DNA from: Chloranthus sessilifolius
Taxonomy: Eukaryota > Streptophyta > Magnoliopsida > Chloranthales > Chloranthaceae
Reading direction: 5' to 3'
Assembly (NCBI GenBank): GCA_021018995.1
Contig: CM037590.1
Location: forward strand, 68,853,597 to 68,917,596
Length of the DNA stretch: 64,000 nt
The notes below the pieces were generated by a model that saw only the letters and a list, made by a program, of their open reading frames with translations, searched no databases and was not told the origin of the DNA. Below are positions 1 to 64,000 of the stretch, piece after piece. Position numbers and translations under genes: made by a program. Every line of letters begins with the position of its first letter. The stretch's first letter is position 1.

Positions 1-1515
1 TCTAAAAGTGTAGTTATATTCGCCCATCGTCTCATCACCCATCTGATATTATACTGTGACCCATATGATGTTAAACCTTAACTCATCTAATATCCAATGG
101 TGACTCATTTAATATTAGACTTTCATTCATCTGATATTGGACCTTAATTCACTGATTGAGCTTGAATTATGTCTTATAATTAAATGAAGTCTGACACCTC
201 AATCGATCTGAAAAGTTAATATTATATAATATTATATTAACGTGAAGGCTATTATTATATAATATTATATTAAAATAAAGACTTATATTATATAATAGTA
301 TATTAAAGTAAAGACTTATATCATATAATATTATATTAAAGTAAAAAAATTTATTATAAAATATTATATTAAAGTGTGGGTTCTGAACTCTTCTATCTTA
401 TATTTAATAATGTATTAGGTATTTTTTATTATATAATACTCTTTATAAGCCACAGTACTCTAGTATTATCTTATGTTAATAATATAAATTACTTTTAATA
501 TACAATCATGGCATCATTCATGTTTCGAATTTATTTGTCTTTTTATATAGATATTTCAACCAATCGATTGATTCTCGTCCGAACAGACGACTCCACTAAC
601 CCTCTTATTTCATTTTACTCACGACCAAACTTTAATACATCATACGATTGATGGTCGTGAGTCACTTAACCTTTAAAATAATAATATTTTAAACATTTAA
701 TAATATTAATAATATATATATATATCACTACAACGTGACTACTTCAAAAACACTAAGTGTTAGAAATTCAATACCTCGTGAAATTCGAATTCTGACATTT
801 TCGTTATCGAAATCACACTTTAACTATACTATCATATATTGCATTAAGATGAGGTGTAAATAAATTATATGTATAAACTTAATAAAATCTATATAAATCT
901 TTGTGTAAGTGTAATAGTTTTGTAATTTTATTTTGAGCAAGTTATATGAGTTAATAATATGTTAAGTCATATATACGCGAGAGTGTATGAGATTATGCTT
1001 ACGCTTGGGCGTAGTGATTCGCTGAAATAATATCAAAGCGAGGAATACATCGTATTCGCATGCCTTACAACTCATGATGATATGAGACATTATGACGAGA
1101 AGGGTGAGTGCGAGTTCAATATAACCCCGTATACGGTGACCCGATTATCCCGAGTTCTAATACGATAAGATAGAATATGAGTTAAGATACGAGATTTGAA
1201 CCTTTAGGTTATAATCATGGTGGGATTCTTTTCACGATCATGTGAAACTCGAAATATAGGCATTCATGTACGAATGCAACACCTCTATAATAGTATGGGA
1301 TGTCACACAAAGTACATCCAAGTTACTACGAAACTCACCCCTTCAATAGCGTAGTTTATAAAACTTATCACATCGTGTTTGTTATGGATTTAGGTCTTAG
1401 AGGTATGTTATGTTATGAGTATGATAAGATAAGATAAGTTATAAGTACACTAATAAGACACCACTATGTAGGCCAGCAAAAGATTAATAACTTAAGTCTC
1501 TGTATGTGTCGTTTC
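1..1515 (+). repeat. LTR of old Ty3/gypsy family B', left part
   Basis: From about 600 onward this stretch aligns by eye with the family B LTRs, for example the region around 22565-23500. Shared landmarks are the CACGACCA/TGGTCGTG stem and the text around 'gcttgggcgt.gtgattcgc'. It is cut at 1515 by element A and resumes at 14732. The first 600 bases are AT-rich and I could not align them with B. Position 1 lies inside the element, so its left end is outside the window. No internal coding region is seen, so this could be a solo LTR or a 3' LTR. Confidence 0.75.
225..375. repeat. AT-rich short tandem repeat
   Basis: About four imperfect copies of a 35-40 base unit built on 'atattatattaaagtaaag', inside the B' LTR. 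It appears to be simple local expansion. No gene is seen in 1-1515. Confidence 0.6.
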
Positions 1516-2100
1516 TGTAATACCCCGAAAAATCACGTTAAACAATAACCTCGGGATCCGTGCCCGATTGGTCACAGGTTTGACCAATTAGGAGTCCAAT
1601 GGTTAGCATAGAGTGTGATGAATGGATGAGATGTAATAGTTGACTGACTGCGTGGTGTGTGATGTGAATATGAAGTCGCATACACCTATTGCGGTATATG
1701 TGCTCAACACACAAGTGAGGAAAGAGATAAAAGGGTTTAATAACCCTAAAATCTGTATTTGGTTGTTGAGAGAGGAGTAAAGAAGTGAGAGAGAGGAGTA
1801 AAGAGGTTGAGCAAGAGTTATTGTGAGTAATTGGAAGGGAGATTCTAGCATTAAAGAGACCGATTCGACGCGAAGAATCCGTTCAAGCCAAAGCTGGAAC
1901 CCTAGCCTTTCCAACCACTCGATTTGAAATTAATTTGAGATTGATTGAAGGTAGGATTTTGTAGTTTAGATGCATGGATTAAAGGGTTAAGTTGTAGTTA
2001 GAAATAGTGTAAAATGTAGGGTAAAAGCCTAGAAAAATGGAGGAAAAAGTAAGGAAAGGGATTGAGAAGAACAACCAAAAGAGGGCTGAATCTGGCAATT

Positions 2101-2565
2101 TCGATTAATCGAAATTGGGTTTCGATTAATCGAAATTGGGTTTCGATTAATCGAAATTGGCCAAGAAGTTGAAAGTTGAAAAGTCAGAGGACCCCGATCT
2201 CGATTAATCGAATTCAGTTTCGATTAATCGACCTTGGATTTTGATTAATCGAATTGAGAATCGATTAATCGAAGAGCCACTGATGGACTCCAGTGAAGAA
2301 AAGAAATGGGCTTGATGAAATCGACTAATCGAAATGAAGATTCGATTAATCGATTTGTAATTTCGATTAATCGATTTGGGATCGATTAATCGATTTTGGA
2401 AACTCGATTACTCGAATTGAGAATCGACTTGATAGAGCAGAGAATTTCGATTAATAGAATTGGGTTTCAATTAATCGAATGGAAATCTCGATTAATCGAT
2501 TTGAGAATCGATTAATCGATATTGACTTTCGATTAATCGATTTTGGAAATTGATTAATCGACTGG
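2101..2565. repeat. Palindrome cluster TCGATTAATCGA (5' LTR A)
   Basis: About 18 exact or near copies of the 12-bp perfect palindrome TCGATTAATCGA. Start positions include 2101, 2122, 2143, 2200, 2220, 2241, 2261, 2342, 2363 and 2382, so many neighbours lie 19-21 bp apart, close to two helical turns. Spacer sequence varies while the core is kept. The same motif recurs at 9302-10110, 12800-13245 and 59240-59545. Confidence 0.9.
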
Positions 2566-2882
2566 GCCAGTTTATGTTGACTTCTGAGTTTGACTTTGAG
2601 ATTCTTAGGGGTCTTGGACCTCCTTTATTACATCCTTAGTGATGTGTTTCACATGTTATGTGGTACCATAGGTGGTACGTGTGAGCAAGTGCACAAGGAG
2701 CCACGTGGGACCTTGATGCGTTGATCAAACGAAGACTTGAGGTAGGGAACTCCTTGAACATGTACCTTATTTTACAAGAGCATGTATGTAGTGATATAGA
2801 TTTGAAATTCCAAATGTTTTATTGCTTAAAGAGTTGGGAAAAAAGTGTGTGTGTGATATAAATAAAAGAAATCATAATGAGC

Positions 2883-3275
2883 CATCCCCAGGGGATGAAG
2901 AAGTAAAGAGATTAGAGCATCAGGTGTGATACAAGTGAATGGATACATCCCAGGGATGTATCCACGATTGAATCATGTTTGATAGGGCCTAACTGATATA
3001 AGATAGCACATTTACACGGTGAATAACTATATGTAAGGCACTGATATTTTTGTTATTTGAGGTTTGATAGGGTACCCCACCGACGTGGCGGGATATCCAC
3101 GACTGACACGGCAGGATATCCGTGACTGATACGGCGGCGAAACCGTAGGCCAGTGCGGAGGCTTATCCGTACACAGTAAGCATACCCCAGGGGTATTGAT
3201 TTGAGACAAGTGAAACCCCGCCACCAATCCTCAGGGGAAAGGGGCTTGGGTACTATTTGTATTCCCAGGGAATAC
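2883..3275. promoter_or_regulatory. Four CC-A-GG hairpin palindromes (5' LTR A)
   Basis: Perfect inverted repeats around a single central A: 2883-2897 (CATCCCCAGGGGATG), 2941-2963 (23 bp, arms GGATACATCCC), 3182-3196 (ATACCCCAGGGGTAT) and 3259-3275 (GTATTCCCAGGGAATAC). All four recur in the same order in the 3' LTR and, inverted, in the A2 solo LTR. Between copies several arm positions change in matched pairs, keeping the symmetry. They could be dimer-binding DNA sites or RNA hairpins; the sequence does not decide. Confidence 0.7.
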
Positions 3276-3586
3276 GTTAAAAGTGTCTATATAGATGACG
3301 ATGATGGGTATCTCATCGGGGCTCGATGCTATATTGCTCGGGGATTACTTAAGTTGAAAGTTTAAGTTTTGCTTTAGGCCTTTTCAGCATCATTCATGAA
3401 TAAATAAAAGACATGAGTAAACTACCAGTAAAATGTAATGCTTTTAACTGTTTTCATCAGTAACTGCATAGACACATCATGCATGGCATATCATGAAATA
3501 TATGTGAGTAATAATTTATATGTTCAACTGTATTTTGTTCCCTATTGAGCTAGGATGTAGCTCACCCTATAGACTATACGTCGCAG

Positions 3587-3690
3587 GTCCACTACTAGCA
3601 GCTGCCGAGGCTTTAGGAGACGCTGACCCCGGTGAGTCGGACCTTGCAACCGGTGAAGAGTTGGAGCCACCTCCTGAGGACTTCTTCTAG
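3587..3690 (+). CDS. Acidic C-terminal tail exon in 5' LTR A
   Basis: After the acceptor at 3586 an open frame runs 34 codons to TAG at 3688-3690. It is rich in Glu, Asp, Ala and Pro and ends in residues EDFF. The 3' LTR (14267-14370) and the A2 solo LTR (58068-58171, minus) keep the same 104-nt length, phase and stop despite many substitutions. This suggests coding constraint. No convincing start codon or first exon was identified in family A. Function unknown. Confidence 0.4.
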
Positions 3691-4048
3691 AGGACTCCGT
3701 TGTGCCGCTTTGAGGGTTTTTGGATAGAGATTTGTACGGCTTGATATGTCAAGCCTTGTTTTGGCTAAACAATGTACATGTATAAATTGAGATTATTCTT
3801 TTGGGGCGAACCATCCGTGATGATTTGCTATCATCGATGGTTCGGATAGGTTCTCCATTCATGCAGAGGCATGAGGGTAGAACTGTCTTTTGAAAATTGC
3901 TCTTATATAGATTTAAATTCTACAGTTTCATTTACTATTTCATTTTATGCTTGATATGCCAATGTTCTGTGCTTAGCTAAGGGGCACGGTCAAGATGATC
4001 GTGCTGATGGCACGGGTTTCGGGGTGCCAAAATCCGGGCTGTCACAGT

Positions 4049-4062
4049 TGGTATCAAAGCCA
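4049..4062 (+). other. Primer-binding site, initiator-Met tRNA type
   Basis: TGGTATCAAAGCCA begins two bases after the LTR end. It matches the usual plant iMet primer site TGGTATCAGAGC with one G-to-A change. It marks the start of minus-strand DNA synthesis. Confidence 0.85.
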
Positions 4063-4137
4063 TTTCTTTTAGCAATTTTGACAATCGTTCTTTTGGTTTG
4101 AACATAGGGGCTTCTGCTAACGAAACTTTAGTTTCAA

Positions 4138-5527
4138 ATGCAGTCGCAAATGTCATCTACAGGAAGAGGCCGACCAAGGGGAAGCCAACAGAGGAGTCTA
4201 CGTAGTGGAGATGATTACATCTCTCCTACTAATAGAGTGCCTTTAGGAGGTACTGAGGCCCCAGGGGGCAGTGGTAGTAGACAGCATGATGAAGAGGATC
4301 GAGATCGTCAGGATCAAGATCTAAGAGAACAGGAGAGGGTGAGAGAGAGACAAGAAGATAGAGAAGAGCGACAAAGGATGATGCATACTATGGAGACTAT
4401 GGCAGCTGTCATGGCACAACAAGCCGCATCCTTTGCAGCTCATGCATCAAGAGAACAACAGCCACCTACACCACCTGTAGGACCTACGCTGCCTGTGCCC
4501 TCATCCTTTACAGAGTTTAGGAGGATGAGACCTCCTTCATTTTCTGGGCAGGCAGACACCATGGCTGCTGATAACTGGCTTATGGAGATGGAGAAAGTCC
4601 TTAGCGTGTTGACATGCACGGAAAATGAGAGTGTGAGATGGGCAGCTTATATGTTGGATGGGGAGGCTGGGCCTTGGTGGAAGTCCGTGATACGGACTCG
4701 GGCTCAGGAGACCCCAGAGTTACCTTGGACTTGGGAGGAGTTTGTTGAGGAGTTCAACAAACAATATTTTTCAGAAGTGGTGAGGAACCAGCTTGAGATA
4801 CAATTTCTACAGTTAGTGCAAGGGAGAATGACAGTGAGAGAGTATGGGGTGGAGTTTCTACGACTTGCCCGTTTTGCTCCGAATTACGTCGCTATCGACG
4901 TGATGAAATCCAAGAGGTTTCAGTAAGGTTTGAAGCCTGAGGTGAGGGGAGGCGTAGCTCCATTTCAGCTGAGGACCTATGAAGAGGTCATGAGCAAGGC
5001 ATTGGTTGTGGAAGAAGAGAATACGAATAGATATAGACAGAGGGAGCAGCAGAGAGGAGGAAATGAACAAGGAAGATCGGGGAACTACGAACCGGTGAAC
5101 AAAAAGCCGAGGTTCGTGGCCCAAAATCAGAGACCACAGTTCCAAGGGGGTTTCGGAAGGCCGGCGCAACAACACCAACAGAGATTTCCACTACTTGCGT
5201 CAGGGAGACCTTTACGCTATGAGAGCCCTGCCATGTCTACTGGCGCTACTATCACACAGGGTTCTCGTACTGTTTCTTCTGCACCTCGGGAGACTTGCGC
5301 AAAGTGTGGCAAGCCTCATAGAATAGTGGATTGCAGAGCGGGAAATAGGGGTTGTTTTCGATGTGGCAAGGTGGGCCACTTGATCAAGGATTGCCCCGAG
5401 ACGGATAAAAGAAAGACGGTTTCAGTTGCAGCACCACGACCCATTCAAGCAAGGAAACCGATCATTCAGGGGAGAGCTTATGTAATCACTGCTCAGGAAG
5501 CAGGAAACGTGCATGACATCATCCAAG
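4138..5527 (+). pseudogene. gag: Gag of element A, one in-frame stop
   Basis: Starts at ATG 4138. The N-terminal part is Arg/Glu-rich and charged. The retrotransposon Gag core covers roughly 4510-4920, with 'RPPSFSGQAD', 'WLMEMEKVL' and 'WEEFVEEFNKQYF'. It is interrupted by a TAA at 4924-4926 and then continues in the same frame to a CX2CX4HX4C zinc knuckle ('CFRCGKVGHLIKDC', about 5356-5397). The knuckle is preceded by a second Cys-rich piece (CAKCGKPHRIVDC). The exon ends at CAAG|GTGAGA, where an intron separates it from the protease. Gag packages the element RNA into particles. The stop should truncate it to 262 residues. Confidence 0.88.
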
Positions 5528-5694
5528 GTGAGACTCTTTTAGATTAAAGAAATTTCCATTTCATTAAAATTTTAGATAGAGAAAGTGCATGCATTAGGAT
5601 TTGTATAGATTCTTTTTCACAATACTAAATTTATATGTGAATTAGGGGTGTAAATTGATGTGGAAATTATTGTATGTATGTATGTATACTATAG
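5528..5694 (+). other. Intron between Gag and protease (element A)
   Basis: 167 bp with donor CAAG|GTGAGA and acceptor ATACTATAG|GT. Removal joins ...HDIIQG to TLTIYEK in frame (phase 1, split Gly codon) and then to the protease. Family B has an intron at the same codon position (25931-26082 and 34127-34278). The AT-rich content is typical of plant introns. Confidence 0.65.
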
Positions 5695-8600
5695 GTACTT
5701 TAACTATATATGAAAAATGATGCTTCGTTGGATATGATGCTAGGGTGTTGATAGACCCAGGGTCTACCCACTCATTCGTCACTCCACGTTTCGCCAAGAG
5801 GATGAAGATTGTTCCAGAGGCGTTGGACTTCGTCCTATCTGTGTCTATTCCGACTGGAGAGTTAGTGGACATGGAGTTAGCTTGCAAATCCATCATTGTA
5901 GCAATTCGAGACCTAGAGGTACATGAATTGGAAGCAAAGTTGATACTGTTAGACATGCAAGGGTTTGATGTGATCCTTGGCATGGATAGTTGTAAGCGAC
6001 CTGCAAATCGATTGCAAGAACAAGCTAGTCATTTTCAGACCCAACACAAGAAGATCATTTTGGATTTAAGGAGTGAGGGCGTCATCGCTTGATCTCGGCA
6101 GTAAGGGCCGAGAAAATGATCAGAAAGGGTTGCAGTGGATACTTGGCTTTCTTAAAGGAGGACAAGGAAGAAAAGAATGTCATTTCTGAGATAACAGTTG
6201 TGCGAGACTTCGCCGACGTGTTTCCGGAAGAATTGCCTGGATTACCTCCAGAGAGAGAAGTAGAATTCGCCATCGACTTAGCACCAGGAAAGGAGCCTAT
6301 TTCAAAAGTGCCATATCGAATGGCTCCTGCTGAGTTAAAGGAGTTGAAGGAACAACTACAAGAGCTTATGGACAAGGGGTTTGTTAGACCGAGCGTGCCT
6401 CCATGGGGAGCACCAGTCTTGTTCGTCAAGAAGAAAGATGGGTCAATGCGGCTATGCATTGACTATCGACAATTAAACAAACTCACTGTGAAGAACCGCT
6501 ACCCTTTGCCTAGAATTGACGATTTGTTCGATCAACTGCAAGGAGCAAGGTATTTTTCCAAGATCGATCTGAGATCTGGATACCATCAGTTGTGAGTCAA
6601 AGTAGAAGACATCTAGAAGACAGCTTTCAGGACACGGTATGGACACTATGAATTCCTTGTGATGCTGTTTGGGTTGACGAATGCTCCGGCGTCATTTATG
6701 GATCTGATGAACCGAGTGTTTAAACCACACTTGGACTCCTGCGTCGTCTATTGATATACTCCAAATCCAAGACGAAACACGAAGAACATTTGAGGATTGC
6801 TCTACAGACGCTACGTGAATACCAATTGTACGCCAAACTCAGCAAATGTGAGTTTTAGTTGGAAGAGGTTAGCTTTTTGGGACATGTCGTCTCAAAGCAT
6901 GGTGTCACTATAGATCCAGCAAAGATAGAAGCAGTGGTTAAATGGGAGCAGCCAAAGACAGTGATCGATGTCCGAAGTTTTCTGGGCTTAGCAGGCTATT
7001 ATCGACATTTCGTCGAGGGGTTTTCAAAGATATCGGGACCTCTTACAAAGCTGACACGAAAAGATTCAAGATTTGAGTGGAGTGAGGCATGCGAGAAGAG
7101 TTTTCAAGAACTCAAGACGAGACTCACTTCGGCTCCAAACGATTAGTAGCGATTCCTTGAGCAAATGGAGGATACGTGGCAGGTCATATAATGGTTTAGG
7201 TTGTGTGCTCAACCAACACAAGAAGGTGATAGCTTACGAATCAAGACAGCTGAAAGAACACGAGAAAAATTATCTGACTCATGACTTGGAACTAGCAGCA
7301 GTCATTTTTGCGCTGAAGATTTAGAGACATTACTTGTATGGTGAGACTTTTGAGATTTTCACCGATCATAAGAGCCTCCGATACCTGTTTACACAGAAAG
7401 AGCTCAACATGAGATGCCGGTATGGATGGATGGAATTCCTCAAGGATTATGATTGCTCCATACAGTACCATCCAGGCAAGGCGAATGTAGTAGCTGATGC
7501 ATTGAGTCGGAAGGGCTCAGCTCAGTTAGCTTGTTTGGTATTGGGTATGCACCGGTGGAAATTATTGGAAGATCTGGCACTCTACGATGCGAACATTGAG
7601 TCAAAAGCTACCTGATCCTTTTTGGCTAACATATCGGTAAAGCCAGTGATATTTGAGCATATCCACGATCTACAGATGAAAGATCTGGCATTAACAAAGA
7701 TTCATCAAGACGTGAGTGAAGGCATCAGGTCAGACTTCTCAGTTAAAGAAGATGGTTCTTTATTGTTTAAGGGCCGTCTATGCATTCCGGACAATGACGA
7801 TCTAAGACGAACCATTCTTGATGAAGCCCATAAGTCAAATTATGTTATCCACCCTGGTAGCACCAAAATGTACCAAGACTTGAAAAAGAACTACTGGTGG
7901 AGAGGACTGAAGCAAGACGTGGCTGAATACGTGTTACGTGTCACGGTGTTTGACTTGTCAGCAAGTGAAGATTGATTATAGACATCCTGCTGGACTATTG
8001 CAGCCTTTACCAATCCCAGAATGGAAATAGGAATCAATCTCGATGGATTTCATTGTTGGATTGCCCCGTACTGCCAAGAGACACAATGCCATTTGGGTCG
8101 TCGTAGACCGATTGACCAAATCAGCGCACTTTTTGTCGTACAATACTATGTATACGGCAGGAAGACTGGCAGACTTATACATGAAGGAGATCGTAAGGTT
8201 GTATGGGATTCCAAGTAGCATAGTTTCAGATCGTGATCCACTATATACGTCCAAGTTTTGGAAGAAATTTTAAGAAGGAATGGGAACACGACTAGACTTT
8301 AGTTCAGCTTTCCATCCTCAAACTGATGGGCAGACAGAGCGAGTGAACCAAGTGATAGAAGACATGCTCAGAGCGTGCATGCTAGATATGCAAGGATACT
8401 GGGATGAATATCTACCGTTGCTCGAATTCGCATACAACAACAGTTTCCAAACGTGCATTGGCATGGCACCATATGAAGCTCTGTATGGACGACGATGCAA
8501 ATCACCCCTCAATTGGGAAGAAACTGGTGAGAAATTTGTTTTGGGGCCAAAACTACTTGAAGACAACGCCACCGTCGTCCGAATAATCAGAGAAAGGCTG

Positions 8601-9088
8601 AAGTCAGCACAGAGTAGACAGAAAAGTTACGCCGACATGAAGCGGACTAGTGTCGACTATAAAGTGGGCGAGCACGTGTTTGTGAAAGTGTCACCTATGA
8701 AGGGCGTAATGAGATTTGGCAAGAGAGGGAAGTTAAGCCCACGTTATGTTGGACCATTTGAAATTTTAGGACGCGTAGGTGAAGTTGCGTATCGCGTTGG
8801 CTTACCACCACTGTTTGATCGGGTACATAACGTTTTCCACATATCGATGCTCAGAAAGTATGTGAACGATCCATCTCATGTGTTAGGGAAACAACCTATG
8901 GAGATGTGTGAGGACATAAGCATGATAGAGGAACCAGTGGAAATCTTGGATCGAAAGGAACAAGTATCAAGACTAAAGTGATTCCCTTAGTGCTTGTTCG
9001 GTGGAACAATCATCCAAAGGAAGAGGCTACTTGGGAACGAGAGGCCGATGTGAAAGAACAATATCCAGCCTTATTTCCAACGACGTGA
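5695..9088 (+). pseudogene. pol: Pol of element A (protease-RT-RNase H-integrase-chromodomain)
   Basis: Order: aspartic protease with active site 'DPGSTHSF' (about 5753-5776) and 'VILGMD' (5970s); reverse transcriptase from about 6180 ('[20 protein letters not shown]', '[11 protein letters not shown]'); RNase H (7190-7600); integrase zinc-binding region (about 7820-7930); integrase core ('MDFIVGLPRTAK' 8043, 'VSDRDPLYTS' 8228, 'TDGQTERVNQVIEDM' 8321); C-terminal chromodomain (about 8985-9085) ending TGA at 9086-9088. Breaks include TGA near 5719, stops at 6593 and about 6613, loss of the RT catalytic YxDD segment near 6750, deletion of the RNase H start near 7140, TAG near 7322, and TAA at 8271. 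The degraded 'GMDSCKRPAN' segment and the missing catalytic residues make it inactive. Confidence 0.9.
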
Positions 9089-9300
9089 GAATCCAATGTA
9101 AATCACAAGCATGTTTGTGGAATCTCCACAATACTTGTAATTCAATGGAAGTTTTGATCAAAGTATGATTAAAGGAACAAATTTTTGTATGCACATGACT
9201 ATGAGGATGTGTTTTTATGGAACTATGAACCACTTGATGTCATAAACTACCAAAAGAAATCAAAGAACCAAGGAAATTGAAAATCTGCAGAAATTGGGCA
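9089..9300. other. Spacer after pol, no gene seen
   Basis: The start of the extra module that family B lacks. I see no coding signal, only AT-rich sequence leading into the palindrome array. Confidence 0.6.
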
Positions 9301-9301
9301 A

Positions 9302-10110
9302 AATCGATTAATCGAATTTCAAATCAATTAATCGATTTAGAATTTCGATTAATCGATTTTGTTCGATTAGTCGACTGGCATGTGCCAGTGACTGGAAATT
9401 TGGATAAGAGTTAGGACAGACACAGAATACAATTTCGATTGATCAATTTATAATTTCGATTAATCGATTTGGGATCGATTAATTGATTTTGGGAATTCGA
9501 TTAATCGAACATACTGGGAATGTTAGAAGAAATTAGGAATGAATTAATGAAAATTCGATTAATCGAGGAGGTTTCGATTAACCGATTTGAGATTTCGATC
9601 AATCAAACTGAAAGTTTGATTAATCGAGGAGGTTTTGATTAACCGATTTGAGCTTTCGATCAATCGAACTGAAAGTTCGATTAATCAATTTGCTTAAAGG
9701 AACCATGAAAATTCTAAGACAGAGAAACGATTTCAATTAATCAAAGTAGAATTCGATTAATCGATTTGAAATTTCGATTAATCGAACCATAGTTCGACTA
9801 ATCGAATAACTTAAGGAATCCTGAAATTTTTGGAAGTTACTGCACGATTTCGATTAATCGAAGTGAATTTCGATTAATCGATTTTGAAATTTCGATTAAT
9901 CGAAATGGATTTCGATTAATCGATTGGCTCGCGCCAGTGAGCTCTAAAACTTAAATTTTTAAATGGATACGATTTCGATTAATCGAAATGTTTTCGATTA
10001 ATCGAATTTGACTTTCGATTGATCGATTTGGGAAATCGATTAATCGATTTTGCGCGGCTTAACCTAGTTTTGAATCTCGATTAATCGATTCTGAATTTCG
10101 AATAATCGAG
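9302..10110. repeat. Large TCGATTAATCGA palindrome array upstream of accessory ORF
   Basis: About 30 exact or one- to two-base-variant copies of TCGATTAATCGA. Typical spacing is 20-22 bp, for example four copies at 9845-9925. A roughly 60-bp higher-order unit is duplicated at about 9545-9675. The array stops within about 15 bases of a TATA box (10119) for the downstream ORF, so it lies where a promoter/enhancer would. The same palindrome fills the LTRs. Confidence 0.9.
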
Positions 10111-10118
10111 CCGAGGCC

Positions 10119-10126
10119 TATATATT
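10119..10126 (+). promoter_or_regulatory. TATA box of accessory ORF promoter
   Basis: 'ctatatatt' directly after the palindrome array and about 235 bases before ATG 10358. The intervening leader has a CTT-rich pyrimidine stretch (10187-10210), common in plant 5' UTRs. It points to an internal promoter separate from the LTR. Confidence 0.55.
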
Positions 10127-10357
10127 GAAATTTGGGGATTTTCTTTCCCATTCGAATCATTTGAGCTTAGAGATTTTTTGGGCGCTTCATCTTCTTCTTC
10201 TTCTTCTCCAACCATCCGGTGCCCTAGGGTTTGCATCTCCGTGGTTTTCGGCTCGTATTCAAATCATAACGCCTCCAAAACCCGCGGTAAACCCTAATTT
10301 CGTACTTTTCCTTCAATTTGAGCTTGCTAAACCCTAGATTTTTGCTATTTTCTAAAA

Positions 10358-11938
10358 ATGCCGCCCAAAACCCGGTTGTCTTCGAAGAAGGCAACCTCTA
10401 AGCTACCGGTTCGGCGTAAGAACGCCGCACCACCACCACCTACCCCTTCGCCGGTGAGGACTCCATCACCGTCGGCATCGGAGACCACCTCCGGTTCGAC
10501 GAGCGCATCTTCACACGAGTCCACCCCCATGCCCCCACCACCCACTAATGTGGTGCAACCAAATGAATTGTGGGCCGCAAAGACCTTTGAGGTCGAGTAC
10601 CTCATCGACCCTACCCTTTTCACAAATCCTGATGTACCGGGCGAGACCCAATGGGCTCGTAATTACCTTAACAATGCCGGTCTCGGCAACCTTCTCAAAC
10701 CAATCCGGGGTTCCTACTACCCTAGATTGGTGAGATTATTTTACCAAGGGCTTGTGGACGGCCCGACTGACGATGTAATCAAGACCACCATCGAGGGTCG
10801 GGATTACACGATCACACGTCGCCACGTCCACGAGGTGCTTGAGTGCTACCTCGACTTTACCCCCGAGACCACCCTATTCCCACCCTTTGAGGAGGACCCC
10901 CGCTTTGAGGAGGTCATGACCCACATGACCAACGGCAAAAAGGGGTCGGGATCCTCCATAAAGAGGGTTGACCTTCCCCACTATATGTGGATGCTTGACT
11001 CAGTGATCAAGTGCAACCTCTACCCTATGCGCCACGATACCGAGCGCGTGGATCGAGTGCAACACGCACTCTACGCGGCCTTCTGTGGCCGATGGTTCGA
11101 CGCCACCATGGTCATCCTTGAGGGGATGAGGTATATTAAGGGCAAACTGATGAAGGGCAACCTCCGGCCCAAAGAGAAGATACCCTATGCTCACCTCATC
11201 TCGAGCATGTTGGAGTGCTACTCCAACGATCCCTCCTACACCATCTCACCTCACGAGGTGAGGGCTACGGACTACGTGAAGACGTTCTCCAAGTCTTCAT
11301 GGACCCGTAGCTACAACCTGCTCAAGCAGACCCTACCGACTCCGGGTCCCGCTCCAGCAGCAGCAGCAGCAGTCGCACCGCCACCACCCCCACCACCACA
11401 GCAGGACCCACCCGTGGGTGGGGCACACCCAACCGAGCCTTCAATAGAGAGGGCCACCTCTCACACTGCGGCCTCACCGACACCGCCCGCTCACTCCGCG
11501 CCCGCTACACCCACCTCATCATACCGCCGGCGCACCGCCCCATCCGGTCCTACCATTGAAGACATGTTGACTCGCATGGAGGCCAACAACGAGCGGATGA
11601 ACCGGAGGATGGACTTCTTGATGTTCCACACCCTCCGCTACATCTACCCGACGGACTACCACCGCTACCTTGCTCAGGAGGAGTGGACTGCCGGACGGAC
11701 CGCCTTCCACAGGGGTCCCATCTTCCATCCCACCACAGCCACTACCGACGCGGATCCTTCCACATCTACCCCCCCGCTCCGCCGACAGAGACGCCGCAGT
11801 CACAGCCACCGCTACCTCCGCCTACTCAGCCAGCACAGTCGCCACCACCGCCGTCACAGCCAGCTCCAGCAGACCCACCAGCCCGTGCCTGCTCACCTCG
11901 AGATGGAGTGCCGCTCCCACCGCCCTGGCGAGGGCTGA
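10358..11938 (+). CDS. Accessory ORF of element A, transposon-protein-like
   Basis: 526 codons, sense orientation, with a good plant start context (aaaaATGcc). Residues 1-65 are basic then Ser/Thr/Pro-rich. Residues about 70-325 form a globular domain ('YYPRLVRLFYQGL', 'RHVHEVLECYLDF', 'LPHYMWMLDSVIKCNLYPM', 'VQHALYAAFCGRWFDATMVI'); its pattern recalls the 'putative plant transposon protein' domain found beside plant retroelements. Residues 330-395 are Ala/Pro-rich, then a probable coiled coil (about 400-425, 'EDMLTRMEANNERMNRRM'). It is GC-rich and open although the neighbouring pol is decayed. The last about 55 codons (Arg/His-rich) may be frame-shifted: after the seven-C run at 11769-11775 another frame reads a Pro/Gln-rich tail. 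Function unknown; a DNA-binding or anti-silencing role is only a hypothesis. Confidence 0.8.
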   Translation: MPPKTRLSSKKATSKLPVRRKNAAPPPPTPSPVRTPSPSASETTSGSTSASSHESTPMPPPPTNVVQPNELWAAKTFEVEYLIDPTLFTNPDVPGETQWARNYLNNAGLGNLLKPIRGSYYPRLVRLFYQGLVDGPTDDVIKTTIEGRDYTITRRHVHEVLECYLDFTPETTLFPPFEEDPRFEEVMTHMTNGKKGSGSSIKRVDLPHYMWMLDSVIKCNLYPMRHDTERVDRVQHALYAAFCGRWFDATMVILEGMRYIKGKLMKGNLRPKEKIPYAHLISSMLECYSNDPSYTISPHEVRATDYVKTFSKSSWTRSYNLLKQTLPTPGPAPAAAAAVAPPPPPPPQQDPPVGGAHPTEPSIERATSHTAASPTPPAHSAPATPTSSYRRRTAPSGPTIEDMLTRMEANNERMNRRMDFLMFHTLRYIYPTDYHRYLAQEEWTAGRTAFHRGPIFHPTTATTDADPSTSTPPLRRQRRRSHSHRYLRLLSQHSRHHRRHSQLQQTHQPVPAHLEMECRSHRPGEG

Positions 11939-12203
11939 CTCTTATATTTATTTTGTTTGAGTTATGATTGTATACATGTAGATTTTGTACGCCAACTTAT
12001 CTGGCATTGTAAAAATTTTCAATTATAAATATAAATCAAAATTTTGGTGTAAACTCTTCAATTTCGTAACATTTTAATTCTACGCTGGTATTCGTAATTA
12101 CCTGGAGGCGTCTGAGTCAATTGGACCGCCTCACCTGAGAGTGTGGGGGGGGGGGAGAGACCCCGTCCGACGCACTTTGGGTTATTTTCGAGGACGAAAA
12201 TTC
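11939..12203 (+). other. 3' flank of accessory ORF, polyadenylation-like
   Basis: AT-rich stretch with 'aattataaatataaatc' (12020-12037), plausible as a 3' UTR and poly(A) region of the accessory gene. It is followed by a G-run (12144-12154) and the pol-end motif 'ttttcgaggacgaaaa' that in family B sits just after the pol stop. No further ORF. Confidence 0.45.
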
Positions 12204-12218
12204 CCAAGGTGGGGAGGA
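12204..12218 (+). other. Polypurine tract of element A
   Basis: 'aaggtggggagga' abuts the 3' LTR start. This is the expected plus-strand primer for reverse transcription. Confidence 0.75.
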
Positions 12219-14726
12219 TGTAATACCCCAAAAAATCACGTTAAACAGTGACCTCGGGATCCGTGCCCGATTGGTCACAGGTTTGACCAATTAGGAGTCC
12301 AATGGTTAGCATAGAGTGTGATGAATGGATGAGATGTAATGGTTGACTGACTGCGTGGTGTGTGATGTGAATATGAAGTCGCATACACCTATCGCGGTGT
12401 ATGTGCTCAACACACAAGTGAGGAAAGAGATAAAAGGGTTTAATAACCCTAAAATCTGTATTTGGTTGTTGAGAGAGGAGTAAAGAAGAGAGAGAGAGGA
12501 GTAAAGAGGTTGAGCAAGAGTTATTGTGAGTGATTGGAAGGGAGATTCTAGCATTAAAGAGACCGATTCGACGCGAAGAATCCGTTCAAGCCAAAGCTGG
12601 AACCCTAGCCTTTCCAACCACTCGATTTGAAATCAATTTGAGATTGATTGAAGGTAGGATTTTGTAGTTTAGATGCATGGATTAAAGGGTTAAGTTGTAG
12701 TTAGAAATAGTGTAAAATGTAGGGTAAAAGCCTAGAAAAATGGAGGAAAAAGTAAGGAAAGGGATTGAGAAGAACAGCCAAAAGAGGGCTGAATCTGGCA
12801 ATTTCGATTAATCGAAATTGGGTTTCGATTAATCGAAATTGGCCAAGAAGTTGAAAAGTCAGAGGACCCCGATCTCGATTAATCGAATTCAGTTTCGATT
12901 AATCGACCTTGGATTTCGATTAATCGAATTGAGAATCGATTAAGCGACTGGGAGCCTACAGTGGACTCCAGTGAAGAAAAGAAATGGGCTTGATGAAATC
13001 GACTAATCGAAATGAAGATTCGATTAATCGATTTGTAATTTCGATTAATCGATTTGGGATCGATTAATCGATTTTGGAAACTCGATTACTCGAATTGAGA
13101 ATCGACTTGATAGAGCAGAGAATTTCGATTAATCGAATTGGGTTTCAATTAATCGAATGAAAATTTCGATTAATCGATTTGAGAATCGATTAATCGATAT
13201 TGACTTTCGATTAATCGATTTTGGAAATCGATTAATCGACTGGGCCAGTTTATGTTGACTTCTGAGTTTGACTTTGAGATTCTTGGGGGGTCTTGGACCT
13301 CCTTTATTACATCCTTAGTGATGTGTTTCACATGTTATGTGGTACCATAGGTGGTACGTGTGAGCAAGTGCACAAGGAGCCACGTGGGACCTTGATGCGT
13401 TGATCAAACGAAGACTTGAGGTAGGGAACTCCTTAAACATGTACCTTATTTTACAAGAGCATGTATGTAGTGATATAGATTTAAAATTCCAAATGTTTTA
13501 TTGCTTAAAGAGTTGGGAAAAAAGTGTGTGTGTGATATAAATAAAAGAAATCATAATGAGCCATCCCCAGGGGATGAAGAAGTAAAGAGATTAGAGCATC
13601 AGGTGTGATACAAGTGAATGGATACATCCCAGGGATGTATCCACGATTGAATCATGTTTGATAGGGCCTAACTGATATAAGATAGCACATTTACACGGTG
13701 AATAACTATATATAAGGCACCGATATTTTTGTTATTTGAGGTTTGAATGGGTACCCCACCGGCGTGGCGGGATATCCACGACTGACACGGCAGGATATCT
13801 GTGACCGATACGGCGACGAAACCGTAGGCCAGTGCGGAGGCTTATCCGTACACAGTAAGCACAACCCAGGGGTGTTGATTTGAGACAAGTGAAACCCCGC
13901 CACCAATCCTTAGGGGAAAGGGGCTTGGGTACTATTTGTATTCCCAGGGAATACGTTAAAAGTGTCTATATAGATGACGATGATGGGTATCTCATCGGGG
14001 CTCGATGCTATATTGCTCGGGGATTACTTAAGTTGAAAGTTTAAGTTTTGCTTTAGGCCTTTTCAGCATCATTCATGAATAAATAAAAGACATGAGTAAA
14101 CTACCAGTAAAATGTAATGCTTTTTAACTGTTTTCATCAGTAACTGCATAGACACATCATGCATGGCATATCATGAAATATATGTGAGTAATAATTTATA
14201 TGTTCAACTGTATTTTATTCCCTATTGAGCTAGGATGTAGCTCACCCTATAGACTATACGTCGCAGGTCCACTACTAGCAGCTGCCGAGGCTTCAGGAGA
14301 CGCTGACCCCAGTGAGTCGGACCTTGCATCCGGTGAAGAGTTGGAGCCACCTCCTGAGGACTTCTTCTAGAGGACTCCGTTGTGCCGCTTTGAGGGTTTT
14401 TGGATAGAGATTTATACGGCTTGGTATGTCAAGCCTTGTTTTGGCTAAACAATGTACATGTATAAATTGAGATTATTCTTTTGGGGCGAACCATCCATAA
14501 TGATTTGCTATCATCGATGGTTCGGATCGGTTCTCCATTCATGCAGAGGCATGAGGGTAGAACTGTCTTTTAAAAAATGCTCTTATATAGATTTAAATTC
14601 TGTAGTTTCATTTACTATTTCATTTTGTGCTTGATATGCCAATATTCCGTGCTTAGCTAAGGGGCACGATCAAGATGATCGTGCTGATGGCACGGGTTTC
14701 GGAGTGCCGAAATCCGGACTGTCACA
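12219..14726 (+). repeat. 3' LTR of element A
   Basis: 2508 bp, TGTAATACCCC to CTGTCACA. Near-identical to 1516-4046, with a shorter palindrome cluster (12800-13245) lacking one TCGATTAATCGA unit of the triple at 2101-2154. The hairpins lie at about 13562-13576, 13620-13642, 13861-13875 (one mismatch) and 13938-13954. The donor AAG|GTAGGA is retained near 12652. Confidence 0.93.
14267..14370 (+). CDS. Acidic tail exon in 3' LTR A
   Basis: Same 104-nt frame as 3587-3690, with only a few substitutions (for example Leu to Ser, Gly to Ser, Thr to Ser) and the same terminal EDFF and TAG. Confidence 0.4.
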
Positions 14727-14731
14727 GTTTC

Positions 14732-15739
14732 TTGCGTAGCCACTGTAGGGACAACGTCTTTCAGTCAAGACGAGTCTCTGGGAGATATTATAAGTTATGA
14801 GTCGTTGGTCACCCCTGTGACTAGATGAGGTGTATGATATGATATGATATAAAGGACGTTATGATATGGTGGTCATTATGATATAGTGGTATGATATTAT
14901 GGTGACCCTCACATGATAGCTCGAGCAGCGACTCTAGCACAAGTTGTTTAAAATTTTATGAGTATGTTAGTTATGTTTATGCAACGTACAGACATATGTG
15001 CGAGAATGATAATAAGATATGATATGTTATAAGATATGGTGAGGTACGTTAGGATATGAGTGTCTAGATCATGATCCTACATTCATGATTATGATATGAG
15101 TTTATAATATGCACTTGATTCGGTTATTCTCTTATGATTTCTTAGAGATATTGTGTTTATCACTTATAAGATTCACCCATAATGTACCTGAGTAGAATAG
15201 GGTGGATTAGGGGTGTATTCATTGACTTTACGTGACTGAGTAAACTCATCTCAAAATTATCTAATAGCTGCAGGTGACTATCTTGACAAAGTAGACGTTA
15301 GTTCTTTTGATCCAATTGGTGCTGAGTACGTTGACCCGAGGGACGTTGATTACCAGAAGCCTTGGGAGGGCGACACCACTGATTATCAGGAGGACCACGG
15401 TGCTAATTTTGATCTGAGCGCTAGCTATTGATATCTATGGATTCGGTATTTAGTTAATTTTATGCTTTATTGTTGACACTATGATTTCTCTTTATCGGAT
15501 TTGTCTCGGACCTTGATTACATTTTATTGGTGGACCTATCACATTTTATTGCATTTATTTAACATTTATGATTGTCTTATATTTCACTTTTTATATGCTG
15601 CCTTTCACGGATTTCGTAGAACCAGGTTTGTGCGATAACTCTGATTAAGTGTATGTTTGCTTAACATATCCGGAATATGTACAGGTAATAACTCAGAATT
15701 CTAGGTCCTCGGGATGGGATAGAATTTTGGGTCATGACA
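14732..15739 (+). repeat. LTR of family B', right part
   Basis: Continues the LTR interrupted at 1515. It resumes at 'cttgcgtagccac', exactly as in the intact B LTRs near 31723, and ends 'gggtcatgaca' like the B LTR 3' end. No primer site follows, so this is a solo LTR or a 3' LTR. Confidence 0.85.
15274..15431 (+). CDS. Acidic tail exon in B' LTR
   Basis: Follows the acceptor 'agctgcag|gt'. 158 nt, ending TGA at 15429-15431. It has the same length and phase as the family B exons (24034-24191) with no indel, although about a third of residues differ. Conserved residues include DYQ.P.EGD and YQED.GAN. The frame kept across diverged LTRs argues for coding. Confidence 0.45.
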
Positions 15740-15768
15740 CAATAATATTATTTCAAATGATGGCACCC

Positions 15769-15991
15769 ATGGGTTAAAATGCCGGAAAATCGGTGCGTAT
15801 CGTCCGATTAAAAATTCCAGACGCATCGGACGTCGCGTTTTAATAGGAAAATTTAACGATACATTGAATGTATCGTCGATCAAGAATATAATGAACGATA
15901 CGGTACATTAAAAATATACCGTATCGTTCACGTCCAATACCGATACGTATCATTCGATGCGTATCAGTATTGGACGATATTTTGATCCATA
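15769..15991 (-). mobile_element. 'GATACGGTACATT' MITE, copy 1
   Basis: 223 bp flanked by the exact 9-bp direct repeat ATGGCACCC (15760-15768 and 15992-16000). The ends are ATGGGTTAAAAT and an inverted ATTTTGATCCAT. The interior is built from palindromes around 'gatacggtacatt' and its complement. Orientation is opposite to copies 2 (20906-21116) and 3 (44350-44542). The 9-bp duplication suggests Mutator-type mobilization. Confidence 0.75.
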
Positions 15992-16075
15992 ATGGCACCC
16001 CTTCTTAGATAGTAACAATGGCGCCATCAACTTTGATATAACGACAATTTTATTAGTCGTGATGGAGATGGTGGA

Positions 16076-16419
16076 AGTAGCGTGGGTGAACAAGTAGGGG
16101 CAACGACGACACTCTTGGTAGTCGAATGGTTCAAGAACGAGAGAGCGAGAGAAATCGTAATAAAAGTTAGAAAGAATAAAAAATTAGAAAGAGTCATTTT
16201 CAATAGGATTTTGCTTGATTCCGACGATTCTAGGTAGGTTGGAAGGACGGAAATGGTAACGGGCTCCTAGGGGAAGAGATTTGGTGACAGAGGTTAGCAC
16301 AAGTGAACGAGTAGTGGCAACCACGACGCCCTTAGTGGTCAAATGGTTGAGAAGAAGAGAGGAGAGAGAAATCATAATAGAAGTTAGAGAGAGTAAAAAC
16401 TAAGAAAAGAGTTATTTTT
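16076..16419. repeat. Imperfect tandem duplication, about 217-bp period
   Basis: Two copies of a block with 'gcaacgacgac...cccttagtggt..aatggtt.aga' and 'gagagaaatc.taata.aagttaga'. They begin near 16085 and 16300 and each ends in a 'gagt(c/t)att' AT-rich stretch. No coding function is recognised. Confidence 0.6.
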
Positions 16420-16930
16420 TGAGCGCGTTGTCGCAGGGAGGGAGATAGAAAGAACTCACCCAATCCATACTTTGTATGAGAATTCGGTTGCGAGGAAAGC
16501 GACTGAAGTGATCCTACGACATTATTGGAGGGAAGGATGGAACGGTAAAGGGTCCAGCGGGAAGAGATTTGAAGTGGTGGTTCGAGCGGAGATGCACTGG
16601 TTGCAACAGGGCCAGTTAGGGAATGTGAGGGCTAAAATTGATTGGCTATATCAGCAAATTTTCTATGGGCCACAATGGGTTGGGCTTGAGTCGAGCCCAG
16701 CAGCTGCAATGGCTCGAGTATGGGCTGATGCAAGTAAGCCCAAGATATTAATGGGTTGGCTCGGCCAGGCCCTCTTCGGAAGTCAGGCTGGATATCGGCT
16801 AATTAGACAAGCCCAATTTAAAATTGGCCCATTGAGCTTGGCCCGAATCAATCACATTAGCTTTTATACAAAAATTGTTGAGTCAACCCATGCGGGTTAA
16901 GATAAGTAAGCCTAATTCATAAATGGGCCA
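16420..16930. other. Stretch without recognised gene
   Basis: Contains one 142-codon plus-strand frame (16472-16900) with no recognisable domain. Many GGCCCA/TGGGCC words explain its Trp/Gly-Pro composition. I treat it as chance. Confidence 0.5.
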
Positions 16931-16944
16931 ACCCAACTCAATGA

Positions 16945-17708
16945 GCTCCTAAAATGGGGCCCTCCTTTATATTAATTCAAAAAAAAAATTATCACAACTT
17001 TTTTTTGTCAAATAAAATAATACTCATTTCTCTCATAGTGACAAATTTCTCTGATTTTTTTCAAAATTTTGTTGAAATTTACCGAAATAGAAGTTGAACG
17101 TAGCTTTCAGCGAAATTTCAAGGATTTCTCCGAAATCGTTAAATTTCATTAATTTTGGCAAAATTAATAAAATTTTATCAAATTTAATAAATTTTCTTTT
17201 AATTTTAGTCGCTTTTGTATAATAAATAAAAAAATTTGTAAATATTAAATATAATTTATATAGAATTTTTTTTGTCTTCCTGAAATTGTTCCAAAACTTT
17301 TCAATTTTTTTCTGAAATATTGCCGAAATTAAAATTTGTCACCATGATTGCTCTTAGATTACGAATATATGCTTATTCCATTCTACTATTTATAATTTAA
17401 AAATATAACTAATAAGTTAACGAAAATATATATTAAAGGAAAATAAAACACGAAAAGAGAAAAGCTAAATGGTAGAACGTATCCCACTGATCGAGTAACT
17501 CAACTAATAACACTGTGACATTTTTTAATATTTTAACTGCCATTAAATCTTTTCTGTCATTTTTTAGCATTTTAACAGTCTCAAAAGGTTCCATAAATAG
17601 GTTCATTAGATAACTCTCGTCAAGTAAATCCAAATGATAGGTTATTTGCGAAAAAATGAGCTCTAACGAGCACACGAACGTTGTTTTAAGTTGGGTCATT
17701 TAATAAGG

Positions 17709-17784
<76 letters not shown>

Positions 17785-18068
17785 TTATTAAATGACCCAT
17801 GACCAACACTAACCCGACAAAGACCCCGATCCAACTTAATAAAAATAATGCAAATATGAGGCCTGAAAAGAGTTGAACTCATAACCTATTGGATAAAAAG
17901 TAAAATAAGACAAGTAACTTAACCAACTAACCCATTAACTTGATTTAATAATTTAGTACATTGAAAATTATATTAACCAATTATTTAGAAAGAATTACAA
18001 GAATAGGGGGACTAGAAATTCGGGGGCCCAAGGCGGCCGCCTGATGGGCTTTGCCCCAGGGCCGGCCT

Positions 18069-18073
<5 letters not shown>
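16945..18073 (-). mobile_element. hAT-like non-autonomous remnant
   Basis: The right end, read on the minus strand, starts CAAGGCCGGCCCTGGGG (18057-18073), like the starts at 45013 and 46305. The left part (16945-17050 and 17375-17560) matches 46340-46600 ('aaaatgaggcccc', 'tgacaaataaaataatactcatt', 'aacagtagaa.gta.cc.atggatcga'). An AT-rich block with 'gaaattt' repeats (17050-17340) is extra here. CAGGGCCGG-type ends are typical of plant hAT families. No target duplication was found. Confidence 0.45.
17692..17799. repeat. 18-bp inverted repeat around a TA microsatellite
   Basis: Arms TGGGTCATTTAATAAGGA (17692-17709) and its exact complement (17782-17799) flank about 70 bases of alternating TA. 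It can extrude as one long hairpin. Confidence 0.85.
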
Positions 18074-18105
<32 letters not shown>

Positions 18106-18107
18106 AA

Positions 18108-18654
18108 GGGGAAAATGTGTTTGGGTGTAGAGATATCTCTACGCCAATTGATATGAGCACAACACGTAGTGTCTCTTTTGTGAAGTGATGAGTGGCTTGG
18201 AGCCCACTTTACTAACTAGAGTTAAACTTTTAAAATATTTAAAAAGTTACATTCCTTTTCAGCCATCATCCTTGACTTTTTAAAAATCGGCGCTTCGATT
18301 AACGATACTTTTTATTTATTTTTTTCGAAGCACAGGCGCCCCTAAATGAGGCATTGACGCTTCGTTTCGGAGTGTTGATGCTTCGCTCCCGAGGTGCTAG
18401 AGCTTCGCTATTAGGTGCTACATTTTTTGAATAAAATATGCATGAAAAAGTAACTCTTACAGTTTCTTGGAAAAAAAAAAAAGAGACTTTAAAAAAGTCA
18501 AGAACAACGACTGAAAGGGTATTTAACTTTTAAAAATGCAATCATAGTTAGAATTGTCGGCTCCATGTTACCCATCACTTCACAAAAAGGGCGCTACGTG
18601 TCGCACTCATATAAATTGGTGTAAAAATATCTCTACACCCGGGCACATATCCCC
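18108..18654. mobile_element. Foldback MITE with very long terminal inverted repeats
   Basis: 547 bp. The left end (ggggaaaatgtgtttgggtg) pairs imperfectly with the right end over about 200 bases per arm. Shared pieces include 'gtgtagagata', 'cacgtag.g', 'gtgaagtgatg' and 'cttgactttttaaa'. The loop has a few 'gcttcg'-containing units (18290-18420). No target duplication was identified. No ORF. Confidence 0.7.
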
Positions 18655-18909
18655 GAGTCCGTATGGTGTTTGGATGGGTCAAGCATATACTCTTGACCTG
18701 TCAAGTACTTAACCCATGTGGTAGCCGCAGCCTTTGGGCCAATTTCAAACCAACGACCTACAACTTTGTTAATTGTATTAATTATTTTGAGCATGTACAG
18801 TGTTATATGGAGGATATATTTTATGTAAACAAAGTGCAAGCAGCTGATGTGATGCGACAGCATTGGCTGCAAGTGCGATGCAACAACATTAGCTGCAAGT
18901 GCAATGGGG
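18655..18909. other. Spacer, no gene seen
   Basis: Unremarkable sequence with a short imperfect repeat 'ggctgcaagtgcgatgcaacaacattagctgcaagtgc'. The frame at 18663-18980 runs into the next element and has no recognisable domain. Confidence 0.5.
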
Positions 18910-18918
18910 TTCAATTAA

Positions 18919-20706
18919 GGAAAATTTACATTTTCGGCCCTACATATTTACTTATTTGCAAAAGCAGTCTTATAGTTTGAAACTGTGTAGAATAGGCCAG
19001 CTCCAAGCTAAGCTGTTTCCACTTCAACATCCACCTGTTTTTTCATTATATATATGTTTATTTTTCATTTTTTTTATTGTCAATTTTTTCAATTCCGACT
19101 ATAGTAACGCTCGCTTTCTTATAATTGCGGGTCGTGATATCCGGTATTTTAAGATAGTAGGCAGCGCTATCTTAGACACTATTTTACGATAGCAGACGAT
19201 ATTTTATGATAGCGATCACTAATATATGATAGATTTTAGGGTATGAAGAAAAAAGAGAGATTATTGTATTTATTAGTTAGTAATCTGCCAAAAATATAAA
19301 AACGTAAAATATAAGTAAAAAAAAAATATATTAAAAAAACTTATTAACATATTGTTATCTAAAGATAGAGACCGTCATCTTAAGATAAATAGCGATTGCT
19401 ATCTTAAAATGGTGATTTTGGATAAAAAGAAAAAAAGAATTTATTATGTTATCCAATATAAGTTTTATTAGTTAGTGATCTGTAAAATATATAAAAACGG
19501 AAGACATAAATAAATAAATAAATTCAAAAAACCCGCTAATATACTGTTATCTTAAGATAGCGATCGCTAACATACCGCTATCCTAAGATAGTGATTGCTA
19601 ACATACCGCTATCTTAAGATAGCGACCGTCATTTTAAGATAGCGACCGTTATCTTAAGATGACGACCGATGGCTGTATGTTAGCGGCCACTATCTTAAGA
19701 TAGCGGTCGCTAACATACGCATTGGCCGCCATCTTAAAAAAATTAAAATAATAAATAAATAAATAAATATATATATATATGTATATATATATATTTTTAA
19801 GATAGCAGCTGCTAACATACCGCAACGGCTGCAATCTTAAATTTTTATTTATTTATTTATTTATATTTTTTAAGATAGCGGTATGTTAGCGGCCGCTATC
19901 TTAAGATAACGGCCGCTAATATACCGCAGCGGCCGTTAACTCTTAAGATAGTGGCCGCTATCTTAAGATAGCGGTCGCTAACATATCACAGCAGCCGTTA
20001 ACTATTTTTTTTTAAGATAACGATATGTTAGCGGCAGCTATCGATAGCGGCCGCTAACTCTTCAAATATATATATATATATAATGTAAGATAACGGCCGC
20101 TAACATATCACAACAGGCCGCTAACTCTTGAAATTTTTTTTTTTTTTTTTTTTTTTAAATAGCGATATATTAGCGATTACTATCTCAAGATAACAGTATG
20201 TTAACGGATTTTTTAAAAAAAAAAACATAGCGATAAGTTAGCGATTATTATCTTAAGATAGCAGTATGTTAGCGGTTTTTTTTTTTTTTTTTTAAGATAG
20301 CGATATGTTAGCGGTCGCTATCTTAAGATAGCAATATGTTAGCGGATTTTTTTTTTTTTTTTACAGTAATTTCATATCATGTACACAATTAAAATAAATT
20401 ATTATCTAATGCCGTCTTTAGATAGCGACCGCCAACTTAAGATAACGGTATATTAGCGTTTTTTTTTTTTTTTTTTATATAGTGATTTCATACCACGTAT
20501 ACTATCTAAAATCGTTTTTAGATAGCAGCCGCCAAAATTAAAAAAATGGACGATAAAAAAATAATATATATATATATAATGAAAAAATAGGCTCATATTG
20601 ACGTGGAAACGGCTTGGCTTAGAGCTGGTCTATTTTGCACAATTTTAAATTATAGGACCATTTCTACAAATAAGCCAACTTGTAGAGTCAAAAATACAAA
20701 TTTTCC
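18919..20706. mobile_element. Mutator-like foldback element with internal palindromic satellite
   Basis: 1788 bp with exact 9-bp duplications TTCAATTAA at 18910-18918 and 20707-20715. Terminal inverted repeats of about 140 bp begin GGAAAATTTACATTTT on the left and GGAAAATTTGTATTTTT inverted on the right. The interior (about 19100-20530) is filled with degenerate units of 'taacatA.cgctatcttaagatagcg.ccg' type, each palindromic around TCTTAAGA and GCGGCCGC, mixed with poly-T and TA runs. No transposase is encoded, so it is non-autonomous. Confidence 0.85.
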
Positions 20707-20715
20707 TTCAATTAA

Positions 20716-21203
20716 TATAGGTTGATGCAGCCAATCACGTTACGTCCAATGATAATATTATTATCATTAGACGTTCAATATAGGAATTCATGAGTCATCA
20801 CAAAAACGGCCCTAAAATCACGTTTGAGAGTGATGTGTGTCATGCAACTTTAGGTCTGCTCTTTTGGGATCTGTGCCACATTGATTTAAGAACTGCGGGT
20901 CTGACCATGAATCAAAATATCGTCCGATATCGATACGTATCGGATGTGAATGATACGGTACATTAAATGTACCGTATCGTTCATTAGTATTGCAGATACC
21001 GGACGATACATTCAATGCATCGTCCGGTACACTATTGTTCCAATACGTATCGTCAGATACATCCCGATTTTTTGATCGGACGATACGTACCATTTTTCCG
21101 ACATTTTGATCATTAAGTCTGACAGTACATTCGTGGTCTCAAGATCTAGTGTGGAGCATATTAAGATGAAAAATGATCTCCATCTTCTAATTTCAAGAGT
21201 TTA
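20716..21203. repeat. Degenerate MITE-derived spacer before compound B
   Basis: Contains the perfect palindrome AATGATAATATTATTATCATT near 20748-20768. Words such as 'ggccctaaaatcacgtttga.agtgatg' and 'gtggtctcaagatc' are shared with the MITE at 47394-47816. The MITE copy at 20906-21116 is nested within it. No gene. Confidence 0.5.
20906..21116 (+). mobile_element. 'GATACGGTACATT' MITE, copy 2
   Basis: Flanked by GTCTGAC at 20899-20905 and 21117-21123. Ends CATGAATCAAAAT and ATTTTGATCATTAA. It has the internal palindrome 'gatacggtacatt'/'aatgtaccgtatc' (about 20951-20978) and the pair 'accggacgatacattc'/'gcatcgtccggt'. Confidence 0.7.
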
Positions 21204-21636
21204 TGTAACAACCCAGATTTTTAGATTTTATTTTAACGGTGGTAGATGATGCACCACACTATGTACTGTGCTAACGCTCCACATCAGAATCGAAACCCAC
21301 CTTTTAAAATAGAAAATTTCTAATTTTTCCCATATCAAAATTAGACTCATTGCGAAGTGCTCGTCGATACGATTCCAACGATATATAATTTGACGATTTC
21401 TGACAAGAATATAAAAAGTTATACTCATTTTAACTAATCAAGCAAGTCAAAGGGTATAATTGTAATTTCGGGAGAGAAACACCAATTGGTTTGGTGCTTA
21501 TGCAAAACGCTGGAACGAAACCTTTTCTCAAGCTATCCAAGTTACGTATGAATTCTTATTCCGTGTAAAAATCTCCTATCCTATTAAATCTCCTACGAAA
21601 AGTGTTAATTAGAGTTGACCTAAAATTTCATACCAT

Positions 21637-21644
21637 TATAAATA
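21637..21644 (+). promoter_or_regulatory. LTR promoter TATA box (B1)
   Basis: TATAAATA, repeated exactly at 29860-29867 and 37991-37998 and, inverted, at 51445-51452 in the solo LTR. A start of transcription about 30 bases downstream would give a short exon 1 before the donor at 21771. Confidence 0.6.
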
Positions 21645-21770
21645 AAACTTTAAAAGCTCTCTCCTCTGAATAATAAGAAATTATTCTCTCGAGACTTAGA
21701 GGAGCCGATGCCTTGGGAATCGACCTTTTCAACCCGAATCGCCGTTGATCTTCCGTTCACGCTTCAAGAG

Positions 21771-24033
21771 GTGGGTACCTATCAATCCATCTTATTCTTC
21801 TCAGATCCCGTCGCATAGGATGCGTTCGATCACAAGATCGACGATTTAAAAATCTTATTTAAACCCAAATATCTCATAAATTAATAGATCTATATATTTA
21901 ATATATGCTTTCCCTTGAAAGTTATATATTTTGTAAATTGGGTTTATATGTTATTTCTCTTTTCTTTTCAAAAATTCCTTTTGTTTGAGCCATTAATATT
22001 CTACCTTATATTAGGTCTGTATATTTAATATGTTTACTTCTTCTTTTATGTCTGTAAAATTAATTAAATTTTAATACTTATAAATTTGATAGATTGACTT
22101 AATTGACATAATATCATATTGATATTATTTATTTCTAAATCTATAGTATAAATTTATCCTTCTACTAAGACTATAATAATATATATTATTGTTGCAAGTT
22201 TATATTATTATTTATTTAAAATTAATTAAGCCCAAAAAATTTAATTATATTTTTATTTTATTTAAATAAATAATAGATTGCACCAACTTAAAGTTTTGGG
22301 TCCGAACTTGCATTTCGAACCCGAATTCACGTCCATGAACCCGACCTCGCGACCATTGATGCACTGTCTCGGTATTTTGGCCATAACTTTTACTTGACCT
22401 CGGATTAATGCAATTCTTGTGGCATTAAAAGAAGAGCAATGAGCTTTACAACTTTGTGTGAAATAGCCATTTCACGAATCTGACTCTTTAAAGGTCAAAA
22501 TAGAGCAACAAGTCGGGTTCAATTTTAAATAAATCAAGGCTATTCGAATTTAAGATTATTTTCTAATTCTCATGACCAAAGTTCCTGTATATATTATATT
22601 GTAAGGTCTTTCGATCGATGGTCATGATAAATCATAACTTAATAAGTATAAATATTATTTAATTTAATTATCTAATTATTATATATATATATCAATTTTA
22701 TCGCTTCAACGCGACCTCTTCGATAATACAAAGTGTTAGAACTTCGATGTCTTTATGAAATCGAACTCTGACTTTTACGATTATCGGAATCACACTATAA
22801 CTCTATTCTATAATTATATTGGTGGTATGTAAATAAACATAAATATAAGCATAATCAGAATTTAAGTATAAATCGTTCTGTATGTGTGATACTTTTGTAT
22901 TTGCAACTTAATCAATTTATACGAGTTAAGAATATGTTAGATCATGAGTACGAGAGTGCATGAGATCATGCCTACGCTTGGGCGTGGTGATTCGCCGAGA
23001 TGGTATCGAAGCGAGGAATACACCGTATTCACATGCCTTACAACTCATGGTGGAATGGGACCCATGACGAGTCGAGTGAGTGTGAATTCAGTGTAACTTC
23101 AGCATTGGCATATCTGATGATCCTATCACCCGAGTTTTATCGAGAGGATAAGATATGAGATATGATATGAGAATCGGGCGTTGGGCCTTTAGCTGTGGTA
23201 AGGTTTCTTTTACGGTCACGTGAAACTCAGAATATTGGCGTCCATGTACGGATGCAACCCCTCTATGGTAGTATAAACTATCACATCGAAGTACATCCAA
23301 AGTTACTACGAACCTTTTTCTTGGGTAGCGTGAATTAGGAAGGTTGCCTCACTATAGTTTGTCATAGGATTAAGTGTAAGAGTATGATAAGATATGAGTA
23401 TGAGATAAGATAAGTTATGAATCTGATACGATAATAAGACATGTTGTGTAGGCCAAAGAAAAGATAAAGAACTTAAGTCTCAGACGTCTGCTTCCTGCGT
23501 AGCCACCGTAAGGGCAACAACGTCTTTCACCAAGACGGATCTCGGGAGAGATTATGAGTATGAGTGAGTTATGAGTGAGTTTGGCCATTATGTCTCCCCA
23601 TTGGGTGGTGGAGTATGAGTATGACACGAGGCGTTATAATATGGTGGTATGATACTATGTTGACCCTCCCATAGTAGCTCGGCGACGTACGCATGTGTCG
23701 TTTAGGATTTCACTAGTATGTTAGTTACGCTCATGCGATGTACAGACGTATGTGCGAGAATGATAATAAGACATGATATAATATGTTATGAGATATGGTA
23801 AGGCACGTTAGGATATGAGTGTTTAGATCATGGTCTTGCATTTATGATATGATATGAGTTTTACGATATGCACGTGATTTTGTCTTCCTTTTGTTATCTG
23901 CTTTGAGATATTATGTTTATCACTCACAAGATGCACCCACAATGCACCTGAGTAGTATGGGGTGGATTGGTGGTGTATCCACTGAGTTTACGTGATCGAG
24001 TAAACTCATCCCACGATAATCTAACAGTTGCAG
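21771..24033 (+). other. Putative LTR-resident intron (family B)
   Basis: Donor GAG|GTGGGT and acceptor TTGCAG|GT, the latter with a branch-like 'tctaac' 12 bases upstream. It parallels the LTR intron of family A. The same sites are present in the other B LTRs. An ATG at 21708 opens 21 codons up to the donor. That frame meets the acidic exon in frame only if the weaker GTGG|GTACC site (21774/21775) is used, so the coding first exon is uncertain. Confidence 0.45.
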
Positions 24034-24191
24034 GTGATTACGCTGGTGGAGTAGACGCTGGCCATCTAGATCTCGCCGACGCTGATTTCATTGATTCCGC
24101 GGGCGTTGAGTACCAGGAGCCTTTGGAGGGCGACGCTGCCGGTTATCAGGAGGACTACGGTGCTAATCTTGATTCGAGTGCCAGTTACTGA
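24034..24191 (+). CDS. Acidic tail exon in LTR B1
   Basis: 158 nt from the acceptor to TGA (24189-24191). About 52 residues rich in Asp, Glu, Gly, Ala and Tyr, ending in residues SSASY. Copies with the same length and phase lie at 15274-15431, 32273-32430, 40382-40539 and 48879-49036 (minus; the last has an in-frame TAG). Composition resembles an acidic activation-type tail; the role is unknown. Confidence 0.45.
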
Positions 24192-24498
24192 TCATTGTGG
24201 ACTTGGTATTGAGTTTTATTGATACTAGTACTACGGATTTTATAGTTTATTTTATCGGATTTGTCTCCGACTGGATTTACATTTTATTGGTGGATTATGA
24301 TTTTATTACACTTATTCAGCATTTATGATTATTTTATATTCCACTTTGGTATGTTGGCTTTCACGGATTTCGTGGAACCATTATTGCACGAGAACTCTGA
24401 TTAGGTGTATGTCCGCTTAGCATATCCGGGATATGTGCGGGTCATAACTCGGAATTCTAGGCCCTCGGGATGGGGTAGAATTTCGGGTCGTGACAGAG

Positions 24499-24510
24499 TG
24501 GTATCAGAGC
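24499..24510 (+). other. Primer-binding site, iMet tRNA (B1)
   Basis: TGGTATCAGAGC three bases after the LTR end, a perfect plant initiator-Met primer match. Confidence 0.9.
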
Positions 24511-24590
24511 AACAGGCTTTACTTTCTGTGGACTCTGGGATTTAAGTTAGTACGAGTTCTAAATCCTTGAAATTTTGAAACAGGATTACA

Positions 24591-25930
24591 ATGGCACCGC
24601 GAAGAAATGGTGAGGGATCTTCATCCCAAGGAGATGAAAGTGAAATAGCGCGTATGTTACGTGAGTTGACAATTAGCATAGCAAAGATGTGGCCCGATTG
24701 AATGAGGCCCATCAAAGAAGCGCCAGATTGATCCAAGGGTTCAACCAGCAGCTGGAACAGCAGACCAAAACTTATCAGGACCTGATTGCCCAGCAACTGA
24801 ATCGAACAATCCTGCCAACCGATGTCCGGGTACACCCCCACCAACGGCTCGGTTTGATAACTATTATAACGGATATGTGACTTTCTCCAGGGCTCGACCT
24901 CCGCACTTCCACGGACAGTTGGATCCTGATACCGCTGACGATTGGATTACACAAATAGAGAAAATTTTCAAAGTCTCTACTCCAGCAGAAAATGAGAAAG
25001 TGCCTTGGGCCGTGATGTGCTTGCAAGGCGATGCACAAAATTGGTGGACATCAAAAGATTAGCGAGGGAAGAAGAAGAACCTTTGGACTTGGCGTGATTC
25101 GGAAGTATTTTATAACATATTCTTTACCGATGCCACCAAGACTCAGAAAAAGAGCGAGTTCTTAGCACTACAGCAAGGAAATCTATCCGTGACTGAGTAC
25201 GAGGCGAAGTTCGATCGACTCTCCCGATTCGCCTCCATGTTGGTATCAGATGAAGCTGAAAAGTGTTACCATTTTCAGAAGGGGCTCAATCCCGTTATCA
25301 GGAGCAAAATTGCAGCAATGAAAATTTCCACCTATGGAGAGCTTGTAGAACGAGCTCATATCCAAGAGCAAGAAAATGGAGAACTACGCGCTCAGCATGT
25401 AGCCCGTCTAACAACTCAGAGGGGTAAACCAAATCATGAAGGCTTTTCGTCCCTTACTCCGAGAGCACCTCATTCTAGATTTGCACCGGTACAGAGACAG
25501 CAGCGCTTCGCACCGTACCCTCAAACTCGTCCAGTTCAGAGAGTCGCTCCCGCATCCGGTTACCAGAGAGTCGCACCATCGTCAGGTTACACCCACCCTG
25601 GGGCGACTACAACCCCAGCTGATCAGAGAGGTGTTATATCTACGGCACACCCCAAGAATGCTCCAGCTAACACCCAGCAGAAACCTTACTTTGTTCCGTA
25701 CCAACCTTGTACCAAGTGCGGCAAGAAACATAAACCGGGTGAGTGTTTGTTATACTCAAGTGTGTGTTTCCGATGTAAGAAGCCAGGACACTTTATTCGT
25801 GACTGCCCAGAGCGAGACCCAGCCGCAGATATTTATTTTAGAGGTCAGCAACAATCGCAACAACCTCGGTAGCGATGGTCGAGTTTTATATGTCTCGAGG
25901 ACGCTTTAGCTACCGATGAGGTCGTTCAGG
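24591..25930 (+). pseudogene. gag: Gag of B, first copy
   Basis: Starts MAPRRNGEGSSSQGDE. Gag core 'RPPHFHGQLDPDTADDWITQ' (about 24897), then 'QKKSEFLALQQGNLSVTEYE'. The zinc-knuckle part has CTKCGKKHKPGEC and CFRCKKPGHFIRDC (about 25767-25808). Relative to the second copy it has several small deletions and frame breaks, near 24650, 24800, 25055-25110 and 25870. It ends at the donor CAGG|GTATGA. Confidence 0.85.
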
Positions 25931-26082
25931 GTATGAATTTTTCCTTGTCTAATTTTCTTTAAGCTTTACTCCCTCATGATTGCTTTTATAACTTATTCTG
26001 TGCATGAGTTTAATCTATTATTTTCTTGAGAATGTTATGCCATGTATAACTTAGATCACATATAAATCCTTGTGTAATTCAG
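25931..26082 (+). other. Intron between Gag and protease (B, copy 1)
   Basis: 152 bp, donor CAGG|GTATGA and acceptor TGTAATTCAG|GA. AT- and T-rich with several stops. Splicing joins VVQG to TIKVF through a split Gly codon (phase 1), the usual chromovirus reading into the protease. Confidence 0.7.
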
Positions 26083-29000
26083 GAACTATAAAAGTTTTTA
26101 GACCTGTCGATTTGTCCAGTTGTCATGCTTGGGTCTTGATCTGGATCGCCCTACTCTTTGATTACACCGAGTTTTGTTTCTGAAATCGGAGCTAAGCCCG
26201 TATCGATGGATAGTACACTTGCGATTTCTACGCCGTCAGGGGAAGTGATGATGGCATCTAAAGTTTGTAAAGCTACGGTCCTAGTAGTTGGAACACATGA
26301 GTTACTCGCAGATCTTGTGGTACTCGGATTCCAAGACTTCGATATAATCCTCGGCATGGATTGGTTGGCGGCTTATCATGCCTCAGTTGATTGCTTTTCT
26401 AAAGTAGTCACCTTCCCAAATCCGATTGGGAGCCCTTCGCTCAAATTCGCAGGTATTAAAAGGAGGAGCAGCCCTACTTGCTACACTTGACGGTGAACGT
26501 GATGAGAAAGCGGACCCTGGATATTCCTATAGTTGGGGAGTTCGTCGATGTCTTCCTAAGATTTACCTGGACTCCCACCTGACGGAGAAGTAGAGTTCAA
26601 GATTGATCTCGCGCCCGGTACCTTGCCGATTGCGAAAGTCCCGTACCGAATGGCACCAGCAGAACTGAAGGAGTTAGAGATTCAGTTGCGTGAGCTATCT
26701 GATAAGGGATTTATCCGCCGTAGTGAATCACCATGGAGAGCGCCGGTCTTATTCGTAAAGAAGAAAGATGGTTCGATGAGACTTTGTATCGACTACCGAC
26801 ACCAATAATAATACCGTGAAGAATCGATACCCTCTTCCTCGTGATCGATGACCTATTTGATCGACTCTGTATGCGCTACTTACTTTTCAAAGATAGATCT
26901 CAGGTCCGGTTATCATCAGTTGAAAGTTAGAGCAGAAGATATTCCCAAGACTGCTTTTGGAACAAGGCATGGACACTACGAGTTCCTCGTTATGCCTTTT
27001 GGGCTCACAAACGCGCCTGCCGTGTTTATGGACCTAATGAACCGCGTATTCAGGGAGTTTCTTGACAAGTTTGTCGTTGTATTTATCGATGATGTTCTCA
27101 TTTATTCTCGCACGAAAGAAGCTCATAAGAACCACCTTCAGATTGTGTAGGACTCTTCGTGAGCATGATTGTGCTGAAATTGAGTAAGTGTGAGTTTTGG
27201 CTCGAGAAGGTATCTTTCTTGGGTCACGTGATTTCTGCCGCGGGGATTTCCGTAGATCCATCGAAAGTTGAAGCTGTTGCGAATTGGCAAACACCTAAGA
27301 ATGTCACCGAAGTGAGGAGTTTTCTCGGCTTAGCCGGATATTATCGTAAATTTGTAGAAGGATTCTCTCGTTTGGCACTTCCGCTCACTATGCTAACCCG
27401 CAAGAACAACAAATTTGTGTGGACCGATCAGTGTGAGCAGAACTTTAATCTATTGAAGCAGAAACTCACGACAGCTCCCATTCTCACGTTACCTTCTGGA
27501 CCCGGTGATTATGAAGTCTACACAGATGCTTCGCGCCAGGGACTTGGATGTTTGTTAGAGCAGCGTAAGAGAGCCATTGCCTACGGCTCAAGACAGTTGA
27601 AGCCGCATGAGAAGAATTATCCGGTTCATGACCTTGAGTTGGCCGCAGTCATCTTTGCACTTAAGATTTGGCGGCATTATCTATACGGTGAGACTTTCAA
27701 AATTTTTACGGACCACAAGAGTCTCAAATACTTATTTTCTCAGAAAGATCTTAATTTGAGACAGAGACGTTGGATGGAATACATGAAGGACTATGATTGT
27801 TCCATTAATTACCATCCGGGTAAAGCAAATGTAGTTGCTGATGCTCTAAGTCGAAAATCTTCAGGACTGCTAGCACGTCTAAAGGCTTGGAAGCCGCTCG
27901 ATGAGATTGCTCAGTTGGATCTGCGACTTGACAAAATTGGTGAGGGAGTATACCTAGCAAGTATGATGGTCAAGCCTTCCTTTGTTGGTCGTATCAGAAA
28001 TGGCCAATCCTTAGATCCCGAAATTTTGAAGATTAAGGGACAGTTAGCCGAGGGCCCTAAACCAGATTTCTCTATACGATTTGACGGGACCCTCCTTTTC
28101 CGAGATAGATTGTATGTCCCCGATGTTGAAATATTGCGGAACGAAATTCTCGAGGAGGCACACAAATCTGGATATTCGGTGCACCCAGGAAGCACAAAAA
28201 TGTACCGGAATATTCGAAACTATTATTGGTGGCCAAATATGAAGAGAGAAATTGCCGAATACGTCTCCAGGTGTTTAGTATGCCAACAGTGAAAGGGGTC
28301 TTTTACTTTCTTACCGATTCCAGTGGAAGTGGGAAAACATCTCTATGGATTTCATAGTCGGACTCCTAGAACTTCAAGGAAGCACAACGCCATCCGGGTT
28401 ATTGTGGACCGATTGACTAAGTCAAGACTTTCTACCTTTTAAGATTACAGATAGTGGGAGACAAACTGGCTGAGACGTATCTGAAGGAAATAGTCAAGCT
28501 TCACGGGGTTCCTGTGAGCATTGTGTCGGACAGAGACACAAAATTCACTTCTGATCATTGGAAGAAATTTCAGGAAGCAATGGGCACGAGACTCGACTTC
28601 AGTACAGCCTTCCATCCAGAGACCGATGGTCAAACTGAAAGAGTTAATCAGATCGTAGAAGACATGCTTCGAGCCTGCATGTTAGACTTCCGAGGTAATT
28701 GGGATGATCACGTCCCTTTGATTGAGTTTTCTTATAACAATAGCTTTCAGGCAAGCATCGGGATGTCACCTTTCGAAGCTCTTTATGGCCGAAGTTGTAG
28801 GACGCCTCTTTGTTGGGACGAGGTTGGTGAAAGAAAGATGCTTGGGCCGGAACTCATAGAAACCACAACCGAGAAGATTAGAGTTATCCGTCAGAGATTG
28901 AAAGAAGCTCAAGACCGTCAGAAAGCCTACGCCGACAGTAGAAGACGCTTGATAGAATTTGAGGTTGGTGATTTGGTTTTCATTCGGGTGTCACCAACTA

Positions 29001-29391
29001 AGGGAATCATGCGTTTTGGAATGCGGGGAAAACTAAGTCCAAGATACGTGGGACCTTTCATTATCACAGATCGCATCGGTGAGGTAGCATACCGAATTTC
29101 ACTTCCGAGACACTTTGCTTCAGATCCACAATGTGTTTCATGTGTCTATGTTCGCAAATATTTGCCCGATCCATCTCACGTCCTTGATATCGAGCCGATC
29201 AAGTCAGAGATGATCTGACCATCATAGAGAAGCCAGTTGGTATCGTAGATCGGAAGGAGCAGCTCATTAAGGGTAAATCTGTTCGCTTCGTCAAAGTGCA
29301 GTGGCAACATCATTCACCGAATGAAGCTACTTGGGAACGAGAAGCCGAGACTTTGGAGAAGTACCCCGACCTCATCGCTTCATGTACGTAA
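26083..29391 (+). pseudogene. pol: Pol of B, first copy
   Basis: Protease: the active-site DSGST is lost to a small deletion near 26140, but 'DIILGMDWLAAYHASVDC' is kept. RT: '[11 protein letters not shown]', '[17 protein letters not shown]' and catalytic FIDD at about 27083. One long frame (27159-28292) covers the RT end, RNase H ('[13 protein letters not shown]') and the integrase zinc-binding region ending 'CLVCQQ'. The integrase core is broken at 28290-28450 and then runs 28454-29218 with 'VSDRDTKF', 'TDGQTERVNQIVEDM' and the C-terminal domain. The chromodomain is in a shifted frame (about 29240-29391, 'WQHHSPNEATWEREAETLEK'), stop TAA at 29389. Most lesions are 1-6-bp indels. Confidence 0.88.
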
Positions 29392-29412
29392 TTTTCGAGG
29401 ACGAAAATATTA

Positions 29413-29426
29413 TAAGGGGGAGAGAA
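29413..29426 (+). other. Polypurine tract (B, copy 1)
   Basis: 'taagggggagagaa' ends at the LTR start 29427. The equivalent in copy 2 is 37557-37570. Confidence 0.75.
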
Positions 29427-32400
29427 TGTAACAACCCAGATTTTTAGATTTTATTTTAACGGTGGTAGATGATGCACCACACTATGTACTGTGCTAACGC
29501 TCCACATCAGAATCGAAACCCACCTTTTAAAATAGAAAATTTCTAATTTTTCCCATATCAAAATTAGACTCATTGCGAAGTGCTCGTCGATACGATTCCA
29601 ACGATATATAATTTGACGATTTCTGACAAGAATATAAAAAGTTATACTCATTTTAACTAATCAAGCAAGTCAAAGGGTATAATTGTAATTTCGGGAGAGA
29701 AACACCAATTGGTTTGGTGCTTATGCAAAACGCTGGAACGAAACCTTTTCTCAAGCTATCCAAGTTACGTATGAATTCTTATTCCGTGTAAAAATCTCCT
29801 ATCCTATTAAATCTCCTACGAAAAGTGTTAATTAGAGTTGACCTAAAATTTCATACCATTATAAATAAAACTTTAAAAGCTCTCTCCTCTCAATAATAAG
29901 AAATTATTCTCTCTCGAGACTTAGAGGAGCCGATGCCTTGGGAATCGACCTTTTCAACCCGAATCGCCGTTGATCTTCCGTTCACGCTTCAAGAGGTGGG
30001 TACCTATCAATCCATCTTATTCTTCTCAGATCCCGTCGCATAGGATGCGTTCGATCGCGCATCGACGGATTTAAAAATCTTATTTAAACCCAAATATCTC
30101 ATAAATTAATAGATCTATATATTTAATATATGCTTTCCCTTGAAAGTTATATATTTTGTAAATTGGGTTTATATGTTATTTCTCTTTTCTTTTCAAAAAT
30201 TCCTTTTGTTTGAGCCATTAATATTCTACCTTATATTAGGTCTGTATATTTAATATGTTTACTTCTTCTTTTATGTCTGTAAAATTAATTAAATTTTAAT
30301 ACTTATAAATTTGATAGATTGACTTAATTGACATAATATCATATTGATATTATTTATTTCTAAATCTATATAGTATAAATTTATCCTTCTACTAAGACTA
30401 TAATAATATATATTATTGTTGCAAGTTTATATTATTATTTATTTAAAATTAATTAAGCCCAAAAAATTTAATTATATTTTTATTTTATTTAAATAAATAA
30501 TAGATTGCACCAACTTAAAGTTTCGGGTCCGAACTTATGCGACTTAACCCGAATTCACGTCCATGAACCCGACCTCGCGACCATTGATGCACTGTCTCGG
30601 TATTTTGGCCATAACTTTTACTTCGACCTCGGATTAATGCAATTCTTGTGGCATTAAAAGAAGACAATGAGCTTTACAACTTTGTGTGAAATAGCCATTT
30701 CACGAATCGACTCTTTAAAGGTCAAAATAGAGCAACAAGTCGGGTTCAATTTTAAATAAATCAAGGCTATTCGAATTTAAGATTATTTTCTAATTCTCAT
30801 GACCAAAGTTCCCGTGATATATTATATTGTAAGGTCTTTCGATCGATGGTCATGATAAATCATAACTTAATAAGTATAAATATTATTTAATTTAATTATC
30901 TAATTATTATATATATATCAATTTCAACGCTAATGACCTCTTCGATAATACAAAGTGTTAGAACTTCGATGTCTTTATGAAATCGAACTCGACTTTACGA
31001 TTATCAAATCACACTTATAACTCTATTCTATAATTATATTGGTGTGTATGTAAATAAACATAAATATAAGCATAATCGTAATTTAAGTATAAATCGCTCA
31101 GATGTGTGATACTTTTGTATTTGCAACTTAATCAATTTATACTGAGTTAAGAATATGTTAGATCATGAGTACGAGAGTGCATGAGATCATGCCTACGCTT
31201 GGGCGTGGTGATTCGCCGAGATGGTATCGAAGCGAGGAATACACCGTATTCACATGCCTTACAACTCATGGTGGAATGGGACCCATGACGAGTCGGGTGA
31301 GTGTGAATTCAGTGTAACTTCGTACACGGTGGCATATACAGTGATCCTATCACCCCGAGTTTTAATACGAGAGGATAAGATATGAGATATGATATGAGAA
31401 TCGGGCGTTGGGCCTTTAGCTGTGGTAAGGTTTCTTTTACGGTCACGTGAAACTCAGAATATTGGCGTCCATGTACGGATGCAACCCCTCTATGGTAGTA
31501 TAAACTATCACACGAAGTACATCCAGGTTACTACGGAACCTTTTTCTTGGGAAGCGTGAATTAGGAAGGTTGCCTCACTATAGTTTGTCATAGGATTAAG
31601 TGTAAGAGTATGATAAGATATGAGTATGAGATAAGATAAGTTATGATACGAGTACGATAATAAGACATCGCTGTGTAGGCCAGCAAAAGATAAAGAACTT
31701 AAGTCTCTGTACGTGCCGTTCCTTGCGTAGCCACCGTAAGGGCAACAACGTCTTTCAGCCAAGACGGATCTCTGGGAGAGATTATGAGTATGAGTGAGTT
31801 ATGAGTGAGTTTGGCCATTATGTCTCCCCATTGGCTGGGTGGTGGAGTATGAGTATGACACGAGGGCGTTATAATATGGTGGTATGATACTATGTTGACC
31901 CTCCCATAGTAGCTCGAGCAGCGACTCTGGCACAGGTCGTTTAGGATTTCACTAGTATGTTAGTTACGCTCATGCGATGTACAGACGTATGTGCGAGAAT
32001 GATAATAAGACATGATATAATATGTTATGAGATATGGTAAGGCACGTTAGGATATGAGTGTTTAGATCATGGTCTTGCATTTATGATATGATATGAGTTT
32101 TACGATATGCACGTGATTTTGTCTTCCTTTTGTTATCTGCTTTGAGATATTATGTTTATCACTCACAAGATGCACCCACAATGCACCTGAGTAGTATGGG
32201 GTGGATTGGTGGTGTATCCACTGAGTTTACGTGACTGAGTAAACTCATCCCACGATAATCTAACAGTTGCAGGTGATTACGCTGGTGGAGTAGACGCTGG
32301 CCATCTAGATCTCGCCGACGCTGATTTCATTGATTCCGCGGGCGTTGAGTACCAGGAGCCTTTGGAGGGCGACGCTGCCGGTTATCAGGAGGACTACGGT

Positions 32401-32732
32401 GCTAATCTTGATTCGAGTGCCAGTTACTGATCATTGTGGACTTGGTATTGAGTTTTATTGATACTAGTACTACGGATTTTATAGTTTATTTTATCGGATT
32501 TGTCTCCGACTGGATTTACATTTTATTGGTGGATTATGATTTTATTACACTTATTCAGCATTTATGATTATTTTATATTCCACTTTGGTATGTTGGCTTT
32601 CACGGATTTCGTGGAACCATTATTGCACGAGAACTCTGATTAGGTGTATGTCCGCTTAGCATATCCGGGATATAAAGTGTCATAACTCTAATTCTAGGCC
32701 CTCGGGATGGGGTAGAATTTCGGGTCGTGACA
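29427..32732 (+). repeat. LTR B2 (middle, shared)
   Basis: 3306 bp. It serves as the 3' LTR of the first internal region and the 5' LTR of the second. TATA 29860-29867. Its acidic exon is listed separately. Nearly identical to LTR B1 outside scattered indels at GC-rich words. Confidence 0.92.
32273..32430 (+). CDS. Acidic tail exon in LTR B2
   Basis: Same 158-nt frame as in LTR B1, ending TGA (32428-32430). Confidence 0.45.
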
Positions 32733-32735
32733 GAG

Positions 32736-32747
32736 TGGTATCAGAGC
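32736..32747 (+). other. Primer-binding site, iMet tRNA (B2)
   Basis: TGGTATCAGAGC after the middle LTR, so the second internal region has its own priming site. Confidence 0.9.
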
Positions 32748-32827
32748 AACAGGCTTTACTTTCTGTGGACTCTGGGATTTAAGTTAGTATGAGTTCTAAA
32801 TCCTTGAAATTTTGAAACAGGATTACA

Positions 32828-34126
32828 ATGGCACCGCGAAGAAATGGTGAGGGATCTTCATCCCAAGGAGATGAAAAGTTGACGACAATTACAATGAAAG
32901 ATGTGGCCCAGTTGAATGAGGCCCATCAGCAAGAGACTGCCAGATTGATCCAAGGGTTCAACCAGCAGCTGGAGCAGCAGACCAAAACTTATCAGGACCT
33001 GATTGCCCAGCAACTGAACAATCCTGCCAACCGATGTCCGGGTACACCCCCACCAACGGCTCGGTTTGATAACTATTATAACGGATATGTGACTTTCTCC
33101 AGGGCTCGACCTCCGCACTTCCACGGACAGTTGGATCCTGATACCGCTGACGATTGGATTACACAAATAGAGAAAATTTTCAAAGTCTCTACTCCAGCAG
33201 AAAATGAGAAAGTGCCTTGGGCCGTGATGTGCTTGCAAAGCGATGGCGATGCACAAAATTGGTGGACATCAGCGAAAAGATTAGCAGACAGGGAAGAAGA
33301 AGAACACTGGACTTGGCAGCAGTTCAGAGAAGTATTTTATAACAAATACTTTACCGATGCCACCAAGACTCAGAAAAAGAGCGAGTTCTTAGCACTACAG
33401 CAAGGAAATCTATCCGTGACTGAGTACGAGGCGAAGTTCGATCGACTCTCCCGATTCGCCTCCATGTTGGTATCAGATGAAGCTGAAAAGTGTTACCATT
33501 TTCAGAAGGGGCTCAATCCCGTTATCAGGAGCAAAATTGCAGCAATGAAAATTTCCACCTATGGAGAGCTTGTAGAACGAGCTCATATCCAAGAGCAAGA
33601 AAATGGAGAACTACGCGCTCAGCATGTAGCCCGTCTAACAACTCAGAGGGGTAAACCAAATCATGAAGGCTTTTCGTCCCTTACTTCGAGAGCACCTCAT
33701 TCTAGCAAAGAAGGCTTCGACCGCACTCAAACTCGCCCGCCTGTAGAGTCGCCCCTGATCCGGCACTCAGAGTCGCACCATCGTCAAAGTTACACCCACC
33801 TCGGGCCACTACAACCCCACCGATCGAGAGGTGTAATATCTACGACACCCCAAGAATGCTCCTAACACCCAAGAAACCTTACTTTGTTCCGCACCAACCT
33901 TGTACCAAGTGCAAGAAACATAAACCGGGTGAGTGTTTGTTATACTCAAGTGTGTGTTTCCGATGTAAGAAGCCAGGACACTTTATTCGTGACTGCCCAG
34001 AGCGAGACCCAGCCGCAGATATTTATTTTAGAGGTCAGCAACAACAACTGCAACAACCTCGAGCGCAGGGTCGAGTTTTCGCCATGTCTCAGCAGGACGC
34101 TTTAGCTACCGATGAGGTCGTTCAGG
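32828..34126 (+). pseudogene. gag: Gag of B, second copy
   Basis: The better preserved copy: 345 codons are open from ATG 32828, covering a coiled-coil-like Gln-rich N-terminus ('QQLEQQTKTYQDLIAQQ') and the Gag core with 'WTWQQFREVFYNKYF'. The frame breaks near 33710-33860. The zinc knuckle CFRCKKPGHFIRDC continues in another frame (33856 onward) and ends at the donor CAGG|GTATGA. Confidence 0.87.
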
Positions 34127-34278
34127 GTATGAATTTTTCCTTGTCTAATTTTCTTTAAGCTTTACTCCCTCATGATTGCTTTTATAACTTATTCTGTGTA
34201 TGAGTTTAATCTATTATTTTCTTGAGAATGTTATGCCATGTATAACTTAGATCACATATAAACCCTTGTGTAATTCAG
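34127..34278 (+). other. Intron between Gag and protease (B, copy 2)
   Basis: 152 bp, same sites as 25931-26082. Joins VVQG to TIKVFRPVDLSSCHAWVLID in frame. Confidence 0.7.
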
Positions 34279-37200
34279 GAACTATAAAAGTTTTTAGACC
34301 TGTCGATTTGTCCAGTTGTCATGCTTGGGTCTTGATCGACTCTGGATCGACCTACTCTTTGATTACACCGAGTTTTGTTTCTGAAATCGGAGCTAAGCCC
34401 GTATCGATGGATAGTACACTTGCGATTTCTACGCCGTCAGGGGAAGTGATGATGGCATCTAAAGTTTGGTCTTAGTAATTGGAACACATGAGTTACCCGT
34501 AGATCTTGTGGTGCTCGGATTCCAAGATTTTGTTATAAACCTCGGCATGGATTGGTTGGCGGCTTATCATGCCTCAGCTGATTGCTTCTTTAAAGTAGTC
34601 ATCTTCTGACCGATTGGGAGCCCTTCATTTAACTTTCACTCTATTAAAAGGGGAGGAGCAGCCCTACTTGCTGAACTCGACGGTGAACGTGATGAGAAAG
34701 CGGACCCTCGATATTCCTATAGTTGGGGAGTTCGATGTCTTCCTAGGAAGATTTACCGGACTTCCACCGACCGAGAAGTAGAGTTCAAGATTGATCTCGC
34801 CTTGCACCTTGCCGACATGGAAAGTCCTGCATCAATGGCACCAGCAGAACTGAAGGAGTTAGAGATTCAGTTGCGTGAGCTATCTGATAAGGGATTTATC
34901 CGCCGTAGTGAATCACCATGGAGAGCGCCGGTCTTATTCGTAAAGAAGAAAGATGGTTCGATGAGACTTTGAATAATAATGTTACCGTGAAGAATCGATA
35001 CCCTCTTCCTCGTATCGATGACCTATTTGATCAGCTACAGGGCGCTACTTACTTTTCAAAGATAGATCTCAGGTCCGGTTATCATCAGTTGAAAGTTAGA
35101 GCAGAAGATATTCCCAAGACTGCTTTTGGAACAAGGCATGGACACTACGAGTTCCTCGTTATGCCTTTTGGGCTCACAAACGCGCCTGCCGTGTTTATGG
35201 ACCTAATGAACCGCGTATTCAGGGAGTTTCTTGACAAGTTTGTCGTTGTATTTATCGATGATGTTCTCATTTATTCTCGCACGAAAGAAGCTCATAAGAA
35301 CCACCTTCGTATTGTGCTTCAGACTCTTCGTGAGCACAGATTGTACGCGAAATTGAGTAAGTGTGAGTTTTGGCTCGAGAAGGTATCTTTCTTGGGTCAC
35401 GTGATTTCTGCCGCGGGGATTTCCGTAGATCCATCGAAAGTTGAAGGCTATGAATTGGCAAACACCTAAGAATGTCACCGAAGTGAGGAGTTTTCTCGGC
35501 TTAGCCGGATATTATCGTAAATTTGTAGAAGGATTCTCTCGTTTGGCACTTCCGCTCACTATGCTAACCCGCAAGAACAACAAATTTGTGTGGACCGATC
35601 AGTGTGAGCAGAACTTTAATCTATTGAAGCAGAAACTCACGACAGCTCCCATTCTCACGTTACCTTCTGGACCCGGTGATTATGAAGTCTACACAGATGC
35701 TTCGGCGCGGACTTGGATGTTTGTTAGAGCAACAGAAGAGAGCCATTGCCTACGGCCAAGACAAGCAGTTGAAGCCGCATGAGAAGAATTATCCTAGGTT
35801 CATGACCTTGAGTTGGTCAGTCATCTTTGCACTTAAGATTTGGCGGCATTATCTATACGGTGAGACTTTCAAAATTTTTACCACAAGAGTCTCAAATACT
35901 TATTTTCTCGTAAAGATCTTAATTTGAGACAGAGACGTTGGATGGAATACATGAAGGACTATGATTGTTCCATTAATTACCATCCGTAAAGCAAATGTAG
36001 TTGCTGATGCTCTAAGTCGAAAATCTTCAGGACTGCTAGCACGTTTAAAGGCTTGGAAGCGCCGATGAGATTGCTCGATTGGATCTGCGACTTGACAAAA
36101 TTGGTGAGGAGTATACCTAGCAAGTATGATGGTCAAGCCTTCCTTTGTTGGTCGACGTAAATGGCCAATCCTTAGATCCCAAATTTTGAAGATTAAGGGA
36201 CGAATGAGGGCCCTAAACCAGATTTCTCTATACGATTTGTGGACCCTCCTTTTCCGAGATAGATTGTATGTCCCCGATGTTGAAATATTGCGAACGAAAT
36301 TCTCGAGGAGGCACACAACTGGATATTCGCACCTGTGAAGCACAAAATGTAGGAATATTCAAACTATTATTGGTGGCCAAATATGAAGAGAGAAATTGCA
36401 ATCGTCTCAGGTGTGTTTAGTATGCCAACAGTGAAAGTTGAGCATCGAAGCAAGCCGGTCTTTGCGCCTTACCGATTCGAGTGGAAGTGGAAAACATCTC
36501 TATGGATTTCATAGTCGGACTCCCTAGAACTTCAAGGAAGCACAACGCCATCTGGGTTATTGTGGACCGATTGACTAAGTCAGCGCACTTTCTACCTTTT
36601 AAGATTACAGATAGTGGAGACAAACTGGCTGAGACGTATCTGAAGGAAATAGTCAAGCTTCACGGGGTTCCTGTGAGCATTGTGTCGGACAGAGACACAA
36701 AATTCACTTCTGATCATTGGAAGAAATTTCAGGAAGCAATGGGCACGAGACTCAACTTCAAGATCCTTCCATCCAGAGCCGATGGTCAAACCGAAAGAGT
36801 TAATCAGATCAGAAGACATGCTTGAGCCCGCATGTTAGACTTCCGAGGTAATTGGGATGATCACGCCCTTTGATTGAGTTTTCTTATAACAATAGCTTTG
36901 CAAGCATCGGGATGTCACCTTTCAAGCTCTTTATGGCCGGGTTGTAGGACGCCTTTTGTTGGGACGAGGTTGGTGAAAGAAAGATGCTTGGGCCGGAACT
37001 CATAGAAACCACAACCGAGAAGATTAGAGTTATCCGTCAGAGATTGAAAGAAGCTCAAGACCGTCAGAAAGCCTACGCCGACAGTAGAAGACGCTTGATA
37101 GAATTTGAGGTTGGTGATTTGGTTTTCATTCGGGTGTCACCAACTAAGGGAATCATGCGTTTTGGAATGCGGGGAAAACTAAGTCCAAGATACGTGGGAC

Positions 37201-37535
37201 CTTTCATTATCACAGATCGCATCGGTGAGGTAGCATACCGAATTTCACTTCCGAGACACTTTGCCGGTATCCACAATGTGTTTCATGTGTCTATGTTGCG
37301 CAAATATTTGCCCGATCCATCTCACGTCCTTGATATCGAGCCGACTGAAGTCAGAGATGATCTGACCATCATAGAGAAGCCAGTTGGTATCGTAGATCTA
37401 AGGAGCAACTCATTAAGGGTAAATCTTTAACCGTCAAAAGTGCAAAGGCAACATCATTCACCGAATGAAGCTACTTGGGAAGGTGAAGCCGAGACTTTGG
37501 AGAAGTACCCCGACCTCATCGCTTCATGTAGGTAA
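34279..37535 (+). pseudogene. pol: Pol of B, second copy
   Basis: Protease active site 'LIDSGSTYSL' is intact (about 34334). RT catalytic FIDD is kept (about 35256). The RT 'CIDYRQ' segment is deleted near 34970. RNase H is broken near 35705 and 35760-35830. Integrase: 'MDFIVGLPRTSRKHNAIWVI' (36502), 'VSDRDTKF' and a damaged region 36750-36960, then an intact C-terminal frame 36984-37430 and a chromodomain with frame breaks to TAA at 37533-37535. More indels than copy 1 in the RNase H and integrase regions. Confidence 0.87.
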
Positions 37536-37570
37536 TTTTCGAGGACGAAAATATTATAAGGGGGAGAGAA

Positions 37571-40500
37571 TGTGACAACCCAGATTTTTAGAATTTATTT
37601 AAACGGTGGTAGATGACGCACCCTAATAACGCCCACATCGTAATCGAAACCCACCTTTTAAAATAGAAAATTTCTAATTTTTCCCATATCAAAATTAGAC
37701 TCATTGCGAAGTGCTCGTCGATACGATTCCAACGATATATAATTTGACGATTTCTGACAAGAATATAAAAAGTTATACCCATTTTAACTAATCAAGCAAG
37801 TCAAAGGGTATAATTGTAATTTCGGGAGAGAAACACCAATTGGTTTGGTGCTTATGCAAAACGTTGGAAAGAAACCTTTTCTCAAGCTATCCAAGTTACG
37901 TATGAATTCTTATTCCGTGTAAAAATCTCCTATTCTATTAAATCTCCTACGAAAAGTGTTAATTAGAGTTTACCTAAAATTTTATACCATTATAAATAAA
38001 ACTTTAAAAGCTCTCTCCTCTCAATAATAAGAAATTATTCTCTCTCGAGACTTAGAGGAGCCGATGCCTTGGGAATCGACCTTTTCAACCCGAATCGCCG
38101 TTGATCTTCCGTCACGCTCAAGAGGTGGGTACCTATCAATCCATCTTATTCTTCTCGGATCCCGTCAGATAGGATGCTCGATCACAAGACGACGGGATTT
38201 AAAAATCTTATTTAAACCCAAATATCTCATAAATTAATAGATCTATATATTTAATATATGCTTTCCTTGAAAGTTATATATTTTGTAAATTGGGTTTATA
38301 TGTTATTTCTCTTTTCTTTTCAAAATTCCTTTTGTTTGAGCCATTAATATTCTACCTTATATTAGTCTCAGATATTTAATATGTTTACTTTTCTTTATGT
38401 CTCAGAAATTAATTAAATTTTAATACTTATAAATTTGATAGATTGACTTAATTGACATAATATCATATTGATATTATTTATTTCTAAATCTATATAGTAT
38501 AAATTTATCCTTCTACTAAGACTATAATAATATATATTATTGTTGCAAGTTTATATTATTATTTATTTAAAATTAATTAAGCCCAAAAATTTAATTATAT
38601 TTTTATTTTATTTAAATAAATAATAGATTGCACCAACTTAAAGTTTTGGGTCCGAACTTGCGGCTATTAACCCGAATTCACGTCCATGAACCCGACCTTG
38701 ACCATTGATGCACTGTTATTTTGGCCATAACTTTTTACTTCGACCTCGGATTAATGCAATTCTTGTGGCATTAAAAGAAGACAATGAAGCTTTACAACTT
38801 TGTGTGAAATAGCCATTTCACGAATCAATTACTTTAAAGGTCAAAATAGAGCAACAAGTCGGGTTCAATTTTAAATAAATCAAGGCTATTCGAATTTAAG
38901 ATTATTTTCTAATTCTCATGACCAAAGTTCCTGTATATATTATATTGTAAGGTCTTTCGATCGATGGTCATGATAAATCATAACTTAATAAGTATAAATA
39001 TTATTTAATTTAATTATCTAATTATTATATATATATATATCAATTTTATCGCTTCAACGCGACCTCTTCGATAATACAAAGTGTTAGAACTTCGATGTCT
39101 TTATGAAATCGAACTCTGACTTTTACGATTATCGAAATCACACTTATAACTCTATTCTATAATTATATTAGTGTGGTATGTAAATAAACATAAATATAAG
39201 CATAATCAGAATTTAAGTATAAATCGTTCTGTATGTGTGATACTTTTGTATTTGCAACTTAATCAATTTATACGAGTTAAGAATATGTTAGATCATGAGT
39301 ACGAGAGTGCATGAGATCATGCCCACGCCATGGTGATTCACGAGATGGTATCGGCGAGGAATACACCGTATTCACATGCCTTACAACTCATGGTGGAATG
39401 GGACCCATGACGTGGGTGAGTGTGAATTCAAAGTAACTGACACATATCTGATGATCCTATCACCCCGAGTTTTAATACGAGAGGATAAGATATGAGATAT
39501 GATATGAGAATTGGGCGTTGGGCCTTTAGCTGTGGTAAGGTTTCTTTTACGGTCACGTGAAACTCGTAATATTAGGCGCCATGTATCGGATGCAACCTCT
39601 ATGATAGTATAAACTATCACATGAAGTACATCCAGGTTACTACGGAACCTTTTTCTTGGGAAGCGTGAATTAGGAAGGTTGCCTCACTATAGTTTGTCAT
39701 AGGATTAAGTGTAAGAGTATGATAAGATATGAGTATGAGATAAGATAAGTTATGATACGAGTACGATAATAAGACATCGCTGTGTAGGCCAGCAAAAGAT
39801 AAAGAACTTAAGTCTCTGTACGTGCCGTTCCTTGCGTAGCCACCGTAAGGGCAACAACGTCTTTCAGCCAAGACGGATCTCTGGGAGAGATTATGAGTAT
39901 GAGTGAGTTATGAGTGAGTTTGGCCATTATGTCTCCCCATTGGCTGGGTGGTGGAGTATGAGTATGACACGAGGGCGTTATAATATGGTGGTATGATACT
40001 ATGTTGACCCTCCCATAGTAGCTCGAGCAGCGACTCTGGCACAGGTCGTTTAGGATTTCACTAGTATGTTAGTTACGTTCATGCGATGTCTGAGTACGTA
40101 TGCGAGAATGATAATAAGACATGATATAATATGTTATGAGATATGGTAAGGCACGTTAGGATATGAGTGTCTAGATCATGGTCTTGCATTTATGATATGA
40201 TATGAGTTTTACGATATGCACGTGATTTTGTCTTCCTTTTGTTATCTGCTTTGAGATATTATGTTTATCACTCACAAGATGCACCCACAATGCACCTGAG
40301 TAGTATGGGGTGGATTGGTGGTGTATCCACTGAGTTTACGTGACTGAGTAAACTCATCCCACGATAATCTAACAGTTGCAGGTGATTACGCTGGTGGAGT
40401 AGACGCTGGCCATCTAGATCTCGCCGACGCTGATTTCATTGATTCCGCGGGCGTTGAGTACCAGGAGCCTTTGGAGGGCGACGCTGCCGGTTATCAGGAG

Positions 40501-40843
40501 GACTACGGTGCTGATCTTGATTCGAGTGCCGGTTACTGATCATTGTGGACTTGGTATTGAGTTTTATTGATACTAGTACTACGGATTTTATAGTTTATTT
40601 TATCGGATTTGTCTCCGACTGGATTTACATTTTATTGGTGGATTATGATTTTATTACACTTATTCAGCATTTATGATTATTTTATATTCCACTTTGGTAT
40701 GTTGGCTTTCACGGATTTCGTGGAACCATTATTGCACGAGAACTCTGATTAGGTGTATGTCCGCTTAGCATATCCGGGATATGTGCGGGTCATAACTCGG
40801 AATTCTAGGCCCTCGGGATGGGGTAGAATTTCGGGTCGTGACA
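37571..40843 (+). repeat. LTR B3 (right)
   Basis: 3273 bp, begins TGTGACAACCC and ends GTGACA before the GTTTA duplication. TATA 37991-37998. Small deletions lie in exon 1 (near 38112). Its acidic exon is listed separately. Confidence 0.92.
40382..40539 (+). CDS. Acidic tail exon in LTR B3
   Basis: 158 nt, open, ending GYTGA-equivalent codons (Gly-Tyr-stop), with Asn-to-Asp and Ser-to-Gly changes from B1. Confidence 0.45.
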
Positions 40844-40848
40844 GTTTA

Positions 40849-41050
40849 AGTGGGCTTCAGCGAGGACCGGGGAGTCGTCGAGATGCATCGGCCGCCGTGG
40901 AATGGAACATGGCGGGGACATATGTTTGTCGTCATGTCACATAGCCGATGAGATGATTGTCACATTGCGTAAGTACGTAATAATCTTTAATAAGTCCTTG
41001 AAATATTTGTGAAATTTTTTGTGGTTTATTCTATTCAGCTAGCTTAAAAA
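40849..41050. other. Spacer, no gene seen
   Basis: Unique-looking sequence right of the compound element. I see no coding or repeat signal. Confidence 0.5.
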
Positions 41051-41054
41051 AGGA

Positions 41055-41460
41055 AAGAGTAGCTTTATTACCACGAATGGAATCGTGGAGGGCACCTACG
41101 CCAAAAACCATTGCTTGCTATGACTCTCAGATGATAGAGATTGTATTTTGCCCAAATCTTCCACACAAAGGGGGTCTTGAGACCATGAGCATAACATCAT
41201 ATGGTCATTTTTTATTTCACGTGGTACAGATCTAAAAAAAGTGTCCCTAAAATCACATAGCACACATCTCGCTCAATTGTGGTTTTAGGGCCATGTTTTT
41301 GGGAATGGTATCATGTGGAATAAAAAACTGATTGTCTAATGGTATGCCTAAGATTTTAAAATCCTTTGTTGAAAGATTGGGGCTAAAAATGATTGTTTCG
41401 GCCTAGGTATCCTCAAGATTCTGTGGGTGTTACCCAAAAGCGTAACATCAATGGAACAAT
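41055..41460. mobile_element. Diverged foldback MITE related to 47394-47816
   Basis: Shares 'aagagtag', 'gcacctacgcc', 'cttccacacaaagg..tcttgagaccatg', 'atggtcattttt.atttcac' and 'ccctaaaatcaca' with the MITE at 47394-47816. The second half is roughly the inverse of the first. Ends are approximate. Confidence 0.5.
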
Positions 41461-42013
41461 TACATCATAGATTTGAGATGGAGCATCTAATTCTATCCAG
41501 AAGTGTTTGCTTTAGATGAAAGAAGCCAAATGTTTTAATTTTATAAATCATCAGTTGAAATATGGTTCTAAGCACTAGGTTGAAATTCTGTATACTAGGT
41601 TGTTTACTTGAAGGCTACTCGGTCTCTTTATCGTATCTTCCCTTCAGACACAAAAGGCAAGGATTTCCATATAAGATAATCAGGATTAATTGTCAATTAA
41701 ACCTTAGTTTTCTGATATGAATTATCCAGGGCCGATATCAAGTCACCACGTATCATTTAAGAAAGATGTATGGTTTGATGGAAGTCAAGCTTGTGACAGA
41801 AGGTGAATCTGTAAAGAAGGTTGTATAGCTTTGCAGTGTTTTTTCTTCCGTGTATCCAAAATCCGAAACGTCTCATCCGAGATGTTTCATTTCGGAAAAA
41901 ATTTATTACCATCAGACTGATACACTCTGCACAACAAGTCCAAAAGCACTTTAAACAAAAAGCATCAATTAAATGAATTCAATTATCTACTACAACACAT
42001 AGGTTAACTCTCA
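41461..42013. other. 3' flank of PPR gene
   Basis: AT-rich region downstream of the minus-strand PPR gene, probably including its 3' UTR. No other gene is seen. Confidence 0.45.
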
Positions 42014-44047
42014 CTAGTCACTAATTATGTTTAGCAAGTTGGCTACATGATGACTACTCTCTCTTTCTCTCCAAATATTTTCTCTAGTTAGATATAGAAG
42101 CAAGGAGTTCCATATATAATGATCAGGAACAAGACCTTTGTCAACCATTTGAACTAAAAGCCCAAAACCCCTTTCAAAATATCCTTCCTCACAAACACCA
42201 TCAATCAAAAGGCCATAAGTGCCTGTATTAGGAAAGGAACCTCTATCCATCATCTCCTCCATGAGATTCAAACCACTGTTTACTTGCCCTTCCTTACAAA
42301 ACCCTCCAATCAAAGCATTATACGTCGAAACAACTGGAAGGTACGAATTGCAGACCATCTCATTCACCATCTCAAATGCTTCTTTCACATTCCCTCCTTT
42401 GCAAAACAAGTCGATCAATGCAATATAGACAAGAACACTAGGAGCACCACCTTCACTAACCATTTGATCATAGACCCTCTTTGCTTCTTCAATCTTGCCA
42501 TCCTTACAGAATCCCAATATGCTCAAACTCCTATTAACAGCTCTAGGAAAAACAGTTTCCATCTTTTTGAGACACTCGTAAGCTTCCTCAAATCTATTTT
42601 CTCTATACAAACCATATAAAATACTATTGTAAGGACTAATCTTTCCAACATGTTTCCCTCGGCGCTCCTCCATTATATCTAAAACCGTGAACCCATCTTC
42701 AACTCTACCTCCTAAACACAATCCTCGAATCAACGTATCATAAGTAACAAAATCCGGGAGCACCCCATCCCTTTGCATCTCGTGGAACAATTCAAGACCC
42801 AAATCCAAGTCGCCCGACTCGCACAACCCTGAAATCAAAGCATTATAAGTGCTCACATTTGGTAGGCAGCCTTTTCTTTCCATCTCCTTCAAAACCCGTT
42901 TTCCGACCTTCACTTTCCCTAATTGACAGAATCCTTTGATCAAGGTATTGTAAGTTACAGCATCAACCACACCCCCCTTCTTCTCTACCCTATCCAATAC
43001 CTCAACTGCTTCCGTAACCCGACCTTGGTTACATAGAATCTCGACAACTTTCGTGACTGTGACGACGTCAGGGACAAACCCGAGAGAAAAACACTTCTCT
43101 AACAAAACAAGGGCTTGTATCAAACCACCTTCTCTACAATACCCAGATATCAAAACATTGAATGTGACACCATTTGGATGTACCATCTCATTCATCAAAC
43201 TCCTACCCCTCCCAACCTTCTCATTTTTACAAAGCCCATGAATTAAAGTATTGTAAATCACAGTATTCGGCGTCAACCCGCTACGTTTCATCGATTGTAA
43301 CAACTTAAACCCCTCATTGATCCGATTAGTCAAACAAAGACCCTTCATTAAGATCCCATAAGTATAATCATCACCTTTAATTCCACACCCCATCATTTTC
43401 TTCCTAAAGAAGTTCCTAGCTAAATCAATATCTTCTTTAACAAGAACATCAAGTATCGAGTTATAAATTTTCAAAGACGGGTTCTTACCGAAGTGGGAGA
43501 TTAGATTGAGCATGCCAATCGCTTGTTCTGTCATTTGATTGCGGCCGAAGGCGCGGATGATAACTATGAAAATGTCCTCATCTGGTGGCGATCCGATCGA
43601 GCAGTGGAGATCGTGGAGGACTCGGTTTACGGCCTCGAATTGACGGAAGGAGCAGAGTTTTTGGATGAGAGCTCTGTAGGTGGATTGATTGTGGAGGAAA
43701 TTGGAGATTTTGGAGGCCCATTCGAAGGTTTGGAAAGCTTTTGAGGGGGTTTTCTCATCTAGAATGAGCTGGGCTATGTGTTGGTGAGTTGGAATTGAAG
43801 AAGATGAAATTTGAATGGATAATAATTTGAAAAGAATCAGGTGGGTGGGAGCGAAGATTAGGGATTTAGAAGGGTTGAGCATCTGGGCGTTTGAGAGTAA
43901 CCCTAAGGTTATCTTATCCAACGGTCGAATTGATTTGTAGTTTGTGATTTTAGAGAAGAGAATATATGAGATGTTAATATCTGATCGCTGAAAAAGTAAG
44001 CTCTTCTGATCAATTAAAGCCGTCTGCAAGCTGCAGCAGTACGCCAA
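42014..44047 (-). CDS. P-class pentatricopeptide-repeat protein
   Basis: 677 residues, single exon, intact. After a divergent N-terminus (about 85 residues, possibly an organelle-targeting peptide), tandem 35-residue PPR motifs of the P type run from about residue 120 to 655. Examples are '[20 protein letters not shown]', '[20 protein letters not shown]', '[20 protein letters not shown]' and '[20 protein letters not shown]'. No E, DYW or SMR domain is visible. PPR proteins bind organellar RNA, one motif per base. Sequence and length closely resemble Arabidopsis At2g17525 (annotated as mitochondrial); this is from memory and not verified. A later Met at residue 55 is an alternative start. This is the only intact ordinary host gene in the window. 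Confidence 0.93.
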
Positions 44048-44349
44048 TTAGAGGATCGATCATTGACTGTCAATGCAATTTAATCATTTTCACCCTCTGA
44101 TCAAGACCATGCAAATGAACAAGCGTGGACTTTCATTAAGTGGCTGCTTTCAGTAATTAGGTGAGCTCGAACAGATGCACCCTCAAATAAGCTTGGGTGC
44201 TACTGCCACACCACCTTATCTTTCAACCGCCTCCCTCAAGCAAAGCAAAAAGAGTTGGTCTACAATGGGTGTCCACCCTTCATGTGCATTAAAGCAGTTC
44301 ACACATCTGGGTGACTACGTCATTTGCACAGACTTCTATGCATTGGAAG
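44048..44349. promoter_or_regulatory. Upstream region of PPR gene
   Basis: Short intergenic region 5' of the minus-strand PPR gene before the next MITE. No clear TATA box stands out. It is the only space available for its proximal promoter. Confidence 0.35.
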
Positions 44350-44542
44350 CATGGATCAAAATTTTGCCCGATACCTCCGATATGGTACATTGAATGTACC
44401 GTATCGACTATATGTATGGGTCATACCGAACGATATAATCAATGTATCATTCGATACAGACCGATACTGATACATATTGTTCGATATGTATCGATTTTGG
44501 GCTCCGACGATATGTATCGATTTTTCAGCATTTTAATCTATG
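44350..44542 (+). mobile_element. 'GATACGGTACATT' MITE, copy 3
   Basis: Flanked by ATTGGAAG at 44342-44349 and 44543-44550. Ends CATGGATCAAAAT and ATTTTAATCTATG. Diverged interior palindrome 'gatatggtacattgaatgtaccgtatc'-like near 44380-44406 (written here only as its two half-sites). It lies about 300 bp upstream of the PPR start. Confidence 0.7.
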
Positions 44543-44550
44543 ATTGGAAG

Positions 44551-45012
44551 TCCGTGTCTATCATGCAGTCATACAGATGTGTGGACTGCCACCATGATGG
44601 GTGGACACTCATTGTAGACTAACTCAAGTAAAAATCCGTTGGTTCTTGTTTTGAATCAAATAATAGAGATTTTTGTTCCTAATCTTCAACAAAATAAATT
44701 TTGAGCTTATGACCCTGCCATCACAAAGTCATATATTGATTCCGGTGAAACACATCCCTTAAAGTAAATTTGAGCCACGTTTAATGGTATGATGTGATTA
44801 AGTTCACTTTTTGAGATGTGTGCCGCATGAAATCTAACAATATAATGGTAGGTGTATGAGCTCATGACCTACTATGTAGCATAGTGGGATAAAAGTATTT
44901 TCTATCATATGACTCAAAACAGTCAAAGGAGGTAGTTGTAACATAAGGTGGCGTCATAGTAACAACTTAAATAAAGAGCTGATATTAGGAAATGAACCCA
45001 TCACATAAGGAC
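44551..45012. other. Degenerate MITE-like spacer
   Basis: Contains words of the 47394-type MITE such as 'atgtgtgccgcatgaaatc' and 'gagctcatgacct'. No gene. Confidence 0.4.
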
Positions 45013-45085
45013 AAGGCCGGCCCAGAGATTTCAGGGGCCTATGGCGAGATTCCGAAATGAGGCCTATTATATTAAAAAAAAAAAT
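45013..45085 (+). mobile_element. hAT-like terminal fragment
   Basis: Begins caaggccggcccagag and continues 'ggggcctatggcgag...aaatgaggcct', the same end type as 46305 and 18073 (inverted). No partner end was identified. Confidence 0.45.
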
Positions 45086-46160
45086 TCCTCAAATTAATAA
45101 ACCTACAACCATATAAAAATTTAATAACAATCAATTGCACAAAACATATTTACGACAAATTATCAGTGTTTGTAATTGGGTCTCTGGGTGTATTGGGCTA
45201 TGGGTTTTTCCTTTTCTCTTCGAAGGTCTTTTCCCGGACATTTCGGTTTCCTCTTAATGTAGGTTTTTTCCCATATGATTAGGGTTTCCAACATTTGCCC
45301 AAGTACCTATTCTAGTTTCTTCGGGAAGTCTGATTTTCCAGATAGCAATGCCTGTGGTGTTAATATATGTTTTTATCGGGCTTTCTGAGGCATATGTTTA
45401 GCTCTTTTCCTCAATAAAACACAACTTTCAAAAATATATATATGTTTACGGTAAATTTTATATTTCAAAAAGGAATTACAAACAAAACATATTATCATAA
45501 AGTAAAAAAAATAAAAACAAATAGAAACAGAACATATATAAAAAACTAAAGAAAAATATGCAACACTGTAAGAGAGATTGAATTGCTTCTTTAGTTTTTT
45601 GTCTCACTCAGGAGGATACTTTCTAGAAATCATGATTACACTACGAGTAGGAAATTAAAATGGTCAATGGGTTCGGTTAGGTTAGGTCTTACAACACACA
45701 CATGTAATTTAGGGCTTTCTTCTACATATGTAAAATGGCCGATGGGTTGGGTTAGGAAATTAAAATGGTCAATTTAGGATTTTCTACTAAAATCATTCAC
45801 ATTAAAGTAAAATTAAAATAAATTTAAATAAACAAAATTTTAATTTGGGGATTTAGGGTTCAGGGGATTTTAGATTTAGGGGTTTTGTTAGAATCATACA
45901 ACACATACACATGTAACTAAAACTAAAATAAATTTAAATAAATAAAATTTTAATTTACCTTCAATTTAGCTTGATAGTTGATTTGATGAAATCACCGGCT
46001 TGCGTTGTGTGAAGCGACAATGGGATGTGAATATAGGGTAAACATGATAAAAAAAAAAGGATAAGAGATTGCAAAAATAGCAAAAAAAGAGAGAAACAAA
46101 TTAGATAAATAGATATGAAAATAGAGAGAGTTAGAGAGGGAGGAACAAGTGTTGTGTACT
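45086..46160. other. AT-rich repeat-derived stretch, no gene
   Basis: Includes a T-rich block (45180-45435) ending 'ctcaataaaacacaactttc', which could be the 3' end of an old retroelement with an AATAAA-type signal. Repeats of 'gattttaggatttaggg' character lie at 45770-45960. No recognisable ORF. Confidence 0.4.
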
Positions 46161-46165
46161 TTAGA

Positions 46166-46174
46166 GAGAGAGGA

Positions 46175-46206
<32 letters not shown>
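46166..46206. repeat. GA microsatellite
   Basis: About 18 uninterrupted GA units. The minus-strand frames over it are only Ser/Leu runs. Confidence 0.9.
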
Positions 46207-46210
<4 letters not shown>

Positions 46211-46304
46211 CTACCAGTGGTGGTGCTCGGGTTTCGGAGTCCGGCGATAGAGGGCGGCAGAAGATGGTGATCGGAGGAGGGGAGAGAGGTGCTTGGGTGC
46301 TTGC

Positions 46305-46620
46305 CAAGGCCGGCCCTGAGATTTTGGAGGCCCAAGGCGAGTTCTTAAAATGAGGCCCCTGCTTCATATTACTTTATAATATAAAAAAAAATTCTCCACA
46401 ATTATTTTTTGACAAATAAAATAATACTCATTCTATTTTACTATATATAATTTAAAAATATAATTAAGAATTTAATACAAGTATATATTAAAAGAAAATG
46501 CAATACAAAAAAAGAGAAATTAAACAGTAGAAAGTACCCGATGGATCGAATAACCTAAGCAACAATTTTTTAGCATTGCTGAATTTGTTCTTCTGCATTC
46601 GAAAAGGAAAAGTATAAGGT
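46305..46620 (+). mobile_element. hAT-like 5' fragment
   Basis: Starts CAAGGCCGGCCCTGAGATTT and matches the left part of 16945-17560 past the end motif ('ttttttgacaaataaaataatactc', 'aattaaacagtagaaagtaccc'). Its 3' limit is unclear. Confidence 0.5.
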
Positions 46621-47393
46621 CTTATATTCTAGCAAAATATAAACATAAATGAAAAATATTATTTATTTTATACAATTACCTAAAAAAATTCATTTAAATA
46701 TTTCTCTTCTCGTATTTTTAGCGGCAAAGTCATTGATTAAAGTTGTATAGTCAATCTTATCCACCATATCTATTTCAATGGCTAATATAGCTAATCCATT
46801 TAATCTTTCTTGTGACATCAACACACTTTATAACAAACACATAACAATTCAGATAGGCTCATCAATTTGGTATGGTAATCTTAAAATGCCGATGATGACA
46901 TACTTATAACAATTGTAAAGGACCCAACAATACTCATAAAATTTCAAGTTTTGACAAATTTATTAACCAAAAAGTCCTCATCCAACATCATACTAGTTAA
47001 ATTTCCATTCCTCAAACATCAATTTCTAAAAAAATCACCTTCTCGTCAGAGCTTGTAAGAAACATTCATTTCTCAAAGCCTCAAAGAAACATCTATTTCT
47101 CAAACAAATATTCATGTCTATCATTTAATTATCAACATAATAAACAAATTTCTAAATAAAAATAAGGGCACTAATTGGCTCCTCCAACATCCATTTCTCA
47201 AAGAAGCATTCATCTCACATGCAACCCATTTGGAAAATGTCACATTCAACTAAAGAATAAAAAATTAAGGGCACTAATTGGCTGGACCATTTCTCAACAA
47301 AGTTAGGGAGGAGCCAAATTTGTCCATGTGACACCTTTAACTTGTCATGTCTACCTAGTACCTAGGTCAGATTTATATGGAATATTTAACAAA
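46621..47393. other. AT-rich stretch, no gene seen
   Basis: Contains short direct repeats 'catttctcaaa..aacatt' (about 47060-47230) and 'gggcactaattggct' twice (47165 and 47269). It may be the interior of the hAT-like fragment. Confidence 0.4.
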
Positions 47394-47816
47394 GGGTAGT
47401 TTAACACTCACGTTGCTCTCCAAAGCACCCACGCCGACATCCTTAAACCATTGATTGATTAAATCGCATAATGGAGATCGTAGCCACCATTGTTTCACAC
47501 AATGGATCTTAAGACCATGTCTCACCTATCATACGGTCATTTTTATGCCACATGTCACAGATCCCCAAAATATGGCCCTAAAATCACATTTGAACGTGAT
47601 GCGTACCATTGCACACAAGGTGCACTTTTTAGGGATATGTGACATGTGAAATCAAAAATTGACCGTCTGATAGGTGCTACATGGTCTCAAGATCCATTGT
47701 GTGGAAGATCGGGGTTAAAAAAATCTCCATTGTCTGATCTGACCCAATCAACAAGTTTTATGGGGTTGCGCACGTGGGCGCTTTCAGAGAATGCGTGAGT
47801 GTAAATAGAACTACTC
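47394..47816. mobile_element. Foldback MITE, full copy
   Basis: About 423 bp whose two halves are inverted copies. Left 'gggtagtttaacactcacg' pairs with right 'gagtgtaaatagaactactc'. Inner pairs include 'cacacaatggatcttaagac' with 'gtctcaagatccattgtgtg' and 'ccacatgtcacagatcccc' with 'agggatatgtgacatgtg'. No ORF and no clear duplication. Confidence 0.7.
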
Positions 47817-48422
47817 TTAAAAAGATGGAAATCATAGTAACCAAGTCAATCCATTAAAAAATAGGCAATGAAAATAAATGAAAAAGGGAAAAAAAATGGG
47901 TAAAATTCGGGAAAAGTTGTAAAATATGTGATAAATAAAAATATTAAAAATCTACACAAAATTTTAGCTCGAAAAGACACAAAAATCATCTTCGATTTAG
48001 GGCGATCTGATGAAAATTTAACTTAAATCGGATTGCATGATCTAAGTATCCGACAAATCCAATTTGTTGAAAATCTTTAAAAAAAAAATAATCAATATTT
48101 AAAAAAACCTAAATGAAAATGTGAAATGAAATCCTAATCCTAAATCAATTAAAAAAAACCTAAATGTAGTGAGAGAGATAAGAAGAAGAAGAAGAGAGGG
48201 CTGTCACCGCTGGGAGGGTTCAAGGGGAGGAGTGATTCACCATTCAGCAGAGGGTCCTGATAGCAGTAAGAGTGGAACTGAACAGATTTTCATCTAGGCG
48301 AGGCGCAAGATTAATTAGATATATTTTTTTTTTCTAAATTATATAAATTTAAACTAATTAATATTATAAAGCATAATTTTCATTAAAATTACATTAAAAA
48401 AAGAAATATTTATTAACAAGAC
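47817..48422. other. Spacer with GAA-rich tract, no gene
   Basis: A-rich sequence. A purine block 'aagaagaagaagaagagaggg' lies near 48181-48199. Nothing codes. Confidence 0.45.
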
Positions 48423-48574
48423 ATTGAGGTTTAGGGTTAGGAAATTAGGGCTTTAAAGGACTAAGACTTCGGTTTACGAAATTGAGGTTTATAGAGACTA
48501 AGACTTGGATTTATGAAATCGAGGTTTAGTGACTAAGACTTGGGTTTACGAAATTGAGGTTTATAGAGACTAAG
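48423..48574. repeat. Minisatellite split by solo LTR (left part)
   Basis: Units of 37 and 35 bp alternate, each like 'ctaagacttgggtttacg' plus 'aaattgaggtttatagaga'. The array resumes at 51886 ('ctaagtcttggatttacg') and fades by about 51960. The solo LTR duplicated the CTAAG at a unit junction. Confidence 0.8.
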
Positions 48575-51500
48575 TGTCACGACCCGAAATTCTACCCTAT
48601 CCCAAGGGCCTAGAATTCCGAGTTATGACCCGCACATATCCCGGATATGCTAAGCGGACATACACCTAATCAGAGTTCTCGCGCAATAATGGTTCTACAA
48701 AATCCGTGAAATCCAATAAATAGGGTAGAATATAAATATAATCATAAATACTGAATAAGTGTGATAAAATCGCAATCCACCAATAAAATATAAATCCAGT
48801 CGGAGACAAATCCGATAAAATAAACTATAAACTCCGCAATACTAGTATCAATAAAACTCAATACCAAGTCCACAATAATCAGTAACCGGCACTCGAATCA
48901 AGATCAGCACCGTAGTCCTCCTGATAACTGGCAGCGTCGCCCTCCAAAGACTCCTAGTACTCAACGCCTGCGGAATCAATGAAATCAACGTCGGTGAGAT
49001 CTAGATGACCGGCGTCTACTCCACCAGCGTAATCACCTGCAACTATTAGATTATCGTGGGATGAGTTTACTCAGTCACGTAAACTCAGTGGGATACACCA
49101 CCAATCCACCCTTTGTGGGTGCATCATGTGAGTGATAAATATAGTATCTCAAAGTAGATAGCAAAAGAAAGACAAAATCACATGCATATCGTAAAACTCA
49201 TATCATAAATGCAAGACCATGATCTAGACACTCATATCCTAACGTACCTTATCATATCTTATAACATATCATACTATGTCTTATTATCATTCTCGCACAT
49301 ACGTCTGTACATCGCATGAGCGTAAGTAACATACTAGTGAAATCCTAAACGACCTGTGCCAGAGTTGCTGCTCGAGCTACTATGGGAGGGTCAATATAGT
49401 ATCATACCACCATATTATAACGCCCTCGTGTCATACTCATACTCCACCACCCAGCCAATGGGGAGACATAATGGTCAAACTCACTCATAATGCACTCATA
49501 CTCATAATCTCTCCCAGAGATCCGTCTTGGCTGAAAGACGTTGTTGTTCTTTACGGTATACGCATGAAGGACACGCATGCGAGACTTAAGTTCTTTATCT
49601 TTCCGGCCTACAACATGTCTTATTATCGCTCAGATTACAACTTATCTTATCTGATACTCATATCTTATCATACTCTTATACTTAATCCTATGACAAACTA
49701 TAGTAAGGCAACCTTCCTAACTCACGCTTCCCAAGAAAAAGGTTCCGTAGTAACCTGGATGTACTTCGTGTGATAGTTTATACTACCATAGAGGTGTTGC
49801 ATCCGTACATGAACGCCAATATTCCGAGTTTCATGTGACCGTAAAAGAAACCTCACCACAGCTAAAGGCCCAATGCCCGATTCTCGTATCATATCTCATA
49901 TCTTATCCTCTCGTATTAAAACTCGGGGTGATAGGATCACTGTATATGCCACCGTATACAAAGTTACACTGAATTCACACTCACCCGACTCGTCATGGGT
50001 CTCATTCCACCATGAGTTGTAAGGCATGTGAATACGGTGTATTCCTCGCTTCGATACCATCTAAGTAAGTCACCACGCCCAAGCGTAGGCATGATCTCAT
50101 ACACTCTCATACTCATGATCTAACATATTCTTAACTCGTATAAATTGATTAAGTTACAAATACAAAAGTATCACACATACAGAACGGTTTATACTTAGAT
50201 TTTGATTATGCTTATATTTATATTTATTTACATACCACACTAATGTAATTATGGAATAGAGTTATAAGTGTGATTTCGATAATCGTAAAAGTCAGAATTC
50301 GATTTTATAAAGGCATCGAAGTTCTAACACTTTGTATTATCGAAGAGGTCGCGTTGAAGCGATAAAATTGAGATATATATATATATAATAATTAGATAAT
50401 TAAATTAAATAATATTTATACATATTAAGTTATAATTTATCATGACTATCGATCGAAAGGCCTTAAGATATAATATACACAAGAACTTTGGTTATGAGAA
50501 TTAGAAAATAATATTAAATTCGAATAGCCTTGATTCATTCAAAATTGAACCTGACTTGCTTCTCTATTTTGACCTCTAAAACGTCAGATTCGTGAAATGG
50601 CTATTTCACACAAAGTTGTAACGCTCGCTGTCTTCTTTCTAATGCAGCAAGAATCGTATTAATCTGAGGTCGGAGTAAAACGTTATGACCAGAATATCGG
50701 GACAGGTGCATCAATGGTCGCGAGGTCGGGTTTGTGGCCGCGAATTCGGGTTCGTAGCCGCAAGTTCGAATCCAAAACTTTAAGATGGTGCAATCTATTA
50801 TTCTTTTAAATAAAATAAAATTTTAATTTAATTTATTTTTTTATTTTTTTTGGCTTAATTAATTTTAAATAAATAATAATGTAACTTGCAACAATAATAT
50901 ATATTATTATAGTCTTAGTAGAAGGATAAATTTATACTATATAGATTTGGAAATAAATAATATCAATATGATATTATGCCAATTAAGTCAATCTATCAAA
51001 TTTATAAGTATTAAAAGTTAATTAATTTTACAGACATAAAAGAGGAAGTAAACATATTAAATATACAGACCTAATATAAGGTAAAATATTAATGGCTCAA
51101 ACAAAAAGGATTTTTGAAAAGAAAAGAGAAATAACATATAAACCCAATTTATAAAATATACAACTTTCAAGGGAAAGCATATATTAAATATATATATATC
51201 TATTAATTTATGAGATATTTGGGTTTAAATAAGATTTTTAAACCAGTCGATGCGTGATCGAACGCATCCTACGCGACAGGATCTGAGAAGAACAAGATGG
51301 ATTGATGGGTACCCACCTCTTGAAGCGTGAACGGAAGATCAACGGTGATTCGGATTGAAAAGGTCGATTCCCAAGGCGTCGGTTCGTCTAGGTCTTCAGA
51401 GAGAATGATTTTTTATTATAGAGAGTAGAGAGTTTTTAAACTTTTATTTATAATGGTATAAAATTTTAGGTCAACTCTAATTAACACTTTTCGTAGGAGA

Positions 51501-51885
51501 TTTAATAGAATAGAAGATTTTTACACGGAATAAGAATTCATACGCAACTTGGATAGCATGAGAAAAGGTTTCGTTCCAGCGTTTTGCATAAGCACCAAAC
51601 CAATTGGTGTTTCTCTCCAAAAATTACAATTATACCCTTTGACTTGCTTGATCACTTAAAATGGGCATAACTTTTTATATTTTTGTCAGAAGTCGTCAAA
51701 TTATATATCGTTGGAATCGTATCGACGAGCACTTCACAATGAGTCTAATTTTGATATGGAAAAAATTAGAAATTTTCTATTTTAAAAGGTAGGTTTCGAT
51801 TCTGATGTGGAGCGTTAGCACAGTATATAGTGTGGTGCATCATCTAACACCGTTAAAATAAAATCTAAAAATCCGGGTTGTTACA
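48575..51885 (-). mobile_element. Solo LTR of family B, inverted
   Basis: 3311 bp, the full LTR length, reading on the minus strand from TGTAACAACCC (51885) to GGGTCGTGACA (48575). Exact duplications CTAAG lie at 48570-48574 and 51886-51890. More diverged from B1-B3 than they are from each other, so older. The TATA box, donor and acceptor are kept. The acidic exon (48879-49036) has an in-frame TAG and the ATG of exon 1 is ACG. Confidence 0.93.
48879..49036 (-). pseudogene. Acidic tail exon in solo LTR, stop-bearing
   Basis: Same 158-nt segment as in B1. CAG to TAG in the EYQE codon (near 48958), otherwise in frame to TGA. Confidence 0.5.
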
Positions 51886-52140
51886 CTAAGTCTTGGATTT
51901 ACGAAATCGAGGTTTAGCGACTAAGAATTGGGTTTACGAAATTGAGGTTTAGGACTTCATTGCAAAAGGAGAAATTGAGGTTTAGGGACTTCATTGCGAA
52001 AGGATTTAAGAAATTAGAGAAAGGGCTTGGGGGTTGGGGATTGCGGAAGGGCTTAGGGCTTAGGGGTTTAAGGTTTAGGAAAATAGAGAGTTGGGAAATT
52101 AGGGATTTAAGAATTAAAAAATTGAGGGTTTAAGATTTAG
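51886..52140. repeat. Minisatellite (right part) and related degenerate repeats
   Basis: Continuation of the 35/37-bp repeat, then degenerate 'gaggtttagggacttcattgcgaaagga' and 'ttagggctta' units. The frame over 51942-52133 is low-complexity repeat. Confidence 0.65.
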
Positions 52141-53035
52141 GGAGTTAGGGTTTTGGGATTTAGATATGGAACATCCTCAAAATTCAGCCTGATTGCACAC
52201 TAAATATGGAAAATTCAGCAAATGAGGTATCAATCCTGAAGAAGATGATGTGACCACGATGGTGATGAGAAAATTCTTTTTATTTTTATTTAATCTAGAA
52301 CTAAACTTCCAATATCTTAGAATGGAAATCATATCAAATTCCAAGGCTTTTAACACCCATCAAGGCCCATTTAGAAAGCAGAAACTAAAACATCTATGAC
52401 GAGGCAGTAACGAAAATAGGGCAACTATAGAGCACACCAAATAAAATTATGAATCCAAATTCATCTCAAATTTCAATGTTTTTTCAATACCCACCAATGC
52501 CATTTGGATATCATAAACTAAAACACCAATTAAGAAGCCCTAAAATGAAAATAGGGCAACTCTACATTTTAGGCAAAAAAAAACATATGAACAAATTACA
52601 AAACAACACAGCTAACCTATTCGTTAACAACGATCCCCAATCCTCAATCCAACCAACCTAAAAAAAACCGATCTTTTCAGCCCAAATGACTCAAACGCTC
52701 TCGCAGTCACCAACGTTGCGGGCCCAATCCCACAGCAGCCAAGGCCACAAAGAGAGAGGGCATTAAAACTAGATGGAAGAGAGAGAGAGAAGAAGAAGAA
52801 GACGAAGAAGAAAAGGAGTGAGAGATACCATTTTTAAGGCGCCGAGGCGGCTGCAGGCAGGAGGAGGCATCGCAAGCGTCAGAATAAGGTGGGCGAGAGG
52901 AGATCGAGAGGTGGTGGACGTCAGGTGAGAGAGAGAGAGAGAGAGAGAGGGAGACGGAGCTGGGAGGGATGGGCCTGGGTTTTGAGTTGAGAGAGGGTTG
53001 GCGCTGGGTTTTAGGTTACTCCTTTTTTTCCTTTT
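52141..53035. other. Spacer with purine-rich microsatellites, no gene
   Basis: GA/GAA tracts at about 52770-52815 and 52928-52952. No frame with a recognisable product. Confidence 0.45.
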
Positions 53036-53316
53036 TGTTCTTTTTTTGAGATTGAGAATTTGAGAATTTATTTTGTAGGAGATAATTTTATTTTATTTTA
53101 TTGATAATTTAGAAGAATTTAAATCTTGGGGTCATCATGAGTGTGTGCCGCAGAGATCATGAAACATAAATTTGTTCTTTTTGTTCTTTTTTTGAGATTG
53201 AGAATTTGAGAATCTATTTTCTAGGAGATAATCTTTTTTTTTTTTGATAATTTAGAAGAATTTAAATCTTGGGGTCATCATGAACGTGTGCCGCAGAGAT
53301 CATGATGCATAAAATA
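53036..53316. repeat. 140-bp tandem duplication
   Basis: Two copies starting near 53038 and 53178 share 'ttctttttttgagattgag', 'gaatttaaatcttggggtca' and 'gtgtgccgcagagatcatg'. They lie upstream of the transposase pseudogene and could be part of its element end. Confidence 0.75.
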
Positions 53317-53685
53317 AAAAATAACAAAAAATAAAAAAGCTCCCCTAAAATTCGTGAGCCAAATATACTCACTCTTTCCTTTATTTTCACCCACCTATTC
53401 ATGCATGCAAACCTCATGCTCCCGAGCTCTTCTTCTTCTTCCTCCCGTTCCCACGCTACGACCTCTTTGAACACCGAGCATTCTCCACGCTCCCACGTTC
53501 GTTCTTTTTCGCTTAGTTTGACATCCACGATCGTCTTCTTCTTCCTTTCGGTACATCTGCATACTTTCTTTTTCCTCTCATTTTTTGTTTCGATTTTGAG
53601 CTACATGGGTTCGAAGGGTGCGGATGATAGCTCCTAAGAGCTGCTATCATATGATGATTTGGAGTTCACCCAACCTCCTCTACAG

Positions 53686-54318
53686 GTAAATGAGTTTTTT
53701 TCATTTTATTTGTATTCATTTTTCATTCAATTTATATTCATTTTCATTCTATTATTATTTATTCTAGAATAATACAATTTCTATTATATTATTTTCCATT
53801 CTAAGTCAACTTAGGGTTTGGTAGTGAACTTATTTTGGATTCTATTTGCATAATTTTTCATTCTAATTCTATTATTTTTTATTATATTTATATTAGTTTT
53901 CATTATATAATTTTTCATTCTAAGTAAATTTAGGGTGTTTATTTTTCAACCTATTTGCATTATTTTTTATTCTATTTATATTAGTTTTCATTATATAATT
54001 TTTCAATCGAAGTAAACTTAGGGTTTTTATGCATTAATGAAAAATGGTTTGATAGGTTCCATTTCATTTCTATATCAAATTTATTTATAAAAGAGTAATA
54101 TATATTTTTTACTTTTGATGGATTGACTTTCGTTCAAAATGGATTGGCTTTGGTTAAAAAATGTATTTTCATTGAATCTTTGAGCATTTCGAAATAAGTT
54201 ACGAGAGGGTATTTATGTTTTTAAAATAGCATTGTCTCTAAGTTTTAATTATGTGCATTAGTTCATTTATTTTAATAGTGATTATATTTTGATTTGAACG
54301 TTATGTTATTATGTTCAG
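53686..54318 (+). other. Intron 1 of MULE pseudogene
   Basis: Donor CTACAG|GTAAAT and acceptor ATGTTCAG|GTGG, phase 0. AT-rich with repeated 'tttttcattcta' text, and no open frame. Confidence 0.6.
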
Positions 54319-56098
54319 GTGGACGATCTGTAATCACAGAATACGTACCTTACCCTCCTTATGACCACAAATCAGCTCTTTAGCACCCGCGAGGAAATGA
54401 TAGAGTGAGCTTGCGATGTCGCAAATAAAGCGGGAACTATGCTAAAGATACAGAGGCCTGGTAAGGAATTTCAAGGCTGCAATGTCAGGGTGAAATTGGC
54501 TTGCGAGAGAGTAGACAACTTTCGTTCGCGTAAAAAGGGACAATCCAAGACCCAAGCAACGAGAATAACTTTTACGAAAAAGTCAGGTTGTCCGTCCTCA
54601 TTACAAGGAATGAAGATTAAACAAGAAGGTTGCTCTGTATGAAAGTTAGATGTAGTTTACGGAGTTCACAACCACCCCTCGGGGCCATTTGGGGAAGGTC
54701 ATTCGTATACGGGATGGTTGAAAGAAAACGAGAGAGTGGTTTACTGTTAGGGTGAAGCCTAGTCACGTACGGCATAACATTCAAAAGAAGGATTCGAAAA
54801 ATTGTACGATCATTCAAGTGATCTACAATGCAAGGCATGCGATGCGGTTGACTCAGAGAGAATGGAGGACTCACCTCCAACAATTGATGTTCAGTTTTCA
54901 TGAAATTAAATACGTCTGTTTTCATTGTAACAATCCTAAAACAAATAAATTGATCGACATCTTCTTCGCTCATCCGGATTCGATAAAGCTAGCGAACATC
55001 TTCCTTCAGGTGTTTATTTTGGACTGCACATACAAGACGAACAAATACGAACTTCCGGTATTGAGCATCATCGGGGTGACCTCCACACAAAAAAAGTTTT
55101 ACGTTAACTTCGCGTTTATGTCATCCGAGAAAGAGAACGCTTATATGTGGGCATTGTAATCATTCAAATCACTTTTCAAGGGAGGCGAGCTTCCATTTCT
55201 ATTCGTCACCGATCGGGAGCAAGCACTCATGTATGTGATCAAAGTGGTTTTTTCAGAAGTCAAATATATTTTATGTGCATGGTACATATATATAGGTGTG
55301 CTAAAGAACTGTAGAAAAGTGTTTGATACTACAAAAGAATGGGATGTCTTCTACCAGGCATGAAATTGTGTGATGTACAATTCATCGGTAGAAGAATATG
55401 AAGCTGCGATAGGTACCTTGGTCCATAGGTATGCGGATCACCAAAGTATCATCCACTATTCGCATGCCTCTTTGATAGAATTATGCAAGGAAAGATTCGT
55501 GTCAGCATGGATGAATGAATATATGCACTTCGGTAACACAACTTCAAACCAAGCGGAGAGTGCGCATGCTCAGATCAAACGCGAGTTGAGCTCTTCGAAC
55601 ATTGACCTTTTGCAATCATGGGAGAAGATTGATGGCGTCGTTGAGCTGCAACATATACACATACGAGCGCCATTTGAGAAAAGTAAACTGAAGAGGGGGC
55701 ATCATTATTCCTCCCATTTCTACGTGCTAGTAGTGGGTCACGTGTCTAGAGCTACACTGGAAATTATTGAAGCAAATAGAGTTGCAGTTGAGATGCAGCC
55801 TGTTATTAAATCTCAGTGCACTCATGTACTGCGCAAGACACATGGCCTTTCATGCTTGCATGAACTCTCTTCATTGCTACTAGTCGATGATAGAATTTCC
55901 CTTGAATTCATTCATCCCCAATGGAAGAAACTCTACCACCTTAAAGTTGGAGCATCATCAAGAGGTGCTGAAATGCTAGAATGTTTTCATCGCATATACA
56001 AAAGATATGAGAGTTCTGACCCTGCTGTCCAGGACCAAATTTATAGACAGTTGCATGAGATGGCAGACCCTACTACAACTTATATGATCGAGCTGAAG

Positions 56099-57026
56099 CA
56101 TAGATCAAAATCTCAGTTTCGGTTTCGGTCATGACCCGAACCGTAAATTAGTCAAAATTTTGGGTTTTTTTGAAAATATGCTCTGAACTTTATTTTAAAC
56201 TCTTTTAACATTATAGTCCACAAATTAGATGGCTTAAATCTGTCTACAATGCCTTTTTTGGATCGAAATCGAGTCTATCTCGGCCGAAATGTTAAAATTT
56301 CAGCCTTAATTTTAACCAATGGCCCACATAATTCTTTTTTAACAATTATTGCATACATAATCGAATTATATGTCTTACAAGGGACCATGTCCTTATTTCA
56401 TTTTTCTATCAACATCCTCACGTGTAAATTTCTGTAGGTTTTGTTGCTTTTTCTCTACTAACAAATAGAGAGAGAAAAAAAAGGAGATAAGGGCATTAAA
56501 ACAATGAGTTTGAGTTATGGGTTTTGTTTTGATGGGAGTTTCTTGATGTGGGTTAGGTAGATTAAAGGCTCTCCCTTTTCATCTTCTCTTATAGAAAAGA
56601 GAGAGAGAGAGAGAGATGGCATTAGAAGTTGTGGTCTACCCGCAGAGCTTGTTCAATTATGGCTACAAAGATATGTATACCTCATCGGCTTATAACCATA
56701 GATTTTGAGTTGTTGAAGAGTAAATCCGGTGAACAAAAGAGCTAGATCTAGAGAACTCCGGCAATTTCCAGCAAAATTCTGTGAGATCCAAGCAAATCTA
56801 ACGAGATCCAGCAAAATCTGGTGAGTTACGGCGATTTTCGGGGAGAAAATGGGTCATTTGAAGAGAAGGTGGGTGCAAATGGAAAAAATTGCTTTATATA
56901 CTAATATATCCCTTAAAAATGGGTTGCCTTTAAAAAAAAACCCTTACAATTTTCTGATTCTGGTCCGACCAAAACTGAGACGTCTCGGCCGAAAATTTCA
57001 GATTTCGGCCGAGATTTTAATCCCTG
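56099..57026. mobile_element. hAT-like non-autonomous element inside transposase pseudogene
   Basis: 928 bp with 16-bp inverted ends CATAGATCAAAATCTC and (inverted) CAGGGATTAAAATCTC (13 of 16 match). The 8-bp duplication is AGCTGAAG (56091-56098) / AGCCGAAG (57027-57034). 'Cggccgaaat' repeats lie near both ends, and a GA microsatellite at 56598-56616. No transposase. 5'-CA ends plus 8 bp suggest hAT. Confidence 0.7.
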
Positions 57027-57244
57027 AGCCGAAGTTGTCATAGAGTAAATGCGGCAGGCCTAAGGGGAAGGGAAACAAAAGAAAACATGATGTGTCCTCG
57101 AGAAGAGAGAAATCCATATGTAATAAAAGAAGTTAATATGAAGGAGAAGGCAAAGGAGAAAGGGAAGAAGGCTGTAAGAAACGAAGCCTCAAGAAAGCCT
57201 TGGAATGAAATTATATCTGAAGATACTCCATGAGTTTGTATGTC

Positions 57245-57699
57245 TTATCGTAGCTGATATCACCGAAGTAACGGTGGATGGACACTACGGGTTTAGCGCT
57301 ATTGCACATTGGTTAGGGATCGCTACGATGGATGGAAGGTAGTGCGACCAGGTTTGTTGGCTGAGTTGACCTCTCGCACGGAGAAGTATTTACCGATTTT
57401 TGGCAGTCAAGACCGAATGATTCAGATACATACGATCCTCAACTGCTTCACTGACCATGCTTGGAGTGCCTATTGGATGATTGTGCCGAACATGGGATAC
57501 CTAATAGTGTCGTACTATTGTACCCCTTTAGTCCTTCTTAGTACCCGACTTTGTATAATATTTTTTCCATTGTGGACAGTAGCAGACACAACGAATAAGG
57601 TGATTTGCATCGCTCACGCGAACGACTGTCACTTCATCCTAGTGACCTTGATTAAAGATAGTCCTATTCCATCATCGACAATTGTATGGAGTCAAAGGC
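57245..57699 (+). pseudogene. OTU-like domain of MULE pseudogene, Cys lost
   Basis: 'VTVDGHYGFSAIAHWLG' occupies the place of the OTU-protease DG(N/H)CGF motif, but the Cys is Tyr. It is followed by 'DGWKVVRPGLLAELTSR', 'VPNMGYLIVSYYCTPLVLLS', and 'NDCHFILVTL', the usual catalytic-His region. OTU domains remove ubiquitin or similar modifiers; with Tyr for Cys this copy should be inactive. The frame leads directly into the solo LTR at 57700. Confidence 0.65.
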
Positions 57700-58067
57700 T
57701 GTGACAGCCCAGATTTCGACACCCCGAAACCCGTGTCATCAGCACGATTCTCCACACCGTGCCCCATGGATATGTACGGAACATTGGTATAACAAGCAAT
57801 AATAAAAAGATAAAGCAAATAACTGCATAAAGCGAAAAAGAAATGAATATGTCCATCTGGCACATACAAAAGGCAGTTCTACTTTCATGCCACTGCATGA
57901 ACAGAGAACCGATCCGAACCATCAGTGATAAATAGATCACCCCAGATGGTTCGCCCAAAAGAATTATATCTATCTAATTACATGGTTTATCAAAATAAAG
58001 GCTCGACATACCAAGCCGTACAATCTGCTCTCAAAACTGACTCTATCAAAGTACACAACAAAGTCTC

Positions 58068-58171
58068 CTAGAAGAAGTCCTCAAGAGGGGGGTCCAACTC
58101 TTCCCACGGCCCGTAATCCGAATCACTCGGATCTACGTCTCCTGAAGCCTCGGCCGCTGCTAAAATTGGAC
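58068..58171 (-). CDS. Acidic tail exon in A2 solo LTR
   Basis: 104 nt, open, same phase, length and terminal EDFF-stop as in element A, with about a third of residues changed (central DVDPSDSDYGPWEELD). No indel relative to A. Confidence 0.42.
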
Positions 58172-58501
58172 CTGCGACGTATAGTCTAAAGGGTGAGCTA
58201 CATCCTACTCAATAGAAAACAACACAATGAACATATAAATCAAAATCTCACATATATTCTATGATATTCTAAGCATGATATATCTATGCACTTGCTGGAA
58301 AAATAGTTTAAAATATGGCAATTTGCATTCAAATTTACTGGTAGTTTACATGTTTCACTTTACTTGTTAATTTATCATGAATGACACTGAACAGGCCTAA
58401 AGGAAAACTTAAATCTTCAACTTAAGTAATCCCCGAGTAATATAGCATCGAGCCCTGATGGGATACCCTCCATCGTCGTCTAAATAGATAGTTGTTAAAA
58501 A

Positions 58502-58874
58502 GTATTCCCTGGGAATACGACCGAAGCCCCTTTCTCAATAGGCGGCGGGGTTAAATTTCATCTCAACATCCCTGGGATGTGCTTACTGTGTACGGATAGA
58601 CCTCCACACTGGTGTACGGATTGGCCTCCGTACCGGTCACGGATATCCTGTCGAGTCAGTCATCGATATCCCGCCACGTCGGTGGGGTATCCTAATTAAA
58701 CCTCAAATAATAAAAATAACATGTGCTTTACATATAGTTGTTCACTGTGTAAATGTGCTATCTTATATCAGTTATGCCTTAACAGTAGTGATTCAATCTT
58801 ACATACATCCCTGGGATGTCTAAATTACTCGCATCGCACTTATGCCCTTATCACTTTCTCATCTCCTGGAGATG
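58502..58874. promoter_or_regulatory. Four hairpin palindromes in A2 solo LTR
   Basis: 58502-58518 (GTATTCCCTGGGAATAC), 58566-58580 and 58805-58819 (both ACATCCCTGGGATGT) and 58860-58874 (CATCTCCTGGAGATG), all perfect. They are in the same order, inverted, as in element A. Confidence 0.7.
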
Positions 58875-59239
58875 CCTCATTTTCATTAACTTACTTGGTC
58901 TCAGTTATTCGCATCACACTGATGCATTTATTACTTTTTTGGTGTCACATACACACCCATTTTTTACAAAGATTTATACAATTAAAAATATTTTTAATTT
59001 GATCTCTACATCACTATATACATTCTCTTGCAATTAAAGTACATGTTCAAGGTATTCCCTACCTCAAGTCTCTGAAGGTCCAAGCATCAAGGTTCCACAC
59101 GGCTCCTTATGTTTGCTTTCACACGTACCACCTATGGTACATCATAACACATGCAACACATCACTAAAGATGTAATAGAGAAGGTCCTAGACCCTCCATG
59201 AACCTCAAGGTCCAATTGAAAAGTTAAGTGAAACTGTCA

Positions 59240-59545
59240 AAATCGATTAATCGAACCCTAAATAGATTAATCGATTCCCAAAACCAATTAATCAAAATCC
59301 AAAATCGATTAATCGAATTCCCTTGAATGTTTAAATCAATTCTCAAATCGAGTAGTCGACAATCTGAAATCGATTAGTCAATCCCAAATCGATTAATCGA
59401 AATTCAAAATCGATTAGTCGATTTCTCCAAGTCTTATTTCTCCAGCCACTGGAGGTACCCAGTCGATTAGTCAATTTCCAAATCGATTAATCGAAATCGG
59501 GCATCCTTGACATTTCAACTTCTAAACTAAAATCGATTAATCGAT
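59240..59545. repeat. TCGATTAATCGA cluster in A2 solo LTR
   Basis: About a dozen exact or variant copies (for example 'atcgattaatcgaa', 'atcgattagtcgat', 'aaccaattaatcaa'). Less dense and more decayed than in element A. Confidence 0.8.
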
Positions 59546-59760
59546 TTGGCTAGATTCAGCCTCTTTTCGGGTTGTTCTTCCAAATCTTTTCCTTATAATT
59601 TTTCTTTCTTTTCTAGGTCTTTAATCTTTCATTTTGACTGTACTTAACTGAATTAAATTCATCAAATCTCTAGGTATTGAAATCTAACAAAACTTACCTC
59701 AATAATCCCTTAAAGGATTGATTTATTGGGTTTGATGGCTAGGGTTCCAGCTTTTCGCTT

Positions 59761-59885
59761 CAACGGTTCCTCATGCGTTGAATTCAGCATTCAATGCTCT
59801 AATCTCTCTCTCTCTCTCAACGGTTCCTCATGCGTTGAATTCAGCATTCAACGGTTCCTCATGCGTTGAATTCAGCATTCAATGC
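59761..59885. repeat. Triplicated about 31-bp unit in A2 LTR first exon
   Basis: Three copies of 'caacggttcctcatgcgttg' plus 'aattcagcatt' near 59761, 59818 and 59849, the first two separated by a CT microsatellite. Local duplication just upstream (minus sense) of the LTR donor. Confidence 0.8.
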
Positions 59886-60354
59886 TCTTCTTGATTTGCA
59901 TTAACTCCTAGCCCAATAACTCCTCTTTACTCCCTCTCTCTCTCTCTTCTTAACTCTCTCTTCAACAACCAAACAAAAGGATTCTAGGTTTAATAAAACC
60001 CTGATATCCTCTCCCAGATATATAAAACCCTTATAACACTTGTGTGTTAAACACATACACCAGAGATAGGTGTACATGACCACTAACTCACACTATACAC
60101 TACCCTTAGGTCATATTGACATCTCATCAGTTTATCCCCTTTATGAGTCTACTATTTGACCATCACTTGGTCAAACTCAAGACCAGTCGGGCACGGATCT
60201 CGAGGTCACCGTTTAACGCTCAATTTTTTGGGATATTACAAAGGCTATTATCTGATTTGAGAATTGACTGTGCTAAATCATGTGAAAGAAATAGTATTTT
60301 GTTACAAACTTTTTTATCAAAATCTTTAGACTATAGTCCTCAAATCAGACAATC

Positions 60355-61745
60355 AAGCATGCTCCCAATCCCACCATACTCAAATGAATTTTTGAAAAGC
60401 CCATCAACCACACATTACAAACAGAATGGGAAAAGAAGAAAATGAATCTAAAAAGGCCATAAAATCAGCTTCATATACTTCCTTTAAGAATTTGACATTT
60501 TCGACTTTGTAAGTCATTTGCACCAGAAAGAGAACTTCCAATTTGAACCCTCAAATCAGACAATCAAGCATACATTGCTACACTGTGTTGTGTTTCTGAC
60601 GGTGGGCACACATTGAACCCTAAAAAAATAAAGCAAAAAGACAATCAAGCACACATTGAACCCTAAAAAAAAAGCGTCAATTTAAAAATAAATAAATAAA
60701 TAAACTATGTTGCGTTTCTGACGGTGGCACCCATTGTCAAAGCAACACAAGTGACAGCAGACACCCACCACCAGATGCAAAAAAATTTCCTGACGGTGGT
60801 TACCTACTATCAAGTGTAAATTATTGACAGTAGGCACCATCAGGAGGTATCGAGGTTGAATTCCGGTGAGAATTTTCCGGAATTCAAACTCGACTCTTCT
60901 GGGGCTTCACCGTCCAAAGTGCTGATATTCTGACGGTAAGGCACCGTCAGAAAAAAATTTGAAACTGATGGTGGGTTCCCACTGTAATCCATACTACAAT
61001 GACAGTGGGTGCCTACCATCACATGGCTTCTTCTTTTTTTTTTTTAACTTTTTGTCTGACAGTGGGTGCCCACCGTCAGGACTATGAATGTGACAGCAGG
61101 CACCCACCGTTAGGCTATCAAAGTTTGAATTCCAGTGAAAATCCTCACTGGAGTTCAACCTCTGATGACCTCATAGTGGGTGCCTGCTGTCACCAATTTA
61201 CACCTGATAGTGGGCACCCACCGCCAGGAAAAAATTTTGCATATGGCGGTGGGTGTCTGTTGTCACTTGTGTTGCTCTGACAGTGGGTTCCCACCGTCAT
61301 AGCCAATTTATTTTTTATGGATCTCTGACAGTGGGTGCCCACGGTCAAGTTTGATACTCCGACAGTGGGTGTCCACTGTCAGACACACAACACAATTTAT
61401 TTTTACTTTTTTAAAAATTGATACTTTTTTTTTTAGGGTTCGATGTGTTTTTTATTGTCTTTTTGCTTTATTTTTTGAGGGTTCAATGTGTGTCCATCGT
61501 CAGAAACACAACACAGTGTAGCAATGTGTGCTTGATTGTATGATTTGAGGGTTCAAATAGGAAGTTCTCTTTCTGGTGCAAATGACTTGCAAAGCTGAAA
61601 ATATCGAGTATTTAAAAGAAGCATATGAAGTTGATTTTATGGCCTTTTTAGATTCATTTTCTTCTTTTCTTATTCTATTTGTAATGTGTGGTTGATGGGC
61701 TTTTCAAAGATTCATTTGAGTATGGTGGGATTGGGAAAGTGCTCA
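60355..61745. repeat. Giant near-palindrome with CACTG-ended core
   Basis: The left arm from about 60355 ('atgctcccaatcccaccatactc') is matched inverted at 61715-61745. Pairing continues inward through 'gaagttctctttctggtgca' and the pair CACTGTGTTGTGTTTCTGAC (about 60580-60599, and inverted 61500-61519). The core (60600-61500) is full of 'gacagtgggtgcccac.gtca' hairpins. CACTG ends with subterminal hairpins resemble CACTA-type elements, yet the outer arms also include the 3' end of the transposase pseudogene, so flanking DNA was inverted-duplicated too. Confidence 0.75.
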
Positions 61746-61789
61746 GGCAATGATATTTTAATTCTATGATTACAAAGTAACTTTAAAAG

Positions 61790-61990
61790 TGCTCAGACAT
61801 TTGCAAGTCGTACTAACAAGTCAATTCGACAACAATGTCTTTATTTACACAAAAAAATTGATATCTTCAAGCAATCATACACAACAAATTGAGAAAGATA
61901 AGGAAGTTCATCCAGTTGTAAACCTTACTAATAAGTCAACAGACAACAATGTCTATATTTATAATAAAAATTGATATCTGCAAGCAATAC
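61790..61990. repeat. Imperfect tandem duplication, about 120 bp
   Basis: Two copies of 'tactaa(c/t)aagtcaa...gacaacaatgtct.tattta.a' followed by 'aaaaattgatatct.caagcaat'. No coding content. Confidence 0.65.
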
Positions 61991-62065
61991 AAAACTTTCT
62001 CTTCAAGAAATACACAAAACTTAATTTCTTCAAGAAATATACATATACAAAAAAAACTCTACATG

Positions 62066-63489
62066 TCACATCGCTCCAACTTTCACCTCACTAAAACTTT
62101 CTCCTTTTCTGTGAGGATTTCGACGTGGTGTTGAAGTGGTATCAGCGACGGGGGATGCATTGACTCTCGGATTTAAGTTACCAGCCTGTGAGGAGGATAA
62201 GTTGAATCGGAGCTCATCGCATACCCTCTTCATGACCTCCATCACATACCTAATGTCTTAATTTGCATCGGCAGCTATCGAATCTTCTAATAGCATCAAT
62301 GCCTTATCTTTGTGATGTCGCTGCATTCAAAATGACTGTGAGACAATATATAAATTTATATATATGGTAGCAATAATAAATGAGAGACATCATAATAATA
62401 CAAACATGTACCCATTCCTCTGAGACATCGTCGACATCATCTCTACTTTAGGATGACCTTAAGCCCCTGCGGTGGTTGGGGTCCACGAGGTACAAATGTG
62501 AGGACTTCTTGTACCACTCCATATAACCCTCCACAGTAGCCCCATTATACGTTAGAGCACCACGATCCTCCATGAATAATTGGTGATTGCGATAACGTTC
62601 AAAGTTTTTCGGAGGAGCTCGTTAATATACAGTATATGTTTTCGTACTTCTCCCTCTAATGCTCCCTTCTCTAGGTGTTATTGGTGTCAGGGGGATTGAT
62701 TGCACGTGTCTCAATTGTCTCAACACCCACTCTGGGTAGTATGGCTCGACGATGTCGAAACAGAACAGGCATCCGGTATCAAATGTTGAAGGAGTAAATA
62801 GATATTTTGATCTAGTCTTATAATATAGATCCCAAATAACATGTACGAGAGAGAGTGAGAGAGAGAGTTATTATAATTATATAGGTTCACGTAAAATAAC
62901 TAATTATGATAATACATGATCCATTCGTAAGTCATCCAATGCTTCACGAAAAAGAATCAACTTTGATTCAGGATGCGCGCGTTGACTTGAAGGTTGTTGC
63001 CATCTAAAGGCCAAAGGCAGTTTATCAAAAGACTTTTGGATAAGTGTTCGACGCTCAAGAGCTAGGTGCTCGTAGCTCCACACTTGAAAATATAAAACAT
63101 ATAATTTAACAGCGACACACATAAACTATTTATTAAATATTAGAAACACAATTTAGTAAGACATTGTTATGCGAATGTAGTATACCTCAACCAATATAAG
63201 CAGCCCAAAAATTTATGCGACCTTCTTTTCAAATGCGATGCCCAGCTGCCTATAAAGATAAGCGAGTGCAGCTGCTCCCCACGCATTGTCCCCAATGGTC
63301 TTCAAATCGATCAACACCTTTACGTACCGAGCCAATACCATATTATATGTTTTATCGATAAGGATTGTGTAGCCTAGCAGATAAAAAATATATCCCCTTG
63401 CAGCATAGTCAATTTAATCATCAAATGCATCATCATGTATCTGGCTCAAACGACCACGCAACCATTCCAAGCGAAAAGCTTTCCCCTTA
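62066..63489 (-). pseudogene. Plant mobile domain (MAIN-like) pseudogene, 5' cut by LTR
   Basis: On the minus strand, pieces of the plant mobile domain appear in the right order: 'KAFRLEWLRGRL' and 'AARGYIFYLLGYTI', 'GDNAWGAAALAYLYRQLGIA' (about 63450-63200), 'WSYEHLALERR' and 'LPLAFRWQQP' (63085-62905), 'FDIVEPYYPEWVLRQLRHVQ' (about 62745-62690), 'YMEWYKKSSHLYLVDPN' (about 62535-62480), then a tail ending TGA at 62066-62068. AT-rich gaps between pieces fit introns. In-frame stops lie near 63417, 63213 and 62450. The 5' part is lost at the LTR inserted at 63490. The family includes MAIN/MAIL proteins and transposon-borne relatives; which this was cannot be told. Confidence 0.72.
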
Positions 63490-64000
63490 TGTAATATCCT
63501 GAAATTTTGAGCGTTAAACAGTGACCTCGGGATCCGTGCTTGATTGGTCATAGGTTTGACCAAGTGATGGTCAAACAGTGGACTCATGAAGTGATGAACT
63601 AATGTGATGTCAATGTGACCTAAGTATAGAGTTAGAGTCTAGTTAAGGCTACATACACCTATCTTTGGTGTATGTGCTTAACACCGAAACTTGAGATAGG
63701 ATATAAGGGTTTAATAACCTAGTTTTCATTGTTTGGTTGGTAAAGAGAGTTAAGAAGAGAGATAGAGAGAGAGAACCAAAGTGAGTAATGGTTAGGAGTT
63801 ATTGTGATTGATTGAAGGAAGAGTTTCAAGCATTAATGGCGGATTCAACGCATGGAGGATCGTTGAAGTAAGAGCTGGAATCCTAACCATTCAAATCAAC
63901 CAATCAATCAATTAAGAGATTGATTTGAGGTGAGTTTTTTTAGAATTAAATGCATAGATGTTTGATGGTTAAATTCAGTCAAGTGTAGTTAAAATCATAG
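63490..64000 (+). repeat. A2-subfamily LTR, 5' part
   Basis: Begins TGTAATATCCTG after 'cctta', with the same opening as the A2 solo LTR (TTGAGCGTTAAAC, GGATCCGTGC, 'gtttgaccaagtgatggtca'). TATA-like 'gatataagg' near 63699 and the consensus donor GAG|GTGAGT at 63929/63930. Continues beyond the window, so solo or full-length status is unknown. Confidence 0.88.

What the first reader, a model, noticed from the sequence alone, without database searches (positions are those of the whole stretch)
9089..12203. Retrotransposon cargo module: palindrome array, TATA box and long accessory ORF
Seen: between the pol stop and the polypurine tract, element A has 3.1 kb that the related family B lacks. It is ordered as about 30 TCGATTAATCGA palindromes, a TATA box, a pyrimidine-rich leader, a 526-codon ORF and an AT-rich 3' flank. 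The ORF is open while gag-pol has many lesions. The same palindrome fills the LTRs. Known: extra ORFs occur in some plant Ty3/gypsy elements, and VANC proteins of VANDAL Mutator elements bind short dispersed motifs in their own element and counter silencing. Inference: the ORF product may bind TCGATTAATCGA in its own promoter and the LTRs, as an autoregulator or anti-silencing factor.
Basis: partly seen in the sequence, partly recalled or inferred. Interest (0 to 1): 0.86.

Follow-up and report, generated by a model that had tools for sequence, protein, structure and literature searches.

The report
Retrotransposon accessory gene with own promoter
A very abundant plant jumping gene carries an extra protein gene that natural selection has kept working, with what looks like its own promoter built from the same short palindrome that fills the element's main promoter, which suggests that the element regulates itself.

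Summary
Element A (1516-14726) is a Ty3/gypsy, probably chromovirus, retrotransposon nested in a B-family LTR. Between pol stop and pre-polypurine-tract box, where family B has nothing, it carries 29 TCGATTAATCGA-like sites at ~20.4-bp steps (two helical turns), a TATA box, a leader and a 526-codon ORF. It is no one-off: all 40 genome copies fetched through the ORF have array and TATA, with last palindrome to TATA 21 bp in 40 of 41 copies. The ORF is under purifying selection: variants shared by 6 or more of 41 copies are 15 nonsynonymous to 152 synonymous, against about 2.2-2.4 to 1 expected. A second sample, picked by non-coding DNA, agrees (33:115). The phased palindrome pair occurs 109,796 times in the 2.17-Gb genome, the control pattern never. 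The protein is a remote Transposase_32 relative, not a VANC. The window copy leaves the commoner family frame near codon 472. Best model: an accessory regulator gene whose internal promoter shares its operator array with the LTRs, like foamy-virus Tas or VANC. That the protein itself binds the palindrome is inferred, not shown.

The parts
1516..14726 (+). Element A, Ty3/gypsy LTR retrotransposon, probably a chromovirus, nested in a B-family LTR; 5-bp target duplication GTTTC at 1511-1515 and 14727-14731
1516..4046 (+). 5' LTR
   Evidence: 97.5% identical to the 3' LTR over 2506 aligned sites, K2P 0.025; end
2101..2561 (+). Palindrome array in 5' LTR, 18 sites with at most 2 mismatches
4049..4060 (+). 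Primer binding site TGGTATCAAAGC, tRNA-Met type (type recalled)
4138..9088 (+). gag-pol remnant with about a dozen interruptions: gag, zinc knuckle, protease, RT, integrase pieces
9304..10109 (+). Module palindrome array, 29 sites with at most 2 mismatches, in runs at 18-22 bp steps
10119..10125 (+). TATA box TATATAT, 21 bp after the start of the last palindrome
   Evidence: 21 bp in 40 of 41 copies
10150..10357 (+). Presumed leader, pyrimidine-rich, no ATG (transcript start not shown)
10358..11938 (+). Accessory ORF, 526 codons; codons 1 to ~472 in the family frame; Transposase_32-like region at residues 108-259
11939..12184 (+). AT-rich 3' flank of the ORF, end of the module
12185..12200 (+). 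Box TTTTCGAGGACGAAAA before the polypurine tract, shared with family B; downstream border of the module
12206..12218 (+). Polypurine tract
12219..14726 (+). 3' LTR
12804..13239 (+). Palindrome array in 3' LTR, 17 sites with at most 2 mismatches
57699..60244 (-). Diverged relative of the A LTR (about 75% identical outside the array) that keeps 10 palindromes with at most 2 mismatches

Best explanation
The module is a self-contained accessory gene of a very abundant plant retrotransposon. Shown by sequence: an ORF under purifying selection lies behind a promoter-like region with its own TATA box, preceded by an array of helically phased TCGATTAATCGA palindromes that also fill the LTR upstream region. 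Inferred: the palindrome is a dimer operator that ties the LTR promoter (genomic RNA) and the internal promoter (accessory protein) into one circuit. Inferred, and more likely than any single rival: the accessory protein, with a basic N-terminus, a Transposase_32-like core and a possible coiled coil, acts at these sites in trans to activate or un-silence the element, like foamy-virus Tas at LTR and internal promoter, or VANC proteins at their motif repeats.
For: Family-wide module: 40 of 40 ORF-selected copies (ranks 2-41 of 82 scored) have array and TATA. Last palindrome to TATA is 21 bp in 40 of 41. Spacing within runs 20.4 +/- 1.0 bp, n=775 steps of 17-24 bp; only two gaps of 25-39 bp separate these from the longer gaps. 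Selection on the ORF: dN/dS 0.127 (0.094 for residues 68-326), n=41, against 0.181 for a pol piece, n=38; variants in 6+ copies N15:S152 against N/S 2.2-2.4 expected under assumed mutation weights, singletons N/S 1.78. Sample chosen by non-coding flank: dN/dS 0.327, variants in 3+ copies N33:S115, 16 of 20 copies without stop. Motif more conserved than spacer in 20 independent pairs: 349/5843 against 753/7995, lower in 15 of 20, Wilcoxon p 0.0024. Motif kept in the diverged C LTR: 120/131 aligned positions against spacer 107/182 and rest of LTR 1516/2020. Sites only in the two presumed promoter regions of element A. An ordered triplet of spacers is shared by LTR and module arrays (23 of 26 letters; 0.4% of 2000 shuffles reach it), so the arrays probably have a common origin. 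Heptad pattern at residues 400-421, 2.3% of shuffles.
Against: No recognisable DNA-binding domain: of eight copies scanned in Pfam one had a PadR-like hit at E 0.21, not significant; NCBIfam and PDB sequences gave nothing useful. No binding or transcript data. Two structure models were too poor to use. The copies are related by descent, so the shared TATA spacing is partly ancestry. The arrays are tandem repeats, which by itself gives regular spacing. With motifs masked, LTR and module arrays show no significant similarity. Motif and ORF were not shown to co-vary across families: LTR C keeps the motif and its ORF was not examined. In the A-C comparison 85 of 216 motif positions did not align. 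Between the two LTRs of this copy the motif is hardly slower (4 of 204 against 58 of 2302), as expected without selection after insertion. The first ORF sample was ranked by protein score, which lowers dN; the second gives a weaker, though still clear, signal. 12 of 41 ORF copies carry a stop (pol piece: 25 of 38).
Confidence: 0.45

Rival explanations
1. A host transcription factor binds the palindromes. The element spread this host site through its LTR and reused it to drive the accessory gene, whose product does something else (particle, movement, nuclear import or RNA-silencing role), as proposed for other plant accessory ORFs.
For: The diverged C LTR keeps the motif. The protein has no known DNA-binding domain. 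Other Transposase_32 ORFs abound in the genome; the one examined, L076, has no palindrome within its 3.2 kb. Published proposals for other plant accessory ORFs do not involve a repeated motif in the passages that I read.
Against: Such dense, phased arrays placed in both presumed promoters and nowhere else in the element fit an element-specific regulator well. No host factor for this site is known to me (recall).
Confidence: 0.35
2. The array is a by-product of tandem duplication (slippage), as in many plant retrotransposon 3' regions, and has no regulatory role; only the ORF is functional.
For: Tandem periods of 19-21, 61 and 118 bp; array size varies between copies, 18 to 45 sites.
Against: Motif changes more slowly than spacers although it holds two CpGs; pairwise identity 92% for motifs (sites chosen by at most 2 mismatches) against 51% for short spacers, 39% for shuffled spacers; motif kept in the diverged C LTR; 21-bp step to TATA in 40 of 41.
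Confidence: 0.12
3. The array serves host silencing or chromatin rather than the element, for instance as a CpG-dense methylation target; its conservation reflects recent homogenisation.
For: CpG observed/expected 2.63 in the array; 284 of 515 changes within 1074 sites are CpG transitions, as expected for methylated DNA.
Against: An element gains nothing by keeping a silencing target; non-CpG positions 4, 9 and 12 are nearly invariant (2, 3 and 3 changes in 1074 sites).
Confidence: 0.08

Closest known systems
Transposase_32 (PF20167) accessory ORFs, e.g. Athila 14 ORF(+) of sunflower (PMC11728184, section 9 read)
   Same: Sense accessory ORF at the 3' side of the element, similar length (487 aa there), partial PF20167 match in the middle of the protein
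   Different: Here in a probable chromovirus; match 34 bits, below Pfam's 45-bit cut-off; with a phased palindrome promoter shared with the LTR, which the sections I read do not describe
Tekay-group 5' accessory ORFs (PMC11728184, sections 9 and 10 read)
   Same: Chromovirus accessory ORF conserved across hundreds of copies (500 of 523 there)
   Different: Those lie 5' of gag-pol and had no Pfam domain match; this one lies 3' of pol
Grande gene23 and Retand TRP28 ORFs (PMC7264820, two of three parts read; PMC11963269, passages)
   Same: Accessory gene in a long pol-to-3'LTR region, with tandem repeats in about half of the Retand elements; Grande gene23 has its own promoter and a nuclear product
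   Different: Those ORFs are antisense, in non-chromovirus elements, with other domains; no shared LTR/internal-promoter motif described in what I read
VANC/VANDAL anti-silencing system (PMC5735166, PMC10398659, passages read)
   Same: Mobile element with an accessory protein and short motifs accumulated as tandem repeats in its own non-coding regions
   Different: DNA transposon; VANC proteins carry DUF1985/DUF287; binding and demethylation proven there; motifs there are 8-9 bases, not a 12-bp palindrome
Foamy virus Tas with LTR and internal promoter (PMC8670036, start of abstract in listing)
   Same: Regulator acting on both an LTR promoter and an internal promoter; gene near the 3' end (recalled)
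   Different: Vertebrate retrovirus, unrelated protein; transactivation proven there, only inferred here

Membership tests
Transposase_32 (PF20167) | Profile match above curated cut-off (45 bits) | tested here: not met
   34.1 bits, E 3.2e-8; seven other copies 25.9-35.9 bits
Transposase_32 (PF20167) | Significant match over most of the profile | tested here: met
   E 1e-5 or better in 8 of 8 proteins; profile positions 4-150 of 177 in 5, 4-149 in 2, 7-150 in 1. Direct BLASTP to one canonical member, L076, is not significant, best E 0.28
VANC | DUF1985 domain | tested here: not met
   No match at E up to 10 in 8 copies; DUF1985 as VANC feature
VANC | Sequence-specific binding of its own repeat motif | not testable with these tools
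   Needs protein
Plant chromovirus (Ty3/gypsy) | Integrase followed by a chromodomain | tested here: inconclusive
   Integrase C-terminal SH3 domain E 7.9e-25; several close pol relatives carry PF00385 chromodomain; the window's own terminal 36-residue piece gave no Pfam hit
LTR retrotransposon | Paired LTRs TG...CA, 5-bp target duplication, primer site, polypurine tract | tested here: met
3' sense accessory ORF (aORF) | Present in most copies and conserved like gag-pol | tested here: met
   Conservation. Presence: 20 of 20 copies picked by the 3' flank hold ORF sequence, 18 of 20 over 97% or more of codons 1-472. Copies lacking the whole 3' part would not be found this way; of four pol-selected copies three have the array and one is interrupted
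Foamy-virus-like two-promoter circuit | Accessory protein binds sites in both LTR and internal promoter | not testable with these tools
   Shared sites shown; binding not tested

The most novel reading that the evidence does not exclude
A plant LTR retrotransposon evolved a two-promoter regulatory circuit of its own: an accessory DNA-binding protein, of a family so far called 'putative plant transposon protein', binds a phased palindrome as a dimer in its own promoter and in the LTRs, activating or un-silencing the element, and this circuit helped the family reach a very high copy number. It would give a function to a large class of orphan accessory ORFs.
Probability: 0.38. Interest if true: 0.88.

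Novelty: new variant of a known kind. Interest (0 to 1): 0.72.

Why it matters
Nearly 4000 plant LTR retrotransposons with extra ORFs have been catalogued (PMC6317226, passage: 582 plus 3372 elements) and the functions of these ORFs are largely unknown. Here the ORF is shown to be kept by selection, and the DNA offers a concrete candidate target, a 12-bp palindrome in both presumed promoters, so the question of what such a protein does becomes a simple gel-shift experiment. If positive, it would be a retrotransposon counterpart of VANC anti-silencing or of foamy-virus Tas. Whether accessory ORFs of LTR retrotransposons shape their own methylation is raised as an open question in PMC12844716 (passage).

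Tried and rejected
Protein relatives outside this genome: none at E 0.001 (only the 7994 candidates sharing most words were scored) or, for residues 68-326, at E 0.1 among 423 candidates, although a pol control found 7957 of 7990 scored candidates; the database therefore holds plant elements, but word-based search may miss distant kin. Viral contigs, plasmids and PDB sequences (one chance-like hit at E 0.099) gave no usable relative. Two structure predictions without relatives had mean pLDDT 42 and 38, so no fold search was made. NCBIfam: none. A literature search for the palindrome and two related strings found 14 papers; from titles and abstract starts none concerned a plant retrotransposon. 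Searches for accessory ORFs, internal promoters or PF20167 listed none that I recognised as this arrangement; I read only the papers named in this report, mostly in passages.

Idea that the module array is a copy of the LTR array: common origin supported by one ordered spacer triplet, but motif-masked BLAST found nothing significant. Idea of a one-off nested insertion: rejected, because the pol piece lies upstream in 39 of 40 ORF-selected copies and the array in all 40. One pol-selected copy without palindromes (L075) is interrupted by another element's LTR 120 bp after pol. Idea that the open ORF alone proves selection: rejected, family data used instead. Idea that the ATG-free leader of the window copy is telling by itself: rejected, 20% of shuffles also lack ATG. 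Leader divergence (about 20%) is higher than array spacer divergence (about 9%) in the same 20 pairs; alignment of repeats probably understates spacer change, and I could not resolve this. The phased palindrome pair occurs in three bacterial/archaeal contigs, once just upstream of an ORF that reads like a helix-turn-helix regulator (Pfam scan of it failed); taken as convergence. A look at the genus Camellia in the taxonomy was a guess at the host from genome size and chromosome number; the host is not established.
Full report
What is there. Element A spans 1516-14726, has LTRs of about 2.5 kb that are 97.5% identical (62 substitutions in 2506 aligned sites and 4 gaps, K2P 0.025; about 1.0-1.8 million years at rates that I recall), a 5-bp duplication GTTTC on both sides, and is inserted in an LTR of family B, whose relatives flank it. 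Its gag, zinc knuckle, protease, RT and integrase pieces match Pfam; several close pol relatives carry a chromodomain, though the window's own terminal piece gave no Pfam hit. I call it a probable chromovirus; the Tekay/Del assignment is recalled, not tested. Gag-pol is interrupted about a dozen times (frame walk).

The module. In the two B copies the pol stop directly abuts the box TTTTCGAGGACGAAAA before the polypurine tract; in A, 3.1 kb (9089-12184) lie between them. The array has 29 sites with at most two mismatches, 15 exact; 300 shuffles of the region give 0.8 on average, 4 at most. Within element A such sites occur only here and in the LTRs (18 and 17), never in gag-pol, leader, ORF or 3' flank.

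Phasing. Within runs, sites follow each other at 20.4 +/- 1.0 bp (775 steps of 17-24 bp in 41 copies), that is, two helical turns; longer gaps start, but for two cases, at 40 bp, and runs of four are commonest. The TATA box begins 21 bp after the start of the last palindrome in 40 of 41 copies and 23 bp in the other. Tandem duplication contributes to this regularity, and the copies are related.

Not a one-off. The window lies in a 2.17-Gb genome in which 82 relatives of the ORF were scored, all starting at residue 1-3 and reaching residue 470 or beyond (lower bound). I fetched ranks 2-41 of these. All 40 have the array (18 to 45 sites over the 2.4 kb upstream), and all 41 copies, the window's included, have a TATA motif at -216 to -240; LTR palindromes were seen in 39 of 41; 35 of 41 leaders have no ATG; the pol piece was found upstream in 39 of 40; the start codon is in the same place in 40 of 41. 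Of four copies found through pol, three have the array and one is interrupted by another LTR before it. The phased exact pair occurs 109,796 times in the genome; the reversed pattern 0 times. At 20 exact pairs in the window copy this corresponds to some 5,000 full-length equivalents, solo LTRs included.

Selection on the ORF. In the 41 copies dN/dS is 0.127 (0.094 for residues 68-326) and 0.181 for a pol piece in 38 of them; frame-shifting gaps are 0.9 per kb in the ORF and 1.6 in the pol piece. 12 of 41 ORFs carry a stop within 472 codons, 25 of 38 pol pieces within about 289. Variants seen once have N/S 1.78, not far from the neutral expectation of 2.2-2.4 under assumed transition and CpG weights (mutations mostly after insertion); variants in six or more copies have 15 N to 152 S (pol: 6 to 41). 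Because these copies were ranked by protein score, I took a second sample by similarity of the non-coding 3' flank: 40 hits scored, 20 fetched (ORF only, without the array). In 18 of these 20 the ORF aligns in one piece over 97% or more of codons 1-472; 16 of 20 have no stop in the window's frame; with the window copy added, dN/dS is 0.327 (0.225 for residues 68-326), singletons are 255 N to 164 S and variants in three or more copies 33 N to 115 S. The ORF has therefore been kept by selection while the family multiplied.

Selection on the motif. In 20 independent pairs of copies, 349 of 5843 motif positions differ against 753 of 7995 spacer positions; the motif rate is lower in 15 of 20 pairs (Wilcoxon p 0.0024). 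In the diverged C LTR, 120 of 131 aligned motif positions agree, against 107 of 182 spacer and 1516 of 2020 other LTR positions (85 of 216 motif positions did not align, and aligning a repeat favours motif matches). Between the two LTRs of the window copy the motif is hardly slower (4 of 204 against 58 of 2302), as expected after insertion. Of 515 changes in 1074 module sites, 284 are CpG transitions, while positions 4, 9 and 12 are nearly invariant.

The protein. The only significant family match is Transposase_32 (PF20167), E 3e-8, 34 bits, below Pfam's cut-off of 45; seven other copies behave alike, one with an added non-significant PadR hit. The same genome holds at least 150 stronger PF20167 places; one of these, L076, is a 395-codon frame with a Pro-rich stretch and no palindromes within 3.2 kb, and it has no significant BLASTP similarity to ours. 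Residues 1-67 are basic (9 K/R, 2 D/E), 327-395 are 30% proline, and 400-421 show a heptad pattern (2.3% of shuffles reach it). The window copy leaves the commoner family frame between codons 465 and 480: 39 of 40 copies share its frame at 465, 5 of 40 at 480, among these L017 and L024, two of its closest kin, so its Arg/His-rich end is unlikely to be part of the usual family protein.

Mechanism. Shown: an accessory gene under selection, with its own promoter-like region, whose upstream array is of one kind with the LTR array. Inferred: the palindrome is bound by a dimer; the two promoters are co-regulated. Least certain: that the accessory protein is the binder. Foamy viruses use Tas on LTR and internal promoter (PMC8670036, start of abstract in search listing), and VANC proteins bind motifs that accumulate as tandem repeats in their own element and remove silencing (PMC5735166 and PMC10398659, passages read).

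Relation to the literature. Accessory ORFs of plant LTR retrotransposons are well known (PMC7264820, parts 1 and 2 of 3 read; PMC6317226, passages). A PF20167 accessory ORF is reported in a sunflower Athila element (PMC11728184, passages and sections 9 and 10 read); chromovirus accessory ORFs are given there as examples of 5' ORFs. Retand elements combine pol-3'LTR repeats and antisense ORFs (PMC11963269, passages). That accessory ORFs of LTR retrotransposons might act on their own methylation is raised as an open question in PMC12844716 (passage). What I did not find in these searches is a 3' sense accessory gene of a chromovirus whose promoter shares a phased palindrome array with the LTR. 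Hence: a new variant of a known kind.

Noticed in passing
window 21203-40844: Family B forms a tandem LTR-internal-LTR-internal-LTR array, with a further LTR copy at 48575-51901 on the other strand.
   Followed up: no
window 57699-60244 and 63487-64000: Two diverged relatives of the A LTR in opposite orientation, with inverted repeats at 60363-60890 and 61122-61736 between them.
   Followed up: partly
L002:796-827 and 829-1608: In an Elusimicrobia MAG contig the same palindrome occurs twice, 20 bp apart, directly before an ORF whose N-terminus reads like a helix-turn-helix regulator (by eye); probably convergent use as an operator.
   Followed up: partly
own genome G000: At least 150 places match Transposase_32 above its cut-off, many with open frames of 395 codons: another abundant ORF family.
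   Followed up: partly
window 10278-10297: This 20-bp leader block with GGTAAACCCTAA is among the best conserved of the leader (0.93; adjacent blocks 0.65 and 0.76); AAACCCTA occurs again at about 10331.
   Followed up: no
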